Of a stretch of 64,000 nt of DNA, positions 1 through 64,000 are shown piece after piece; positions within the stretch are counted from its first letter, which is position 1; every line of letters starts with the position of its first letter. The stretch comes from Trichormus sp. M33_DOE_039 (lineage in GTDB: Bacteria > Cyanobacteriota > Cyanobacteriia > Cyanobacteriales > Nostocaceae), in contig DVDT01000082.1 of assembly GCA_015296085.1 (NCBI GenBank), forward strand, positions 62,001 through 126,000, written 5' to 3'. The notes under the pieces are model-generated. The model was not told where the DNA came from, made no database searches, and saw only the letters and a list, made by a program, of their open reading frames with translations. The translations under genes and the position numbers were made by a program.

Positions 1-174
1 GACATCTGCTACCTTTAGGACTAAAATGTCGCCAGCCTTGCGTTCTGATGCTGCTTCAGCGATCGCCAGAGCAAGATTCCGACTCGAATCATTTTCACCT
101 TCCGAAGTTCTGAGTGCGCTCTTGGTGACAGATAAGGATTGTAATGGTAAATTTCCTTGGAAATAATCAGACAT
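1..174 (-). CDS. rsfS: Ribosome silencing factor RsfS, N-terminal part (runs off the left edge)
   Basis: The reverse strand from the ATG at 174 reads 58 uninterrupted codons to the window edge, beginning MSDYFQGNLPLQSLSVTKSA. A cyanobacterial N-terminal extension is followed by the start of the RsfS/Iojap/YbeB domain (ALAIAEAASERKAGDILVLK). In the family this protein binds ribosomal protein uL14 and blocks 30S-50S joining when nutrients are short. Only the N-terminus is here; the conserved YFVI core lies outside the window. A longer ORF in another frame over the same bases is a shadow. The assignment rests on the A-E-x-K-A-x-D-I-x-x-L pattern and the typical Nostoc N-terminus. Confidence 0.8.
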   Translation of the reverse strand, partial: MSDYFQGNLPLQSLSVTKSALRTSEGENDSSRNLALAIAEAASERKAGDILVLKVADV

Positions 175-673
175 TCAACCTCAGGTGCTTTATCCCTTTT
201 GTGACGTTTTTGAGAATTACTTACAAACTCCAACCAAGCGATAACTATGTGTTGGTTTTTTTGAATACTAACAAAAAAACGGGTGTTTATGGGATTGACT
301 AATATATTGCAATACTCATGAGAGCCAATTACACAGTTGATGATTGTAGAGTTTCATCCACTAAAGGCTACTCACCCAATCACTCACATCATTAAGAAGT
401 AATCTCTAGGGGAAATGTCTTTTTTGATACAAATAACAGATTTATTAAGTGGAGGATGAATCACTATCACTGCGGTTTAACTCTATAAAATCTGCTAATA
501 AACAGTATATAGCATAACTGACTTGAGAAGATTCAGTCTCAAGTGTGATTGATATTACCTTCATCAACAAAAGAAAAGGACATAGAAAATCAAGAATTTT
601 TGATCCTCATGCCCCGAATTCGTATTGTTTAGAAATTCTGATAACTTATTAGGTTAACAAGCCAGCGAGGAAA
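175..673. other. Intergenic region, rsfS upstream
   Basis: About 500 bases without a convincing gene between divergent rsfS and the 3' end of the glycosyltransferase. It presumably holds the rsfS promoter. An AT-rich inverted repeat near 250-285 (GTTTTTTTG and CAAAAAAAC arms) is visible. Nothing else can be supported. Confidence 0.5.
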
Positions 674-1945
674 TTAAACCTCTTGTTTGGAAACTACTTT
701 GGATGTAAGTGTTTGAGCATCGGTAGTGACAGAATAAAATAAATTTTCATACTGATTTAAAGCTTGCTCAAAGGCGTACTGTTCTACAGCATATTTCCGG
801 CTGTTATAACCTAAAGTTTTAGCTTTCTCTGGATGTTTATATAGCTCTATGGTTGCCTTAGCCAAAGCCTCTGGATCTTCGGGAGTAATTACAATTCCGC
901 CACCGCTTTGTCTCACTGCTTTGGCAGCTGTACCATTTTGAGGTACGGAAGCTATTATGGCTCTACCACTAGCAAGTAAGACCTGAATCTTCGATGGCAT
1001 ATTGAAGGAAATGACGTTTTTCTTCTGCACTACCAAACCGACATCTGCGGCTGCTAACATCTGTGGCAAATGTTCACGAGGTTGGAACGGTAGTAACAAG
1101 ACGTTATCCGCACCACATTCTAAGCAATATTTTTGTAGCCTCTGCAAGCCTTTGGCTTCTCCAACGATTACAAAAGCGATTTCTGGGATGTGACGTAACA
1201 TCGCCGCCGCTTTAATGACAGTCTCTAGGCCTTGTGTCAAAGCAATGTTACCCGAATACAAGACTACGAATTTATCGTTGAGGTTGTGTGCAGCGCGAAA
1301 AGGATTGTTTTCTTGATGTAAAGGACGAATAAAATTGACATCTACCCAATTAGGTATTTGCTCAATTTTTTGTTGTGGTACGCCCTTGGACAGTAGATTT
1401 TCTACAAACCCATCAGCAATCACACTAACTTTGGTGGCACTTTTGTAAGCAAATTTTTCTAATACAGAAAAGATTTTAATTAGCCATTTATTTTTCAGTA
1501 AGCCAACGTGGATGGCTGCTTCTGGTAATATATCTTGCAGATTCAAAACCACTGGACACGCACGCAGGCATCCTAAAAGTGCGGCAGGCACACAGACAGG
1601 TAGTGATGGTGATGTGGAAAGAATGACATCAGGCCGCCAACCAAAAAGCGCAGGCCAAAAGCTAGAGATGACAAAACTAGCATCCAGTAAAACTCGGTCT
1701 ATCAGTTTTGGTTGTGGACGAATCCAAACAAAACTCCGCTGGATTTGGACACCGTTTTTGTATTCATTGACATACCACTTGCCACGGTATCCTTCGTAGA
1801 TTTGCCGCTCAGGATAGTTAGGCATAGCAGTGACTACGCGCACTTGGTGTCCTCGCTTTACCAGTCCCTCTGCTAATTCCGTCATCAGTGGGGCAATCCC
1901 AATCGGTTCTGGATAGTAATTGTAAGAGTAGATTAAAATCCGCAT
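674..1945 (-). CDS. WcaI-like family 4 glycosyltransferase
   Basis: A 423-residue GT-B glycosyltransferase. The N-terminus MRILIYSYNYYPEPIGIAP and the following TELAEGLVKRGHQVRVVTAMPNYP stretch match the WcaI/WbuB-type group, which transfers a sugar from a nucleotide donor onto a polysaccharide or lipid-linked acceptor on the cytoplasmic side. A GT4 C-terminal donor domain begins near residue 225 (VVLYSGNIALTQGLETVI) and contains the N-M-P-S-K motif seen in this subgroup instead of the classical E-x7-E. The gene stands alone, convergent with nothing obvious, about 24 kb from the polysaccharide cluster. Sugar and acceptor cannot be deduced. Function in extracellular polysaccharide synthesis is inferred from the family. 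Confidence 0.88.
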   Translation of the reverse strand: MRILIYSYNYYPEPIGIAPLMTELAEGLVKRGHQVRVVTAMPNYPERQIYEGYRGKWYVNEYKNGVQIQRSFVWIRPQPKLIDRVLLDASFVISSFWPALFGWRPDVILSTSPSLPVCVPAALLGCLRACPVVLNLQDILPEAAIHVGLLKNKWLIKIFSVLEKFAYKSATKVSVIADGFVENLLSKGVPQQKIEQIPNWVDVNFIRPLHQENNPFRAAHNLNDKFVVLYSGNIALTQGLETVIKAAAMLRHIPEIAFVIVGEAKGLQRLQKYCLECGADNVLLLPFQPREHLPQMLAAADVGLVVQKKNVISFNMPSKIQVLLASGRAIIASVPQNGTAAKAVRQSGGGIVITPEDPEALAKATIELYKHPEKAKTLGYNSRKYAVEQYAFEQALNQYENLFYSVTTDAQTLTSKVVSKQEV

Positions 1946-2897
1946 AACAAATTAGTCAGAGTCCCTGGCTACTTTAGAACATGAAAGACTTTTGTCCTAA
2001 ATGAAGATTGCTTTTTTTTTGCAAGCATCTGTTAAGACAGACTATATTTAATTTTGGCTTTAGATAGCTTTTTTGTCAGTGTCTTCAAATTAAAGATTAA
2101 GTAAATCTTGTTGTGACTTTCCTAGGTGTAACATGACCTATCGTAATTTTGTTCTTGTGAAAATCACTGTTGTTTGATTTATTTAAATCTAAGCATAAAC
2201 TCTGTGGCTACTAATTAAAATTTCTACTAGCGATTAGCAAAAGTTTGTAAAGTCTACGTAAAATTAATGTGTTTAAGCAAATATAATCATTCTTGTTTAA
2301 TTCTAAATACAGTGCTGACGAATTTAGAGAAATTTTCTATTCTATAAGATGGATTCCAGTAATAATTGGAGTACACCCTATCACCCAATTTAAAATTTGC
2401 TAGATTTCAGTTTATGCAAGTTTTTTACAAAAATAGCAATTTTAAAATTAGCAATAACATATTGGCGCGTTTAGTTTCTAGATTTCTGATGTCATTAATG
2501 TAGTTCACCCCATAATAATCCCAGTAATGACGACAACAATACAAATAATGTTTCTTCGTAAATATGCTCCTAAGATAGATTGACAAAACACGTACAAACC
2601 TGAAAGAACCTCAGCCCTTATTTATGAGGATCTTTTGTTAACTTCATTGAAACTAGTTCTAATTTCGGAAATTTGTTCGCAAAATTGCTGCCCAATCACG
2701 ATGAACAGAGTGGAAAATGAGCCTGACAGCGAATTAGATAGCTTGCTGTCCTGAAAAACGCTACGCGAACCTTCATTGTGCAGTGGCTTGCATTTCTAAG
2801 GAGCAAGCGACTTGTCGTCAGATATAACAACTTCTCTGATGGGAGACAGTATGCGAACGCTGGTAGTACAGAGTTCAGTCCCAAGAAAAACGAAGCC
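1946..2897. other. Long AT-rich intergenic region with dispersed-repeat fragments
   Basis: About 950 bases with no supportable gene. The left two thirds are AT-rich. Bases 2741-2773 and 2831-2861 resemble dispersed Nostoc repeats that contain CTACGCGAAC or ATGCGAACGC next to TTCTCTGATGGGAGAC; related copies lie at 58846-58875 and 61967-62002. A 93-residue reverse ORF here overlaps bgtA in another frame and looks like noise. Confidence 0.5.
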
Positions 2898-3638
2898 TTA
2901 GAGAATTTGTGAGAGGAATTTGCGGGTTCGTTCTTCTTGAGGTTGAGTAAAAAATTTTTCAGGGGTGGCTGATTCAACTAAGTTACCACTATCCATTAAC
3001 ACTACTCGGTCAGCAACTTCACGGGCAAATCCGACTTCATGGGTAACTACTACCATTGTCATACCTTCACTGGCTAAGTTACGCATGACATCCAAAACTT
3101 CTCTGACCATTTCTGGGTCTAATGCGGATGTAGGTTCGTCGAATAGCATAATTTTAGGTTGCATCGCTAAAGCACGGGCGATCGCTACCCGTTGTTGCTG
3201 TCCTCCAGATAGCTGTCCTGGATATTTATTCGCCTGAGCCAAAATTCCTACTCTTTCCAATAGCTGCATTGCCAATTCCTCAGCTTTGGCTTTTTGCCAA
3301 CGACGTACCCAAATGGGAGCTAAGGTGATATTTTGTAGCACTGTCAAATGGGGAAATAAATTAAACTGCTGAAATACCATCCCGACTTCTCGCCGAATTG
3401 CTTCGATGTTTCGTAAGTCATGGCTCAGGGTAATGCCATCAATATTAATTTTTCCTCTTTGGTATTCTTCTAGAGCATTAAAGGTACGGATAAAAGTTGA
3501 TTTACCTGAACCAGAAGGCCCCATTAAAACCACAACCTCTCCGCGATAAACCGTTAAACTCACGCCTTGGAGAACATGAAATTTGCCATACCATTTATGA
3601 ACATCTTCAGCAATAATTATAGGGATTTGTTCACTCAC
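2898..3638 (-). CDS. bgtA: Polar amino-acid ABC transporter ATP-binding protein (BgtA-like)
   Basis: A 246-residue ABC ATPase with every canonical motif: Walker A GPSGSGKS near residue 39, Q-loop FQQFNLFPH, signature [15 protein letters not shown], Walker [13 protein letters not shown], and the switch histidine in VVVTHE. It closely resembles GlnQ/HisP-type ATPases that drive amino-acid uptake. It is last in a reverse-strand run natF-natG-natH-bgtA, the order described for the N-II neutral/acidic amino-acid permease of Anabaena, in which BgtA also energises the basic amino-acid permease. The 64-base spacing to natH fits one operon. Family assignment is secure; the symbol rests on order and similarity. 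Confidence 0.92.
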
Positions 3639-3702
3639 AGATTTTTACCTCAAATTTTTCAAAAAGGCAGAAGACAAGAATGTGAAGAAGAGTGAATAAT
3701 GA

Positions 3703-4719
3703 CTACTGACTCAACTGTTTCTCTAATCGCTGAGAAGCTAAGGACATAGAGTAACAAAATATCCAATAAATTAAACCAATAAATAAATATACTTCTGCAT
3801 AACGACCAATAAATTGAGGTTGTGCCAATATGGAACGGGCAATGCCTGTAAGTTCTACTAAGCCGACAAGAGATAATAGAGAAGTATCTTTAAATAAGCC
3901 GATAAATTGCCCTACAATGGCGGGAATTACTGCACGTAAAGCTTGCGGTAAAACAATAAATATAACTACTAGAGGTGTGTTTAATCCTAGAGCTTTAGCA
4001 GCTTCCACTTGTCCGCGCGAAACAGCCTGGAGTCCACCACGTACATTTTCTGCCATGTAAGCTGCACTGAACAATACTAAACCAGCGATCGCTCTGACAA
4101 CCCTATCTAAACGCACATCTGCAAAGAGAAATAAAGGTAACATGACTTGGGCAAGGAATAAAATCCCAATTAGAGGGACTCCGCGCACAATTTCAATGTA
4201 CAGGATAGAAAACCAACGGACTACAGGTAAATTGCTAGTTCGACCTAAAGCTAGTAAAACCCCAATTGGAAAGGAAAGCACAATACTGACTGCGGCCATG
4301 AGTAGGGTCAGTAGTAAACCATTCCACAAAGTGCTGGGTACGGATGACAAACCAAATCCACCACCAATTAACCACAGGATTACAGGGAAAGATAACAACC
4401 ATGCTAGGGAAAGCCAAGGCGCGATAAATTTAGCAATGGCTAACTTTTGTTTACCGAAAAATGTTGTCGCAGTTATTGTACCTAAAATCGCAATAATGGC
4501 TAATACAAACCAAATTCGCCAATACTGGCTTTGAGGATATCTACCAACTAGAAATAAATGCAAATTGGCTTGAACTACTGCCCATTGTGCTTGAGTAGTA
4601 GCCCAAATTATTGCCCCGTAAGCTACCCAAAGCAGTAATACTAAGCTGATAACAGTTAATAAACTGTTATACCAATTGCTAAAGAGGTTTTTATGTAGCC
4701 AAGTTAGTTGTTTAGTCAT
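3703..4719 (-). CDS. natH: Amino-acid ABC transporter inner-membrane permease (NatH-like)
   Basis: A 338-residue polytopic membrane protein with several hydrophobic segments. The binding-protein-dependent permease domain occupies roughly residues 120-335. The cytoplasmic EAA loop is visible as VEAAKALGLNTPLVVIFIVL, the contact site for the ATPase. An N-terminal extension with extra membrane spans precedes the domain, as in cyanobacterial NatG/NatH and proteobacterial AapM-type permeases. It should pair with NatG as a heterodimeric channel. The 60-base gap to natG contains repeated TTAGTCA units and no terminator, so co-transcription is likely. Confidence 0.9.
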   Translation of the reverse strand: MTKQLTWLHKNLFSNWYNSLLTVISLVLLLWVAYGAIIWATTQAQWAVVQANLHLFLVGRYPQSQYWRIWFVLAIIAILGTITATTFFGKQKLAIAKFIAPWLSLAWLLSFPVILWLIGGGFGLSSVPSTLWNGLLLTLLMAAVSIVLSFPIGVLLALGRTSNLPVVRWFSILYIEIVRGVPLIGILFLAQVMLPLFLFADVRLDRVVRAIAGLVLFSAAYMAENVRGGLQAVSRGQVEAAKALGLNTPLVVIFIVLPQALRAVIPAIVGQFIGLFKDTSLLSLVGLVELTGIARSILAQPQFIGRYAEVYLFIGLIYWIFCYSMSLASQRLEKQLSQ

Positions 4720-4779
4720 TAGTCATTAGTCATTGGTCAACAGTTTCTTTCTTGTTTTCTTCCCAGTCCTCAATCCCTA

Positions 4780-5706
4780 TTACCTCTCTCTAATCTGAAC
4801 TCTGCGATTGAATAAGTTCATGATCAGGGAGATGGTCAAACTGAGGGTAAGATAAGTCAGGATAAGTACTAACATGACTTCCACTGCTTTACCCGTTTGG
4901 TTAAAGGTGGTGGAAGCAACAAAATAGATGTCAGGATAACCGATTGCGATCGCTAAACTGGAATTTTTGGTGAGATTAAGATACTGACTGGTGAGTGGCG
5001 GAATAATTACTCGCAAAGCTTGGGGCAGAATGATTAAGCGCATGATTGAACTAGGTTTTAGTCCTAGCGATCGCGCTGCTTCCCATTGTCCTTTGGGAAC
5101 TGACCCAATCCCACCCCGAACAATTTCGGCGATGAATGCACCAGTGTAAAAAGTCAATCCCAAAAGTAAAGCAGCAAATTCCGGCGATAGGTTAAACCAG
5201 AGTGTTTCTATGCCATTTTGGCTCAGACTGACAAATCCCCCAAGGGTGATTTTATTGTCTATCTTGGGGAAACTTAAAAAAACAGCGAAGTACCAAAACA
5301 GCAATTGCAACAGTAGCGGTGTATTACGGAAAACTTCGACGTAAACTGCCATGATGTTTCGCACTAGCCAGTTGTCAGACAGTCTGCCAATTCCAGCTAT
5401 AACACCGATGATAGTTGTGAAGATGATTCCTAAAATTGCTATTCGCAATGAGTTAATTAGCCCCACCCATAAGGCGCGACTATAAGAATCAGTTGGTTGA
5501 TAAGCAATTGGCGTTTCACCAATGTCAAATGATGCTTGTTGGTTGAGAAAACCAAAGCCAAACTGAATACCTAACTGCTGTAAGTTGCGATTGAGGTTTC
5601 CCCACAGCATCGCCACTATAGCTAGTGCTAAAAACACAGCAATGAGTTGTCCAGTAATTCGCCAAAAGCGATCGTCACGCCAAAATGGGGGTTTAGTGTT
5701 GGTCAT
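4780..5706 (-). CDS. natG: Amino-acid ABC transporter inner-membrane permease (NatG-like)
   Basis: A 308-residue permease of the HisM/GlnP family. An N-terminal membrane helix (about residues 18-38) precedes a periplasmic-type segment, and the permease domain begins near residue 88 (LWVGLINSLRIAILGI). The EAA loop WEAARSLGLKPSSIMRLIIL is present. It follows natF after an 81-base gap on the reverse strand and precedes natH, so it is the second channel subunit of the same importer. It reads through without interruption. Confidence 0.9.
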   Translation of the reverse strand: MTNTKPPFWRDDRFWRITGQLIAVFLALAIVAMLWGNLNRNLQQLGIQFGFGFLNQQASFDIGETPIAYQPTDSYSRALWVGLINSLRIAILGIIFTTIIGVIAGIGRLSDNWLVRNIMAVYVEVFRNTPLLLQLLFWYFAVFLSFPKIDNKITLGGFVSLSQNGIETLWFNLSPEFAALLLGLTFYTGAFIAEIVRGGIGSVPKGQWEAARSLGLKPSSIMRLIILPQALRVIIPPLTSQYLNLTKNSSLAIAIGYPDIYFVASTTFNQTGKAVEVMLVLILTYLTLSLTISLIMNLFNRRVQIRER

Positions 5707-5787
5707 TAGTCGTTAGTTTATGGGCATTGGGCATTGTTTCTTCTACTTGTCTACCCTGTCACCTGTTACCTCTTACTTACCTCCTTA

Positions 5788-6837
5788 CTAGCGGAACGGT
5801 GGCGAATACAACAGTCCGCCTTTTGTCCATTGTTGATTTTGACCGCGGGGTAAGTTGAGGGCCGTTTTGGGGCCGAGGTTGCGATCGTAAATTTCACCAT
5901 AGTTGCCAACGTGTTTTATGGCTTTAGCAGCAAAATCATTAGTTAAACCAAGTCCTTCACCTAAATTGCCTTCAGTTCCTAGTAACCGTTTGACATCTGG
6001 ATCGTTACTGGTGGCTAATTGAGCTACATTCTGTGAATTAATGCCCAACTCCTCAGCTTTGATCAGGGAATAAACTACCCAAGTTAGAGTATCACGCCAT
6101 TTACCATTGCCTTTCGCTACTGCTGGGGCAAGGGGTTCGGAAGAAATGACTTCATCTAAAATGACGTTATCTTCTGGTTTAGGGAGGGTTGTACGTCGAG
6201 AAACTAAGGCGGAGCGATCGGCGGTGACAGCTTCACAACGTCCTTCGGCATAGGTGGCAAAGGTGACATTAACATCTTCAAACACTACTGGTTTGTAGGT
6301 AATACCTCGTTTCCGCATTTGGTCTGCTAGATTCTGCTCTGTAGTAGTACCAGTTTGTACGCAGATGGCTTTATCTTTGAGGTCTGTTAGAGATTTAATA
6401 TTGCTATTTTTACGCACCATAATGGCTTGCCCATCATAAAAAACTACAGGGGCAAACTCTAAACCTACTGACGTGGCACGGCTTAATGTCCAGGTGGTGT
6501 TACGGCTGAGAATATCTACTTCTCCTGTTTGTAAAGCTGTAAACCGTTCTTTAGCATTGAGGTTACGGAATTCTACGGCATCTGGATTATCAAACACCGC
6601 AGCAGCCACAGCGCGACAAACATCTACATCTATACCGCTATATTTACCGTCAGTGCCTACAAAACTAAATCCTGGTACTTCGCCACTGACACCACAAATG
6701 ATCTGACCACGGCTTTTGACAGTATCCCAGCGATCTGCTGACGTGTTACTGGTATTTGTTGTTTGTGCTGTGTTTCCACCACAGGCAGCAATAGCAAATA
6801 TTAAGGATGCTCCTAGAATTAAAGTTGATTTCCTCAT
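5788..6837 (-). CDS. natF: Amino-acid ABC transporter periplasmic binding lipoprotein (NatF-like)
   Basis: A 349-residue substrate-binding protein of the type 3 family. The N-terminus is a lipoprotein signal with lipobox A-I-A-A-C and cysteine at residue 19, so it should be anchored in the membrane facing the periplasm. The mature part starts with WDTVKSRGQIICGVSGEVPG and contains the AapJ/BztA-like sequence DVDVCRAVAAAVF and the FTALQTGEVDILSRNTTWTL block. It captures polar or acidic amino acids for NatG/NatH/BgtA. It is first in the operon, with a candidate NtcA site 27 bases upstream of the start. Substrate preference follows the Anabaena N-II system and is not visible in the sequence. Confidence 0.91.
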   Translation of the reverse strand: MRKSTLILGASLIFAIAACGGNTAQTTNTSNTSADRWDTVKSRGQIICGVSGEVPGFSFVGTDGKYSGIDVDVCRAVAAAVFDNPDAVEFRNLNAKERFTALQTGEVDILSRNTTWTLSRATSVGLEFAPVVFYDGQAIMVRKNSNIKSLTDLKDKAICVQTGTTTEQNLADQMRKRGITYKPVVFEDVNVTFATYAEGRCEAVTADRSALVSRRTTLPKPEDNVILDEVISSEPLAPAVAKGNGKWRDTLTWVVYSLIKAEELGINSQNVAQLATSNDPDVKRLLGTEGNLGEGLGLTNDFAAKAIKHVGNYGEIYDRNLGPKTALNLPRGQNQQWTKGGLLYSPPFR

Positions 6838-7432
6838 ACTTCAAAAATTATTGTTGCTCAAAATGTAGTTGTGAATACAATACTTCTATTAAAACCAATA
6901 GACTTCTGTAATATAAAACTTTTTTAGCACTTAATGTTGCACTTTTATGCACGGAAAAAATATTGATGATTTTCTTGATTTATTGATTTTTCTTATTTAT
7001 ATCGGAAATCAATCCTCTGGTATTTTCAATATGTGCATGATTAACTTGTATCCTGAAATTCAACTTTCTATAATTTTTAGTTATTTATATTTGGTCGATG
7101 AATTACATTTTTTATAGACTCAAAGTTTTTTGTAAAAATAATAATTAACTGCATAAAATAATTTTCAATAAGTACGAACAGAGAAAAACAAGATTTTATT
7201 ATTTACTGTTTTAGAGACTTTTTATTATTAACCATGTGATTGATAATAAAAATCTTATTTGTCGAATTGATTAACAATAAGATGCTACATTTTCAAGCCT
7301 TAAAAGTCAGAGATTCCAGACTTTTAAGCAGTTGGGCATATTGTTTTTAACTAATTCAACCTAAGCGATCGCCTCTAAAGGGTTAAACTAGTTTTCGTGA
7401 CAGCTGCTCCACCGTTACTTAAAGAGGGTTTT
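6838..7432. other. Divergent AT-rich intergenic region (natF / YbjN gene)
   Basis: About 590 bases between two divergent genes, very AT-rich from 6890 to 7320, with one HIP1-like CGATCGCC near 7365. It presumably contains both promoters. Apart from the NtcA-like site at 6865-6878, no gene or strong hairpin is evident. Confidence 0.5.
6865..6878. promoter_or_regulatory. Candidate NtcA-binding site upstream of natF
   Basis: GTA, eight bases, then TAC (GTAGTTGTGAATAC), the exact NtcA consensus GTAN8TAC, 27 bases before the natF ATG. NtcA is the nitrogen-control activator of cyanobacteria. The distance to the start codon is shorter than expected for a class II activated promoter, and the motif is common by chance (about 16 in 64 kb), so the site is only suggestive. 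Confidence 0.35.
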
Positions 7433-7990
7433 ATGGGAGCTAACCTCAAGCAAATTGCTAATTACTTAGACAAACTAGGCTGGGACTACCGTCTTGATGA
7501 GGAAGAAGACAGGATTATTACAGGTGTAGAAGCTGATAACTTAGAAGATTTTCTAATAGTTGTCCAATTAGATGAAGAGGGAAAATTTTTTCGGTTATTT
7601 GCGCCTCATGTTCTTCCAGGGGTACAAGATCATCCTCACAAGGGGGTGATCTTACAAACAATGTTGGCTATTTCTTGGGAAACAAAAATGCTGCAATGGG
7701 AATATGATCCATCTGATGGTGAAATTCGCGCCATTATTGAATTTCCCTTAGAAGATGCACTCCTGACAGAAAAACAATTTCATCGTTGTCTGAGTGGGTT
7801 AATTCAAATCGTTGATAATATAGCCATCCCACGTTTGCATGAGGTGATGGCCACAGGTAATGATCCGGGGAATATAGAACTAGGGGAAAGAATTTTGCTG
7901 AGTATCCAAGAGGAAGCACCTGGATTACTGGAATTACTGGCAAAGGCGATCGAGGCGAGGAAGAGACGGGGAAGTTTTCCTACAGAGTGA
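7433..7990 (+). CDS. YbjN-domain protein
   Basis: A 185-residue cytoplasmic acidic protein. The ATG at 7433 is preferred over the GTG at 7397 because AGAGGG lies just before it and the protein then begins MGANLKQIANYLDKLGWDYR, the usual start of this cyanobacterial family. The sequence matches the YbjN fold, related to type III secretion chaperones: an N-terminal helix, then strands such as RIITGVEADNLEDFLIVVQL, then a C-terminal helical part. Biochemical role is unknown; in enterobacteria YbjN affects stress and motility. It stands apart from neighbours. Confidence 0.75.
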   Translation: MGANLKQIANYLDKLGWDYRLDEEEDRIITGVEADNLEDFLIVVQLDEEGKFFRLFAPHVLPGVQDHPHKGVILQTMLAISWETKMLQWEYDPSDGEIRAIIEFPLEDALLTEKQFHRCLSGLIQIVDNIAIPRLHEVMATGNDPGNIELGERILLSIQEEAPGLLELLAKAIEARKRRGSFPTE

Positions 7991-8067
7991 GACGAAACAC
8001 CACTTAAATAGCTATACTCCAAAGTGATACCCTCACTATATACTGAAATTTTCTAGGGCTGGATTTT

Positions 8068-8712
8068 ATGACATCCTATGCAACCTCCTCTGCCAAAGCG
8101 GAAATGAGTGAACTCCGGCGGTTAAAAGGCCTACTACCGCCAGAATTGCAGAGTTGGGTCACGGTTGAAGGCACAACTGAGGTCAATCCACCCCTGATCC
8201 GCAGCGAAGAAATTGGTAAAGACCAAGTAGAGATTCAAATTGACTTGGTGAAATGGGATACTCTGGCAATGGATCAGCGTAATCTGCTGTTCTGGCATGA
8301 AGTCGCCCGTATTCAAAATGACACAATTCCCAAAGATGGATGGGAAATGGCAGCTTTAGCCATCGGTTTAGGTGGAGCTGTAGGCGAGTTGTGGGTGCAG
8401 GATGGATTACTGTTAGTTTTAGCTTTGGCACTGTGTGGTGTGTCAGGCTGGCGACTATATCAGAAGAACAATGGCGAGAAGCAAATGCGAGAATTAATCG
8501 ATGCTGACGAAAAAGCGATCGCACTAGCAACTCGTTTTGGTTATAGTCTCCCCAATGCCTACAAAAGTCTAGGTAGTGCCTTAAAAACCCTGATCGATAA
8601 TACTCCTAGCAAACGCCAGCGTTCTCGCTATGAAGCACGACTATCTGCTCTCAAGCGTAGTGCCAATAAAGCCAAGGCTAAATCTAGAAGCACAGATGAA
8701 AGCGGAATTTAA
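8068..8712 (+). CDS. DUF3318 family membrane-associated protein
   Basis: A 214-residue protein of a family almost confined to cyanobacteria. Residues 1-95 are soluble, including MSELRRLKGLLPPELQSWVTVEGTTEVNPPLI-type sequence and the conserved DQRNLLFWHEVARIQND. Two hydrophobic stretches near 96-130 (MAALAIGLGGAVGELWVQDG and LLLVLALALCGVSGW) look like a membrane hairpin. The C-terminal 80 residues are basic and helical. The HE in FWHEVARI recalls zinc peptidase helices, but there is no second histidine at the expected place, so I do not claim catalysis. Function is unknown. Confidence 0.75.
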   Translation: MTSYATSSAKAEMSELRRLKGLLPPELQSWVTVEGTTEVNPPLIRSEEIGKDQVEIQIDLVKWDTLAMDQRNLLFWHEVARIQNDTIPKDGWEMAALAIGLGGAVGELWVQDGLLLVLALALCGVSGWRLYQKNNGEKQMRELIDADEKAIALATRFGYSLPNAYKSLGSALKTLIDNTPSKRQRSRYEARLSALKRSANKAKAKSRSTDESGI

Positions 8713-8727
8713 TCTGGAAATATTTAT

Positions 8728-8748
8728 GAGGGTGGGTATTGCCCACCC
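8728..8748 (+). terminator. Stem-loop after the DUF3318 gene
   Basis: GGGTGGG and CCCACCC arms around a short loop (TATTG) just after the stop codon. No real T-run follows, so termination would be weak. This GC-rich hairpin is also a frequent Nostoc intergenic repeat. Confidence 0.4.
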
Positions 8749-8881
8749 TATGATTTAACTAGTCTTTCACAAGCTGAGATCGCCGCTTCAGCCACATAGA
8801 ACTCAAGCTTAGTAACACAATTCCTAAGCTTTGGACTTCTGTATTAAGAAAAAGTTAATCTTGGATCAAGGTAACTATTTA

Positions 8882-8904
8882 GACATCTATATTTCATAGA
8901 TGTC
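8882..8904. repeat. Perfect short inverted repeat
   Basis: GACATCTAT and ATAGATGTC flank five bases (ATTTC). It lies in the gap between the DUF3318 gene and the 3' end of queE. It may be an RNA hairpin or part of an old repeat; no T-run follows on either strand. Confidence 0.5.
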
Positions 8905-9003
8905 GAAGGATAGGAGTAAATCTTCATCAAAACTTTAACAATTAAGTATGATGCGATACAGGACATAATCTTGTGTTTCCTGCCTCCTCTCTCCTGCCTT
9001 TCT

Positions 9004-9798
9004 TCAAAGCTGATTGAGCATTTTGTGAGTCTGAGGGATGACGCGGACTTGTTTTAAACTTTTTTTCATCAAAGCTTGCCAAGTTAAAACCTGTGCCGGT
9101 GTGGGAGCAAGGATAGGGATTTTATTTAATTGCTCAGAATCAGCTAAAGGCGTAACAGGTTGTAAAAATACGGGAATATCAGGACTAATATCTGCCACTA
9201 ATAAAGCAGCTTGCTCTAATTCAGCTACATCCGTATGATGAGAGATAATTATTTTAATGAATGTTTCTAAATTTGGATAACAAATTTGTAGAAACTTCAT
9301 ATGTTCTGACCAATAGGATTCACCACTGACGCTAGGAAGTTTCAAATCCATACCTACAGAATCTAGATATGGTAATATCATGGCCAACTGTTCTGGGCGA
9401 TGTCCGCCGGTTTCCAAGTATATAGGTAGACCAGTGAGCGATCGCGCCTGGGGCAGAAATTCCTTTAAGAAACCTGCATGAAGAAGTGGTTCTCCTCCTG
9501 TTAAGCTAATGCTATCGTGTAAACAAGGTAAATTCTGTCGTTCAATCCATTCTAATAAGACTGGTATTAAGACAGGGTTGGAGTGAATTTCAAAATCTCG
9601 GAGTCCGGGCGATCGCTCGATCCTACAGTCAGCAGGTGTATGCCATGTATGGACACTATCGCAAAAGTGGCAACGTAAGTCACACAAAGCAAAGCGAATA
9701 AAAATTTGACGTGTCCCGACATTCAGTCCTTCCCCTTGAATAGCAGAAAAGACCTCAATCAGGCGTGCAGTAGGTTCGGCTGTAGTGTTAGCAGTCAT
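9004..9798 (-). CDS. queE: 7-carboxy-7-deazaguanine synthase, radical SAM
   Basis: A 264-residue radical SAM enzyme that ring-contracts 6-carboxytetrahydropterin to 7-carboxy-7-deazaguanine in queuosine biosynthesis. Visible features are the N-terminal EVFSAIQGEG motif (about residues 15-24), the iron-sulfur cysteines C39, C43 and C46 in FALCDLRCHFCDS (a CX3CX2C spacing), and the SAM-binding SLTGGEPLL. The cysteine spacing and the QGEG motif separate QueE from pyruvate formate-lyase activases. Other queuosine genes are not in this window. It is a single gene, convergent with the DUF3318 gene. A HIP1 site lies just upstream of the start. Confidence 0.92.
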   Translation of the reverse strand: MTANTTAEPTARLIEVFSAIQGEGLNVGTRQIFIRFALCDLRCHFCDSVHTWHTPADCRIERSPGLRDFEIHSNPVLIPVLLEWIERQNLPCLHDSISLTGGEPLLHAGFLKEFLPQARSLTGLPIYLETGGHRPEQLAMILPYLDSVGMDLKLPSVSGESYWSEHMKFLQICYPNLETFIKIIISHHTDVAELEQAALLVADISPDIPVFLQPVTPLADSEQLNKIPILAPTPAQVLTWQALMKKSLKQVRVIPQTHKMLNQL

Positions 9799-9991
9799 AG
9801 GATAGTAGCAACGCGATCGCGCTGCATCGGTTCAACAACAAGTGAGTTTTTAATCTCTTGTTCTATTGTGAATCTTGTAGGCAATCCCTAACTCAACCTA
9901 TAAAACTAACTATGAGTCATTATTCCTACTTATTTAAAATGAGGTTAGGTGATTTTCTAGGACAAAATAATGTTTGGCTGATTAAATTTAT

Positions 9992-11041
9992 ATGGCAACG
10001 AAAGTGCAGAGCTTCATGACTAGCCAACCCACTGAGGTAAATTTTCCAGTTACTTCCCTAAATGAAACGGTTATAGTGCAGGTATCTGCGCGGTTAAGCG
10101 TGCTTGAAGCAGTAAGCTTTAAGCAAACCTGCCAAAATTTAACCCAAGAAAATAACCATCCCAAGCAAATCATTATTGATTTTCAGAAAACCACTTTTAT
10201 GGATAGTAGTGGTTTAGGTGCTTTGGTAAGTAGTTTTAAAACTACTCAAGAAAAAGAAATTTCCATGATCCTGCGGAATGTTACCCCCCAGGTCATGGCA
10301 GTGCTAAACCTTACAGGACTAGATAAAGTTTTTTCCATTGAGTCTAATAGCGAAGCGTTACCCATAAAAGATGATAATGTCACAGACATTCAGAAGGCTT
10401 CAACCCGCAAAATAGAGCAACTACCAACTACTCATCCATCCGTAGCATCTTGGATGAAACGATTTATAGATATTATTGGTGCTTTGGTGGGTTTGGTAAT
10501 CACAGGAATTTTGTTTATTCCCATAGTGGTCGCTATCCAAATTGATGATCCCGGCCCGATTTTCTTTGGACAAATTCGCTGCGGTTGGATGGGGAAACGC
10601 TTTAAAATTTGGAAATTTCGCTCTATGTGTGTAGATGCAGAAGCGAAAAAAGCTCAAGTTAAAAACCAAGTCCAGGGTGCGTTCTTCAAGAATGAAAATG
10701 ACCCCCGAATTACACGCGTCGGCAGATTTTTACGTCGCACCAGCTTAGATGAGTTTCCGCAATTTTGGAATGTCTTGCAAGGCGACATGAGTTTAGTGGG
10801 GACTAGACCACCCACACCCGATGAAGTGGAACGCTATGAAGTTCCAGAGTGGCAACGTCTTGATGTGAAACCCGGTATGACTGGGGAATGGCAAGTTAAC
10901 GGTAGGTCTAAAGTTCGCAGTTTTGAAGATGTAATTAGGCTGGATTTGCAATATCAGAAAAACTGGAGTTTGATATATGACTTGAAGTTAATTTTCAAGA
11001 CTGTTGCTGTTATTTTTAACAAAAACAGTGGTGCTTATTAG
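9992..11041 (+). CDS. STAS domain fused to polyprenyl-phosphate sugar-1-phosphate transferase
   Basis: A 349-residue two-domain protein. Residues about 20-115 are a STAS (anti-sigma-factor antagonist) domain with the phosphorylation-site motif MDSSGLGAL, D71-S72-S73, where SpoIIAA-like proteins are phosphorylated. After a linker rich in S, T and Q, residues about 147-349 form a bacterial sugar transferase domain: a membrane helix (IIGALVGLVITGILFIPIVV), then PGPIFFGQIRCGWMGKRFK, KFRSM, LRRTSLDEFPQFWNVLQGDM, SLVGTRP and the LDVKPGMTGEWQVNGRS block. This domain starts exopolysaccharide synthesis by putting the first sugar phosphate on undecaprenyl phosphate. The fusion suggests initiation controlled by serine phosphorylation. 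The start is uncertain; a second ATG lies eight codons in. Confidence 0.88.
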   Translation: MATKVQSFMTSQPTEVNFPVTSLNETVIVQVSARLSVLEAVSFKQTCQNLTQENNHPKQIIIDFQKTTFMDSSGLGALVSSFKTTQEKEISMILRNVTPQVMAVLNLTGLDKVFSIESNSEALPIKDDNVTDIQKASTRKIEQLPTTHPSVASWMKRFIDIIGALVGLVITGILFIPIVVAIQIDDPGPIFFGQIRCGWMGKRFKIWKFRSMCVDAEAKKAQVKNQVQGAFFKNENDPRITRVGRFLRRTSLDEFPQFWNVLQGDMSLVGTRPPTPDEVERYEVPEWQRLDVKPGMTGEWQVNGRSKVRSFEDVIRLDLQYQKNWSLIYDLKLIFKTVAVIFNKNSGAY

Positions 11042-11106
11042 CAAATTATTTATATTTTAAATTTGTTAATAAACTTGCAACTACTAAATAAAATTTAGTT
11101 GTGACT

Positions 11107-11142
11107 ATGCCCAAACTAATTTAAGTTTTGGGCATATTTTTT
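11107..11142 (+). terminator. Rho-independent terminator of the STAS-sugar transferase gene
   Basis: ATGCCCAAACT and AGTTTTGGGCAT pair with one bulged base around a six-base loop, followed by six T at 11137-11142. The T-run reaches into the stop codon of the convergent toxin gene. Confidence 0.85.
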
Positions 11143-11410
11143 ATTCATTATAATGATATTTGCATGAAAGAATAATTATTAAATCTTCATCTATTTTGTA
11201 AACTAATCTATGCTCATCTGTAATTCGCCTTGACCAATAACCTTGTAATTCGTATTTCAAGGCTTCAGGCTTACCGATTCCTGAAAATGGTTCTCTTTGA
11301 ATATCTTTGATTAGATCCAATATCTTTTTAAAAATTTTCTTATCTTCTATTGTCCACTGACCTAATTGCTCAAAGGCTTCTGGTTCAAATGCTATTTTTT
11401 TCATATTCAT
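11141..11410 (-). CDS. YoeB/Txe-type RelE-superfamily toxin
   Basis: An 89-residue protein (or 87 from the second ATG) of the Txe/YoeB family, ribosome-dependent mRNA interferases that cut mRNA in the A site. Family marks are FEPEAFEQLGQWTIEDKKIFKKI at the N-terminus, EPFSGIGKPEALKYELQGYW in the middle, the basic pair in SRRITDEHRLVYKI, and the C-terminal CKYHY that carries the catalytic histidine and tyrosine. It overlaps the upstream antitoxin gene by 26 bases, as is usual for coupled toxin-antitoxin pairs. The ORF is complete with catalytic residues present, so the toxin is probably active. Confidence 0.88.
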   Translation of the reverse strand: MNMKKIAFEPEAFEQLGQWTIEDKKIFKKILDLIKDIQREPFSGIGKPEALKYELQGYWSRRITDEHRLVYKIDEDLIIILSCKYHYNE

Positions 11411-11636
11411 CTAAATCAACATAGATCAGATTTCCTTTCTCTACATTTTCTAAAGCTTTAAGTAGATGTTTTTTATTAGCTTCTGAGTTGAGAAGATAGG
11501 TAGTTTCATCTTCTTTATTTGGCTGTTCAACTAGAACTATCACTTCTACAATAGTCCCTTCTGGTAATTCGGTTGTAGAAAGTTCAATTTTCCCATCTTT
11601 ACCGACAATAGCCTTTTGCTTAATTCCACTGAGCAT
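11385..11636 (-). CDS. Antitoxin partner of the YoeB-like toxin
   Basis: An 83-residue protein from the ATG at 11636, preceded by GGAGAGGAG; a TTG start at 11675 would add 13 residues and leave that purine tract inside the gene. The N-terminal half (VGKDGKIELSTTELPEGTIV) resembles a swapped-hairpin AbrB-like DNA-binding domain. The C-terminal half (TYLLNSEANKKHLLKALENV) resembles the YefM segment that wraps the YoeB toxin. Antitoxin first and overlapping the toxin is the standard order. Such antitoxins bind their own promoter, so autoregulation is expected. The exact antitoxin family is uncertain. Confidence 0.78.
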   Translation of the reverse strand: MLSGIKQKAIVGKDGKIELSTTELPEGTIVEVIVLVEQPNKEDETTYLLNSEANKKHLLKALENVEKGNLIYVDLDEYEKNSI

Positions 11637-11899
11637 GATTTTTAGATACTCCTCTCCTAAGCGAGATATTGACAAGATTGTATAACCTTATATTAACTCT
11701 ATTTAATTAAAGTCATTGAGTGCGATCGCAACTTTTCTCAATATACGAGGTTGGGTGGAGAAAAGCGCGACTTGATATGGATTTCGGTGTTGGGTTACGC
11801 TATTGCTTCATTCAATCTACTTCTAGTTATTCATGTTATTTCACTCTAATTACAGGGAAATATAAAAGTAACCTGATTGAGAATAAATTAGAGGTAGTA

Positions 11900-12394
11900 A
11901 TGGCTGATTTATCTAGATTGAAGTGGAGTAAAAATGTAAGTTATCAAGGTAGCGAAATAACATTTTGGGATTTTCCAATAAATGAACTGTCAAAAATATT
12001 TATCTTACATTGGAAAAAAGGCTATGAAGCTAATGCAGCAAAACCGGAAGAGGGTGATATTTTATTAATCAGGCAACACGCCCGTATCACACACATTGTT
12101 CAATTGTTTAATAAAACTGTTTATGATGAGGCTTCTGGTTATGAATTTAGCATTGGTCGTCTAGTTCAAATACTTTGGAAAGCACATGATTTGAACAATG
12201 CGCCACATAATACAGAAATATTTGGTTGCCCAATTAATTTTCCTCCAAACGGAAAAGCTCACTTTTTAGAAAACATCGGTGATTTTAATGAATATTGGAG
12301 TAAGCTTGGCGGATTACCTGCATTTCAAAACTATGTTACAGGTGTGTTAGATAAAAACGGTGAATGGCTACAACCATTAATTGCGTTAGCATAG
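11900..12394 (+). CDS. Hypothetical protein
   Basis: The ATG at 11900, preceded by GAGG at 11891, gives 164 residues starting MADLSRLKWSKNVSYQGSEI. The reading frame stays open upstream to 11720, but that part looks non-coding: it includes a HIP1 site and a GGTTGGGTGG repeat-like stretch. The protein is soluble and mixed alpha/beta, with EEGDILLIRQHARITHIVQL as its clearest strand-rich part, followed by YEFSIGRLVQILW. This recalls small beta-barrel domains of the EVE/PUA kind, but I cannot assign it. It is convergent with chlN, sharing the terminator between them. Confidence 0.6.
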   Translation: MADLSRLKWSKNVSYQGSEITFWDFPINELSKIFILHWKKGYEANAAKPEEGDILLIRQHARITHIVQLFNKTVYDEASGYEFSIGRLVQILWKAHDLNNAPHNTEIFGCPINFPPNGKAHFLENIGDFNEYWSKLGGLPAFQNYVTGVLDKNGEWLQPLIALA

Positions 12395-12399
12395 CTACA

Positions 12400-12426
12400 A
12401 TAAAAAAGGCGAACCTATGTTCGCCT
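12400..12426 (-). terminator. chlN: Rho-independent terminator of chlN
   Basis: AGGCGAAC (12407-12414) and GTTCGCCT (12419-12426) pair around CTAT. On the reverse strand the stem is followed by six T, so it ends the chlL-DUF5331-chlN transcript. No T-run follows on the forward strand. Confidence 0.88.
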
Positions 12427-12458
12427 CTAAAGTAATTAATTATCTCAAAACCCAAAAT

Positions 12459-13886
<1,428 letters not shown>

Positions 13887-13935
13887 TCAATGCAGCTGGA
13901 AATAGGGACAGCATTAGAGGGGCGAGTAGAGAGTG

Positions 13936-13967
13936 GGGAATAGTCAGTGGTGAAACTGACTATTCCC
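13936..13967. repeat. Strong hairpin in the DUF5331-chlN intercistronic gap
   Basis: GGGAATAGTCAGT (13936-13948) and ACTGACTATTCCC (13955-13967) pair perfectly over 13 bases around a six-base loop. No T-run follows on the coding strand, so it is more likely an mRNA-stabilising or processing element than a terminator. It sits within a Nostoc-type short repeat tract. Confidence 0.7.
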
Positions 13968-14046
13968 TATTCTCTATTCCCTGACACTGTAATGTGTGGC
14001 ACATAGCACCAACTAAAAACCCCTAAATTCAACAGCAACGGTATTT

Positions 14047-14739
14047 TTATGCGTTGGGGAAGAGACGGGCAATTTCCGATTCGTCAAAAACGCCATTTGG
14101 TAATTCTTCCCCCATGAAATCATTGCTTTCACCACCCTTTTGTAAGGATGTTTCATCACCCCAGACATCAGATAACACATCGCTGAAAGCGTTTTCGTCA
14201 GGTGTATTCAGATCCTCAAGAATTTGTTCTTCTAATCTTTCTACTGACGAAGTTGCAACATCAAAAGAAACATCACCAAAACCGTCTTCTTCTGGACTGG
14301 CTGTTGCCATTCTATTGAAGCTATCTTCCATGTTGCCGACTATCAGCGTTTGAGGATCAATCTCTTCCCCAAAAGTATCGGTGTGAGAAACGGCAAAAGT
14401 ATCATCTTCCGTATTTTCTTCCATACCGACAGTAGACGCTTCTGTTTCGGGCATCGTACTGTTACCGAGGGCGATGTCTGGGTCAAAGTTTAATTCCAGT
14501 ACCTCAATTAAAGTATCCGCATCAGGATTTAATTTCGCAAAAGGAAACATTAACTGCGCTAATTTCGGATCTAGCGCATTTACCACTCCCAGGATGAGGT
14601 AAGAGGGTGGCCGCTTGCCACCATCAGGTGTATATACTGACTCCACTTGCATATGGAGTTTGATCCAATCACGATTGGCTTGGAAAAATTGCAACCACTT
14701 TTGTCTAATCGAATCTGTAAAGCTATTAAAGAAAGCCAT
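14047..14739 (-). CDS. DUF5331 protein encoded between chlL and chlN
   Basis: A 230-residue protein with two parts. Residues 1-95 form a compact region (SFTDSIRQKWLQFFQANRDW, then SYLILGVVNALDPKLAQLMF). Residues about 96-230 are low-complexity and very acidic, with few K or R and many D, E, S and T (for example DTFAVSHTDTFGEEIDPQTL), ending in SEIARLFPNA. I recognise the DUF5331 family found between chlL and chlN in heterocystous cyanobacteria. It starts 30 bases after chlL and lies 184 bases before chlN, so it is probably co-transcribed. Function is unknown; a role in assembling or regulating the dark reductase is inferred from position only. Confidence 0.78.
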   Translation of the reverse strand: MAFFNSFTDSIRQKWLQFFQANRDWIKLHMQVESVYTPDGGKRPPSYLILGVVNALDPKLAQLMFPFAKLNPDADTLIEVLELNFDPDIALGNSTMPETEASTVGMEENTEDDTFAVSHTDTFGEEIDPQTLIVGNMEDSFNRMATASPEEDGFGDVSFDVATSSVERLEEQILEDLNTPDENAFSDVLSDVWGDETSLQKGGESNDFMGEELPNGVFDESEIARLFPNA

Positions 14740-14769
14740 TATTGACCCCCATCCTGAAAACTAGATGAT

Positions 14770-15636
14770 TTATACAATCATCAAGTCTAATTCCTCTTCA
14801 GGATTAGCAACCTGTGGTTTACGCGGATTTAAATAAAAATCAGATAACAAAGTAAATAATTCACGATCAGGAGCATCGTTAGGTACTACCCCTTCAGGTC
14901 GTGCAAGAATTTGGTCAGCAATGTTGAGGTAGTAGTCACATACGTAGTTTAATGATGGGTCTGACTCTGCCATTTCAAACAAAGTTTTACCCTTAACACG
15001 AGACACCCTAATATCTTCAATTAATGGCAGGACTTCCAGGACGGGCATCGGAACTGCTTCCACATACTTTTCAATCAAGTCGCGCTTGGAGGTACGATTG
15101 CCAATTAATCCAGCTAGACGTAGTGGGTGAGTTCGTGCTTTCTCTCGCACTGAAGCTGCAATGCGATTGGCAGCAAACAAGGCATCAAAGCCGTTATCAG
15201 TAACAATCATGCAGTAATCAGCATAATTGAGTGGTGCTGCAAAACCGCCACAAACAACGTCACCCAAAACATCAAACAAGATTACATCGTACTCATCAAA
15301 GGCATTGAGTTCCTTCAGTAATTTCACGGTTTCACCAACGACGTAGCCACCACAGCCCGCACCCGCAGGCGGCCCACCAGCTTCAACGCAGTCTACACCA
15401 CCATAGCCTTTGTAAATTACGTCTTCAGGCCAGACATCTTCATAGTGGTAGTCTTTTTCTTGCAGGGTATCAATAATAGTAGGAATTAAAAATCCAGTTA
15501 AGGTAAAGGTGCTGTCGTGTTTGGGGTCACACCCGATTTGCAGAACTTTTTTGCCGCGTTTGGCTAGGGCGACGGAGATATTACAGCTAGTTGTAGATTT
15601 ACCTATCCCACCTTTTCCGTAAACTGCTAATTTCAC
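14770..15636 (-). CDS. chlL: Light-independent protochlorophyllide reductase iron-sulfur ATP-binding protein L
   Basis: A 288-residue NifH-like ATPase that passes electrons from ferredoxin to the ChlN-ChlB component. The P-loop GKGGIGKS is at residues 7-14. The two cysteines that bridge the [4Fe-4S] cluster across the homodimer are C95 ([12 protein letters not shown]) and C129 ([12 protein letters not shown]). The switch region GCDPKHDST is intact. Length and motifs match ChlL and differ from NifH, which carries other C-terminal sequence. It is first in the chlL-DUF5331-chlN order. The enzyme is oxygen-sensitive and serves dark or low-oxygen greening alongside the light-dependent enzyme. Confidence 0.97.
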
Positions 15637-16192
15637 TGTTGTTTGCCTCTTATCGTTTTTTATGAAACTTCTGGCTAAAACTTTGACTTGGTGAGACGTG
15701 ACAAATCGCCGTCTCTACAAAAGCAATATGTGAGGTCTGTGAATGTGATTATTGTCGAAATTTCACGGGAAATAAAGGGGTGCTAAATCTGAAAAATCGC
15801 TATAAAAGGAATTAGAGAACATTATTGGGTTATTAATTAACTCAAAGCCCATAAAAATCTATTCTTTAGCTAAAAATTTTTTTATTGAATATTTTATATA
15901 ACTTTTTTTATAAAAATAGTTACAAAAGACAAAATATCATAATGACCGATTATCAAGATTTCTCGTAGATTTAGCCGACTTCAATCAGCACTGTGATATG
16001 GCTAGACTTGTTTTAAGCAAAGGCGATCGCAAATGAGGTATTGATTTGCGCCGTAGACCGCAAAAAATTAGGGATCAGTCAATAATCTTACCCTTTATAC
16101 CTATATCTCAACCTGTGTGGCTCACTGTAGATTAGCCAAATAGAACTATCTTGTAAAAAATTATTAATTTTCCCAATATCATGCAGGCTAGA
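15637..16192. other. Upstream region of chlL with a dispersed repeat
   Basis: About 550 bases. It probably includes the chlL promoter. A short dispersed repeat at about 15691-15720 pairs GAGACG with CGTCTC around GTGACAAATCGC; a relative lies at 46996-47020. Bases 15840-15960 are very AT-rich. One HIP1 site lies near 16022. No gene is visible. Confidence 0.5.
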
Positions 16193-16450
16193 CTAAAATT
16201 TCAATTCGGCATTAATTGCCTCTATTTCTTGTAGTGACTGCCATCCAGCTTGCCACTGTGAACTATCTTGCAATAATTTAGCGTTCATCCAAAACCGGAC
16301 ATCAGGATCGCAAGCCGCAACCATTTCAGCGTAAACCCACTTCCCTTGATTTTTGCGATTGACGACTTGAAAATGTCTCCATCCATCTACTTTGGTGGTT
16401 GCTGTCCATTTAGAACCCACTAAGTAAGGAAATTTCTGTTTTTTCGTCAT
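16193..16450 (-). CDS. TIGR02450-type small tryptophan-rich protein
   Basis: An 85-residue soluble protein with seven tryptophans, starting MTKKQKFPYLVGSKWTATTK. The pattern GSKWTATTKVDGWRHFQVVN, then CDPDVRFWMNAKLL and WQAGWQSL, is characteristic of the short Trp-rich family TIGR02450, found in cyanobacteria and marine proteobacteria. Function is unknown. It is a single gene flanked by long intergenic regions. The HFQVVNRK stretch suggests a small beta-sheet that could bind nucleic acid, but that is speculation. Confidence 0.78.
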   Translation of the reverse strand: MTKKQKFPYLVGSKWTATTKVDGWRHFQVVNRKNQGKWVYAEMVAACDPDVRFWMNAKLLQDSSQWQAGWQSLQEIEAINAELKF

Positions 16451-16921
16451 TGGATTTACAGTCAGTCATGATCATTATTTATAAATATTTACATAAACAG
16501 GAGTGAGAATTCAGACTTCTGAATTCTCACTAATTTAAGGTTCAGCTATTGTTTGTAGCTAATACCAATTCTCTATGAAGTTGCACCAAATAAATGATGT
16601 AGAGAGGTTGCATGCAACCTCTCTACAGTCCAGAATAAAGCGCATCTTCATTAAGAAACGGTATAAATAGGGGCAAGTCAGACGCATTCTCGTGAATATT
16701 TGCGTATGCTGTTTAACTCGTGCTTATTTATCACTCTGAAAAAATCAGAGCAATTGCCCTACATCAATAAATTGTTAGTTAAAAAACTTCCTTTGTTGCT
16801 CCGAATCCAGCGAACCATCCATTATCAATGCAACAAACAAGTCAAACCCTCTTGCTTTAAGTCCTTTGCCTAATACCTAACTGCCTACAACTGGGGATAA
16901 TTTTTAATTATCCGTTGCACT
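16451..16921. other. Intergenic region containing a MITE-like element
   Basis: About 470 bases between two reverse-strand genes. The MITE-like element at 16562-16664 fills the middle. An inverted repeat GTGAGAATTCAG / CTGAATTCTCAC lies at about 16503-16530. The rest shows no gene. Confidence 0.5.
16562..16664. mobile_element. MITE-like element, copy 1 (103 bp)
   Basis: Ends are imperfect inverted repeats of about 25 bases: the left begins ATACCAATTCTCTATGAAG and the right, read in reverse complement, ATACCGTTTCTTAATGAAG. The centre is a palindrome, TAGAGAGGTTGCATGCAACC with CTCTA following. A second copy of the same length, about 85 percent identical by eye, lies at 45800-45902. No coding capacity, as expected for a miniature element moved by another transposase. 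Confidence 0.8.
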
Positions 16922-17257
16922 TTACCATCTGTTGTATCTACGGTCTCTGTTGTATCTATCATACCTGCCACCTCTGTCATACCTGGAACTGGCAACAGAA
17001 AACTCAGCTCGGCAACCGTTTCTCACCCAAATACGATTACGAACATAGCCCCAATTGCCTCTACAACTAGCATCAGACAACTGCCTCACAAATCTAACTG
17101 GCCCTCTTGCGGGTACTACGCAAGTGTCTCTCCGATTATTCACGCTTTCGCAAGTGATGATTTCGCGCGCGGAAGCAGGGGGAACAAAACTTAAAAGTGT
17201 ACTGATACTACTAGCAACTATGAAAGTAGCAGTTATGACTGGAAACCGGATAACCAT
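16922..17257 (-). CDS. Secreted DUF3011 protein
   Basis: The ATG at 17257 is preferred to a TTG two codons upstream. The 111-residue product begins with a signal peptide ending around PPASA-REIITCES. The mature part has four cysteines in the DUF3011 arrangement: ITCESVNNRRDTC, then SDASCRGNWGYVRNRIWV and RNGCRAEFSV. The C-terminus is an arginine-, glycine- and tyrosine-rich tail (RYDRGGRYDRYNRDRRYNRW). DUF3011 domains are small lectin-like modules in exported bacterial proteins. The basic tail may bind envelope polysaccharide, which is inference. It is a single gene divergent from clpB. Confidence 0.78.
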   Translation of the reverse strand: MVIRFPVITATFIVASSISTLLSFVPPASAREIITCESVNNRRDTCVVPARGPVRFVRQLSDASCRGNWGYVRNRIWVRNGCRAEFSVASSRYDRGGRYDRYNRDRRYNRW

Positions 17258-17719
17258 AGTCAATCGATGCTCCGTGAATATAACACCATAACAATTAATT
17301 GAGGCTGGCTAAACCCAAGCCATATTGATCATAAAATTTGAGTCGTATGAGCAAATAGGCCAAAAGTCATGAATATAACCATGATTAAAGTCATATTTTG
17401 AGGCTAATCGGCTTCCCATCCGGTCAAGCAATGCCTATGTTGTATGGTCTCTCAATTTCGCTGGCATGAAGTAAATGTTGCCTTTGGTATAGAGGTAAGT
17501 ACGATCACTGTTTGACAATAGACGCTGGATTTTAGATGCTTACGGATGTTACTGAGTAAGAAGACTCAACAGTAGAAGACAAAAGGTAATACTACTACCT
17601 GACGAAGACGTGAAGACCGATCCAGCTATTTGTGCCAGTATTCATAAAATAACCATATAAGAACAACGAATAACTATTGTTCTATCTGCATCTGCGCGTC
17701 TACGTTCCTGAATCAGCCT
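17258..17719. other. clpB upstream region
   Basis: About 460 bases between the divergent DUF3011 gene and clpB. It should contain both promoters. No heat-shock CIRCE repeat (TTAGCACTC-N9-GAGTGCTAA) is visible. No gene is visible. Confidence 0.5.
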
Positions 17720-20338
17720 ATGCAACCAACTAATCCGAACCAATTTACAGAAAAAGCCTGGGAAGCGATCGCCCACACACCTGAGATAGCCAAACAGCAT
17801 CAACAGCAGCAGATAGAAAGCGAACACCTGATGAAAGCCCTGCTGGAACAGGAGGGTTTAGCAGGTGGGGTTTTGGCGAAAGCAGGCGTAAACTTACAAA
17901 AAATCGGCGATCGCACAGAACTATTTATCCAACGTCAACCGAAAGTCTCAGGTAACAGCACTTCTGTCTACTTGGGGCGGAGTTTGGATACACTCTTAGA
18001 CCGTGCTGAAGGACATCGTAAAGATTTTCAAGACGAATATATTTCTATTGAACATTTATTGCTGGCTTACACTAAAGACGATCGCTTCGGCAAAGGATTA
18101 TTTCAAGAATTCGGTTTAGATGAAAACAAACTAAAAAATATTATTAAACAAGTTCGTGGGAGTCAGAAAGTGACCGACCAAAATCCAGAAGGCAAATACC
18201 AATCACTGGAAAAATATGGGCGTGACCTCACAGAAGCCGCCCGTAAAGGTCAACTTGATCCAGTCATTGGGCGGGATGATGAGATTCGCCGCACTATTCA
18301 AATTTTGTCTCGCCGTACCAAAAATAATCCTGTGTTGATCGGTGAACCAGGTGTTGGTAAAACTGCGATCGCGGAAGGTCTGGCACAGCGGATTGTAGCG
18401 GGTGATGTTCCCCAATCTCTCAAAGACCGCAAGTTAATTTCCCTCGATATGGGCGCGATGATTGCGGGGGCAAAATTCCGGGGAGAATTTGAGGAACGTT
18501 TGAAAGCCGTCTTGAAGGAAGTCACCGAATCTGGCGGAAATATAGTTCTATTTATCGATGAAATTCATACCGTTGTCGGTGCGGGTGCAACCCAAGGCGC
18601 AATGGATGCAGGGAACTTGTTAAAACCCATGTTGGCGCGGGGTGAGTTGCGTTGTATTGGGGCGACAACTTTAGATGAATATCGCAAATATATAGAGAAA
18701 GACGCAGCATTAGAAAGACGTTTTCAGCAAGTTTATGTAGATCAGCCCAGCGTAGAAGATACAATTTCGATTTTGCGCGGGTTGAAGGAACGCTATGAAG
18801 TTCACCACGGGGTGAAAATTTCCGATAGTTCCTTAGTTGCAGCAGCGACCTTGTCTAGTCGGTATATTAGCGATCGCTTCCTCCCAGATAAAGCCATTGA
18901 CTTGGTAGACGAAGCCGCCGCGAGGCTGAAAATGGAGATTACTTCTAAGCCAGAAGAACTAGACGAAATCGACCGCAAAATTTTGCAGTTGGAAATGGAG
19001 AAGCTATCTTTGCAAAAAGAAAGTGATGCAGCTTCCCGTGAACGTTTAGAAAGATTAGAAAAAGAACTGGCGGATCTCAAAGAAGAACAAAGAACCCTGA
19101 ATGCTCAATGGCAGTCGGAAAAAGATATCATTACAAAAATTCAGTCTGTTAAGGAAGAGATTGACAGAGTTAACTTAGAAATTCAGCAAGCCGAGAGAAA
19201 CTACGACCTTAACCGCGCCGCCGAATTAAAATATGGCAAGTTAACCGATTTACACCGCAAACTCGAAGCCGCAGAAAGTGAACTAGCCAACGCCCAAAGA
19301 ACCGGCAAATCTTTACTGCGGGAAGAAGTCACTGAAGCGGACATTGCCGAAATTATTTCTAAGTGGACAGGAATTCCCATCAGCAAGTTAGTGGAATCTG
19401 AGAAGGAGAAACTACTGCACTTAGAGGAAGAACTGCATCACCGAGTCATTGGACAATCGGAAGCTGTGACAGCTGTCGCTGATGCGATTCAGCGATCGCG
19501 TGCTGGATTAGCTGATCCGAATCGTCCCATTGCTAGCTTTGTCTTCCTTGGCCCTACAGGTGTAGGTAAAACCGAGTTAGCCAAAGCCTTAGCGGCGTAT
19601 ATGTTCGACACCGAGGAAGCATTAGTGCGGATTGATATGTCGGAATATATGGAGAAACACGCCGTTTCCAGATTAATTGGTGCGCCTCCTGGTTATGTAG
19701 GCTACGAAGAAGGCGGACAACTGACCGAAGCTATACGTCGCCGTCCTTACGCTGTGATTCTGTTTGATGAAATCGAGAAAGCACATCCCGATGTGTTTAA
19801 CATTTTCCTACAAATCCTCGATGATGGCCGCGTCACCGATGCCCAAGGTCATACTGTAGACTTCAAGAACACAATCATTATTATGACCAGCAACATCGGT
19901 TCACAATACATTCTCGATGTAGCTGGGGATAACTCCCGTTATGATGAAATGCGTCATCGGGTGATGGAAGCAATGCGAAATAGCTTCCGTCCTGAGTTTC
20001 TCAACCGGATTGATGAGATTATTATCTTCCACGGTTTGGATAAGCGAGAATTGCGGCAGATTGTGCAGTTGCAAGTTGAGAGATTAAGGGATAGATTAGG
20101 CGATCGCAAGATGTCTCTACGACTCTCTGAAGCTGCATTAGACTTTTTAGCTGAGGTAGGATACGACCCAGTATTTGGGGCGCGTCCACTGAAGCGGGCG
20201 ATTCAGCGCGAGTTAGAAACGCAAATTGCTAAGGCGATTTTGCGCGGTGAATTTAACGACGGGGACACAATTTTTGTTGATGTGCAGAATGAAAGGTTGT
20301 CCTTTAGTCGTTTACCTGTTGAGGTATTTAGTAGTTAG
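17720..20338 (+). CDS. clpB: ATP-dependent disaggregase ClpB (Hsp100)
   Basis: An 872-residue Hsp100 chaperone that, with DnaK, pulls polypeptides from aggregates after stress. An N-terminal Clp repeat domain covers residues 1-145 ([20 protein letters not shown]). Nucleotide-binding domain 1 has Walker A GEPGVGKT at 208-215 and Walker [16 protein letters not shown] coiled-coil middle domain lies at about 400-530 (rich in [23 protein letters not shown]), which distinguishes ClpB from ClpA/ClpC. Domain 2 has GPTGVGKT at 611-618 and [16 protein letters not shown]. The gene is full length and monocistronic, with its own strong terminator. Cyanobacteria usually have two clpB genes; I cannot say which this is. 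Confidence 0.97.
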
Positions 20339-20388
20339 TTGAAGCTTGGTTCGCGCATACTGCCAAGGGCGGAACTCGCAGAGTAGGC

Positions 20389-20431
20389 GCAAAGACGCAA
20401 AGGATAAAAGACGCGTCTTTGCACTTTTTTT
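20389..20431 (+). terminator. Rho-independent terminator of clpB
   Basis: GCAAAGACGC (20389-20398) and GCGTCTTTGC (20413-20422) form a perfect 10-bp stem with a 14-base loop, followed two bases later by seven T. Confidence 0.88.
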
Positions 20432-20586
20432 AAGTTACTGTTATGCAATTAAACTTTAATTACTATTTATTTTGAACATGAGTATTCAGTGTTCAATTTA
20501 GCTAGATACTGAATTGGTTTTAGTTCAAACTCAGATAAAAAACTATCTCCCGTCCAAAAATGTCCGTGTGGGTTATTAAGTGCTGA

Positions 20587-20748
20587 AGTTACATTGAGTT
20601 GGCTAAGAAGCTGGTAAATTCTCAGATTAAAGGTAATACCGGGAAACAATTACTACATCTTGTGGGTTCAATTGCGACAGATGATCTTCAGTTGATACGT
20701 GAAGCAATTGAGGGAGGGTGTGAGCAAGTTAACTTGAATGAGTGGTGA
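20587..20748 (+). pseudogene. Remnant of a short antitoxin-like gene
   Basis: A 53-codon open frame after an in-frame TGA at 20584, with no start codon of its own. It reads ELAKKLVNSQIKGNTGKQLL then DDLQLIREAIEGGCEQVNLN and EW before the stop. This matches from memory the C-terminal part of short cyanobacterial proteins (about 70-80 residues, ending DLQLISQAIE-DCEQVD-NEW) that precede toxin genes. The N-terminal half and any toxin partner are missing, so I call it a decayed fragment. Confidence 0.5.
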
Positions 20749-20951
20749 AATTTAAAATATTAGTTGTAAATAATAATACTAGCTATTAATAAAAATTACT
20801 GCTGAAGCTAGATGAATTTTTATCTCCAGAATTTTATTCTCTCAAATAAATAAAGACTCGATAATGCTGGGAGATCCAACCCGGAATATTTCAGCAACTA
20901 AATGTAGGTCTTATTAAATACAAAAATAAAAATTTCCGGGGATAAAATTTT

Positions 20952-21221
20952 ATGTCGTTACAGCAGGTTCATGCTTTTTATGAAGTTTTGATGTTAGATT
21001 CATCCATTTATGAAGCATACTTTAATAATTGCTGTAAGAGAGGCCTGTTAGGCAGTTATCATTGGAACACAAATAAAATTGTGAATTTTGCAGCTACTCT
21101 TGGTTATCAATTCACTGAATATGAATTAACTTACGTCTGGTTTGAAAATGAGCCTCGTTTGATTGATGATTTATCGAATGAATCACAACCAAGTGAATTG
21201 ATGGAATTAGCTACAGTTTAA
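20952..21221 (+). CDS. Nif11-family protein
   Basis: An 89-residue protein starting MSLQQVHAFYEVLMLDSSIY, then a central IVNFAATLGYQFTEYELTYV. This matches the Nif11 domain (x-x-V-x-x-F-x-x-x-x-x-x-D at the start, A-x-x-x-G-Y-x-F-T-x-x-E-L at the end). Nif11 proteins were first seen near nitrogen-fixation genes, and the domain also serves as the leader of lanthipeptide and other RiPP precursors. The C-terminus here (LSNESQPSELMELATV) has no cysteine core and no GG cleavage site, and no maturation enzyme lies nearby, so it is not an obvious precursor. Role unknown. A strong terminator follows. Confidence 0.72.
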   Translation: MSLQQVHAFYEVLMLDSSIYEAYFNNCCKRGLLGSYHWNTNKIVNFAATLGYQFTEYELTYVWFENEPRLIDDLSNESQPSELMELATV

Positions 21222-21234
21222 GTTTGATCATAAA

Positions 21235-21274
21235 TAAAGACGCTTTTTATGTAAGAAAAGCGTCTTTATTTTTT
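21235..21274 (+). terminator. Rho-independent terminator of the Nif11 gene
   Basis: TAAAGACGCTTTT (21235-21247) and AAAAGCGTCTTTA (21256-21268) form a 13-bp stem with an eight-base loop, then six T. On the other strand the stem is followed only by TTTATG, so it may act weakly for the convergent DUF924 gene. Confidence 0.88.
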
Positions 21275-21281
21275 AAATATA

Positions 21282-21857
21282 TTAAAAACTTGCACCTGGC
21301 TGCTTGAGAAAGTCTTCTTCTACTTGTGTCGAGGCGCGCCCCAAAATAGTATTGCGATGGGGGAATCTTCCAAAACGCTCAATTATTTCTAGATGTCGTA
21401 ATGCGGATTCAATGGCGATCGCACTATCAGGATCATCATTCAACTGCTGAAATAACTTCACAGATTGCTGCTGATTAGCTAAATTTTCACTATGTTCAAA
21501 GGGTAGGTAGATAAACCAGCGTTGTACAGGCAAAAATTCGTTGTCGAAACCCTGCGCAACAGCATGTTGTGCGGCTGAAAGGGCTTCCCAGTCAGTTGCA
21601 AATGCTTCTGGTGTACCACGAAACATATTTCGGGGAAACTGATCTAGGAGGATAATCAAGGCTAAACAGGTTTTTGGTAAATTCAGCCAGTCATCTAGAT
21701 ATCCAGCTGCGGCTTGTTGGTAATCCTGCAGAAACCGATGCTTTAATTTTTCATCAAATTCCGGTTGCTGCGTAAACCAAAAGCTTTTGGGTTTGCCGTA
21801 ATCTGGTTCATGAGGATGACCAAACCAAAAATCTAAAATTACCTGTGCCTGGGACAT
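21282..21857 (-). CDS. DUF924 family protein
   Basis: A 191-residue soluble protein. Family blocks are VILDFWFGHPHEPDYGKPKS, then LALIILLDQFPRNMFRGTPE, then FLPVQRWFIYLPFEHSENLA and the C-terminal RFGRFPHRNTILGRAST. DUF924 proteins have a helical TPR-like fold and no established activity. The gene starts two bases before the stop region of the upstream SRPBCC gene (21860), so the two probably form an operon and may be translationally coupled. Confidence 0.85.
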   Translation of the reverse strand: MSQAQVILDFWFGHPHEPDYGKPKSFWFTQQPEFDEKLKHRFLQDYQQAAAGYLDDWLNLPKTCLALIILLDQFPRNMFRGTPEAFATDWEALSAAQHAVAQGFDNEFLPVQRWFIYLPFEHSENLANQQQSVKLFQQLNDDPDSAIAIESALRHLEIIERFGRFPHRNTILGRASTQVEEDFLKQPGASF

Positions 21858-21859
21858 TA

Positions 21860-22417
21860 TTATCTATGCTGACAAATCACTTGTCGCATTTTACGCATAT
21901 TTGCAGGCAATTCAAAATTCATGGCTTGTTGAATAAAAATTGCGGGGATGGGAATATTTGGGGTGGCTTGCACACTATAAGTAAGTAAAGTCCCATTGCC
22001 ACAGTCATGTAGCTCAATATTGGCGGAAAAATCTACAAAGCTGCCTTTTTCCATGTGAAATTGCACTTGTTGTCCGATTACCTCTATAACTTTGAGGTAA
22101 ATTTCCACTTGAGCGGTAAAAAAGAAAAAGGCTTTTTGCGCTGTTTGATACAGGCGTTTGACTTCGCCTCTTTGTAAAACTTCGCTTTTGGTGATGTCGG
22201 GAAAGTATTGTACCCAACGGGGGTAGTCAGTAATTTGTTGCCATACATGCGATCGCACCACTGGTAAGTACATACAAGCACTAACCGAACCACCGCAGAC
22301 AGTATGCGATCGCGTCTGCACTAAAATTTCGCCTTGCATCATCAGGCGTTGCTGTTCTTGATTCCAATTCATACCCGAACCTATCATCACTGGGTCTGAA
22401 ATATGGCTTACAGACAT
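21860..22417 (-). CDS. SRPBCC (START/Bet v 1-like) family protein
   Basis: A 185-residue protein when started at the ATG at 22417, which has GGAAGT seven bases before it. The ORF extends upstream to 22471, but without a ribosome site. After about 45 residues comes the SRPBCC ligand-binding domain, with ACMYLPVVRSHVWQQITDYP and WVQYFPDITKSEVLQRGEVK, as in polyketide cyclase/dehydrase-type proteins. Conserved marks are VW-x-x-I-T-D-Y-x-x-W-x-x-x-x-P. The fold holds a hydrophobic ligand; the ligand is unknown. It precedes and probably shares a transcript with the DUF924 gene. Confidence 0.78.
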   Translation of the reverse strand: MSVSHISDPVMIGSGMNWNQEQQRLMMQGEILVQTRSHTVCGGSVSACMYLPVVRSHVWQQITDYPRWVQYFPDITKSEVLQRGEVKRLYQTAQKAFFFFTAQVEIYLKVIEVIGQQVQFHMEKGSFVDFSANIELHDCGNGTLLTYSVQATPNIPIPAIFIQQAMNFELPANMRKMRQVICQHR

Positions 22418-22810
22418 AAATTTACTTCCGTTACTCCTCAAGTTCACCATCTGCACAGGCTGTAAATACAAACCATCTCCGGAATGAACTACAACCTGAT
22501 TAATATTTAATTCCAGTTTTCTACATCAGTTTTCCGGAATTAGTCTTAGCCAGTAATTATGCGGAAATTATCTCTAAAAATCCGTAGGTTTAATTACAAA
22601 TATTCATTGACACTTCAGCAGTAAAAACAATCTAACTACTGCTTACAGTAAAATTCAGCCTCAAACATTTCCCATGTCACAGATTTTATCCCCGCACAAC
22701 ATTCTATGCAACGGCACAACTCCATAAGAACGGGAATTATCAAAAAAATATATGCAAATTCTTGTTACCCTGTCAATGTATCGCAATGTGTAAATTAAGA
22801 GGAAAATTCT
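22418..22810. other. Intergenic region, no gene seen
   Basis: About 390 bases between divergent genes. It presumably carries promoters for the SRPBCC gene and for the small membrane-protein gene at 22811. No hairpin or repeat stands out. Confidence 0.45.
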
Positions 22811-23005
22811 ATGAGTCAATCCACTTTAAACCGCTTATTAACTCAGGCTGTGGGCGTTTTTTTGGGCATTGGGATCGCAGTGTGGTTACTCCGAGGCTTT
22901 GGTTTGATTACCTTTATTCCTGGAGGAGTAATTTTATTATTGTTCCTAGGAGCGATCGCTCTAGGGGTGATTGCTTACGCTCAAAAAACCTGGTGGCGTT
23001 TTTAA
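22811..23005 (+). CDS. Small two-helix membrane protein
   Basis: A 64-residue protein, MSQSTLNRLLTQAVGVFLGI then GIAVWLLRGFGLITFIPGGV. The start has GAGGAAAA ten bases upstream. Two hydrophobic segments (about residues 14-28 and 33-55) are joined by a short turn with R28, suggesting a helical hairpin, and the C-terminus is AQKTWWRF. A 90-residue ORF in another frame overlaps it but has no family features or good start. I recognise it only as a conserved-looking cyanobacterial small membrane protein. It lies 75 bases before a rubredoxin gene and could be co-transcribed with it. Confidence 0.65.
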   Translation: MSQSTLNRLLTQAVGVFLGIGIAVWLLRGFGLITFIPGGVILLLFLGAIALGVIAYAQKTWWRF

Positions 23006-23080
23006 TATATAACGAGATAGATTTCCTGTAATCATTTTTCCCCTTAACTGGAGTTCAAGATATTTAACTAGGGGAAAATT

Positions 23081-23245
23081 ATGGGTATTTATGTATGTAG
23101 TGTTTGCGGCTACGAATATGACCCCGAAGTAGGTGATCCAGATGGAGGCATCCCCCCAGGTACACCTTTTACAGATATCCCAGACGATTGGGTATGTCCC
23201 GTGTGCGGTGCGGTTAAAGATTTATTTGAACCGATAGAAGGTTAA
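23081..23245 (+). CDS. Rubredoxin
   Basis: A 54-residue protein starting [20 protein letters not shown]. Iron ligands C6 and C9 ([10 protein letters not shown]) and C39 and C42 ([17 protein letters not shown]) give the canonical Cys4 FeS centre. The DDWVCPVCG block is diagnostic. GGGG lies eight bases before the ATG. It is a soluble rubredoxin without the C-terminal membrane anchor seen in the photosystem II/I-assembly protein RubA, so a role as a cytoplasmic electron carrier, for instance in oxygen or superoxide scavenging, is the family expectation. The redox partner is not visible nearby. Confidence 0.93.
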
Positions 23246-23498
23246 AAGAGTAGGGAACAGGTGACAGGCTGGACAGTTGTCTAGTAAATATAGTTTTGTC
23301 CTTAAATTTTGTACCTTATTTACCTCCCTCAATAACTTTGGAAAAACCTTTAATCTCAGTGATATTTCTTTACTAACCATGAAAAGTAACACATCTAAAT
23401 GTAAAAATTTCTCTGTTACCTGTCACCTGTTGCCTATCACCTATGCTGCTTCTGTACTAGCCTAGATAGTAGATGATCATGTAGAGATGCTTTAAAAA

Positions 23499-24734
23499 TT
23501 GCTACCTTCAAAAATTGTAGTTATTGGCGGCGGGGCCGCAGGATTTTTTGGGGCGATCGCTTGTGCAGAAGCTAACCCCCAAGCCCAAGTCACTTTACTC
23601 GAAGCCGGCCGCCAACCATTAGCCAAAGTCCGTATTTCTGGGGGAGGCCGGTGTAATGTCACTCACGCTTGTTTTGAGCCACAAGCTCTAGTACAAAATT
23701 ATCCTAGAGGTGGTAAGGCTTTGCGTGGTGCTTTCAGCCGCTTTCAAGCTCAAGACACCGTAGCTTGGTTTACAGCCCACGGAGTTACACTTAAAACGGA
23801 AGCTGATGGCAGAATGTTTCCTATTACAGATAGTTCCGAAACCATTGTCAACTGTCTGATGGATACGGCTCAGTCCGAAGGTGTAGAAATTTGGACTGGT
23901 GTAGTTGTGGTTGGTGTCAAACGAATCGGCCAAGAATTTGAGGTGCTTTTGAAGTCGGGAGAAGTGATTAAATGCGATCGCTTGTTATTAGCCACCGGCA
24001 GTAGTCACATCGGCTATAAAATCGCTAAGGAATTGGGACATCAGATTGCATCACCAGTCCCGTCATTATTTACATTTAATATTCCCGAAGCCAAGCTGCG
24101 GGCGTTAGCGGGGATTAGTGTTAACCCTGTACGGTTGCGGTTATCTGTTGGGGATCAGCCACCACTAGAACAGACAGGGCCTTTATTGATCACCCACTGG
24201 GGTGTCAGTGGCCCAGCAGTGCTGAAGTTGTCGGCTTGGGGTGCTAGACTGCTGCACGAACACCAGTATCAAGCCACTTTAGTAGTAAATTGGTTGCCTG
24301 AACTCACACAAGAACAAGTTAAGCAAAAAATCTTAGCCATCAAGAACGAATGGGGTAAAAAAGCGATCGCTTTACATCGTGGTGTTGATTTACCTCATCG
24401 TTTATGGCAATACATGATTAACCGTGTAGGTATCAGTACAGATGACCGTTGGGCGGAATTACCTAACAAAACTTTAAATTTGTTAGTCCAAGAACTCACT
24501 CAAGGCAAATATTTCATCAACGGTAAAGGTGTATTTAAAGACGAATTTGTCACTTGTGGCGGCGTGAATCTGCAAGAAATAAACTTCAAAACGATGGAAA
24601 GTAAGTTAGTTTCTGGACTGTATTTCGCGGGAGAAATTCTTGATATTGATGGCATAACTGGTGGATTTAACTTTCAAAGTGCTTGGACTACAGCTTATTT
24701 AGCAGGTAACGCTATGGGTAGTAGTGATGTCTAG
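23499..24734 (+). CDS. HI0933/YhiN-family flavoprotein (NAD(P)/FAD-dependent oxidoreductase)
   Basis: A 411-residue flavoprotein. The N-terminal dinucleotide-binding motif is VIGGGAAGFFGAIACAEANP, followed by the family block PLAKVRISGGGRCNVTHACF. The C-terminus has LYFAGEILDIDGITGGFNFQ followed by SAWTTAYLAGNAMG. These are the marks of the HI0933-like (TIGR00275) group, whose substrate is not established. The start is uncertain: the frame opens with TTG at 23499, without a good ribosome site, and a nearby ATG at 23487 is followed by a stop. The first residues are near the expected start, so little can be missing. Confidence 0.85.
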   Translation: MLPSKIVVIGGGAAGFFGAIACAEANPQAQVTLLEAGRQPLAKVRISGGGRCNVTHACFEPQALVQNYPRGGKALRGAFSRFQAQDTVAWFTAHGVTLKTEADGRMFPITDSSETIVNCLMDTAQSEGVEIWTGVVVVGVKRIGQEFEVLLKSGEVIKCDRLLLATGSSHIGYKIAKELGHQIASPVPSLFTFNIPEAKLRALAGISVNPVRLRLSVGDQPPLEQTGPLLITHWGVSGPAVLKLSAWGARLLHEHQYQATLVVNWLPELTQEQVKQKILAIKNEWGKKAIALHRGVDLPHRLWQYMINRVGISTDDRWAELPNKTLNLLVQELTQGKYFINGKGVFKDEFVTCGGVNLQEINFKTMESKLVSGLYFAGEILDIDGITGGFNFQSAWTTAYLAGNAMGSSDV

Positions 24735-25439
24735 TTCTGCCACAATGAATCAAAATTAAATCCGTCTATATCCTTGGGTAAATCAGATGATATGACACAG
24801 CTTATTTAAGCAGATGTCAATCTGATTTATCAGGAAATAACTTAGTTAAAATACTCAAACGTAAAAGAGTAAATATATATAAACAAGTCCGCTAGGACAC
24901 GCTACAAAAAGTGACTTATCCTATCTTGAGGCTTGTGAATTCTAACTTTTAGGTGATTTTTACTGTTATCAAAGATAGATATTTGTAATGTTGATGATTA
25001 GATAAATACCTCTGATTGAGAATAGAAATTTGCTCAAGTCATGTGTAAAGTTGGGTTTGATATTTTTTCAGAGAGATGAGTTGATATGCAATATCATGAC
25101 TTCGTATCTTAGGAGATATACATTTTTGATAAAGTTATTATGAAGTTGATTTAAAGCTGCTTTACAATAACTACTGATATCTTCATGAATTGATGCAGTA
25201 AAGGGTTCGTAGATAGTTGTTATAAAAATCTAAAGTTTTTTACAGCAAATTTTTTTGTCTCGAATGTAAAAATTTTGTGAAGACTATAGTGATAAAGTGA
25301 CTTTTCAACATAGAGATACTACGATAAGGCTGTGTATGTTAAGTACCCTTGTTGCATAAAATACGGCTAATTTTCAGTATTTACTCTAGTTCATCAATTG
25401 GAATTTCTTGTGCAACAAAGTTCCCTTAGGGTGTGAGTG
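24735..25439. other. Long intergenic region before the polysaccharide cluster
   Basis: About 700 AT-rich bases with no supportable gene. This is the likely promoter region of the cluster that follows. The last gap before GTGATG at 25437 contains TTAGGG as a weak ribosome site. No clear repeat or tRNA is visible. Confidence 0.5.
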
Positions 25440-26657
25440 ATGCGTAAACCAGTTCTAACGATTTTTTACCAGTTCAATCCCTGGCAGACCTCCATAGGAG
25501 GAATTCAGACACTCATCAATACATTCATCAAATATGCTCCTCAGGAGTTTGAAGTGAGACTTGTAGGGACAGCAAGCGATCGCTCTCAAACTCTAGGTCA
25601 ATGGCAAAAAGCAGAATTTGCGGGCAGAGAAATTAGTTTCTTACCCCTGTTTTTACTAGAAAATGACGATTTCAGAGGTTTAATACCCACAACTATTAAA
25701 TATACAGCTGCCTTGGTTGGGCGTAACTACGCTTCAGACTTCATGCACTTTTACAGAATAGAACCAACCATAGTGACTCGTCACTGGCAGGGCGAAAAGA
25801 CGCTGTTTATTCAAAATGACATCCAAGCGCAGATTGCAGCGAAGGACGACAAAAACGCCATACTGTGGAGAAAGTTTCCCGCCGCCTATTTCGCCTTAGA
25901 AAAGGCTTTGGTGAGCCAATTTCAGCAGATCTATTCTTGCAACACAGAGTCCATGAAACTCTATCAACAGCGATATCCTCACTTGCAAGACCGGGTAGCC
26001 TTTCTCAAAAACACCTTTGATGAAGAAATTTTTTATCCCTTATCGCCAGACAAACGAGAACAGGGTAGACGCGAACTAGCAACACGCTTGGGATTAGATG
26101 AAAATACCCGCTTCATCATGTTTGCTGGTCGTTTACATCCCCAAAAAGATCCCATCCTCCTCATCCGTTCCATAGCCGCTTTAGGTGAATCTAATATTCA
26201 TCTATTAATGGCTGGTAATGGTGAGTTAGCTGATTCAGTACGGGCTGAGATTACCCAATTGGGGCTAGAAAAACGAGTGACAATGTTAGGCGCAGTCCAG
26301 CAAAAAGCATTGGCTGATTTACATCGTGTCTGTCAGGCGTTAGTCCTAACTAGTGCCTTTGAAGGTTTGCCGTTTGTAGTACTGGAGGCTTTAGCTTGCG
26401 GTACACCGATAGTCACGACAAAAGCAGGTGAAACGCCACAGTTACTCTCATCAAACAGTGGTATTGTCTGTGAAGAACGCACTCCAGATTGCATTGCTCA
26501 TGCTTTACACCAAGTAGTCATGAATCCCGAAAGTTACCCAACTTCTGCTTGTGTGAGAACCGCTCAACCTTACGCAGCTAGGACTGTCATCAATGAAGTG
26601 TATAAAAAAATGTGGCAGCGTTGGGAAACAAAGTCTTTAGTTGCAGCCACTTGCTAA
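25440..26657 (+). CDS. Family 4 glycosyltransferase
   Basis: A 405-residue GT-B glycosyltransferase; the GTG at 25437 directly precedes the chosen ATG. The N-terminus has SIGGIQTLINTFIKYAPQEF, an acceptor-side motif. The GT4 donor domain begins near residue 215 with RFIMFAGRLHPQKDPILLIR and contains the catalytic/donor motif SAFEGLPFVVLEALACGTPI (E-x7-E). It should transfer a sugar from a nucleotide donor to a lipid-linked intermediate. It opens a seven-gene forward run of polysaccharide genes. Specific sugar unknown. Confidence 0.9.
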   Translation: MRKPVLTIFYQFNPWQTSIGGIQTLINTFIKYAPQEFEVRLVGTASDRSQTLGQWQKAEFAGREISFLPLFLLENDDFRGLIPTTIKYTAALVGRNYASDFMHFYRIEPTIVTRHWQGEKTLFIQNDIQAQIAAKDDKNAILWRKFPAAYFALEKALVSQFQQIYSCNTESMKLYQQRYPHLQDRVAFLKNTFDEEIFYPLSPDKREQGRRELATRLGLDENTRFIMFAGRLHPQKDPILLIRSIAALGESNIHLLMAGNGELADSVRAEITQLGLEKRVTMLGAVQQKALADLHRVCQALVLTSAFEGLPFVVLEALACGTPIVTTKAGETPQLLSSNSGIVCEERTPDCIAHALHQVVMNPESYPTSACVRTAQPYAARTVINEVYKKMWQRWETKSLVAATC

Positions 26658-26770
26658 TCAACCCTATTTGTGGGCGCGTATAAGGAGACAAGGAAGAGAT
26701 TTGATCAGTTTCCGATGCCCCATTCCCTATTCCCTGTTCCCTATTAATGATTTTTCAAGGCTAATTAACT

Positions 26771-27970
26771 ATGAGAATTGCAGTCATTGGTGCAAAAGGT
26801 ATACCACCGAAACAGGGTGGTATTGAACATTATTGTGCAGAAATTTATCCTCGGATGGTGTCAGAGGGACACACTGTAGATTTATTTGCTCGCTCATCCT
26901 ACACAGAGAATGCCGGTTGGAAAAGTAATGAGTTTCGCGGAGTGCGAGTCATTTCTGTCCCAGGCTTAGATTATACAGGTGTCGATGCTCTAGTCACTTC
27001 AGCAATGGGAGCGATCGCTGCTACTCGTCAGCAATATGATATTATCCATTTCCACGCCCTTGGCCCTTCTTTGTTTACCTGTATACCTAAGCTGGCGAAT
27101 GCTGCCAAAATTGTAGTTACCTGTCACGGTTTAGACTGGCAAAGAGCTAAGTGGGGTAATTTATCTACGAAGCTCATTCAACTAGGAGAGCAAGCAGCAG
27201 TCCGCTTTGCTCATAGTATGGTTGTGGTATCAAAAGCACTGCAAACATACTTTTTGCAAACATATGCCAAAGAAACAGTTTACATTCCCACAGCTCCCGC
27301 CAATTACGGTCAATCTGACCCAAATTTTCATTATGGTCAGAGTTTAGGCTTGGAAGCTGGTCGTTATATTCTGTTTTTGGGCAGACTCGTTCCCGAAAAA
27401 CGCCCTGATTTGTTAGTTGATGCTTTTTGCGCCCTCAACCCCAAAGGATGGAAACTGGTTCTAGCAGGGGGTATCAGTGATACGAAACTATTTACCTCCC
27501 AACTGCTAGAAAAAATTGCTCATCAAAAAAACATTGTCTTTGCTGGGGAACTGAGAGGGCCTCGTCTTTGGGAGATTGTTAGAGGCGCAGGCTTGTTTGT
27601 TTTACCTTCCGATTTAGAGGGATTACCTTTATCAATGCTAGAGGCGATGCGAGAAGGTATCCCAGTTTTGGGCAGTGATATTCCACCGCATCAACAACTG
27701 CTAGCGGAAGAACGCGGAATGCTATTTGAAGCTGGCAATCTAGAGTCCTGTATTTCCGCCATAGATTGGGCTTTGCATCATCCCGAAAAACTCTCACCCA
27801 TGCTCAAAAAGGCACAAACTCACGTCAATCTCAACTACAGTTGGGATCACATTACATCGGAAACTTTAAGACTATATACAGAGGTTCTACAAACTGCTGA
27901 CATCACCAGCAGATTGCAGTCGAAATCCACAGATAAAGATTTAGCAAAAGTCGGGGCAGAACATCGGTAA
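26771..27970 (+). CDS. Family 4 glycosyltransferase with DUF1972-like N-terminus
   Basis: A 399-residue GT-B enzyme beginning MRIAVIGAKGIPPKQGGIEH, the DUF1972 type of N-terminal domain found in rhamnosyl- and related transferases. The donor domain has RYILFLGRLVPEKRPDLLVD and the E-x7-E motif in SDLEGLPLSMLEAMREGIPV. It follows the previous glycosyltransferase after 113 bases that contain a CCCTATTCCCTGTTCCC-type short repeat. No terminator intervenes. It ends with a polar tail (SRLQSKSTDKDLAKVGAEHR). Acceptor and sugar are not deducible. Confidence 0.9.
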   Translation: MRIAVIGAKGIPPKQGGIEHYCAEIYPRMVSEGHTVDLFARSSYTENAGWKSNEFRGVRVISVPGLDYTGVDALVTSAMGAIAATRQQYDIIHFHALGPSLFTCIPKLANAAKIVVTCHGLDWQRAKWGNLSTKLIQLGEQAAVRFAHSMVVVSKALQTYFLQTYAKETVYIPTAPANYGQSDPNFHYGQSLGLEAGRYILFLGRLVPEKRPDLLVDAFCALNPKGWKLVLAGGISDTKLFTSQLLEKIAHQKNIVFAGELRGPRLWEIVRGAGLFVLPSDLEGLPLSMLEAMREGIPVLGSDIPPHQQLLAEERGMLFEAGNLESCISAIDWALHHPEKLSPMLKKAQTHVNLNYSWDHITSETLRLYTEVLQTADITSRLQSKSTDKDLAKVGAEHR

Positions 27971-28103
27971 TTCTTACATCTTGTAGCAGTAGTTACTTTG
28001 TAGTAAGTACTGTTGGTATCAGATATGATAACGAGTAGTTAATATTCTTTAATACTTCGTCCCAGTCGGACAGTCCGCTCTGAAAGAAATTAAGGTATAC
28101 GTA

Positions 28104-30275
28104 ATGGGAAAAGGGATTTCAACCTTATTATCAATATTGCGCCGCCGAGGTTTGCCAGCTGTGTCTACCTTAGCGGCTGTGATTGGCGCATCCATAGCTT
28201 ACTTGGCTATAACACCGCGTTTTTACGCCACATCAGCGAAATTGATGGTTGATGCTAAAGGTGTGAGCGTTTCGGAATTGGGGCGCGATTTAACACAGCC
28301 TTCAGTAGTAGGACGTAGTAGTAACCCTCTAGCTGACCAAGCAGAACTAGTAAAATCACAGGCTGTCTTGGATAAAGCCATAGAGAATTTAGCATCCCAA
28401 AATCAACACAGTTCCCATCCTATTCAGATAACACCTGCGAATATTAGTAGCTCCTTGAAAGTCAGCATTTTACCTGCTACGAACATTCTGCAACTGAGCT
28501 ATTTTCATCAAAATCCCCAGTTTGCAGCTGACGTGTTAAATGCTGTTTCCCAAGCAATGGTGGAGGAGAATATTCAAGCTATTAGTTCAGAAGCCACTAA
28601 AGTCCGGCAATTTTTAGAGAAAGAAGTACCAGTTGCACGGAATCGCCTCCTACAAGCAGAAGTAGCTGAATCTAGATATAGGCAAAAAAGTGGTGTAATT
28701 GCTGATACAGACCAAACTCGCAGCTTAGTAGAAAGTTTAGCGAATTTGGAAGATCAAGAACGGACGCTGTTAGCACAAGTACAAGAAGCGCGATCGCGTG
28801 ATGCTTCCTTAAGAAAATTAACTGCTACAAAAAATATCAATAATGCTTATACATCAGTACGTAGCGGTCAAGATGAACAACTCAGGGCTTTAAGAGCTAA
28901 ATTAACGGAAATCGAAACTCAACTGATTGAGGCACGGTTACAGTTTACAGATAATCACCCCAAAGTTGTCTCCCTGCTGGGGCAGCGAGATCAGATCCGC
29001 TCTTTATATAACGAGCAAGTAGCTCGCGTATCACCAACGAATCAAACCTCATCTTCTCCTGATGTTGCATCCGATCAAATCAGTCAAAATCTTACTACCC
29101 AGCTAATTAATAATGAAGTGGAGCGTGTAGCAGTAGAGAACAAACTGCGAGCCGTCCAATCTCTGCGAAACAACCTCCAAGCACGGTTAGCAGTTCTACC
29201 GCTTAGACAGCAACCACTCACCATGCTCACCCGCCAACGGGAAGAAGCCGCCGAATCCTTGAAATTGCTGCAAAGCAAACTAGAAGAAGCCCGAATTGCG
29301 GAAGCGCAAAAAGTGAGCAACCTCAGAATTATTGAAGTCGCAGAAGTCCCGGATGCCTACGCCTACCCGAAACGCTCAGTTGTGTTAGTCATTGCTATCT
29401 TCTTTGGTAGCATTCTCGCTACAGGGGTAGTCTTACTCCTAGAGTTAATGGATAACAGACTCTACGAGGTTGCAGAAGCAGAGGAATTACTGAAGTTACC
29501 ATTACTAGGAGTATTACCTCGTCTCCCTGCTACCAAACTCACCCTAGAACCGGCCGAAAAATTCTTAGACGATGTCAGTTTGGTTGAGCCTTACCGGATG
29601 CTCCTCAAAAACCTAGAGTTTCGCAATGCTGAAAAATTGCAGGTTGTAGTGGTGAGTAGTACCCTGTCTGGAGAAGGGAAATCAGTCGTTGTCTCCCACC
29701 TAGCAGCTGTAGCAGCCATGCTATTTCGGCGCACACTCATCATTGATGCAGATTTGCGTAGACCTGTGCAGCATACACTGTTTAACCTTCCTCCCAAACC
29801 AGGTATTACCGATGTGATTGATGGTCATAGAACCCTACTCAATGCTGCACAGCCTACAGATATTGAGAATCTCTTTGTATTGACCTGCGGCGAACTACAT
29901 GGCAGACCCTCACAATTACTAGAATCAGAAGCCATGAAATCTCTCATTGCCGAAGCTGCACTCCACTATGATTTAGTCATCATAGATACACCACCAATCG
30001 GGGTTTGTGCTGATGCCGCTACCCTCAGTCAATACAGCGATGGAGTCATCATGACGACACGCCCTAGCGTCACACTCAAAGAATCATTACAAAGAGCCGT
30101 ATCGGAACTCAATCAAAATCGCATACCCGTACTAGGAGTAGTCGTTAATGGCATGACCAGTGATGCCGAAAAATATTATCGCCATCCCATTAATGAAAAG
30201 CAATCTTTTCTATCCAGACCGTTACAAAGGCTGAACTTGCTAGGTGGTAATAGTAGAAATTCTGATCACAGTTAA
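28104..30275 (+). CDS. Wzc-like polysaccharide co-polymerase with tyrosine-kinase domain
   Basis: A 723-residue inner-membrane protein of the PCP-2a/BY-kinase type that sets chain length and drives export. A first membrane helix lies at about residues 18-36 and a Wzz-type domain follows (FYATSAKLMVDAKGVSVSEL). A long periplasmic coiled-coil covers about 165-410, and the second helix is VVLVIAIFFGSILATGVVLL. The cytoplasmic kinase has Walker A TLSGEGKS at 520-527, Walker A' IIDADLRRP and Walker B LVIIDTPPIG. The C-terminal tail has only one tyrosine pair (EKYYRH) instead of the usual cluster, so autophosphorylation may be limited. Full length. Confidence 0.92.
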   Translation: MGKGISTLLSILRRRGLPAVSTLAAVIGASIAYLAITPRFYATSAKLMVDAKGVSVSELGRDLTQPSVVGRSSNPLADQAELVKSQAVLDKAIENLASQNQHSSHPIQITPANISSSLKVSILPATNILQLSYFHQNPQFAADVLNAVSQAMVEENIQAISSEATKVRQFLEKEVPVARNRLLQAEVAESRYRQKSGVIADTDQTRSLVESLANLEDQERTLLAQVQEARSRDASLRKLTATKNINNAYTSVRSGQDEQLRALRAKLTEIETQLIEARLQFTDNHPKVVSLLGQRDQIRSLYNEQVARVSPTNQTSSSPDVASDQISQNLTTQLINNEVERVAVENKLRAVQSLRNNLQARLAVLPLRQQPLTMLTRQREEAAESLKLLQSKLEEARIAEAQKVSNLRIIEVAEVPDAYAYPKRSVVLVIAIFFGSILATGVVLLLELMDNRLYEVAEAEELLKLPLLGVLPRLPATKLTLEPAEKFLDDVSLVEPYRMLLKNLEFRNAEKLQVVVVSSTLSGEGKSVVVSHLAAVAAMLFRRTLIIDADLRRPVQHTLFNLPPKPGITDVIDGHRTLLNAAQPTDIENLFVLTCGELHGRPSQLLESEAMKSLIAEAALHYDLVIIDTPPIGVCADAATLSQYSDGVIMTTRPSVTLKESLQRAVSELNQNRIPVLGVVVNGMTSDAEKYYRHPINEKQSFLSRPLQRLNLLGGNSRNSDHS

Positions 30276-30349
30276 GGTCAAACCTCTTTTGAGGCATTCA
30301 AAATAAGTTTTGTGGCTTGTATCTTTATTTACTTTTGGTCAAGATAGTA

Positions 30350-31822
30350 ATGTTGACGAATAAACGCTCAAGTCGTTATTCCTCATTAGGACTTATAGTT
30401 GGGATAGTCGGCGTTGGTATCGGCTTATTAACAGGGTTTCTAGTCGGTGCTAGTCCCTTGTTAATTGGCCTACCTATATTTTCTGTAGCTGTTCTGGTCT
30501 GGTTTTTTGCTAAGTTTGAGCAAGCGGTTATTGGCTTATTAGTGCTGCGTAGTGCTTTAGATACCTTCTCTGCCCAGCAACTACCCGCTGCTTTCGCCGT
30601 CGGTTTAGATGGCTTGGCTCTGCTTTATGTCATTCTATCTTTATTGACAGGTCAATCCGTAAAAGTAGATAAATTTTGGTGGTTCTTTGCAGGATGGGTA
30701 GCCCTCCAAGGAATGTGGGTAATTTTATTACCCTTGGGCGGTTTAGGTTTAGATAGTACGTATCTCCTCGAAGGTGTACGTGAATGGACACGTTTATTTT
30801 CGTGGTTAATGGTCTATCTTCTGGTTATGCAACTTCAGGGCAAGATCAAACCGCAAACATTAATTACTACCTTGTTTTTAAGTCTGATCATTCCCCTGAC
30901 AGTAGCATCAATGCAGATGTTTGTACCTTCGCTGTTACCTTCCTTTCTGTCTCAAGGTAGCCTAGGCACTGGTAATTTAGAAGCCGCCTCCCGCATCAGG
31001 GGAACATTAGGTCATCCATCCACATTTGCCACATTCTTACTTTTATTTATTGGGTTAACCTGTTGGAAAATCAGCAACACCCGCAACCGTTTGCCGTGGT
31101 TGTGCTTACTAGCTATATTGGCTTTCTTTTTTGTTAGTACTAAAGCTTTGACGATGACAGCCATGTTGTTTATGTTTGTCTTTGTCATGATTGCCCCGAA
31201 ATTAAATTTAGTCAATTTAATTGGTGGGATTTTGCTTTTAGGATTAGTAATTACGCTATTTACCAGTACAGATTTTGGCCGAGAACGTCTTGGTTCGCTA
31301 GCAGAAACACCACTTTTAAATCCTGATATGGATGTATGGCGAGCAATTTTATTATCTTGGACAGACGGAAATAGTTTTAACTGGAGAATTGCCCAGTGGC
31401 ATTTCATGTGGGAAGCTTGGAAAAATGCCCCGTTACTAGGTTATGGTCTCAACACAGCTTCCTATGTCACAGTTTTGCAAAATGAAGCGCACAATGATTA
31501 TCTCCGTGCTTTAGTTGAAGGGGGAATAGTTGGCTTCACAACATTTTTGGCATTGATTGCGGCTCAAGTTTATCGCCTTGTCCACTTCATGTCTAAGTCC
31601 GAAAAGAATAGTTCCCAACAAAACTTCTGTTTTGTTCTCATAGCTCTATTTAGTGCCATACTTCTAGGAATGTTTACGGATAATATCTGGAAACATACCA
31701 CTCTTTTGTTTTATTGGTGGCTTTCTTTATCAGTAGTTGGTTGGGATTGGAATGAGATTCCATCATCAGAAAATAATATTAATCAATTTCAAGTCTCTTA
31801 CCTAAACAACGAAAGGTCATGA
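30350..31822 (+). CDS. O-antigen ligase / Wzy-type polymerase family membrane protein
   Basis: A 490-residue protein with about 11-12 hydrophobic segments. The ATG at 30350 is preferred to a TTG eleven codons upstream. The Wzy_C/WaaL family motif lies in the large periplasmic loop: ASRIRGTLGHPSTFATFLLL and, further on, APLLGYGLNTASYVTVLQNE followed by AHNDYLRALVEGGIVGF, where the H-N-x-Y/F motif is conserved. The family either polymerises repeat units or ligates polymer to an acceptor; next to a Wzc-like gene, polymerisation is more likely. It overlaps the next gene by four bases (ATGA), indicating translational coupling. Confidence 0.88.
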   Translation: MLTNKRSSRYSSLGLIVGIVGVGIGLLTGFLVGASPLLIGLPIFSVAVLVWFFAKFEQAVIGLLVLRSALDTFSAQQLPAAFAVGLDGLALLYVILSLLTGQSVKVDKFWWFFAGWVALQGMWVILLPLGGLGLDSTYLLEGVREWTRLFSWLMVYLLVMQLQGKIKPQTLITTLFLSLIIPLTVASMQMFVPSLLPSFLSQGSLGTGNLEAASRIRGTLGHPSTFATFLLLFIGLTCWKISNTRNRLPWLCLLAILAFFFVSTKALTMTAMLFMFVFVMIAPKLNLVNLIGGILLLGLVITLFTSTDFGRERLGSLAETPLLNPDMDVWRAILLSWTDGNSFNWRIAQWHFMWEAWKNAPLLGYGLNTASYVTVLQNEAHNDYLRALVEGGIVGFTTFLALIAAQVYRLVHFMSKSEKNSSQQNFCFVLIALFSAILLGMFTDNIWKHTTLLFYWWLSLSVVGWDWNEIPSSENNINQFQVSYLNNERS

Positions 31823-32925
31823 ATATTAAAACGGTTTTAGTTACAGGCGATCAATTTATGATTAATCGTCTTAAATTCTTATTCCAAGCTATGTCTAATG
31901 ATTTTAATAGTATAGAATATCTAGCATTGAATAATTTATATAATTTAAGATTTATTAAAGATATCGCTAATTTTATAAAAATAAAATTCCCATTTTTACC
32001 TATAAGAAAAGCAGGTTATTTCCGCAAAAATGCCAAAAGTTTTATCAATAGCTCACGTCAACTAGAACAAAAAATTCACAAAGGCGGGTGTCGTCCCGAT
32101 TTAATCTTCCATCTCTACGGTATGTATAGTCCCTGTTGGGATAAATGTGATATTCCTTATGTCACATATTTAGACTATACAATGGCTCTAGCCAGAAGAA
32201 ATTGGATTACATGGGCCCCTTTTGCGACAGAAAAAGAATTTCAAGATTGGATAGATTGTGAGCATCAAACTTATACAAAAGCTCTGCATATTTTCACTAA
32301 AAGTCATAAAGTCAAGTATTCTTTGGAGCAAGACTACGGTATTCATTCCAATAAGATTACAGTTTTACACGCTTCAGGCCATTTCTTAGAACCATATCAA
32401 GGTAATAAAAAATTTGGCAGCAAACAAATTCTTTTCAATGGCTATGATTTTTTTAGAAAAGGAGGAGATTTACTGTTAGCAGCATTTAAGCAGGTTAAAC
32501 AAATCATTCCTGAAGCAAAGTTAGTTATTGTAGGGGAAATTTTATCTATAAATGAGGATGGTGTTGAGAATCCTGGATATATTTCATCTCCTACAGAAAT
32601 GAAAAAAATTTTCCTGGAAACAGATATAGTAGTCTCACCTGCACGTTGCGAACCTCTAGGTCTATTTTTAATAGAAGCTATGAACTATGGAATTCCTTGT
32701 ATTGTATCTGATCAGGATGGGATGCCTGAAATTATTGAGCATGAGATAAATGGACTGGTAATTTCTCAACCTACCCCTGATATTTTAGCCACTCATATGA
32801 TTAATTTATTATCTGAAAATAGCACTTTAGAATCCATGTCAAAAAATGCTAGAAAAAAAGTTTTCGAGCAGTTAAATTGGCACACAATTGCTCAAAGAAT
32901 AAAACAAACACTAACTGATATTTAA
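31819..32925 (+). CDS. Family 4 glycosyltransferase (AT-rich gene)
   Basis: A 368-residue glycosyltransferase. The donor-binding half has KQILFNGYDFFRKGGDLLLA and the E-x7-E motif in ARCEPLGLFLIEAMNYGIPC. The N-terminal half is unlike the neighbours, rich in I, N and K. The start ATG overlaps the stop of the polymerase gene. Codon use is clearly AT-richer than in genes upstream, which suggests an exchanged module of the cluster. Substrate unknown. Confidence 0.85.
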   Translation: MNIKTVLVTGDQFMINRLKFLFQAMSNDFNSIEYLALNNLYNLRFIKDIANFIKIKFPFLPIRKAGYFRKNAKSFINSSRQLEQKIHKGGCRPDLIFHLYGMYSPCWDKCDIPYVTYLDYTMALARRNWITWAPFATEKEFQDWIDCEHQTYTKALHIFTKSHKVKYSLEQDYGIHSNKITVLHASGHFLEPYQGNKKFGSKQILFNGYDFFRKGGDLLLAAFKQVKQIIPEAKLVIVGEILSINEDGVENPGYISSPTEMKKIFLETDIVVSPARCEPLGLFLIEAMNYGIPCIVSDQDGMPEIIEHEINGLVISQPTPDILATHMINLLSENSTLESMSKNARKKVFEQLNWHTIAQRIKQTLTDI

Positions 32926-32961
32926 TTTATTTACAAACCATGAATACGGAGAATAAAATTT

Positions 32962-33936
32962 ATGCCAAAAGTTTCGGTGATTATTCCTGCTTACAATGCA
33001 ATGGCATTCCTGCCAACTACTTTAGATAGTGTTTTACAACAAACTTTTAGTGATTATGAAGTAATTATTGTGAATGACGGTAGTTCTGATGGGATTGTAC
33101 ATTGGTTTACACAAATCATAGATGTCAGAGTGAAATTAATAACACAAGAGAATCAAGGCCCGGCGGCTGCGCGCAATAATGGCATTACTAATTCCCAAGG
33201 AGATTACATAGCGTTTCTAGATGCTGATGATATTTGGGAAGCCACAAAACTAGAAAAACAAGTTGCTATTTTAGAAGCAAACCCAACTATCGGTTTAGTA
33301 TATAGTTGGGTGGGTTCAATTGATGCTCAAGGCAATATTGACAATAAAATTCGCAAGAATATTTTTGAAGGTAATGTTTGGGAAAAAATCCTAGAACATA
33401 ATATTATTGAGTGCGGTAGTAACCCGATGGTTCGCCGTAAATGTTTTGACAATGTTGGTGTTTTTGATCCTTGCTTGGCTTATGCCCAAGATTGGGAAAT
33501 GTGGGTCAGAATCGCTTCTCGTTATGCTTTTAAAGTTGTTGATGAGACATTAGTATATTATCGTTCACATCCTAGTAACCGCTCTAAAAATTGGCAAATT
33601 ATGGAGCAAAACTATAATTTGATTTTTGAAAAAAGCTTTGCTTTTGCTCCTGAATATTTATCTCCTGAAGATTTAGAAAATTTAGAAAACCGTATTTATG
33701 GTTTTGCTAATTTGCGGATTGCATGGAAAGCCTTACAAAGTGGAGATTATCAAAAAGCTGTATATTTTCGGAAACTAGCCGTTGCTAGACACCCAGAATT
33801 ACGTCATTTGCGTAATTACATAATTTTAGGTATTGCCATCATCCTAGTGCAAATTTTTGGCATTCATGGCTACAACCAAATCAGAAATACAGCATACAAC
33901 ATAATAGGAAGAAAGGTATCAAGCATTGCTGGCTAG
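32962..33936 (+). CDS. Family 2 glycosyltransferase
   Basis: A 324-residue GT-A transferase. The N-terminus MPKVSVIIPAYNAMAFLPTT is followed by VIIVNDGSSDG and the metal-binding YIAFLDADDIWEATKLEKQV. The acceptor-side motif includes AQDWEMWVRIASRY (the catalytic ED/DW region of GT2). A C-terminal hydrophobic segment (LRNYIILGIAIILVQIFGIH) may attach it to the membrane. It lies 36 bases after the previous gene, within the same likely transcript. The gene is AT-rich like its neighbour. Confidence 0.9.
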   Translation: MPKVSVIIPAYNAMAFLPTTLDSVLQQTFSDYEVIIVNDGSSDGIVHWFTQIIDVRVKLITQENQGPAAARNNGITNSQGDYIAFLDADDIWEATKLEKQVAILEANPTIGLVYSWVGSIDAQGNIDNKIRKNIFEGNVWEKILEHNIIECGSNPMVRRKCFDNVGVFDPCLAYAQDWEMWVRIASRYAFKVVDETLVYYRSHPSNRSKNWQIMEQNYNLIFEKSFAFAPEYLSPEDLENLENRIYGFANLRIAWKALQSGDYQKAVYFRKLAVARHPELRHLRNYIILGIAIILVQIFGIHGYNQIRNTAYNIIGRKVSSIAG

Positions 33937-34153
33937 TTAAATAGGTTACTACTCTTATTCATAAACCTGGTGTTGAGAAGAATTAACATTAATAATTTGC
34001 TCTGGGTTGATATATCACGCTGTTCAATCTTAAATTTCCTACTATATACCTTTATTGAGGATAGGTTGAGCTAAAGAGTAAACGATATCAATTGCATATC
34101 TATCCGGCATAAAAATTCAAGGCTTCTAATAGTATTTTCTACAAGGTGAGTTC

Positions 34154-35068
34154 ATGAAAATTCATAGTATTTGTGTCATTAAAGATGAATCTGACATTAT
34201 CGAGCAAACACTGATATCAGCAGTAAAGTGGTCTGATTTTATATATGTTTTAGATAATGGTAGTACAGATGGTACATGGGAAAAAGTTTTAACACTGTCT
34301 CAAGAATATCAACAAATTATTCCTTACAAGCAGGATAATTGCGCCCATCATCAAGCTTTGGGGGCTGATGTCTTCCATCATTATCTAGCTAATAGTTTAC
34401 CTGGTGATTGGTGGTGTCGGTTAGATGCTGACGAAATTTATATTGATGATCCGCGTCATTTTTTGGCGGAAATACCGCAGCAATATCAAGCTGTTTGGGC
34501 TGCAAGTTTTCAGTATTTTTTTACTGATAAAGATTTGGAAATTTATAACCAGCAACCATCAATTTATGATGATGCAGTACCTGTTGAAAAGAAGTGTCAT
34601 TACTATCTAAATAATTGGTCAGAAGCGCGTTTCTTTAGATACGATCATAATTTAGTATGGGATAAGGATCAGGGATGGCCTTATTTTGGTGCAATCTATC
34701 CATTCAGAATCAGATTAAAGCACTATCAATATCGTTCACCTCAACAGATACAAAAACGGATCAGTGTGCGGCTGTTAGCTAGGGCTAGAGGTAGTCAGAA
34801 TTTTATACATGAATCTCAGGTAGAGGTAGTCAATAAAATCCATAAGCAAGATGCAAGTGTGACTAATCTGCAACTATCTGGTGATGAATGGAAAGCGAAG
34901 ATTAAACCCGCCGCTCAATTGGACTATGACAATAACGATGGTGTCTATGTATTGCGAGAAGATTTAATGCCAAACGTGCCAGTCGGAAATCCTTTGTTAA
35001 TTAATAAAATGAGAATTATGAAAAGATATTTTAGGAGATTGAAAGAATTAGTTACTGTGTCCAAATAA
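34154..35068 (+). CDS. Family 2-like glycosyltransferase
   Basis: A 304-residue enzyme beginning MKIHSICVIKDESDIIEQTL, with YVLDNGSTDGTWEKVL and the donor/metal motif WWCRLDADEIYIDDPRHFL. This matches the Glyco_tranf_2_4-type GT-A transferases that start with I-C-V-x-K-D/N-E. A ribosome site AAGGTGAG lies eight bases before the ATG. It comes 217 bases after the previous gene and is the last of the polysaccharide run before lpxD. The later half has Y-R-x-P-x-Q-I-Q-x-R typical of the family. Substrate unknown. Confidence 0.85.
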   Translation: MKIHSICVIKDESDIIEQTLISAVKWSDFIYVLDNGSTDGTWEKVLTLSQEYQQIIPYKQDNCAHHQALGADVFHHYLANSLPGDWWCRLDADEIYIDDPRHFLAEIPQQYQAVWAASFQYFFTDKDLEIYNQQPSIYDDAVPVEKKCHYYLNNWSEARFFRYDHNLVWDKDQGWPYFGAIYPFRIRLKHYQYRSPQQIQKRISVRLLARARGSQNFIHESQVEVVNKIHKQDASVTNLQLSGDEWKAKIKPAAQLDYDNNDGVYVLREDLMPNVPVGNPLLINKMRIMKRYFRRLKELVTVSK

Positions 35069-35136
35069 AATTTGTAGCAAGACACTTCAGGAAATTGAGA
35101 ATTTTCACTTACCGTAAAAGGGGTTGACATAGTAGG

Positions 35137-35142
35137 TATAAT
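35137..35142 (+). promoter_or_regulatory. Candidate -10 element of lpxD
   Basis: TATAAT lies 37 bases before the lpxD ATG. A TTGACA is only seven bases upstream of it, too close to be its -35 element, so any promoter would rely on a different or absent -35. Confidence 0.35.
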
Positions 35143-35178
35143 CTGACTTTTGTAGAGAATACTACTAAATCCGCAAAA

Positions 35179-36237
35179 ATGAAGTTTAGTCAAATCGTAA
35201 CCCAACTCGGTGACATTGCCACATCGCATAGCTTGATAGCCAATCCTGAGCATGACCCAGAAATTACGGGTGCAGCAGCAATTGATGAGGCTACAAGCGG
35301 TACTATCAGCTACGTGGAAGGAGCAAAGTTTGTATCGTTAATTAGTAAAACTAATGCTAGTGCTTTAATTGTGCCAGATGATCCAAACATACAAGCACAA
35401 GCGCAAGCGCAAGGCATAGTTTGGGTAGCGACAAAACAACCACGATTATCGTTTGCGAAAGCGATCGCTATCTTCTATAAACCATACACCCCCAAACCAG
35501 CCATCCATCCCACGGCAGTCATTCATCCCACAGCCAAAATCGGTCAGGATGTCTACATCGGCCCCCATGCGGTAATTCAGGAAGGAGTAGAAATCGGCAA
35601 TGGTGTGATTATTCATCCCAATGTCGTGATTTACCCCGATGTCAAAATAGGCGATCGCACCATCTTACACGCTAACTGCACCATTGAAGAACGCAGCCAA
35701 ATCGGCGCAGATTGCATCATTCATAGCGGTGCTGTCATTGGTGGCGAAGGTTTTGGATTTGTCCCCACCCGCACTGGTTGGTTCAAAATGGAACAATCCG
35801 GCTATGTAGTTTTAGAAGACCGTGTGGATATCGGCTGCAACAGTACAATTGACCGTCCATCCGTGGGAGAAACCAGAATTGGCAGCGATACCAAAATTGA
35901 TAACTTAGTGCAGATTGGTCATGGTTGCCAAGTTGGTAAAGGTTGTGCGATTGCTGCCCAAACAGGCTTGGCTGGAGGCGTAACATTAGGCAACCGCGTG
36001 ATTCTAGCAGGACAAGTCGGAATTGCTAATCAAGCCAAACTGGGAGACGGTGCAACCGTCTCTGCTCAAAGTGGCATTTTGCATGATGTTCAGCCAGGAG
36101 ATATTGTTTCCGGTACTCCTGCTGTACCCCATAAGATATATCTGAAAGTCGCTGGTATATACAAGCACTTTCCAGAAATGTACCAATTTTTTAGACAACT
36201 GCAACGTCAGTTTAAGGAAGTAGGGAATGGGGAATAG
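35179..36237 (+). CDS. lpxD: UDP-3-O-acylglucosamine N-acyltransferase
   Basis: A 352-residue acyltransferase of lipid A synthesis, which adds the N-linked hydroxyacyl chain to UDP-3-O-acylglucosamine. An N-terminal uridine-binding domain (residues about 1-100) is followed by a left-handed parallel beta-helix of hexapeptide repeats (AVIHPTAKIGQDVYIGPHAV and onward to about residue 320). The catalytic histidine region is DNLVQIGHGCQVGKGCAIAA, and GGEGFGFVPTRTGW is conserved in LpxD. Transcribed in the same direction as the polysaccharide run, with its own candidate promoter. Acyl donor would be an AcpP-bound chain; acpP lies 1.3 kb downstream. Confidence 0.95.
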   Translation: MKFSQIVTQLGDIATSHSLIANPEHDPEITGAAAIDEATSGTISYVEGAKFVSLISKTNASALIVPDDPNIQAQAQAQGIVWVATKQPRLSFAKAIAIFYKPYTPKPAIHPTAVIHPTAKIGQDVYIGPHAVIQEGVEIGNGVIIHPNVVIYPDVKIGDRTILHANCTIEERSQIGADCIIHSGAVIGGEGFGFVPTRTGWFKMEQSGYVVLEDRVDIGCNSTIDRPSVGETRIGSDTKIDNLVQIGHGCQVGKGCAIAAQTGLAGGVTLGNRVILAGQVGIANQAKLGDGATVSAQSGILHDVQPGDIVSGTPAVPHKIYLKVAGIYKHFPEMYQFFRQLQRQFKEVGNGE

Positions 36238-36320
36238 GTCAGCAAAGAAGTAAAAAGTAAAGAGTAAAGAGTTTTTTACCTTTTGCCTTTTTAATGACTC
36301 ATGCCCCATGCTCAATTTAT

Positions 36321-37226
36321 TCAAAATCCCAATTTTTCTAACACTGATTTGGTAGAAACAATATGCCGTTCTAAACCTAGTTCTTTGGGACTAACTCCTA
36401 ACGCTAAGGCAATTAATTGGGGTAAATGTAAGACTGGCAAACCTAATTTTTTGCCAATTACTTTTTCTACCTCTGGTTGACGAGAATCTAAATTGAGATG
36501 ACACAGAGGACAAGGAGTAACTAAACAATCAGCACCAGCGGCCAAGGCTTCTTGAATGTGCATCCCAGCCATCTGAAAGGATTGGGTAGTTGCATAACTA
36601 GAAAGAGGCCAGCCACAACATTGTGTACGACCACGATAATAAATAGGTGTTGCACCCACAGCCCGAAACACATTTTCCATCGCTTCTGGATGGTATGGGT
36701 CTTCGTCAGGTACAGACTTTTGCGCGCGGAGGAGATAACAACCGTAAAAAGCTGCACATTTTAACCCAGATAATTTACGGGTGACGCGTTGGGTGATTTT
36801 TTCTAAGCCATAATCTTTAATAAGTGCATAGAGCAGATGTTTAACTTCTGTACTTCCGCGATAAGGCAGACAACCTTCCTTGTGTAACAAGCCATTCACC
36901 TGTTCAACATAAGCCGGATTACTGCTGTGAAATTCTTGCAAGCGTTCATTAACGCGACCAATCACACCTTGACAGGTACTGCAATGAGTCAGTAAAGGTA
37001 AATTTAATGCTTCTGCTAAAGCAATATTTCTGGCATTAACTGTGTCTTCTAAAAGTTGAGAATCTTCTTTAAATGTGCCTGAACCACAACAAGCAGCTTT
37101 TTTTAATTCGATCAGTTCAATTCCCAAGGCTTGTGTGAGGGCTTGAGTTGACTGATACAGTTCTCCGCAAGCACCTTGAGCTACACAACCAGGGAAGTAA
37201 GCATATTTTAGTGTCTGAGATAGCAT
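36321..37226 (-). CDS. HdrB-like protein with two CCG domains
   Basis: A 301-residue protein from the ATG at 37226; the upstream in-frame ATG at 37277 adds residues unlike the family. Two cysteine-rich CCG domains are complete: FPGCVAQGACG, AACCGSGTF and CSTCQGV in the first, FYGCYLLR, QCCGWPLSS and CPLCHLNLD in the second. This is the HdrB/SdhE/GlpC-like architecture that binds non-cubane iron-sulfur clusters in heterodisulfide reductase B and related enzymes. Cyanobacteria lack coenzyme M, so its true substrate or partner is unknown; quinone-linked or succinate dehydrogenase-related roles have been suggested for relatives. No HdrA or HdrC partner is adjacent. Divergent from acpP. Confidence 0.88.
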   Translation of the reverse strand: MLSQTLKYAYFPGCVAQGACGELYQSTQALTQALGIELIELKKAACCGSGTFKEDSQLLEDTVNARNIALAEALNLPLLTHCSTCQGVIGRVNERLQEFHSSNPAYVEQVNGLLHKEGCLPYRGSTEVKHLLYALIKDYGLEKITQRVTRKLSGLKCAAFYGCYLLRAQKSVPDEDPYHPEAMENVFRAVGATPIYYRGRTQCCGWPLSSYATTQSFQMAGMHIQEALAAGADCLVTPCPLCHLNLDSRQPEVEKVIGKKLGLPVLHLPQLIALALGVSPKELGLERHIVSTKSVLEKLGF

Positions 37227-37572
37227 AAAAATAAGATTAGTTGAGGGCAACTGCCCCGATGATAACTGTTTTATCATTCCTCATCAGAGATACTGAGGAG
37301 GGAATGTATTTTTTTTGGACATTCATCCAAAAATTTAGTAAAAATTGGTAACAAGCAGCATTGAAAATTTTTCTGAGTTGGGAGTTGTAGTAGCGTCGCG
37401 GGACGTGAGCAGCTTATTGAGTGGGGAATCTCACTCGTTATTGACATCTTCTCTATTCCTATTTTGGACAGGGACGTATACGGGCGATCGCGCTTTCCGA
37501 TAAGATGTATATGCTCAAAACCATGTCTTCCATAAAGAGCAGACTGTAGCAACTGGTTAAGGAATTTTATCT
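37227..37572. other. Divergent intergenic region (HdrB-like gene / acpP)
   Basis: About 350 bases, including a HIP1-like GGGCGATCGCG near 37483. It should contain the promoters of both genes. A reverse ORF of 92 codons here has no recognisable product. Confidence 0.5.
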
Positions 37573-37827
37573 ATGAGCCAAGCAGACATTTTTGAAAAAG
37601 TCAAGAAAATCATCATTGAACAACTGAGTGTTGATGATGAAGACAAAGTTACACCATCAGCGAATTTTGCTAATGATTTAGGGGCAGATTCCTTAGATAC
37701 AGTGGAATTGGTTATGGCTTTGGAAGAAGAATTCGATATCGAAATTCCCGATGAAGCCGCTGAAAAAATTACAACCGTTCAAGAAGCAGTGGACTATATC
37801 AACAGCAAAGTTGCCGCATCTGCTTAA
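37573..37827 (+). CDS. acpP: Acyl carrier protein
   Basis: An 84-residue acidic protein, [20 protein letters not shown] at the start. The phosphopantetheine attachment serine is S40 in [20 protein letters not shown], and the fourth-helix block [14 protein letters not shown] is intact. It carries growing acyl chains for fatty-acid synthesis and donates them to LpxD and others. It is followed by fabF in the same direction, as in many bacteria, but separated by a 165-base repeat tract. Confidence 0.97.
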
Positions 37828-37835
37828 AGAGGAGT

Positions 37836-37957
37836 GGGGACTGGGGATTGGGGACTGGGGATTGGAGACTGGGGAAGTAGGGGATTGGGTAAATTTTTCC
37901 CCTGTTCTCTGAATACCTACCTCTTCCTAGTCCCCAGCCCCTAGTCCCTAGTCCCTA
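37836..37957. repeat. Opposed short tandem repeat arrays between acpP and fabF
   Basis: G-rich heptads (GGGGACT, GGGGATT and variants) run from about 37836 to 37889. The complementary C-rich set (AGTCCCC, AGCCCCT, AGTCCCT) follows at about 37929-37957. The two arms can pair to form a long imperfect hairpin with a roughly 40-base loop. This is a short tandemly repeated repetitive sequence of the Nostocales type. Confidence 0.8.
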
Positions 37958-37992
37958 ATTTTTGCAACTTTCTCGCCATCTTTTACTGAGTC

Positions 37993-39243
37993 ATGACAGA
38001 TTATAATCGTAAACGCGTTGTTGTCACGGGTGTTGGCGCGATTACACCTATTGGTAACACACCTGCTGAATATTGGGAAGGATTGTTAAGCGGACGCAAT
38101 GGCATTGACTATATCACGGCATTTGATGCCTCCAGTCATGATTGCCGCATTGCAGGTGAGGTAAAAAATTTCGATCCTCATGAATACATGGATCGAAAAG
38201 AAGCCAAGCGGATGGATCGATTTTCCCAATTCGGAGTTGCAGCCGCCAAACAAGCAGTTGCAGATGCCAAGTTAGTTATTAATGAACTCAACGCCGAACA
38301 GGTAGGAGTTATTATTGGTTCTGGTGTAGGTGGCATCAAGGTCATGGAAGACCAACAAACCATCTATCTGAATCGGGGGCCAGATCGCTGTAGTCCATTC
38401 ATGATTCCCATGATGATCGCTAACATGGCGGCAGGACTGACAGCGATTCACACTGGTGCAAAAGGGCCAAATAACTGTACTGTAACTGCTTGTGCTGCTG
38501 GTTCTAACGCCGTAGGGGACGCGTTTCGCATCATTCAAGGCGGTTATGCCCAGGCGATGATTTGCGGTGGCTGTGAAGCGGCGATTACCCCCTTATCTGT
38601 GGCTGGTTTCGCAGCAGCGCGTGCGCTTTCCACACGCAATGATGACCCCACTCATGCTTGCCGTCCCTTTGATCGCGATCGCGATGGATTTGTCATGGGT
38701 GAAGGTGCAGGAATTCTCATTCTGGAAGAGTTGCAACACGCCCTCAGCCGTGGCGCACACATTTATGCCGAAATCGTTGGTTATGGTATGACCTGTGATG
38801 CTTACCATATCACTTCCCCAGTCCCTGGAGGGGAAGGCGCAACCAGAGCCATCCGCTTGGCATTGAAAGACGCAGGTATCAACCCAGAGCAAGTCAGCTA
38901 TATCAATGCCCACGGTACTAGCACCCCGGCAAATGATTCCACCGAAACCGCCGCGATTAAGAAAGCTTTGGGCGATCATGCTTACAAAATCGCGGTCAGC
39001 TCCACCAAATCAATGACAGGACATCTGTTAGGTGGTTCTGGGGGAATTGAAGCTGTCGCCACAGTACTGGCGATCGCTAACGATCAAGTTCCACCCACAA
39101 TCAATATTGAAAACCTTGACCCAGAGTGTGATTTAGATTACGTACCTAACACTAGTCGCGCCCAAAAAGTTGAAGTAGCCTTATCTAATTCCTTTGGATT
39201 TGGTGGTCATAATGTCACTCTCGCCTTTAGAAAGTACGTCTAG
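37993..39243 (+). CDS. fabF: Beta-ketoacyl-ACP synthase II
   Basis: A 416-residue condensing enzyme that elongates acyl-ACP with malonyl-ACP. The catalytic triad is visible: the cysteine near residue 167 in [19 protein letters not shown], the histidine in [16 protein letters not shown], and the second histidine in [20 protein letters not shown]. Length and the [11 protein letters not shown] block match FabF. It is downstream of acpP on the same strand. The reverse-strand ORFs within it are shadows of a codon-biased gene. Confidence 0.97.
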
Positions 39244-39908
39244 TAGGGAGCAGAAGCTGTGAGATCGGCAGGGGTGACCAACAAGGGAGTGCAGAGGAAG
39301 CATAACTTCCTACTCACTCACTACTCAGCACAAGGCTCACGCCCCGCTACGTTAACAGCACTTACTACTCAACACTCACAATAGAATTCAGAATTCAGAA
39401 TTCGGGGAACAGAATAGTTCACAAATTAGGAGATAATTTGAGTAATCAACCTGCTCATAATCCCAAATCTGAATGAAGAATCCAGAATTGAGGAATATTG
39501 AATTTTTCTATTCTGCATCCTGACTCCTGAGTTCTGAATTCTTTCCTTTAACTTTCCAGTTCTTCATTCTCACCGAAAAGCTGAAATTTTAACCTTTGTC
39601 GGCTATCCTGTAATCACAATCAGAACAGTATAGTTAGTGTCATTCCTCCATTAGCCAAGGGTTCAACTTGACCTCATTTTTGGCTTGATTAATTACCAAA
39701 AACTCAGGAGATCCCGCTTGTCCAGGCACAATCGGGAATGGGATGATGATACCGCAGGGGAAACTGAATCAGTTAACAGTTAACAGACAACAGTTTTCAA
39801 GATGAAATGTACTACTGATAACTGATAATTGATAACTGATAACTATTAACAACCACCCCGGTAAGACTAGCTCCAAGAGTGCTAACCCGTCGTTAAAAAT
39901 AAGAGATT
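39244..39908. other. Repeat-rich intergenic region between fabF and tkt
   Basis: About 665 bases of short repeats and no gene. GAATTCAGAATTC-type direct repeats lie near 39384-39406 with an inverted match near 39532-39541. TTAACAGTTAACAG and TGATAACTGATAA-type units lie at about 39770-39850. Ribosome-site-like AAGAGATT precedes the tkt ATG. The tkt promoter is presumably at 39600-39700 or downstream. Confidence 0.6.
39772..39850. repeat. TTAACAG / TGATAACTG short tandem repeats
   Basis: Repeated GTTAACA and ACAACAG units are followed by four CTGATAA-related units. These are short tandem repeats of the kind scattered through Nostocales intergenic DNA, here just upstream of the tkt leader. Confidence 0.65.
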
Positions 39909-41921
39909 ATGGCTGTTGCAACCCAATCCCTCGAAGAACTTTGTATTAACTCAATCCGTTTCTTGGCAGTAGATGCCATTGAAAAGGCAAAATCGGGACA
40001 CCCAGGACTGCCGATGGGCGCAGCTCCGATGGCTTTCGTACTCTGGGATCGCTTTATGCGGTACAATCCCAAAAACCCCAAGTGGTTCAACCGCGATCGC
40101 TTTATTTTGTCTGCCGGTCATGGCTCAATGTTGCAGTATGCCCTGCTCTATCTGACAGGCTATGACAGTGTATCCATTGAAGATATCAAGCAATTCCGCC
40201 AGTGGGAATCCAAAACCCCCGGACACCCTGAAAACTTCATGACCGCAGGTGTAGAAGTTACCACAGGCCCTCTAGGTCAAGGTATTGCCAACGGTGTGGG
40301 TTTAGCCATAGCCGAAGCTCACCTCGCAGCAAAATTCAACAAGCCCGATGCCAAAATTGTTGACCATTACACCTATGTAATTTTAGGTGATGGTTGTAAC
40401 ATGGAAGGCGTTTCTGGTGAAGCTGCTTCCCTCGCTGGACACTTGGGATTAGGTAAACTGATCGCTCTGTACGACGACAACCACATCTCTATCGATGGTT
40501 CTACAGATGTTGCTTTTACTGAAGATGTTTCTAAGCGGTTTGAAGCTTACGGTTGGCACGTCCTCCACGTTAAAGACGGTAACACCGATTTAACAGCCAT
40601 TGCTAAAGCGATCGAAGAAGCGAAAGCTGTTACCGATAAGCCCACCATGATTAAGGTGACAACTACCATCGGTTATGGTTCTCCCAATAAAGCTAATACT
40701 GCTGGTATTCACGGTGCAGCTTTGGGTGGAGACGAAGTAGCATTGACCCGCCAAAATTTGGGTTGGGAACACGAACCATTTGTGATTCCTCAAGATGTCC
40801 TCGACCATACCCGCAAAGCTGTAGAACGCGGTGCAGGCTACGAAACCGAATGGAACAAAACCTTCGCTGATTACAAAGCTAAGTATCCTCAAGAAGCGGC
40901 TGCATTTGAGCGTTATCTGAGTGGCAAACTAGCTGACGGTTGGGATCAGGTACTACCCACCTATACCCCCGAAGATAAAGGCGTTCCCACCCGGAAGCAC
41001 TCAGAAACCTGCCTCAACAAGTTGGCTGCGGTTGTACCTGAACTGATTGGTGGTTCGGCTGACTTAACCCACTCCAACTTGACCGAAATCAAGGGTAAAG
41101 GCGACTTCCAAAAAGGACAATACCAAAACCCCAACATCCACTTTGGTGTGCGGGAACACGCAATGGGCGCAATCTGCAATGGTATTGCGTTGCATGGTTC
41201 AGGGTTAATTCCCTACGGTGCTACCTTCCTGATTTTTACCGACTATATGCGGGCTGCCATCCGCTTATCCGCATTGTCTCAAGCTGGTGCGATTTGGGTA
41301 ATGACCCACGACTCCATCGGTCAAGGTGAAGACGGCCCTACCCACCAACCAATCGAAACTCTAGCTTCTCTCCGCGCTATTCCTAACTTGACAGTAATTC
41401 GTCCCGCCGATGGTAACGAAACATCTGGTGCTTACAAAGTAGCGATCGAAAGAGCAAAACAAAATGATCCTACTTTGTTGGCGTTCACTCGTCAAAACGT
41501 TCCCAACTTGGCAGGTACATCCATTGAGGGTGTAGCTAAGGGTGGATACACAGTAGTAGATTCTCAAGGTACACCAGATTTAATCTTGATTGGTACTGGT
41601 TCAGAGTTGAGTCTCTGTGTAACTGCGGCTGAGAAACTCACCGCCGAAGGTAAGAAAGTTCGTGTAGTTTCTTTACCCGCTTGGGATCTGTTTGAAGCAC
41701 AAGATGCAGCTTACAAAGAGTCTGTTTTGCCTAAAGCTGTTACCAAGCGTATAGCTGTAGAAGCTGCTAGTAGCTTTGGTTGGCACAAGTATATTGGCAC
41801 TGAAGGTGATACCGTTACTATTGATCGTTTCGGAGCTTCTGCTCCTGGCGGCGTTTGCTTGGAGAAATTTGGCTTTAGTGTTGATAATGTGTTAGCTACA
41901 GCTAAAAAATTGTTGGGTTAA
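39909..41921 (+). CDS. tkt: Transketolase
   Basis: A 670-residue thiamine-diphosphate enzyme that moves two-carbon units between sugar phosphates in the Calvin and pentose phosphate cycles. The N-terminal domain has [20 protein letters not shown] and the cofactor motif [20 protein letters not shown]. The pyrimidine domain has [18 protein letters not shown] and [20 protein letters not shown]. The C-terminal domain ends [15 protein letters not shown]. Length is standard. A strong terminator follows. Highly biased codons agree with high expression. Confidence 0.97.
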
Positions 41922-41950
41922 TCGCAACAGAATATTCTCTTGAGTTTTGG

Positions 41951-41978
41951 GGTGGGCATAAAATGCCCGCCTTTTTTT
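41951..41978 (+). terminator. Rho-independent terminator of tkt
   Basis: GGTGGGCAT (41951-41959) and ATGCCCGCC (41963-41971) form a stem around AAA, with seven T after it. Confidence 0.88.
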
Positions 41979-42285
41979 GGTCGCGAAGTGACGCAAAGGT
42001 AAGGCAGGGAGGATTTATAACAATTCAATCACCTAAACTCTTATTCTCTGTGCCTCTGCATCTGGAGCGTGGTTATATGGGTATTTATAGGTGGGTGCGA
42101 TGGAATTTTGGGCTGATTTAGCTCGTGATCTTATGCGTTTAAAGCCCAATAAATTACCCTATTTTCAGAAGAAGTCTACGTGCTATGTCCCTTATCCAGC
42201 CAGCTTTGTGGCTGATTTGCCACCCCTTCAGCGAGGATAATTGAGAGTATTCTTCTATTGACCTTGATGATTCCATAATCAATAC

Positions 42286-42314
42286 AAAAAAAGAGATAAG
42301 CCCTCAAGCTTATC
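42286..42314 (-). terminator. Rho-independent terminator of ahcY
   Basis: GATAAGC (42295-42301) and GCTTATC (42308-42314) pair around a six-base loop. On the reverse strand the stem is followed, two bases on, by seven T. Confidence 0.85.
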
Positions 42315-42338
42315 CCCAAAAAATCAACTAATCAATGA

Positions 42339-44009
<1,671 letters not shown>

Positions 44010-45650
44010 GTGCGCGTTCAATTTTTGGCGATCGCAGGTGCAATGGTTGTTACTGTTGCATCTGTACCAAAAGCTACAGCCCAGATCCCTCTTTTACCTC
44101 AACTGCCAGTTTCTAGCAGTCCGAGTAATGAGAATAGTGAAACCAATGTTGCCGACTGGGTATATTTGGATGGTCGTCGATTGTTCCAAATAGCAGTTTC
44201 CAAGAGTAATTTTTCTCAGCGTTCCCAGGATATTCAGCAAAATTTAGCGAAAATTAGTCAAACATTCTTTCAATCAGCTGACCAACAAGTGAAGGTAGCT
44301 ACCAGAACCATCAATGGGCTACCAGTCATCGAAGTTAACGGTCAATATCTGATGACTGTCACTACCGCAGATGCTGAACTACAACAGTTAGATCCATCAA
44401 CATTAGCAAATCAAATCGCTGAAGACTTAAAAACAGGCTTAGAACAAGCTAAACAAGAACGACAACCCCAATTTCTCATCAACCAAGGAAAGATTGCTGC
44501 GGGTCTTGGACTAGCAATAATTGTAGCTAGTTGGGGTGTGTATAGTTGGCAGCAACGTGCTAAAAAACATCGAGTCAGTACAGTCCCGCGAACTTCCCGC
44601 GACACTCAAAATATCACAACTCAACTCAATCAACAGCAGCATCAGCATTTACAAGAAGTTCAAAAACGCCTGTTTCAAATCACCCAAGCAGGAATTTGGG
44701 GAGGTGGCGGTTTTGTGATGTTGGGGTTGTTTCCCTATACACGCATACTGCAATTAGGGATTGTCACAGCTGCTCAAATTCCTCTGAAATTGGGTGTCGT
44801 GTTACTTGGAACTTATGTAGTGACCCGTTTAAGTTATGCGCTGATTGACCGTTTCACCACCGCGTTGATTAGCAGCGGTGCTTTACTCAACTCAGAGACT
44901 TCTGAACGTCTGCAATTGCGAGTCTCAACATTTTCTGGGGTGACTAAAAGTATTGTCACCATTATCTGGGTAGGATTTGGCATCTTAGCAGCACTCATTT
45001 TGTTTGGGATAGATATCGTTCCCTTGCTAGCCGGTGCAGGTTTAGTAGGTGTGGCTGTGTCCTTGGCTTCCCAAAACCTGATTAAAGATGCAATTAACGG
45101 CTTTTTGATCATCATCGAAGACCAGTATGCTTTAGGTGATGTGATTGCTGTTGGTGATGTTGGTGGCTTAGTTGAAAATCTCAATCTGCGGATGACTCAA
45201 GTACGCGATTCGGAAGGACGCTTAATCACCATTCCCAACAGCGAAATTAAAGTAGTGGCTAATCTCTCTAGCCGTTGGTCACGAGCCGATTTAACTATTC
45301 CAGTAGACTATCAAACTGACATTGAACAAGCTTTGCAGCTGATTAAAGATGTCGCTTTGCAAATGAATCAAGACCTGCAATGGAAACGTCAAATTATCGA
45401 AACACCTCAAGTTTTGGGTATAGATAATTTTGGCGATCGCGGTTTAATGATTAAAGTCTGGATCAAAACCCAACCCCTCAAGCAATGGGATGTCGCACGC
45501 GAATATCGCCGTCGGCTAAAAATCGCCTTCGACCAAGCCGGAGTTAATATTCCTGTTCCACAACAAGCCATCTGGGTGAATGATTTACAGTTGCCTAGTT
45601 CTCAGGAAGCACAGGTGATAGGCGACAGGAAAGAGAATTTGATCAGTTAG
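44010..45650 (+). CDS. MscS-family mechanosensitive channel with N-terminal periplasmic domain
   Basis: A 546-residue channel. The GTG start is supported by AGGAGG seven bases upstream. A signal peptide (VTVASVPKATA) is followed by a periplasmic domain of about 130 residues. A membrane helix comes near residue 155 (IAAGLGLAIIVASWGVYSW), and three or four more spans run from about 230 to 355. The MscS pore helix and beta domain are clear: LLAGAGLVGVAVSLASQNLI then GFLIIIEDQYALGDVIAVGD and IPNSEIKVVANLSSRWSRAD. Such channels open under membrane tension and release solutes on hypo-osmotic shock. A strong terminator follows. Confidence 0.92.
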   Translation: MRVQFLAIAGAMVVTVASVPKATAQIPLLPQLPVSSSPSNENSETNVADWVYLDGRRLFQIAVSKSNFSQRSQDIQQNLAKISQTFFQSADQQVKVATRTINGLPVIEVNGQYLMTVTTADAELQQLDPSTLANQIAEDLKTGLEQAKQERQPQFLINQGKIAAGLGLAIIVASWGVYSWQQRAKKHRVSTVPRTSRDTQNITTQLNQQQHQHLQEVQKRLFQITQAGIWGGGGFVMLGLFPYTRILQLGIVTAAQIPLKLGVVLLGTYVVTRLSYALIDRFTTALISSGALLNSETSERLQLRVSTFSGVTKSIVTIIWVGFGILAALILFGIDIVPLLAGAGLVGVAVSLASQNLIKDAINGFLIIIEDQYALGDVIAVGDVGGLVENLNLRMTQVRDSEGRLITIPNSEIKVVANLSSRWSRADLTIPVDYQTDIEQALQLIKDVALQMNQDLQWKRQIIETPQVLGIDNFGDRGLMIKVWIKTQPLKQWDVAREYRRRLKIAFDQAGVNIPVPQQAIWVNDLQLPSSQEAQVIGDRKENLIS

Positions 45651-45740
45651 CTATTCACAAGATCATCTCACAACCAAACAAGACAAAGGAATATACCCTA
45701 CTCCCTTTTTCAAGTTAACTAAGGATTAATTCTTTGCTTT

Positions 45741-45785
45741 GCCATTAGTCATGTGTGTTGACCACAGAAGACTAATGGCTTTTTT
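45741..45785 (+). terminator. Rho-independent terminator of the MscS-family gene
   Basis: GCCATTAGTC (45741-45750) and GACTAATGGC (45770-45779) pair perfectly over 10 bases with a 19-base loop, followed by six T. Confidence 0.85.
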
Positions 45786-45799
45786 CTTTGACCACACTC

Positions 45800-45902
45800 A
45801 TAGTAATTCTCATGAAGCTGCACCAAATACAATGATGTAGAGACGTTGCATGCAACGTCTCTACAGTGCAGAATAAAGTGCATCTTCGTTAAGAAACGGT
45901 AT
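45800..45902. mobile_element. MITE-like element, copy 2 (103 bp)
   Basis: Same length and arrangement as the copy at 16562-16664. The right end GAAACGGTAT and the palindrome AGAGACGTTGCATGCAACGT with CTCT following are clear. The left end is slightly diverged (ATAGTAATTCTCATGAAG). Its last base supplies the final A of the TGA stop codon of the isochorismatase gene on the reverse strand. Confidence 0.8.
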
Positions 45903-46450
45903 CAGCTAAGATTATCTATCCATTCAGAAGTACTGAGAATTTTGCTTAAGAAACCATCTTGAGCAACTAAAGTGGCTCGATGAAGTTCCTCATCTGTAGC
46001 AGCACCCGCATTATTTTGGAAGGTGAGAGTACCTGTAGCATCTGAGAGAAATTCCACCGAAAACCCCAGATGAGCAGCTTGTCTGGCTGTAGTGTCACAG
46101 CACATTTGAGTCATATATCCCGATATGACGACAGTATCAATCCCTTGCTCTTTTAACCATGCCTCTAATTCAGTGCCAGTAAAACTCCCTGGTAATCTTT
46201 TATCAATTAATAAATCATAAGAATACTTAGCAACTTCGGGGTGGATTTCCCACTCTGGAGTTCCCTTTCTAAAAATTGGTGTATCTTCCTGTGGCTGTGT
46301 ATGTCTGACTACAATCACAGGAATGCTTTTAGACTGAGCCGCATCCATAACTTGCAAAATCTTGTCTAAACTGCCTGAAGGATAAGTGACAGGCAATTTA
46401 CCTGTGAAATACTCGTTTTGGACATCAATCACTAATAACGCTCGTTTCAT
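45902..46450 (-). CDS. Isochorismatase-family cysteine hydrolase
   Basis: A 182-residue hydrolase from the ATG at 46450 ([20 protein letters not shown]), with GGAG about ten bases before; eight in-frame upstream codons are not needed. The triad of the family is present: D9 in VIDVQNEYF, a lysine in [11 protein letters not shown], and the cysteine in [20 protein letters not shown] preceded by the usual cis-peptide region. Members act on isochorismate, nicotinamide, N-carbamoyl amides and similar. Substrate here unknown. The stop codon is shared with the edge of a MITE-like element, so the original C-terminus may have been changed. Confidence 0.88.
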
Positions 46451-46531
46451 GGTGACTAGTCTCCTAGAAAACACCAGAATAGTCTAACTTGCTCTGTCAA
46501 AAGATAATTTTTAGCTTGTCTATTCTCGATT

Positions 46532-46551
46532 TAGTACGTATGTACTATAAT
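46532..46551 (+). promoter_or_regulatory. Candidate operator-promoter with palindrome overlapping a -10 box
   Basis: TAGTAC and GTACTA flank GTAT at 46532-46547. The second arm overlaps TATAAT at 46546-46551, 35 bases before the ATG of the small gene at 46586. A repressor at this site would block the -10 element. No clear -35 element is present. Confidence 0.45.
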
Positions 46552-46585
46552 AGATGCAGCACTCAAAAAGCCTAGTAGAGCAACT

Positions 46586-46894
46586 ATGTCACGTTCTTCT
46601 GGAAGAGGGATTCAAGAAGGGTTTAGTCCAATGATGAAGCATTACATTCTCAATCTCAACCCCACTGCCAAACACGAATGGGATCGGTGCATCTTAAGAG
46701 ATCCTCTGACTGCAAAGCGTCCTGATATTGCCAAATTAATTGCGGAAGCAGTGGGTGCTGATACAGGCAGTTATTTGGTTAGTGTGAATATAGAAGTACA
46801 AGTTTTAGAACAAGCCGCCGCGCCTCAATCTGAACAACTTTCACTTTCATTATCTGAAGTCAACGTCTCGACTCAATTTAGAGAGGCGGCTTAA
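46586..46894 (+). CDS. Hypothetical 102-residue protein
   Basis: A soluble protein starting MSRSSGRGIQEGFSPMMKHY, with a C-terminal stretch rich in E, S and V. The core HEWDRCILRDPLTAKRPDIA then KLIAEAVGADTGSYLVSV is mixed alpha/beta. I do not recognise a family. An internal ATG pair (residues 16-17) could be an alternative start. It is divergent from the isochorismatase gene, with 135 bases between starts, and has a palindromic -10 region. Short G-rich repeats begin right after its stop codon. Confidence 0.6.
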   Translation: MSRSSGRGIQEGFSPMMKHYILNLNPTAKHEWDRCILRDPLTAKRPDIAKLIAEAVGADTGSYLVSVNIEVQVLEQAAAPQSEQLSLSLSEVNVSTQFREAA

Positions 46895-46930
46895 TTGGGG
46901 ACTGGGGATTAGGGATTGGGGACTGGGAAA
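46895..46930. repeat. GGGGACT/GGGGATT short tandem repeat
   Basis: Heptad units (GGGGACT, GGGGATT, AGGGATT) follow the stop of the 46586 gene. Same family as in the acpP-fabF gap. Confidence 0.75.
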
Positions 46931-46995
46931 TAATCTCAGACATCTTTCCCTTGTCTTCTTTCTTAGAGTTGGTTACACCTATTTTGAATATTAAG

Positions 46996-47020
46996 GAGAC
47001 GTGGTAAATCGCCGTCTCTA
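46996..47020. repeat. GAGACG ... CGTCTC dispersed repeat
   Basis: GGAGACG, then TGGTAAATCGC, then CGTCTCTAC. A similar sequence lies at about 15691-15720 upstream of chlL. Confidence 0.55.
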
Positions 47021-47135
47021 CACAAATCTATTTGTCAATTAATCCTACGACTTTGAAAGGATGCGTATAACTTCCTCAAGGAACTGTAATTTTAGATAGC
47101 TGATAATAAAAAGCTTTAAAACAGGTAACTTGAGT

Positions 47136-48761
47136 ATGAAGTGCTTATTTATAGTTTGGGTACTTGTACTATCGTTAGTCTTTCCCAATTCTGCGATCGC
47201 CCAAACCAAACAGCCCTATACTTTAATCCCAGGACTGGGAACATACAATCATCCAGTTTCTACCCAAAACCCGGAAGCGCAAAAGTTTTTCGATCAAGGT
47301 TTAAATCTCGTTTACGGCTTTAATCATGATGAAGCCGTGCGTTCTTTTCAACACGCGGCTGAACTTGACCCGCAAATGGCAATGGCATATTGGGGAATAG
47401 CCTTGGCTCTTGGCCCTAATATTAACTCCGTCGTCACCAGTGAAAAAGAACAAGCTGCCTATCAAGCCATCCAAAAAGCTTCAGAATTAGCTGTGCAAGC
47501 ATCAATTCCAGAACAAGATTATATTCAGGCTTTAGCAAAACGTTATTCCCCCAATCCTAATGCAGATTTACATCCTTTAGATGTGGACTATGCCCAAGCA
47601 ATGGCCAGTCTATTTCAACGCTACCCTGATGACTTAGATGTAGCCACTTTATATGCTGAAAGCCTAATGGATTTGCATCCTTGGCAACTGTGGACACATG
47701 ATGGTCAACCACAGCCAGGGACAAACAAAATTGTGGCTGTTTTAGAATATGTTCTAGAACGAAATCCCAATCATCCAGGCGCGAATCACTACTATATCCA
47801 TGCGGTAGAAGCGTCATTACATCCAGAACGCGCCCTGGCAAGTGCCAAGCGTTTAGAAACCTTAGTACCTGCGGCTGGACACTTGGTACATATGCCTGGA
47901 CATATTTATTTCCGCGTCGGAGATTATCCGGGAGCAATGCGAGTGAATGAGCAGGCGATCGCTCAAGATACACCTTACATCTGTCACAATCAAGTCAAAG
48001 GTATTTATTCTCAGTTATATCTCACTCACAATCTACATTTTCTGATGGTCGCTAGTAGTATGGCAGGCAATCATCAAAAAGCTTTGCAAGCGGCTGATCA
48101 ATTAATTGCTCATGCGACTTCCATCGACCCTCATTTACCCATGCTAGAGGGATTTCTGGGTAATAAATTATTAATACAAGCCCGATTTGGTGATTGGGAA
48201 GATATTTTACAAACTCCTCGACCTGATGCCACACTTCTAACTACTAACGCACTGTGGCACTTTACACGCGGTTTAGCATACGCAGCCTACAACCAGCCAA
48301 AAGATGCAGTGATAGAAAGCCGTGCGTTGCTAGCTGCCAGCAAGATAATGCCAGCAGAATCCACCATTGGTTTTACACCTGCCAGTCGCATTTTAGACAT
48401 TGCCCAAAAATTGCTAGATGCCAAGATTGGTGAATCTAAGGGTGATTATAATAGTGCGATCGCCACATTGCAACAAGCAGTAGTAGCAGAAGATAACCTA
48501 GATTACGTAGAGCCACCAGACTGGTACTTTCCCACAAGGGAAGCATTGGGAAACGTTCTTTTAGCTAAAGGCGATTATGCCGCAGCAGAGTCAGTATTTC
48601 GCACTGATTTAACTAAATATCCCCATAATGGGCGTTCTTTATTTGGTTTGCAGGCAAGTTTGCAAGCACAGGGTAAACACCAAGCTGCAACACAAGTAGA
48701 AGCAGAACTTGCTCAAGTATGGCGAGATTCAGACACTCAGCTACACATCGAGAATCTTTGA
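47136..48761 (+). CDS. Secreted TPR-repeat protein
   Basis: A 541-residue protein from the ATG at 47136; a TTG start two codons upstream is possible. The signal peptide is MKCLFIVWVLVLSLVFPNSA with cleavage near AIA-QTKQP. TPR motifs include FDQGLNLVYGFNHDEAVRSF followed by AAELDPQMAMAYWGIALALG, and again near residue 470 (YFPTREALGNVLLAKGDYAA). Conserved histidines occur in ANHYYIHAVEAS and LVHMPGHIYFRVGDY, as in a family annotated only as TPR proteins. Possible periplasmic scaffold. A long-stem terminator follows. Confidence 0.82.
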   Translation: MKCLFIVWVLVLSLVFPNSAIAQTKQPYTLIPGLGTYNHPVSTQNPEAQKFFDQGLNLVYGFNHDEAVRSFQHAAELDPQMAMAYWGIALALGPNINSVVTSEKEQAAYQAIQKASELAVQASIPEQDYIQALAKRYSPNPNADLHPLDVDYAQAMASLFQRYPDDLDVATLYAESLMDLHPWQLWTHDGQPQPGTNKIVAVLEYVLERNPNHPGANHYYIHAVEASLHPERALASAKRLETLVPAAGHLVHMPGHIYFRVGDYPGAMRVNEQAIAQDTPYICHNQVKGIYSQLYLTHNLHFLMVASSMAGNHQKALQAADQLIAHATSIDPHLPMLEGFLGNKLLIQARFGDWEDILQTPRPDATLLTTNALWHFTRGLAYAAYNQPKDAVIESRALLAASKIMPAESTIGFTPASRILDIAQKLLDAKIGESKGDYNSAIATLQQAVVAEDNLDYVEPPDWYFPTREALGNVLLAKGDYAAAESVFRTDLTKYPHNGRSLFGLQASLQAQGKHQAATQVEAELAQVWRDSDTQLHIENL

Positions 48762-48788
48762 AATATCAATAGGGTTAATCTATTTTGG

Positions 48789-48834
48789 ATTTTAGATTTT
48801 GGGTTGGGATTTGATCCAAAATCTAAAATTTTTT
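48789..48834 (+). terminator. Long-stem terminator of the TPR gene
   Basis: ATTTTAGATTTTGG (48789-48802) and CCAAAATCTAAAAT (48816-48829) form a 14-bp stem with a 13-base loop, followed by five T. Confidence 0.82.
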
Positions 48835-48948
48835 CACTCAAAATAAATAAGAAAGTAATTTATTTTAAAATTTAACTCCCATAAGTTGTATATTTATAGT
48901 TAGAATAATTGCAATGTATTAAGAATTAAGCAACTGAAAAAATAATCA

Positions 48949-48978
48949 CGATATGACTTACGCAAATAAGTCATATCG
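48949..48978. repeat. 12-bp inverted repeat containing TGACTTA ... TAAGTCA
   Basis: CGATATGACTTA and TAAGTCATATCG around CGCAAA. The TGACTTACGCAA sequence resembles inverted ends of some cyanobacterial insertion sequences. No transposase is present. Confidence 0.55.
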
Positions 48979-49165
48979 AGTCATTTGTCAGCAAAATTAA
49001 TGATGATAAATGCACATATGTTGTGGGGGTTTAGCAATGATTAAACTCCTATGAGAGATATTGTTTTCCCTCACCCATATTTGGTATTTTCTATCAAAGC
49101 TTAAGTTCTATTAATGTTGAACATACAGAAATCTTCCATCAGTATCAATTAGGAATTATAGAAAT

Positions 49166-50199
49166 ATGAATCAATCTGTTGCTATTCCCCGTGGAGGAAT
49201 ACCAGCCTCTATTGCTATGCTGCAAATGATTTCTGGTTTTTGGGTATCACAAGCAATCTACATAGCAGCTAAACTGGGTATTGCAGATTACCTGAATGAT
49301 ACGCCCAAAACTACTCAAGAACTGGCAGTCATTACTAATACTCACGCGCCACCCTGTATCGTTTGTTGCGCGCCTTGGCTAGCGTGGGCATATTTGCAGA
49401 GGATGACAGACACAAGTTTTCATTAACACCGTTAGCAACGACATTACAAACAAATACTCCTGGTTCATTGAGATATTTAGCGATCGCCATACTAGGACAA
49501 GATCATTATTTAGGTTGGGGTAATTTGCTCCACGGTGTGAAAACAGGGGAGATTGCTTTTGACCACATTGCTGGTATGAATCTTTGGGAATATTACGCCC
49601 AAAACCCAGAAGATAGTCAACCTTTTAACCGGGCAATGACAAATTTCACGGCTATAGCGGTAGATGCAATTATCTCCAGCTATGATTTCTCTGGGTTTCA
49701 CACCATCATTGATATTGGTGGTGGTCAAGGTACTTTGTTGAGTGGAATTCTCAAAACCAACCCCCATTTGCAAGGAATGCTCTTCGATTTAGCAACAGTC
49801 ACCAAAGAAGCAAAACTAAACCTGCAAATAGAAGGGATTAGCGATCGCACTAAAGTTATATCCGGCAACTTTTTTGAATCAATCCCACAAGGTGGTGATG
49901 CTTATTTACTGAAGCACATAATTCACGATTGGGATGAGGAACAAGCTTTAACTATTCTGAAAAATTGCCATCAAGCTATGACAGAACAAGGCAAACTACT
50001 AATCTTTGAAACAGTTATCCCCCCCAGCAATGAACCATCCTTCAGTAAATTAATGGATATTAATATGTTGGTTATGACTGGCGGACAAGAACGCACAGCC
50101 GAAGAATATCAAACACTGCTAGCCACAGCCGGCTTCCAATTAACTCAGATTGTTTCCACCGCCTCACCATTGAGCATTATTGAAGCGATTAAGGTGTAG
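49166..50199 (+). pseudogene. SAM-dependent O-methyltransferase broken by a -1 frameshift
   Basis: Two overlapping reading frames together give a normal-length (about 344 residues) methyltransferase. The first frame ends ...AVITNTHAPPCIVCC; the second continues ...TLYRLLRALASVGIFAED. The junction near 49350-49353 reads GCGCCACCC; one more A (GCGCCAACCC) would restore HAPTLYRLLRAL, the usual sequence. Downstream, motif I IDIGGGQGTLLSGILKTNPH, the catalytic-region LKHIIHDWDEEQALTILKNC and the C-terminal ERTAEEYQTLLATAGFQLTQ are intact. The family methylates small aromatic or carotenoid-like hydroxyls; substrate unknown. It could be a true mutation or a sequencing error. Confidence 0.85.
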
Positions 50200-50250
50200 A
50201 AATAAAAAGATTAAATTGATACGACTTTAAACTACCAGTTACTTATGAGC

Positions 50251-50485
50251 TTTGTTGACGGTTAACTGTTAATACAGCGGTTTGCAGTTGAATGAAATAC
50301 AGACCTAACCCCTAACCCCTTCCCTACAAGGGAAGGGGAATAAAACTCAAAGCCTCTAACGCCACTTGCTACAACGGAGGGAACCTCCGCAACGCAGTGG
50401 CTCCTCCTTGTAGGAGAGAGGTTTGGAGAGAGGTCAAAACTGTGCTACACCCAAACGAGAACCGCTACAGTTAACCGTCAACAAA
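50251..50485. mobile_element. MITE-like element with 19-bp perfect inverted ends (235 bp)
   Basis: TTTGTTGACGGTTAACTGT at 50251-50269 is matched exactly in reverse complement at 50467-50485. Just inside, AGCGGTT also recurs in inverse. The interior contains CCTAACCCCT direct repeats and a CCTTCCCT/AGGGAAGG palindrome near 50320-50335, with a GGAGGGAACCTCC palindrome near 50376. There is no coding capacity. It ends 12 bases before the rpiA stop codon. Confidence 0.7.
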
Positions 50486-50496
50486 AAATAGGCAAA

Positions 50497-51201
50497 TTAC
50501 AATTGACGGACTACAGGCTGTCCATCGATAACTTCACCAACTAAAACTACATCAGCACAGTTGACAAAAATACCATTTTCAAGAACACCAGGAATATTAT
50601 TCAGGGTTTTTTCTAAGTTTACGGGGTCATCAATAGAGTCAAATCTGACATCTAAGACAAAGTTACCTTGGTCAGTGATGACTGGCCCGGCCTTCTTCAC
50701 ACCCATACGCAGTTCTGGTTTACCGCCGAGTTCCTTAATCGCATTGGTGACGGGAGTAATTGCCATTGGAATCACTTCTACTGGTACAGCAAACACAGAA
50801 CCTAAACGGTCTACTAATTTGCCACTATCTACCACGACGATAAATTGAGTCGCCAAATAATCAACTACCTTCTCACGGGTATGGGCTGCACCACCCCCTT
50901 TAATTAAATTCTTGTTGGGGTCAACTTCATCAGCCCCATCAATGGCAATATCAATATGGTCAACAGCGTCGAGAGTGGTGAGAGGAACACCATATTGTTT
51001 CGCTAACACCTCAGACTGAAATGAGGTAGGAATGCCCACAATATCTTTTAGTTCACCAGATTTGAGGCGATCGCCCAAATATTGAATCGTGTAAGCTGTA
51101 GTTGAACCTGTACCCAAGCCCACAATTGAACCTGACTTCACCAAAGCAGCTGCGGCTTTACCGACTTCTTGCTTCATTAAAGTAACGGGGTCTGCTGTCA
51201 T
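50497..51201 (-). CDS. rpiA: Ribose-5-phosphate isomerase A
   Basis: A 234-residue enzyme from the ATG at 51201, with AGGAG nine bases upstream; a TTG two codons before is less likely. It interconverts ribose 5-phosphate and ribulose 5-phosphate in the Calvin and pentose phosphate cycles. Family motifs: [19 protein letters not shown] near residue 25-45, [20 protein letters not shown] with the catalytic aspartates, [10 protein letters not shown], and the C-terminal [11 protein letters not shown]. Complete. The MITE-like element lies directly downstream. Confidence 0.95.
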
Positions 51202-51619
51202 GCCCAAAACTCCTGAAATATCGACTAAATAAAAGGCTTGTCCACAGCAGACTATACTACAATCCCTGGCACTTCAATATTCACTCTTGACACAATTAGA
51301 CGGAAGGAGGGGGACAAGGCTCACAGGTGTAGGTTGTTTACGCTTTGCCTATAAGACAGTGTTTTAGGGTGTAAGGGTATAGGGGTATAGGGGTGTAGGG
51401 GTGGATGAAAATATCATTCTGTTGTTGGTTTGATAGTCATCACTCACTGCTCTATTAAAAACCTAAACTTGTTGGGACAAGGGAGAAGTGATTCCTATGC
51501 CCAATGCCCAATCCCCAATCCCGGCAACCTTCTTTGTAGAAATGTGTCAACATAAATAATCAGTGCGCGATGCATCGGTTGTTGTCCATACACAAAAGCA
51601 GATTTACGTGGTCAGAAAT
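51202..51619. other. Intergenic region with short tandem repeats
   Basis: About 420 bases. G-rich units (GGGTGTA, AGGGGTAT) lie at 51368-51403 and C-rich units (AATGCCC, AATCCCC) at about 51498-51525. The frame of the SLH gene stays open over 51563-51619 without a good start. No other gene. Confidence 0.5.
51368..51403. repeat. AGGGGTAT/AGGGGTGT short tandem repeat
   Basis: Five seven- to eight-base units in a row (GGGTGTA, AGGGTAT, AGGGGTAT twice, AGGGGTGT). The same unit type occurs at 56968-57004. Confidence 0.75.
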
Positions 51620-52303
51620 ATGCGCCCTTGGCTAAGTACATTTTCTTTAGTGCTACTACTCCAAAGCTTCCCGGTAATTGTGCAAGCGCAAACGACCGAA
51701 ACTAATACGGGAGTGACATCAGAAGTAATTCAACAGGTAATTGCTGCCAAATTAATGACTAATTCCCCGGATGGTAACTTTTATCCAGAAAGGTTAATTA
51801 GTCGTGCAGAATTAGCGGCGATTTTAGTCAAAGCATTTAATTTGGATAAACAAGAAGCAGCTAAACAAGAAAAATCAATCCCTGTTTCCGATGTTCCCTC
51901 TTCTCACTGGGCTTATCGAGATATTCAGATAGTTTTGAAAACAGATGTCATGAAAGGTTATCGGGGGAATTTATTTTTCCCCAATCAACGAGTCACAAGG
52001 GCAGAAGGTTTGGCGATTTTTGCCCAAGCTTATGGAGTATTCCAATTTGGTGATGATTCTGTGAATGAAATTCTTGCCTCATATCCCGATGCAGCATCTA
52101 TACCTAGTTGGGCTAGAAAAGCGATCGCTACAGTAGTCACAGAAGGATTTATTAACACCGATGCTCAAAATAATATATCCCCCTTAAGACCGATGAATCG
52201 TGGGGATATCGCCTATGTTTTGAGTAAATATTTGCAACGACAGCAAAAGCAACCGGAAACACCAGAAGTTCCCAGTGTTACCAATACACCGCCAACTTTC
52301 TAG
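51620..52303 (+). CDS. Secreted SLH-domain protein
   Basis: A 227-residue protein from the ATG at 51620. A signal peptide (LVLLLQSFPVIVQA-QTTE) is followed by two to three S-layer-homology repeats: AKLMTNSPDGNFYPERLISR with AELAAILVKAF; SSHWAYRDIQIVLKTDVMKG with VTRAEGLAIFAQAY; and FINTDAQNNISPLRPMNRGD. SLH domains bind peptidoglycan-linked polymer and hold proteins at the cell surface. There is no porin barrel, so it is not an OprB-type protein; it may be a free SLH adaptor. It ends with a proline- and threonine-rich tail. Confidence 0.85.
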   Translation: MRPWLSTFSLVLLLQSFPVIVQAQTTETNTGVTSEVIQQVIAAKLMTNSPDGNFYPERLISRAELAAILVKAFNLDKQEAAKQEKSIPVSDVPSSHWAYRDIQIVLKTDVMKGYRGNLFFPNQRVTRAEGLAIFAQAYGVFQFGDDSVNEILASYPDAASIPSWARKAIATVVTEGFINTDAQNNISPLRPMNRGDIAYVLSKYLQRQQKQPETPEVPSVTNTPPTF

Positions 52304-52761
52304 TTTCTTCAGACAAAAATAAAACAGCAAAAGTAAAAAGATCACATCCTTACAATGTGGGCTGTTTGTCCACACTACTGACAGCATATCAACTCAAAAT
52401 CCCCTGAATAATCTGTCCACAAAACTCACAATGTTCTCGTAGCGTCTTGAACAGAAGGAGTTTAGATGCACTTTGGGTTTTCCGGTTGGCATCTGTTGCA
52501 GAATTTTGCCGCAATGATAAAAATGTCTATTTTGCTACTTTCTCAAAATGCAACCGATCACATACTTTAAAGTAATTTCGCGGTATGTGCTGACAGCATA
52601 AATATCTAGTAAAAATTGCTGAAAGTCTAGTATTGAATTAGCCGTTACAGATGATTACATTCTAGACTGCTACTTAGTGACAGTTTAATTCTATCGGCAA
52701 CCCGACCGTGGGAAAATCAAAATACCGAAAGTTAGAGATTTAGAGAGGAAAGCACTATAAT
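52304..52761. other. dxs upstream region
   Basis: About 460 bases with no gene. AT-rich in the middle (52500-52680). GAGAGGAAAG about 12 bases before the dxs ATG is a likely ribosome site. No riboswitch that I can recognise. Confidence 0.5.
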
Positions 52762-54669
52762 ATGCACCTGAGTGAAATTACCCATCCCAATCAGTTGCAC
52801 GGTTTATCTATCCGGCAATTACAACAGATTGCCCGGCAAATTCGTGATAAGCACCTGCAAACAGTGGCGGCAACTGGTGGACATCTAGGGCCTGGTTTGG
52901 GTGTTGTAGAGTTAACTTTAGGACTGTACCAAACTCTAGACCTAGATTGCGATAAAGTTATTTGGGATGTAGGACACCAGGCTTATCCCCACAAACTCAT
53001 TACAGGACGTTACAGTGACTTCCACACCCTCAGACAAAAAGATGGTGTAGCTGGTTATCTCAAACGGGGCGAAAATAAATTTGACCACTTTGGCGCAGGT
53101 CATGCTTCTACCAGCATCTCAGCTGCATTGGGCATGGCCTTAGCGCGAGATATGAACGGTGAAAAATTTAAGGTTGCGGCTGTCATTGGAGATGGTGCTT
53201 TAACTGGTGGGATGGCTTTAGAAGCTATCAACCACGCCGGACATTTACCCAAAACTAACCTGTTAGTCGTTCTCAACGACAATGAGATGTCTATTTCTCC
53301 CAATGTGGGAGCAATTCCTCGTTATCTCAATAAAATGCGCCTCAGTCCGCCGGTGCAGTTCATCAAAGATAACTTTGAGGAACAATTCAAACACATTCCT
53401 TTCGTGGGTGAATCTCTCTCTCCCGAACTAGGACGCATCAAGGAAGGAATGAAACGGTTGGCTGTTCCCAAGGTAGGAGCAGTTTTTGAAGAACTAGGCT
53501 TTACTTACATGGGGCCAGTGGATGGGCATAATTTGGAAGAACTAATCGCCACATTCCAACAAGCACATCAAATTGCTGGGCCGGTGTTAGTTCATGTAGT
53601 CACAGTCAAGGGTAAAGGCTACGAAATCGCTGAGAAAGACCAAGTTGGCTACCACGCCCAAAACCCATTTAACTTGACCACAGGAAAAGCGATTCCTTCT
53701 AATAAGCCTAAACCCCCAGCTTACGCCAAAGTCTTTTCTCACACCCTCGTCAAACTAGCCGAACAAAACCCCAGAATTATCGGCATTACAGCGGCGATGG
53801 CCACAGGAACTGGTTTAGATAAACTGCAAGCCAAATTACCCAATCAGTATATTGATGTCGGTATTGCAGAACAACACGCTGTCACTCTGGCGGCTGGGTT
53901 GGCTTGTGAAGGTATGCGTCCTGTAGCTGCGATTTACTCTACCTTCCTACAAAGAGCTTACGATCAGATCATTCATGATGTCTGTATTCAAAACCTACCA
54001 GTATTCTTTTGTCTAGATAGGGCTGGTATTGTCGGTGCAGATGGGCCTACCCACCAAGGTATGTATGATATTGCTTATCTGCGTTGTATTCCCAATATGG
54101 TGCTGATGGCCCCGAAAGATGAAGCAGAACTGCAACGTATGGTAGTAACTGGGATTAACCACACCAGTAGCCCGATTGCTATGCGTTTCCCCAGAGGTAA
54201 TGGCTATGGTGTCCCTCTGATGGAAGAAGGCTGGGAACCTTTGGAAATCGGCAAAGGTGAAATTCTCCGCAATGGTGATGATGTGTTAATCGTTGGCTAC
54301 GGCACAATGGTTTATCCCAGTATGCAGGCGGCAGAAATTCTCAGCGAACACGGCATTGAAGCGACTGTAATTAATGCTCGGTTTGTGAAACCTTTGGATA
54401 CAGAGTTAATTGTACCTTTAGCGAAGAAGATTGGGCGTATAGTCACTCTTGAAGAAGGTTGTGTTATGGGTGGCTTTGGTTCAGCAGTAGCCGAAGCCCT
54501 ACTGGATGCAGATGTAGTTGTCCCTGTGAAACGCATCGGTATTCCAGATGTGTTAGTAGAACATGCTACACCTGATGAATCTAAAGCAGAACTAGGTTTA
54601 ACTAGCCGTCAGATCGCAGAAAGAGTTTTGCAAGCTTTCTTCGAGCAAAAAGTGTCTGCTGTTGTTTAG
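52762..54669 (+). CDS. dxs: 1-deoxy-D-xylulose-5-phosphate synthase
   Basis: A 635-residue thiamine-diphosphate enzyme joining pyruvate and glyceraldehyde 3-phosphate, the first step of the MEP pathway for carotenoids, phytol, quinones and hopanoids. The N-terminal domain has [20 protein letters not shown] and the cofactor motif [20 protein letters not shown] with GDG...NDN ([16 protein letters not shown]). The central domain has [20 protein letters not shown] and the C-terminal domain [20 protein letters not shown]. Complete and monocistronic, ended by a strong terminator. Confidence 0.97.
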
Positions 54670-54712
54670 TTAATTAGCAGTAAATACTCTGCTTTTTCTC
54701 AGATATTAGTCA

Positions 54713-54749
54713 AAAATAACCCCTAAAAATAGGGGTTATTTTGTATTTT
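54713..54749 (+). terminator. Rho-independent terminator of dxs
   Basis: AAAATAACCCCTA (54713-54725) and TAGGGGTTATTTT (54730-54742) form a perfect 13-bp stem with an AAAA loop, then GTATTTTT. Confidence 0.88.
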
Positions 54750-54929
54750 TGAAAAATATCATGCCTGAGATAGATGCAATTTATTTTTGTAAATCCAGTC
54801 AATACTCCGAAAACAGATTTTTCCGAATAAATTGATGAACAGATACAGACAAAGCTGACTTTAATGGTGATGCGATCGCTGTTGTGAAATGGTACTAATA
54901 ATCAAGTCAGCTTATGCTTCCCCCTAACT

Positions 54930-56963
54930 ATGCAATTAATTCTCTGGCAGAGTGTAACTCATGCTCAGATAGCTTCCGTGTTATCCACACCGATTAAAGA
55001 CCCAGTACCAGTATTTTTGATGATTTTGGGCATTATGTTAATTGCCCCTCTACTGTTTGAAAAAATTCGCTTACCGGGGATTGTCGGCTTAATTTTGGCA
55101 GGGGTATTAGTCGGGCCGAACGGCTTAGGATTGTTGGCGCGGGATAGCACCATAGTCCTGTTAGGCACTGTAGGCTTACTATTTCTCATGTTCATGGCTG
55201 GGTTGGAAACTAGCTTAGATGACATGAAGTACAACGCAGATAAGGCGGTAATCTTTGGGCTAGCAACTTTTGCTGTCCCGATGGCCTTGGGTACAGCTGC
55301 CATGATGGGCATTGGTTATGGTGTCTTACCTGCAATTTTAGTGGCTTCTTGTTTCGCTTCCCACACCCTGCTAGCACTACCTATCGCCAGCAAATTGGGC
55401 ATTATGCGTTCTCAAGTGTTGACTACTACTTTGGGCGGCACTTTAATTACTAATATTTTGGCATTGTTGGTATTAGCAGTAGTAGTCAGAGCGCATCAAG
55501 GAAGTTTAACTCTGAGTTTTTGGTTATTCCTGATTCCAGCTTTAATCATCTACACCTTTTTGACTTTATGGGGTGTACCCCGCATCGGTCAGTGGTTCTT
55601 TCAGAGATTTGGCCATGATGAAGGCGCAGAGTTTACTTTTGTCTTAGCTACTTTGTTTGTGGTGTCCTTCGGGGCAGAATTAGTGCAAATCGAACCGATT
55701 ATTGGGGCTTTCTTGGCAGGGGTAGCCATTACCCAACTAATTCCTCAACTTAGCCCTTTAATGAATCGGATTCAATTTATTGGTAACACCTTATTTGTAC
55801 CGTTCTTCTTGATTTCTGTAGGGATGTTGGTTAATCCTGGGATTTTGATTAAAGAGCCGCGATCGCTGGTAGTATCTGGTGTCATGGTGGCTGTGGCAAT
55901 TGTCGCCAAGTACCTACCTGCTTGGGGTGCTGGTAAGTTATTCGGCATGGATTTTAATCATATTATGGTGATGTTTGGGCTATCGGTTGCACAAGCAGCA
56001 TCGACTTTAGCAGCGATCACCGTCGCCTACAATATTCAGCTAGTCGATCAATTAACAGTCAATGGCACAATTGCCATGATTTTAGTTACTTGTATTGCTT
56101 CTCCTTGGGTGACAAATCAATGGGGACGCAAACTCAAGCCAGAAGCCCCTACTACCCAAAAACTTCAGGATGATAATATAGGCGATCGCGTTTTAGTTCC
56201 AGTCGCTAACCCCAGTACAGAAGATAATCTCCTCAAATTAGCCATCCTTCTTGCTAAATCAGCAGATGGCACTTTGTTACCACTCCACGTTTTACTAGAA
56301 GAAAATACTCCCATTTCCCCAGAAGCAAAAGCAAGACAAAGCCAACTATTATCGACTGCGGAAATGATTGCCCATGCAGCAGTTGCTAATGTGACAGCAA
56401 TTGGTAGAATTGACGAGTCTATTGATAAGGGTATTGCCCGCGTTGCTGAAGAAAAACACGCTAGCGTCATTATCTGCGGTTGGAAAGGCTACTCTACTTA
56501 TCAAGAAAACTTGTTTGGCAGTGTGATAGATCGGATTGTTCAACGTAGCAGTGTTCCTGTATTGGTATCTCGTTTTCCCCTACCCATTGAACACACCAAG
56601 CGGGTATTTTTAGCTTTCACCAGTCAACAAACTCGTGAAAACTCCTTTAAACAAAGTATTCAATTAGCCCAAAGTTTAGCAACAGAACTCAAAGCCTCCC
56701 TACAACTGTTACAAGTTGTCTCAGTCAAAGGGACAATAGGCGACTTAACCGATCTGGAATTACCTCCAGATACACCGATGCAACAAGTGCGGGGTAATTT
56801 CGTCAGACAAGTTTCACGATTACTCAAACCCAATGATTTACTGCTACTAAATGGTGGAGTAAAACATAAAGCCCAATTACTAGCATTGTTCGGCAAAGCA
56901 CCAGAAGCGATCGCTCATAATCACCCGGAAATTGCTATGATTATTGCTTATTTTCCACATTGA
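54930..56963 (+). CDS. CPA2-family cation:proton antiporter fused to a USP-like domain
   Basis: A 677-residue protein. Residues about 25-410 form a KefB/NapA-like exchanger with some 12 membrane spans, including LPGIVGLILAGVLVGPNGLG and SFGAELVQIEPIIGAFLAGV. Residues about 430-677 are soluble and resemble universal stress protein domains (DRVLVPVANPSTEDNLLKLA, and IVQRSSVPVLVSRFPLP at the end of the first). No TrkA-N domain is present. It should exchange Na+ or K+ for protons, with the USP part probably sensing nucleotide or energy state. The specific ion cannot be deduced. Start at 54930 is the first ATG and places a short N-terminal extension before the first span. Confidence 0.88.
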   Translation: MQLILWQSVTHAQIASVLSTPIKDPVPVFLMILGIMLIAPLLFEKIRLPGIVGLILAGVLVGPNGLGLLARDSTIVLLGTVGLLFLMFMAGLETSLDDMKYNADKAVIFGLATFAVPMALGTAAMMGIGYGVLPAILVASCFASHTLLALPIASKLGIMRSQVLTTTLGGTLITNILALLVLAVVVRAHQGSLTLSFWLFLIPALIIYTFLTLWGVPRIGQWFFQRFGHDEGAEFTFVLATLFVVSFGAELVQIEPIIGAFLAGVAITQLIPQLSPLMNRIQFIGNTLFVPFFLISVGMLVNPGILIKEPRSLVVSGVMVAVAIVAKYLPAWGAGKLFGMDFNHIMVMFGLSVAQAASTLAAITVAYNIQLVDQLTVNGTIAMILVTCIASPWVTNQWGRKLKPEAPTTQKLQDDNIGDRVLVPVANPSTEDNLLKLAILLAKSADGTLLPLHVLLEENTPISPEAKARQSQLLSTAEMIAHAAVANVTAIGRIDESIDKGIARVAEEKHASVIICGWKGYSTYQENLFGSVIDRIVQRSSVPVLVSRFPLPIEHTKRVFLAFTSQQTRENSFKQSIQLAQSLATELKASLQLLQVVSVKGTIGDLTDLELPPDTPMQQVRGNFVRQVSRLLKPNDLLLLNGGVKHKAQLLALFGKAPEAIAHNHPEIAMIIAYFPH

Positions 56964-56967
56964 GAAA

Positions 56968-57099
56968 GGGGTGTAGGGGTATAGGGGTGTGAGGGTGTAG
57001 GGGAAGGAAGAAGTTTTTCCCAATCCCCAATCCCCAATCCCCATTACCCCTTATCCCCAGAGGGGGCCCCGAGTTCCCCAGTCCCCAATCCCCAATCCC
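56968..57099. repeat. Short tandem repeats filling the gap to mtnA
   Basis: G-rich units (GGGGTGTA, GGGGTATA) at 56968-57004, C-rich units (AATCCCC) at about 57021-57043, and again AGTCCCC, AATCCCC, AATCCCT at about 57078-57099. The last array touches the mtnA ATG at 57101. The G-rich and C-rich arms can pair. Confidence 0.8.
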
Positions 57100-57100
57100 T

Positions 57101-58153
57101 ATGATTTACCCCGTTATTTGGCAGAATAATTCAGTAGTATTAATTGACCAAACACTTTTACCCAATGAGTATAAGGTTGTAGAAATTCACCGTAGCGAAG
57201 ATATGGCCAGGGCGATTAAAACTATGATTGTCCGGGGTGCGCCGGCTATTGGTGTAGCCGCAGCTTATGGGATGTATCTGGGCGCGAGGGAAATTCAAAC
57301 AAGCGATCGCCAAGAATTTTTTGCCCGTTTAGAACAAGTTGCCGATTTGTTGCGTGCCACTCGTCCCACAGCTGTAAATTTATTTTGGGCAATTAGTCAG
57401 ATGCTGCAAACTGCCCAAAATACCCCAGGAACGGTAGAAGATATTCAACAAGCTTTATTCCAAACAGCCCAAGCCATTAACACGGAAGATGTGCAAACCT
57501 GTCAGGCGATCGGCGATCATGGTTTGCAAGTATTGCCCAAAGCACCGGAAAAGCTGACAATACTAACTCACTGTAATGCTGGGGCTTTAGCTACGGCAGG
57601 TTATGGTACAGCCTTGGGAGTTGTGCGTTCAGCTTGGCGCGAAGGAAGGTTATCACGCTTGTTTGCCGATGAAACACGTCCCCGTTTGCAAGGTGCAAAA
57701 CTCACAGCCTGGGAAGCTGTACAAGAAGGTATACCCGTAACTGTGATTACCGATAACATGGCGGCCCATTGTATGCAGCAAGGTTTAATTCATGCTGTAG
57801 TTGTCGGTGCCGATCGCATTGCAGCTAATGGTGACACTGCTAATAAAATAGGTACGTATAGTTTAGCGATCGTTGCTAAAGCCCATAATATTCCTTTTTT
57901 TGTGGCAGCACCTCTTTCTACCATTGATTTTAAATTATCTGATGGTAGTCAAATTCCCATTGAAGAACGCCACCCAGAAGAAATTTATCAAGTTGGTGAT
58001 ACCATCCTCACACCATCCGGTGTGGAATTTTATAACCCAGCTTTTGATGTCACTCCAGCCGATTTAATTACAGCTATTATTACCGAAAATGGTGCATTTG
58101 CTCCTAGTGAATTGGCAAAATCATCACTCAGACAAAAAGCAGGAAAATTTTAG
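57101..58153 (+). CDS. mtnA: S-methyl-5-thioribose-1-phosphate isomerase
   Basis: A 350-residue enzyme converting methylthioribose 1-phosphate to methylthioribulose 1-phosphate in methionine salvage. Family marks: [20 protein letters not shown], the catalytic cysteine in [19 protein letters not shown], the catalytic aspartate in [20 protein letters not shown], and [20 protein letters not shown]. It belongs to the eIF2B-like fold. It starts immediately after a C-rich repeat array, with no purine-rich ribosome site, which is unusual. The family start is usually near this residue, so a later start is unlikely. Confidence 0.95.
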
Positions 58154-58289
58154 ATTTTGAAATTTGAATGAGTATTATTTTGTGCTGATTTTTAATGAAG
58201 TGAAATAAATATTTGTAAATTTGTCTTGACATCTTCTTCTGTTTTCTAGACAACCGAATCTAGAATATACAAGTTGTCAAAACAAATTT

Positions 58290-58805
58290 ATGAATCAGTT
58301 AATTATTGCTATTTCTGTAACTTCTGTTTTATTCATTAGTAGTTGTAATAATGCAGCACCTAATAATATTCAAGAGACACCCAGTAATCAACAAGTTACA
58401 CCAGATAAAACCCAAAATTCCAGCCAGGATACTAACACACCTGACAATACCGTAATAGCAACTGCAACTCCTGAAAATAGTGAGGCTAATAATAGTCAAG
58501 CTGAAGCGGAGAATATACAGCCAGAAGTTGGTACAGTCAAAGAATTAGTCAATGGTGATTTGAAGTGTTACGTCACTCTAATAGATGAAAATGGCACGGA
58601 ACATAATGTAGGCGCAACTTTTGAAATTTGCGCTGAAGATACCAAGTTTTTAAATAAAAAAATCCGTGCTACTTATGAAGTTGTGTCAGTTAACGATTGT
58701 GAAAGTGCTGAACCATGCGGCAAAACTCGTGATGAATCTTTAATTAGTAAAATGGAAATTTTAGATGAAACCTCAGAAAACGAGTCTCAAGATAATGATA
58801 GATAA
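58290..58805 (+). CDS. Lipoprotein of unknown function
   Basis: A 171-residue protein starting MNQLIIAISVTSVLFISSCN, with lipobox F-I-S-S-C and cysteine 19, so lipidation and export are expected. Residues 20-85 are a low-complexity linker rich in N, Q, T, P and E. Residues about 88-165 form a compact domain with three or four cysteines (GDLKCYVTLIDENGTEHNVG, TFEICAEDTKFL, VSVNDCESAEPCGK). The strand pattern is compatible with a small beta-barrel. I do not recognise a family. Confidence 0.75.
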   Translation: MNQLIIAISVTSVLFISSCNNAAPNNIQETPSNQQVTPDKTQNSSQDTNTPDNTVIATATPENSEANNSQAEAENIQPEVGTVKELVNGDLKCYVTLIDENGTEHNVGATFEICAEDTKFLNKKIRATYEVVSVNDCESAEPCGKTRDESLISKMEILDETSENESQDNDR

Positions 58806-58845
58806 TCAAGAATAGAGAGAAGAATCAACAAGATTGGTCAAGTCG

Positions 58846-58875
58846 CTTCTCTACGAGACGCTGCGCGAACGCTCC
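58846..58875. repeat. Dispersed repeat CTTCTCTACGAGACGCTGCG type
   Basis: CTTCTCTACGAGACGCTGCG then CGAACGCTCC. Related forms at 61967-62002, 2741-2773 and 2831-2861. Its short inverted halves (CTCTACGAGA) suggest a palindromic element. Confidence 0.65.
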
Positions 58876-58913
58876 AATTCAAAATTAAAAATGCAAAATT
58901 CAAAATTAAAGAC

Positions 58914-58984
58914 AATTAGTGGGGGCTTGAAACCGCCACTAATTGAAGACCGCTAAATTGAAAATTTAGCGGGGGCTTGAACCC
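58914..58984. repeat. Paired GGGGGCTTGAA repeats
   Basis: Two GGGGGCTTGAA units, each preceded by a short palindrome (TTAGTGG...CCACTAA and CGCTAAATT...AATTTAGCG). This is a two-hairpin dispersed repeat. It lies downstream of the lipoprotein gene and the convergent collagen-like gene. Confidence 0.6.
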
Positions 58985-59060
58985 AGAATTAATTAATTCA
59001 AAATTGTTCATTTTGAATTCAAAATACAAAATGAACAATAAAGATAGTTTCCTGTTGTAC

Positions 59061-60464
59061 TTACATTTGATTTTTCAGTGGTTTACGAATAGCACCTTGC
59101 CAAGTAATAGTTTGCTTGGTTGAACGTCCTCCCAAAGAGCGAGTTGCGACAACTTCAATATCAACCTTGACACCAGGGCGTAAATATTCTCTATTGATTT
59201 TCAATTTACCCAAAGCCAGGATAAAACGATTGTAATCACGAGTGATGAGTGTACTAGGAATTTCGCCTTCGTATTGAGTTCTATAGTCAGTGAACCCAGA
59301 ATTATCATCCTTGACCCGAAATTTCACCCGAAATTGAGTCTCAATGGCATCTGATTTAGACGCTAAATCTACTATTTTTAAATTCAGGTTTTCCCCTGCA
59401 TCAGCAAATTCTGCTACCGCTAACCTGGTCACATCTGTTTTCAAGATAGCGTGGTTAACTGTAAATTTGGTTGAGTTAGCCTCGTTGCTGCTGCTACCAG
59501 CAACCCACACATCATCAGGAAAATTCACTTCCACTTGCTTGTTATCATTTAAAGTGACTGTAACTGCCTGATTGCCAAAGTTGGTGATGGGTTGCTTTTC
59601 TTGCCAAACCACTTGAACAGCAGTTTCTAAGCGTTCCTCGAATTCCCGATACTCATCAGCAACTATCGACCCAGGAGCTAGCAGAGATGTAGCACCCTGG
59701 CGGAGTTTCCATTTGTGTTTTGACAGGTTCATCTGTGTACTGGTGAGTTCAGATATTGGGACTGTAAGACTGGGAGTTTCTTCTGGCAAAGTTTGCTGAC
59801 TATTAACAATACTCAAAATGCCTAATTTGCCTGTTTTACCATCGCTACCATCGCTACCATCACGTCCATCCCTACCGTCGTAACATCTGTAGCGTTTCTT
59901 TGTACATTTATAATCAGGACTACCCGGTTTTCCTGTGCAAGTTTCTTTCTCCCAACTACGCCGCCGACACCGACAACCTGCTACACCACGTCCACCCCGA
60001 CCGCCACGTCCGCCGTCTCCAGGGTTTGCACGCACAAGAATTTTTTGTAAATCTGCCAAGCTTGTGTAATAAACTGTGAGATTACCACCGTTTCCGCCAT
60101 CTCCCCCTCTCCCACCATTCCCACCATCAACACCATGAGGTGCTGTAATGTCGTGGTTGGGGTTGCGTTCTGGGTGACGACAGCTAGACCGAGAACCGCT
60201 TCCACCATCTTCTCCATCTTCCCCATTTTGGCCTGATAAGTCGAGATTGACAGATGAACCATTAGCGACAAGACTTTGGTTGTCACCGTCACGGCCTTTT
60301 CTACCTTGTCGCCCACTAGTACCGTTGTAACTACTTTGCCCATAATTTTCATATCGCTCATTAGCTATGGCCGGGCAGAAAACTGAGCCAGAAGCAGGTA
60401 ACAAGCTGCTAAATAGACAAAATGTTAATAGTAGTGGTAGCTTACTCCTCAAACCTTTGCTCAT
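59061..60464 (-). CDS. Secreted collagen-like protein
   Basis: A 467-residue protein. A signal peptide (KLPLLLTFCLFSSLLPASGS, cleavage near AIA-NERYE) is followed by several Gly-X-Y runs: GTSGRQGRKGRDGDN, GQNGEDGEDGGSGS, GVDGGNGGRGGDGGNGGN, GDGGRGGRGGRGVAG and GRDGRDGSDGSDGKTGKLG. Between them lies a cysteine- and arginine-rich insert (GCRCRRRSWEKETCTGK, YKCTKKRYRCYDG). Residues about 225-467 form a non-repetitive domain rich in beta strand (AVTVTLNDNKQVEVNFPDDV, IKREYLRPGVKVDIEVV-like region). A collagen-type triple helix with disulfides is plausible. Role in sheath, adhesion or surface is inferred. Confidence 0.8.
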   Translation of the reverse strand: MSKGLRSKLPLLLTFCLFSSLLPASGSVFCPAIANERYENYGQSSYNGTSGRQGRKGRDGDNQSLVANGSSVNLDLSGQNGEDGEDGGSGSRSSCRHPERNPNHDITAPHGVDGGNGGRGGDGGNGGNLTVYYTSLADLQKILVRANPGDGGRGGRGGRGVAGCRCRRRSWEKETCTGKPGSPDYKCTKKRYRCYDGRDGRDGSDGSDGKTGKLGILSIVNSQQTLPEETPSLTVPISELTSTQMNLSKHKWKLRQGATSLLAPGSIVADEYREFEERLETAVQVVWQEKQPITNFGNQAVTVTLNDNKQVEVNFPDDVWVAGSSSNEANSTKFTVNHAILKTDVTRLAVAEFADAGENLNLKIVDLASKSDAIETQFRVKFRVKDDNSGFTDYRTQYEGEIPSTLITRDYNRFILALGKLKINREYLRPGVKVDIEVVATRSLGGRSTKQTITWQGAIRKPLKNQM

Positions 60465-60539
60465 CGTGGGAATCTTAGGGCTTTAACTCAAAAGACGTTG
60501 ATATTTAGTATTTTGCTCCCTGTTTATACTTAGATGTCT

Positions 60540-60572
60540 AAAATAACCCCAGCTTCTTGAGGAAACTGGGGT
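60540..60572 (-). terminator. Probable terminator of acsF
   Basis: ACCCCAG (60546-60552) and CTGGGGT (60566-60572) pair, and on the reverse strand are followed by TATTTTA. Weak T-run. Confidence 0.6.
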
Positions 60573-60616
60573 ACTAGTTGCTGAGCTAAAATTTTGATGA
60601 CTTAGCTTTTGATGAC

Positions 60617-61693
60617 TTAGCGAGCTGCACCTTGAGCAGAAACAGCGTCAATGGGTTTCATCAAGAACAGCTTCAGGAATTGCCAACCAGTCGAGATTAA
60701 AACTGGTAGCTTCTGGAAGAATTGGAGGAATTTAGGAGTGTTAGAGTTAGCGATCGCACTCAGTTTTTCGCTATTCTTGACGCAGATATCCAGGCGTTCA
60801 TAAAACTCTGGGCTATCTACATCCAGCATCACGGGGAAGACTCTACCAGCTGTTTCATTAGTTTTCTTAATGACATAGATGTCGTATTCCCGTGCATCTA
60901 AACCAATAGAAGCGTAAAAGTCTTTCCGTTGGATGTCATTGAGATACATGGTGGCAAATACTGACAATAGGAAGAAACGACTCCATAGTTTCGCCTTCCA
61001 GTCGTTCAGCATTTGTGGCTGAGATTTCATGATCGCATCAAAGAAATCACCATGACGGTTTTCATCCTGACACCAGTTTTCAAAGAACCGGAAAATTGGA
61101 TAAATCCGGTCTTCAGGATGTGCTTCTAAGTGGCGATAAATGGTGATATAACGCCAGTAACCAATCTTCTCCGAGAGATAGGTAGCGTAGAAAATAAATT
61201 TCGGTTTAAAGAAGGTGTAATTGCGGCTCTTAGTTAAAAACCCTAAGTCCAAAGACAGGTTAAAGTCCGACATTGCTTTATTCAAAAAGCCAGCATGACG
61301 CGCTTCATCCCGTGACATCAGGTTAAAGCATTCTGCCAAAACAGGGCTTTTATCCTTCAAACGGCGACCGAGTTCTTTGTATAGCAAAAAGCCAGAGAAT
61401 TCTGCTGTACAAGACCGTTCGAGAAATTCCACGAACAAGCGGCGAGTGTCCCCGTCAATGTGATCCCAGGATTGTTCAAACTCGGCATCCCGAACGAAGT
61501 GATGGCGGTTATAGTCAGCACGGAATTCTTCCAGAATGGCGAGTAACTCGTCTTCATTGACGGAGATGTCCATCCGCGCCATCTCATCAAAATCGGTAGT
61601 GTAAAACCGGGGTGTTAATAGAGTTTCTTTTGCCGGGACTTTAATCCCCGGACGGATTTCTTCAAAGCCTGGCTTTTTTAGGGAATCTACCAT
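60617..61693 (-). CDS. acsF: Magnesium-protoporphyrin IX monomethyl ester (oxidative) cyclase
   Basis: A 358-residue diiron oxygenase that forms ring E of chlorophyll with O2. The carboxylate-bridged diiron ligands lie in [40 protein letters not shown] and [17 protein letters not shown] (two E-x-x-H-type motifs). The N-terminus [20 protein letters not shown] and [20 protein letters not shown] are conserved in AcsF/CHL27. The reaction precedes that of the ChlL/ChlN reductase whose genes are 45 kb away in this window. Cyanobacteria often have two copies, one for low oxygen; I cannot tell which this is. Confidence 0.96.
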
Positions 61694-62126
61694 GTCCTAA
61701 TTGCTCTTTTGTTTTTATTATCTTGACTACAAGCTGGAGAACCAAAGGTTATGCTCTCACAAGGCACAACAGCCGACAATAATTAATTTGTATAAAATTC
61801 AGTCTACCAAGGTGTAGAGGTAAACTGGTAGGCAAAACGTTAAGAGTTGCAACAATAGTTCAAGATTTACCGAATTTAGTAACCAAGATGGGGAATTGGG
61901 GAGGCAGTGCGGTTTTGTGGTCTCCCCAAGAGGAGCAACTGCCCTCATGGGGTGAGACAGTGCGGTCTTCCCTACGGGACGCTATGCGTAGCTTGCTTTC
62001 TCGGAGGATTGCGGAGAGATAAGGGAGAAGAGGGAAACAAGGAAGAAAACCATTAATGACTAATGACTAAATTTGGTAATTGGTTAAAATTTTTAGATAA
62101 AGCTACAAAAGCGACATGGCGATCTA
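61694..62126. other. Divergent intergenic region with dispersed repeats
   Basis: About 430 bases. It presumably has the acsF promoter in 61694-61860. A dispersed repeat block lies at 61890-62025: CAGTGCGGT occurs twice (near 61905 and 61958), with CTTCCCTACGGGACGCTATG then CGTAGCTTG at 61967-61995. Repeated TAATGACTAATGACTAA lies near 62053-62068. No gene. Confidence 0.55.
61967..62002. repeat. Dispersed repeat CTTCCCTACGGGACGCTATG type
   Basis: Contains the palindromes CCCTACGGG and GCTATGCGTAGC. Related to the repeat at 58846-58875. Confidence 0.65.
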
Positions 62127-63110
62127 ATGAGTGATCATTTGAATAAGCTGCAACTAGGCTGGGAGCGATTGCAAAAAGCAGATAATGACTCAGAACTATT
62201 GGGTTACGCGTTGGTCAGTTTTCATGGCGCGTTGGAGAATTATTTTCGTGACTGGTTGGCTACTAACAATTCCCTTGATTTCGCTCAACGAGAAAGGGTG
62301 CAAGACCCGCAACAAGTTCAATGGAAAGAGTTGCTTGACTTGATACAACAGTATCGTGGTTTGAGTGCAGAAGATTTTCGTCGCATCCTTAATGCTAACA
62401 AGCTGCGTCAAGAAGTTGCTAACGGGAATCGATTTCAAGGCACACGAGCTGATGTGGAAGTCTATGGCCAACTTGTACAACAACTGATTACTAGTCCTGG
62501 TTTTGCAACTCCCCCTGCGTCTGGTTTTTACGCACCGCACAATAGACCTCAGGGTAGTGGGGAAATCTCTAAAGTCTTTGATACATTGACCACTGAAATT
62601 AATCGTTTAGATCGTCAAATTAATCCTACAGGTAACAATCGTTTGCCTATTTCTTATATCTTGTGTGGGTTAGGGTTCGTAGTCCCGATAGGAGGATTAC
62701 ACCGTTTATATAATGGACAAATTGGTACGGGCTTGTTGTGGTTGTGTACTTTTGGGTTATTTTACGTTGGGCAGTTTGTAGATTTGTTTCTCTTACCTGG
62801 GATGGTGGAAGAATATAAACGCAATTTGCGCGCTCAAGCTGGTGTATCTTCCTTTGGTGTGCCACTAAATCATCCAGTAGTTGCGTCCCAAGTCCATCCC
62901 CCAAAGGGTAATGAATTGATGATTCGACTCATCGAGGTAGCGGAAAGTAGAGGTGGTAGCTTGACTGTAACTCAAGGTGTGAAAGCTACGGGTGCTAGCT
63001 TTGCGGAAGTCGAAACTGCTCTGAAGGAAATGTTTAAATCTGGTTATGTGAAAATAGATAACGACCCTGTTTCTGGAGCCGTTACCTACTATTTTCACGA
63101 ACTCGACTAA
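62127..63110 (+). CDS. TM2-domain protein with C-terminal helix-turn-helix-like region
   Basis: A 327-residue protein. Residues 1-115 are helical and soluble (LNKLQLGWERLQKADNDSEL, LVSFHGALENYFRDWLATNN). Residues about 172-225 form a TM2-like membrane hairpin: ISYILCGLGFVVPIGGLHRL, YNGQIGTGLLWLCTFGLFYV, then FVDLFLLPGMVEEYKR. Residues about 258-327 (NELMIRLIEVAESRGGSLTV, then GASFAEVETALKEMFKSGYV) look like a winged-helix fold. A membrane-tethered regulator is conceivable but not shown. It overlaps the convergent DUF2996 gene by four bases. Confidence 0.75.
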   Translation: MSDHLNKLQLGWERLQKADNDSELLGYALVSFHGALENYFRDWLATNNSLDFAQRERVQDPQQVQWKELLDLIQQYRGLSAEDFRRILNANKLRQEVANGNRFQGTRADVEVYGQLVQQLITSPGFATPPASGFYAPHNRPQGSGEISKVFDTLTTEINRLDRQINPTGNNRLPISYILCGLGFVVPIGGLHRLYNGQIGTGLLWLCTFGLFYVGQFVDLFLLPGMVEEYKRNLRAQAGVSSFGVPLNHPVVASQVHPPKGNELMIRLIEVAESRGGSLTVTQGVKATGASFAEVETALKEMFKSGYVKIDNDPVSGAVTYYFHELD

Positions 63111-63721
63111 TTTCTACCTAGCCACTTTTGACCGTTCAGGCGATAAACTAACCGAGATACCAACATATCTAGTGTTATTTTCCGCTCATCGATTAAGAAT
63201 GACTCAAGGGTGCTGGGCTTTTTACCTTCGTTACAAGAAAACCCTTTTTTACCTTGAATATCTTCATCGGGGAAATATACATTAAACTGACGCTGGCCGT
63301 TTTGCCAACTACCAACGATTTGCCAGCATTCTTCAGCTGATTGAAATCCAGCAACGGGGAGCTTTTGCTTTTTAAAAGCTAATTGTAAATCTCCTACCCC
63401 TTCTGCTGCGATCGCTTTTTGCAATGCTGGTAAGTAATGTTGCTCCATGAACTCGACAAATGGCTTGTCTTCTACTGCTGGAGCTTTTTCTTTCTTGGCT
63501 GCGGCGGGTTTAGCGGCTGCTGGTTGTTCTGTCTGAGTAGCAGCATTGGGATTAGTTTTTGGGTTCGCTGCTTTGGGGTCTGGTGCGTTAGCAGTAGGAA
63601 TATCAGTTGCTACTGGTTCGCTAGTGCTGGGAGCGTTTGCTGCTGAGACAGTGGGGGCTTTTTGGTCAACAGTGCTGGGAATTTGATCTCCTGCCTGATT
63701 TTGATTGGTTTCGTCTGCCAT
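63107..63721 (-). CDS. DUF2996 family protein
   Basis: A 204-residue protein of a family limited to cyanobacteria and plastids. Residues 1-85 are low-complexity, rich in A, P, N, K and T. The conserved domain follows: VEFMEQHYLPALQKAIAAEG, VGDLQLAFKKQKLPVAGFQS, CWQIVGSWQNGQRQFNVYFP and a C-terminal TLESFLIDERKITLDMLVSR. Arabidopsis relatives affect photosystem or membrane function, but no biochemical role is known to me. Its 3' end overlaps that of the TM2 gene. Confidence 0.82.
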   Translation of the reverse strand: MADETNQNQAGDQIPSTVDQKAPTVSAANAPSTSEPVATDIPTANAPDPKAANPKTNPNAATQTEQPAAAKPAAAKKEKAPAVEDKPFVEFMEQHYLPALQKAIAAEGVGDLQLAFKKQKLPVAGFQSAEECWQIVGSWQNGQRQFNVYFPDEDIQGKKGFSCNEGKKPSTLESFLIDERKITLDMLVSRLVYRLNGQKWLGRN

Positions 63722-64000
63722 TGCTTAGATCAATCCTTTATCTAGCTTTTCGAGCGTCGCTCACCTTGAAGTAGTAAGTTATTTTCATTTTGACATAGGA
63801 GAGATGGCCAGACTAATTTGTATTTCCTAATTGTTAATTGGTAATTCGTAATTGTAGATTTCAGTAAATTTAATGATTAATAGAGAATCATCAATAGTTA
63901 ATCATCAAAAAACTGATGTTGTGACTAGATAATTGGCTATTGATTAGTACAATTAATTGAATTATTGATTATTTTTAACAGTCAAATACTTTACTTCGAT
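63722..64000. other. Right-edge intergenic region
   Basis: About 280 AT-rich bases with no gene in view. Presumably the promoter of the DUF2996 gene, which reads leftward. Confidence 0.4.

Follow-up and report, generated by a model that had tools for sequence, protein, structure and literature searches.

Several described systems resemble in part the locus analysed here. HmpU-HmpV-HmpW of Nostoc punctiforme, a set of STAS protein, kinase and phosphatase connected with hormogonium motility and a polysaccharide locus, has HmpV as its output toward an undefined effector (PMC6495340, PMC8256260). In the SypA-SypE system of Vibrio fischeri, the unphosphorylated form is active (PMC10120452, PMC4517449), and an active unphosphorylated form has been reported or suggested for both SypA and HmpV (PMC8256260, PMC10120452, PMC4517449). 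The targets of these two STAS outputs, HmpV in hormogonium development and SypA in biofilm formation, are undefined in the same accounts (PMC8256260, PMC10120452, PMC6495340). Priming of polysaccharide synthesis uses a shared and limited lipid carrier, and its control in bacteria has been presented as an open question (PMC12802240, PMC10942596). In Myxococcus xanthus, the phosphorylated regulator EpsW controls the priming transferase EpsZ post-translationally (PMC12802240). In Anabaena sp. PCC 7120, all4160 encodes, according to a review, a glycosyltransferase that carries a STAS domain at its N-terminus (PMC8256260); it is among the genes outside the HEP island that are needed for the heterocyst envelope polysaccharide, and it is lowered in sigC and sigE disruptants (PMC4390870). 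A STAS-glycosyltransferase fusion, which a sequence-only reading of the present DNA had pointed out, had therefore already been published.

The window, i.e. the whole 64-kb stretch of DNA that we analysed, contains a gene of this architecture (Table 1). Like all4160, its product carries an N-terminal STAS domain on a glycosyltransferase, and the neighbouring genes correspond (PMC8256260, PMC4500139). The STAS domain of the window fusion is part of the enzyme, whereas HmpV is a free STAS protein. SypA is also a free STAS protein, from different bacteria, and SypE combines kinase and phosphatase in one protein, unlike the gene sets described below. EpsW is a response regulator that acts in trans on a large monotopic phosphoglycosyl transferase (monoPGT), and the term STAS is absent from the main text of that report (PMC12802240). 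The large monoPGT WbaP has the same kind of catalytic domain as the fusion, but its N-terminus consists of a four-helix bundle and PF13727 where the fusion has STAS (PMC10942596).

Table 1. Location of the features discussed in the text, in window coordinates unless the paralogue region L011 is named
Feature	Location	Strand	Remarks
STAS + Bac_transf fusion (all4160-like), 349 aa	9992..11041	+	ATG start, single uninterrupted frame
STAS domain, residues 22-121	10055..10354	+	PF01740, E 1.7e-17, profile positions 6-104 of 106
D71-S72-S73-G74 motif, S72 predicted phospho-acceptor	10202..10213	+	
Linker, residues 122-152	10355..10447	+	model confidence mostly low, mean conservation 0.33
Bac_transf monotopic sugar-1-phosphate transferase, residues 156-342	10457..11017	+	PF02397, E 1e-67, positions 1-178 of 179
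D253-E254, presumed catalytic pair	10748..10753	+	kept in 102/102 fusions
QueE-like radical SAM gene, divergent neighbour	9004..9798	-	QueE models below their cut-offs
DUF3318 gene	8068..8712	+	PF11780
ABC amino-acid transporter genes, natF-natG-natH-bgtA order	5788-6837, 4780-5706, 3703-4719, 2898-3638	-	Pfam SBP_bac_3, BPD_transp_1 (two), ABC_tran
WcaI-family glycosyltransferase	674..1945	-	
L011 kinase	L011:9346-9813		6 bp after fusion
L011 free STAS	L011:10007-10336		after kinase
L011 receiver-SpoIIE phosphatase	L011:10559-11728	opposite to fusion	
L011 hybrid histidine kinase	L011:11782-15783	opposite to fusion	

In a Pfam scan of the fusion protein, the PF01740 and PF02397 matches both exceeded the curated cut-offs and STAS_2 also passed, as did the NCBIfam ant_ant_sig model; the sole ORF listed on the opposite strand within the gene has 82 aa. 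The sequence-only reading, which had described a full STAS domain with D71-S72-S73 and a complete transferase, was borne out in both respects. In the Pfam scan, only STAS, STAS_2 and Bac_transf were above cut-offs, PF13727 not being among them, and the lack of a transporter domain among the matches argues against the STAS class of SulP/SLC26 transporters. The NCBIfam HepC model reached 82.4 of 140 bits, which is under its cut-off, and HepC identity was therefore not assigned.

In SpoIIAA and RsbV, the phospho-acceptor is the serine directly after an aspartate, a position that we take to be occupied by S72 in the fusion. With its STAS fold and an Asp-Ser acceptor at a helix start, the fusion resembles the SpoIIAA/RsbV type, and the full PF02397 domain with a conserved Asp-Glu pair (D253-E254, which we assign to the catalytic pair of PglC) places it among the monotopic phosphoglycosyl transferases. 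D71 and S72 are present in all 102 fusions of the set described below, S73 in 99 and G74 in 98, and the mean conservation over this set is 0.57 for the STAS domain and 0.81 for the transferase, with the linker below both. In an AlphaFold2 model built from 52 alignment rows (mean pLDDT 76.9, pTM 0.59), a predicted helix (72-87) begins with S72. Foldseek matched the STAS part of this model to SpoIIAA/RsbV chains taken from kinase complexes (1tid, 1th8 and 6m36), and the transferase part to PglC (8e37, E 1.4e-13) and WbaP (8t53), kinship to the latter being found by phmmer too. Because pLDDT falls below 50 at linker residues 120-145, the relative placement of the two domains in the model is untrustworthy. 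Neither the sequence nor the predicted fold gives any sign of a degenerate STAS domain; the sequence-only reading had named a degenerate pocket as counting against its proposal.

The Anabaena genes alr4164-alr4167 are natF, natG, natH and bgtA (PMC4500139). In the window, transporter genes in this order lie on the strand opposite to the fusion, and three genes separate the natF-like gene from the fusion, as many as the gene numbers of all4160 and alr4164 would predict. In Anabaena gene names, all and alr denote opposite strands. Because neighbourhood, spacing and opposite strands are the same as in Anabaena, the window ORF is the apparent ortholog of all4160, as compared by gene neighbourhood and not by the all4160 sequence. 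By analogy with its apparent ortholog, the likely product of the window fusion is the heterocyst-envelope polysaccharide, and the motile-filament setting mentioned in the sequence-only reading is not the best fit. In addition, a YoeB-like toxin gene is located convergently to the fusion, together with a small gene that overlaps it on the upstream side and probably encodes the antitoxin (11141-11675); we do not see them as part of a module with it. A polysaccharide cluster read from the ORFs (glycosyltransferases, Wzc-like and O-antigen-ligase-like genes) is present on the same strand 14 kb away (25437-35068).

With the fusion protein as the query, all 195 genomes in the order sample gave a match, as did 276 of 386 genomes in the phylum sample; many of these matches are lone transferases or lone STAS domains. 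Our fusion set (n = 102) consists of 100 fetched full-length loci, mostly of ~15 kb, the window stretch 1992-19041 and the region of a same-genome paralogue (L011); the control set (n = 22) consists of 20 fetched lone-transferase loci and two lone transferases of the window genome, L004, with a flank of just 1.5 kb, and L013. The loci were taken from ranked listings and are non-random, several genomes contribute two or three of them, and contig ends cut some flanks. The sampled genomes are regarded as cyanobacteria because of their kinship to the window genome and because of its named relatives. The fusion is not a chance product: both domains are found in a single ORF in 102 of 102 fusion loci (0 of 22 controls) and in 18 of the best 80 named-genome loci. 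These 18 all bear cyanobacterial titles, three of them match rows already in the 102, and each keeps the Asp-Ser pair, with one reading DSAG; the other 62 loci are not fusions. A spread beyond cyanobacteria was considered and, for the matches listed, rejected, because the tblastn matches in Lachnospiraceae that reach query residue 21 (L264 and L280) contain nothing that the STAS profile finds and are long transferases without STAS.

Longer fusions were also observed. In Pseudanabaena, a single 717-aa chain (L236:5023-7176) joins GT28-C, Alg14-like, STAS and transferase parts, and L243:5029-7155 joins Alg14-like, STAS and transferase parts. L134:6995-8416 is a fusion of GT28-C, STAS and transferase, and L144:6956-8806, which is open at the contig end, is one of WecG-type, STAS and transferase parts. 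These four seem to join two sugar-transfer steps in one polypeptide. Conversely, L181 is a transferase without STAS that was placed among the fusions on a long branch in our first tree, perhaps reflecting loss of the STAS domain.

An RsbW-like ORF is present in the flanks of 57 of the 102 fusions, and none was found in the fetched flanks of the other 45. In 54 loci, it is located downstream on the same strand, with a gap of -65 to 478 bp; the two genes overlap in 22 of these, and five gaps exceed 300 bp. The remaining three kinase genes are on the opposite strand, either upstream (L116 and L124) or downstream (L134). No RsbW-like ORF was found in the 22 control flanks, and the difference for the downstream same-strand arrangement (54/102 vs 0/22) has a Fisher p of 1.2e-6, with controls that are few, in some cases have short flanks and come from ranked lists. 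This arrangement is absent from 48 of the fusion loci. Among the best 80 named-genome loci, a kinase accompanies four of the 18 fusions (L231, L233 from Richelia sinica, L234 and L235, three of which are already counted in the 102) and none of the 25 lone cyanobacterial transferases; weak RsbW-like matches in L232 (401 aa, 2.9 kb downstream) and L248 (about 5 kb upstream) were left uncounted. HATPase_c_2 matches all 22 kinases scanned out of the 57, the kinase profile matches chains of Bacillus subtilis RsbW and of the SpoIIAB type in solved structures, and residues E50, N54, G88 and G119 are present in 57 of 57 kinases, with D86 in 56.

In a rank Mantel analysis of the 54 pairs, the partial correlation of kinase with STAS distances given the transferase was 0.52 (permutation p 0.001), and that of kinase with transferase distances given STAS was 0.16 (p 0.031). 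Kinase distances thus go with those of STAS more closely than with those of the transferase, a pattern that shared history, joint transfer or rate effects could also yield.

Other candidate components are found in a smaller number of loci. A SpoIIE phosphatase gene is present within 4 kb in 16 of the 102 fusion loci and in one of the 22 controls; for a free STAS gene, the counts are 18 of 102 and 1 of 22, respectively. Fifteen of the 102 fusion loci contain kinase, phosphatase and free STAS together (L075, L076, L077, L081, L091, L111, L112, L121, L126, L133, L137, L160, L011, L116 and L124, the kinase gene of the last two being on the opposite strand). Five of the phosphatases were scanned and contain a receiver (L011, L161 and L124), PAS (L112) or GAF and PAS domains (L126). 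One of the full loci belongs to the window genome itself: the paralogue L011:8338-9339, which is 60% identical to the window fusion, is accompanied by the genes listed in Table 1 and has polysaccharide genes (Alg14-like, GT28-like and flippase-like) upstream. In L148 and L151, a same-strand free STAS gene follows the fusion at 136 bp and 50 bp, respectively, with no kinase found in the flank.

The kinase profile search found no RsbW-like kinase in the whole window, and none is present in the fetched flanks of the 14 rows of its clade. In a tree of 105 transferase domains, built without L004, L013, L144, L141, L181, L173, L166 and all other controls except five, the 14 window-type rows form one clade (98/89) beside the linked row L094 (94/90), the deeper forks being weak. 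In the first, quicker tree, the linked rows L138, L139, L154 and L155 adjoin the window clade (SH-aLRT 84) and L094 is placed elsewhere; the nearest rows are thus kinase-linked in both trees. With the window genes as queries, flanking DUF3318 homologues were found in 10 of the 14 window-clade loci, in 29 of the 54 with a linked kinase and in 7 of the remaining 34 fusions. The corresponding numbers are 10, 9 and 3 for the QueE-like gene and 4, 18 and 1 for the WcaI-type gene, which lies outside the stretch 1992-19041 that represents the window copy in this set; all three are absent from the flanks of the 22 controls. Because these neighbours are common to the window clade and the kinase-linked loci, the window fusion is probably orthologous, by position, to the linked genes. 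The simplest explanation, although not proven, is that kinase linkage was lost in the window lineage and the acceptor serine was retained.

A kinase for the window copy would therefore have to act in trans, and the kinase profile search found four RsbW-like proteins in the window genome. One accompanies the L011 paralogue, one is weak, and a third (L219:7659-8090) directly follows an ORF (5985-7658) that reads by eye as a receiver plus SpoIIE-type phosphatase. The fourth, L218:7776-8210, follows genes read from the ORFs as petB/petD-like and lies 3.6 kb from the SigF gene (11833-12705), making it a candidate anti-SigF. We considered whether it is the partner of the window fusion. Of the 13 genomes that supplied window-clade rows, 12 have a kinase that scores similarly (131-142 bits), but G128 lacks it and keeps the fusion, and L218:7776-8210 stays one candidate of several. 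G287 and G217, which have a linked kinase, also contain unlinked ones with similar scores; these unlinked kinases do not group with the petB/petD-side kinase among the rows of the kinase tree.

We put at roughly two in three the combined reading that the fusion is a membrane priming phosphoglycosyl transferase, predicted to transfer sugar-1-phosphate to undecaprenyl phosphate, and that its built-in STAS domain makes it the output of a partner-switching system. An RsbW-type kinase would bind the STAS domain and phosphorylate S72, the phosphate would be removed again by a SpoIIE-type phosphatase that has a receiver or a GAF/PAS sensor, and a free STAS protein, where present, would compete for the kinase. 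These three roles match what the fifteen full loci encode. By analogy with SypA and HmpV, we infer that the unphosphorylated fusion would be the active form. The sequence-only reading had priming gated by an anti-sigma-type serine kinase; the downstream kinase genes, the invariant S72 and the STAS-specific co-variation speak strongly, though indirectly, for this proposal, and its application to the window copy is the part left without a nearby kinase.

The absence of a linked kinase from the window clade could also mean that the STAS domain serves there as a dimerisation or scaffold element, phosphorylation being unused in this lineage. The domain would then replace the N-terminal domain of large monoPGTs, which is a different one, dimerising and nucleotide-sensing (PMC10942596). 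However, D71 and S72 are invariant in all 14 unlinked rows despite the modest mean conservation of the STAS domain, and we consider a purely structural use unlikely. STAS plus RsbW is the classic sigma switch, and one RsbW-like gene of the window genome is close to that of SigF. Signal flow might be reversed, with the transferase as a membrane anchor or sensor and the STAS domain, in effect an anti-anti-sigma fused to an enzyme, titrating an anti-sigma kinase; the activity of a sigma factor would then depend on priming activity or on the state of the membrane. Against this, a SigF-like ORF occurs in the fetched flanks of none of the 102 fusions and of one of the 22 controls, and the linked kinase of L011 sits among polysaccharide genes; reversed flow therefore seems quite unlikely. 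That the adjacent kinase is an operon passenger regulating something else is very improbable, because, even if neighbourhood alone is no proof of interaction and other operon partners vary, the kinase accompanies no control, co-varies chiefly with STAS rather than with the transferase, and overlaps the fusion gene in 22 loci.

Partner switching onto the priming enzyme thus remains our preferred reading. The fusion itself was already known; what is new, as far as our literature search shows, is the kinase linkage, i.e. a variant of partner switching. In contrast to the loci of its relatives found here, no kinase link is named for all4160 in the available portions of PMC8256260 and PMC4390870. 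No title or abstract found connects a STAS-transferase with a kinase gene, and an earlier mention in Wang 2007, Riley 2018, O'Toole 2021 or Durand 2024 is possible. On balance, and with less confidence, we lean toward a broader view in which, across cyanobacteria, a dedicated partner switch has as its output the first enzyme of polysaccharide assembly and not a sigma factor. Kinase, phosphatase sensor and free STAS protein would set the phosphorylation of S72 and thereby control the channelling of undecaprenyl phosphate into envelope polysaccharides, including that of the heterocyst envelope, and the free STAS outputs HmpV and SypA may act likewise on priming transferases in trans. Priming enzymes that contain a STAS domain and that, in many relatives, are closely followed by a kinase gene offer a defined enzyme-kinase pair for direct tests of both the control of priming and the targets of STAS outputs. 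The arrangement suggests that protein phosphorylation acts as a switch on the first step of sugar-coat building.
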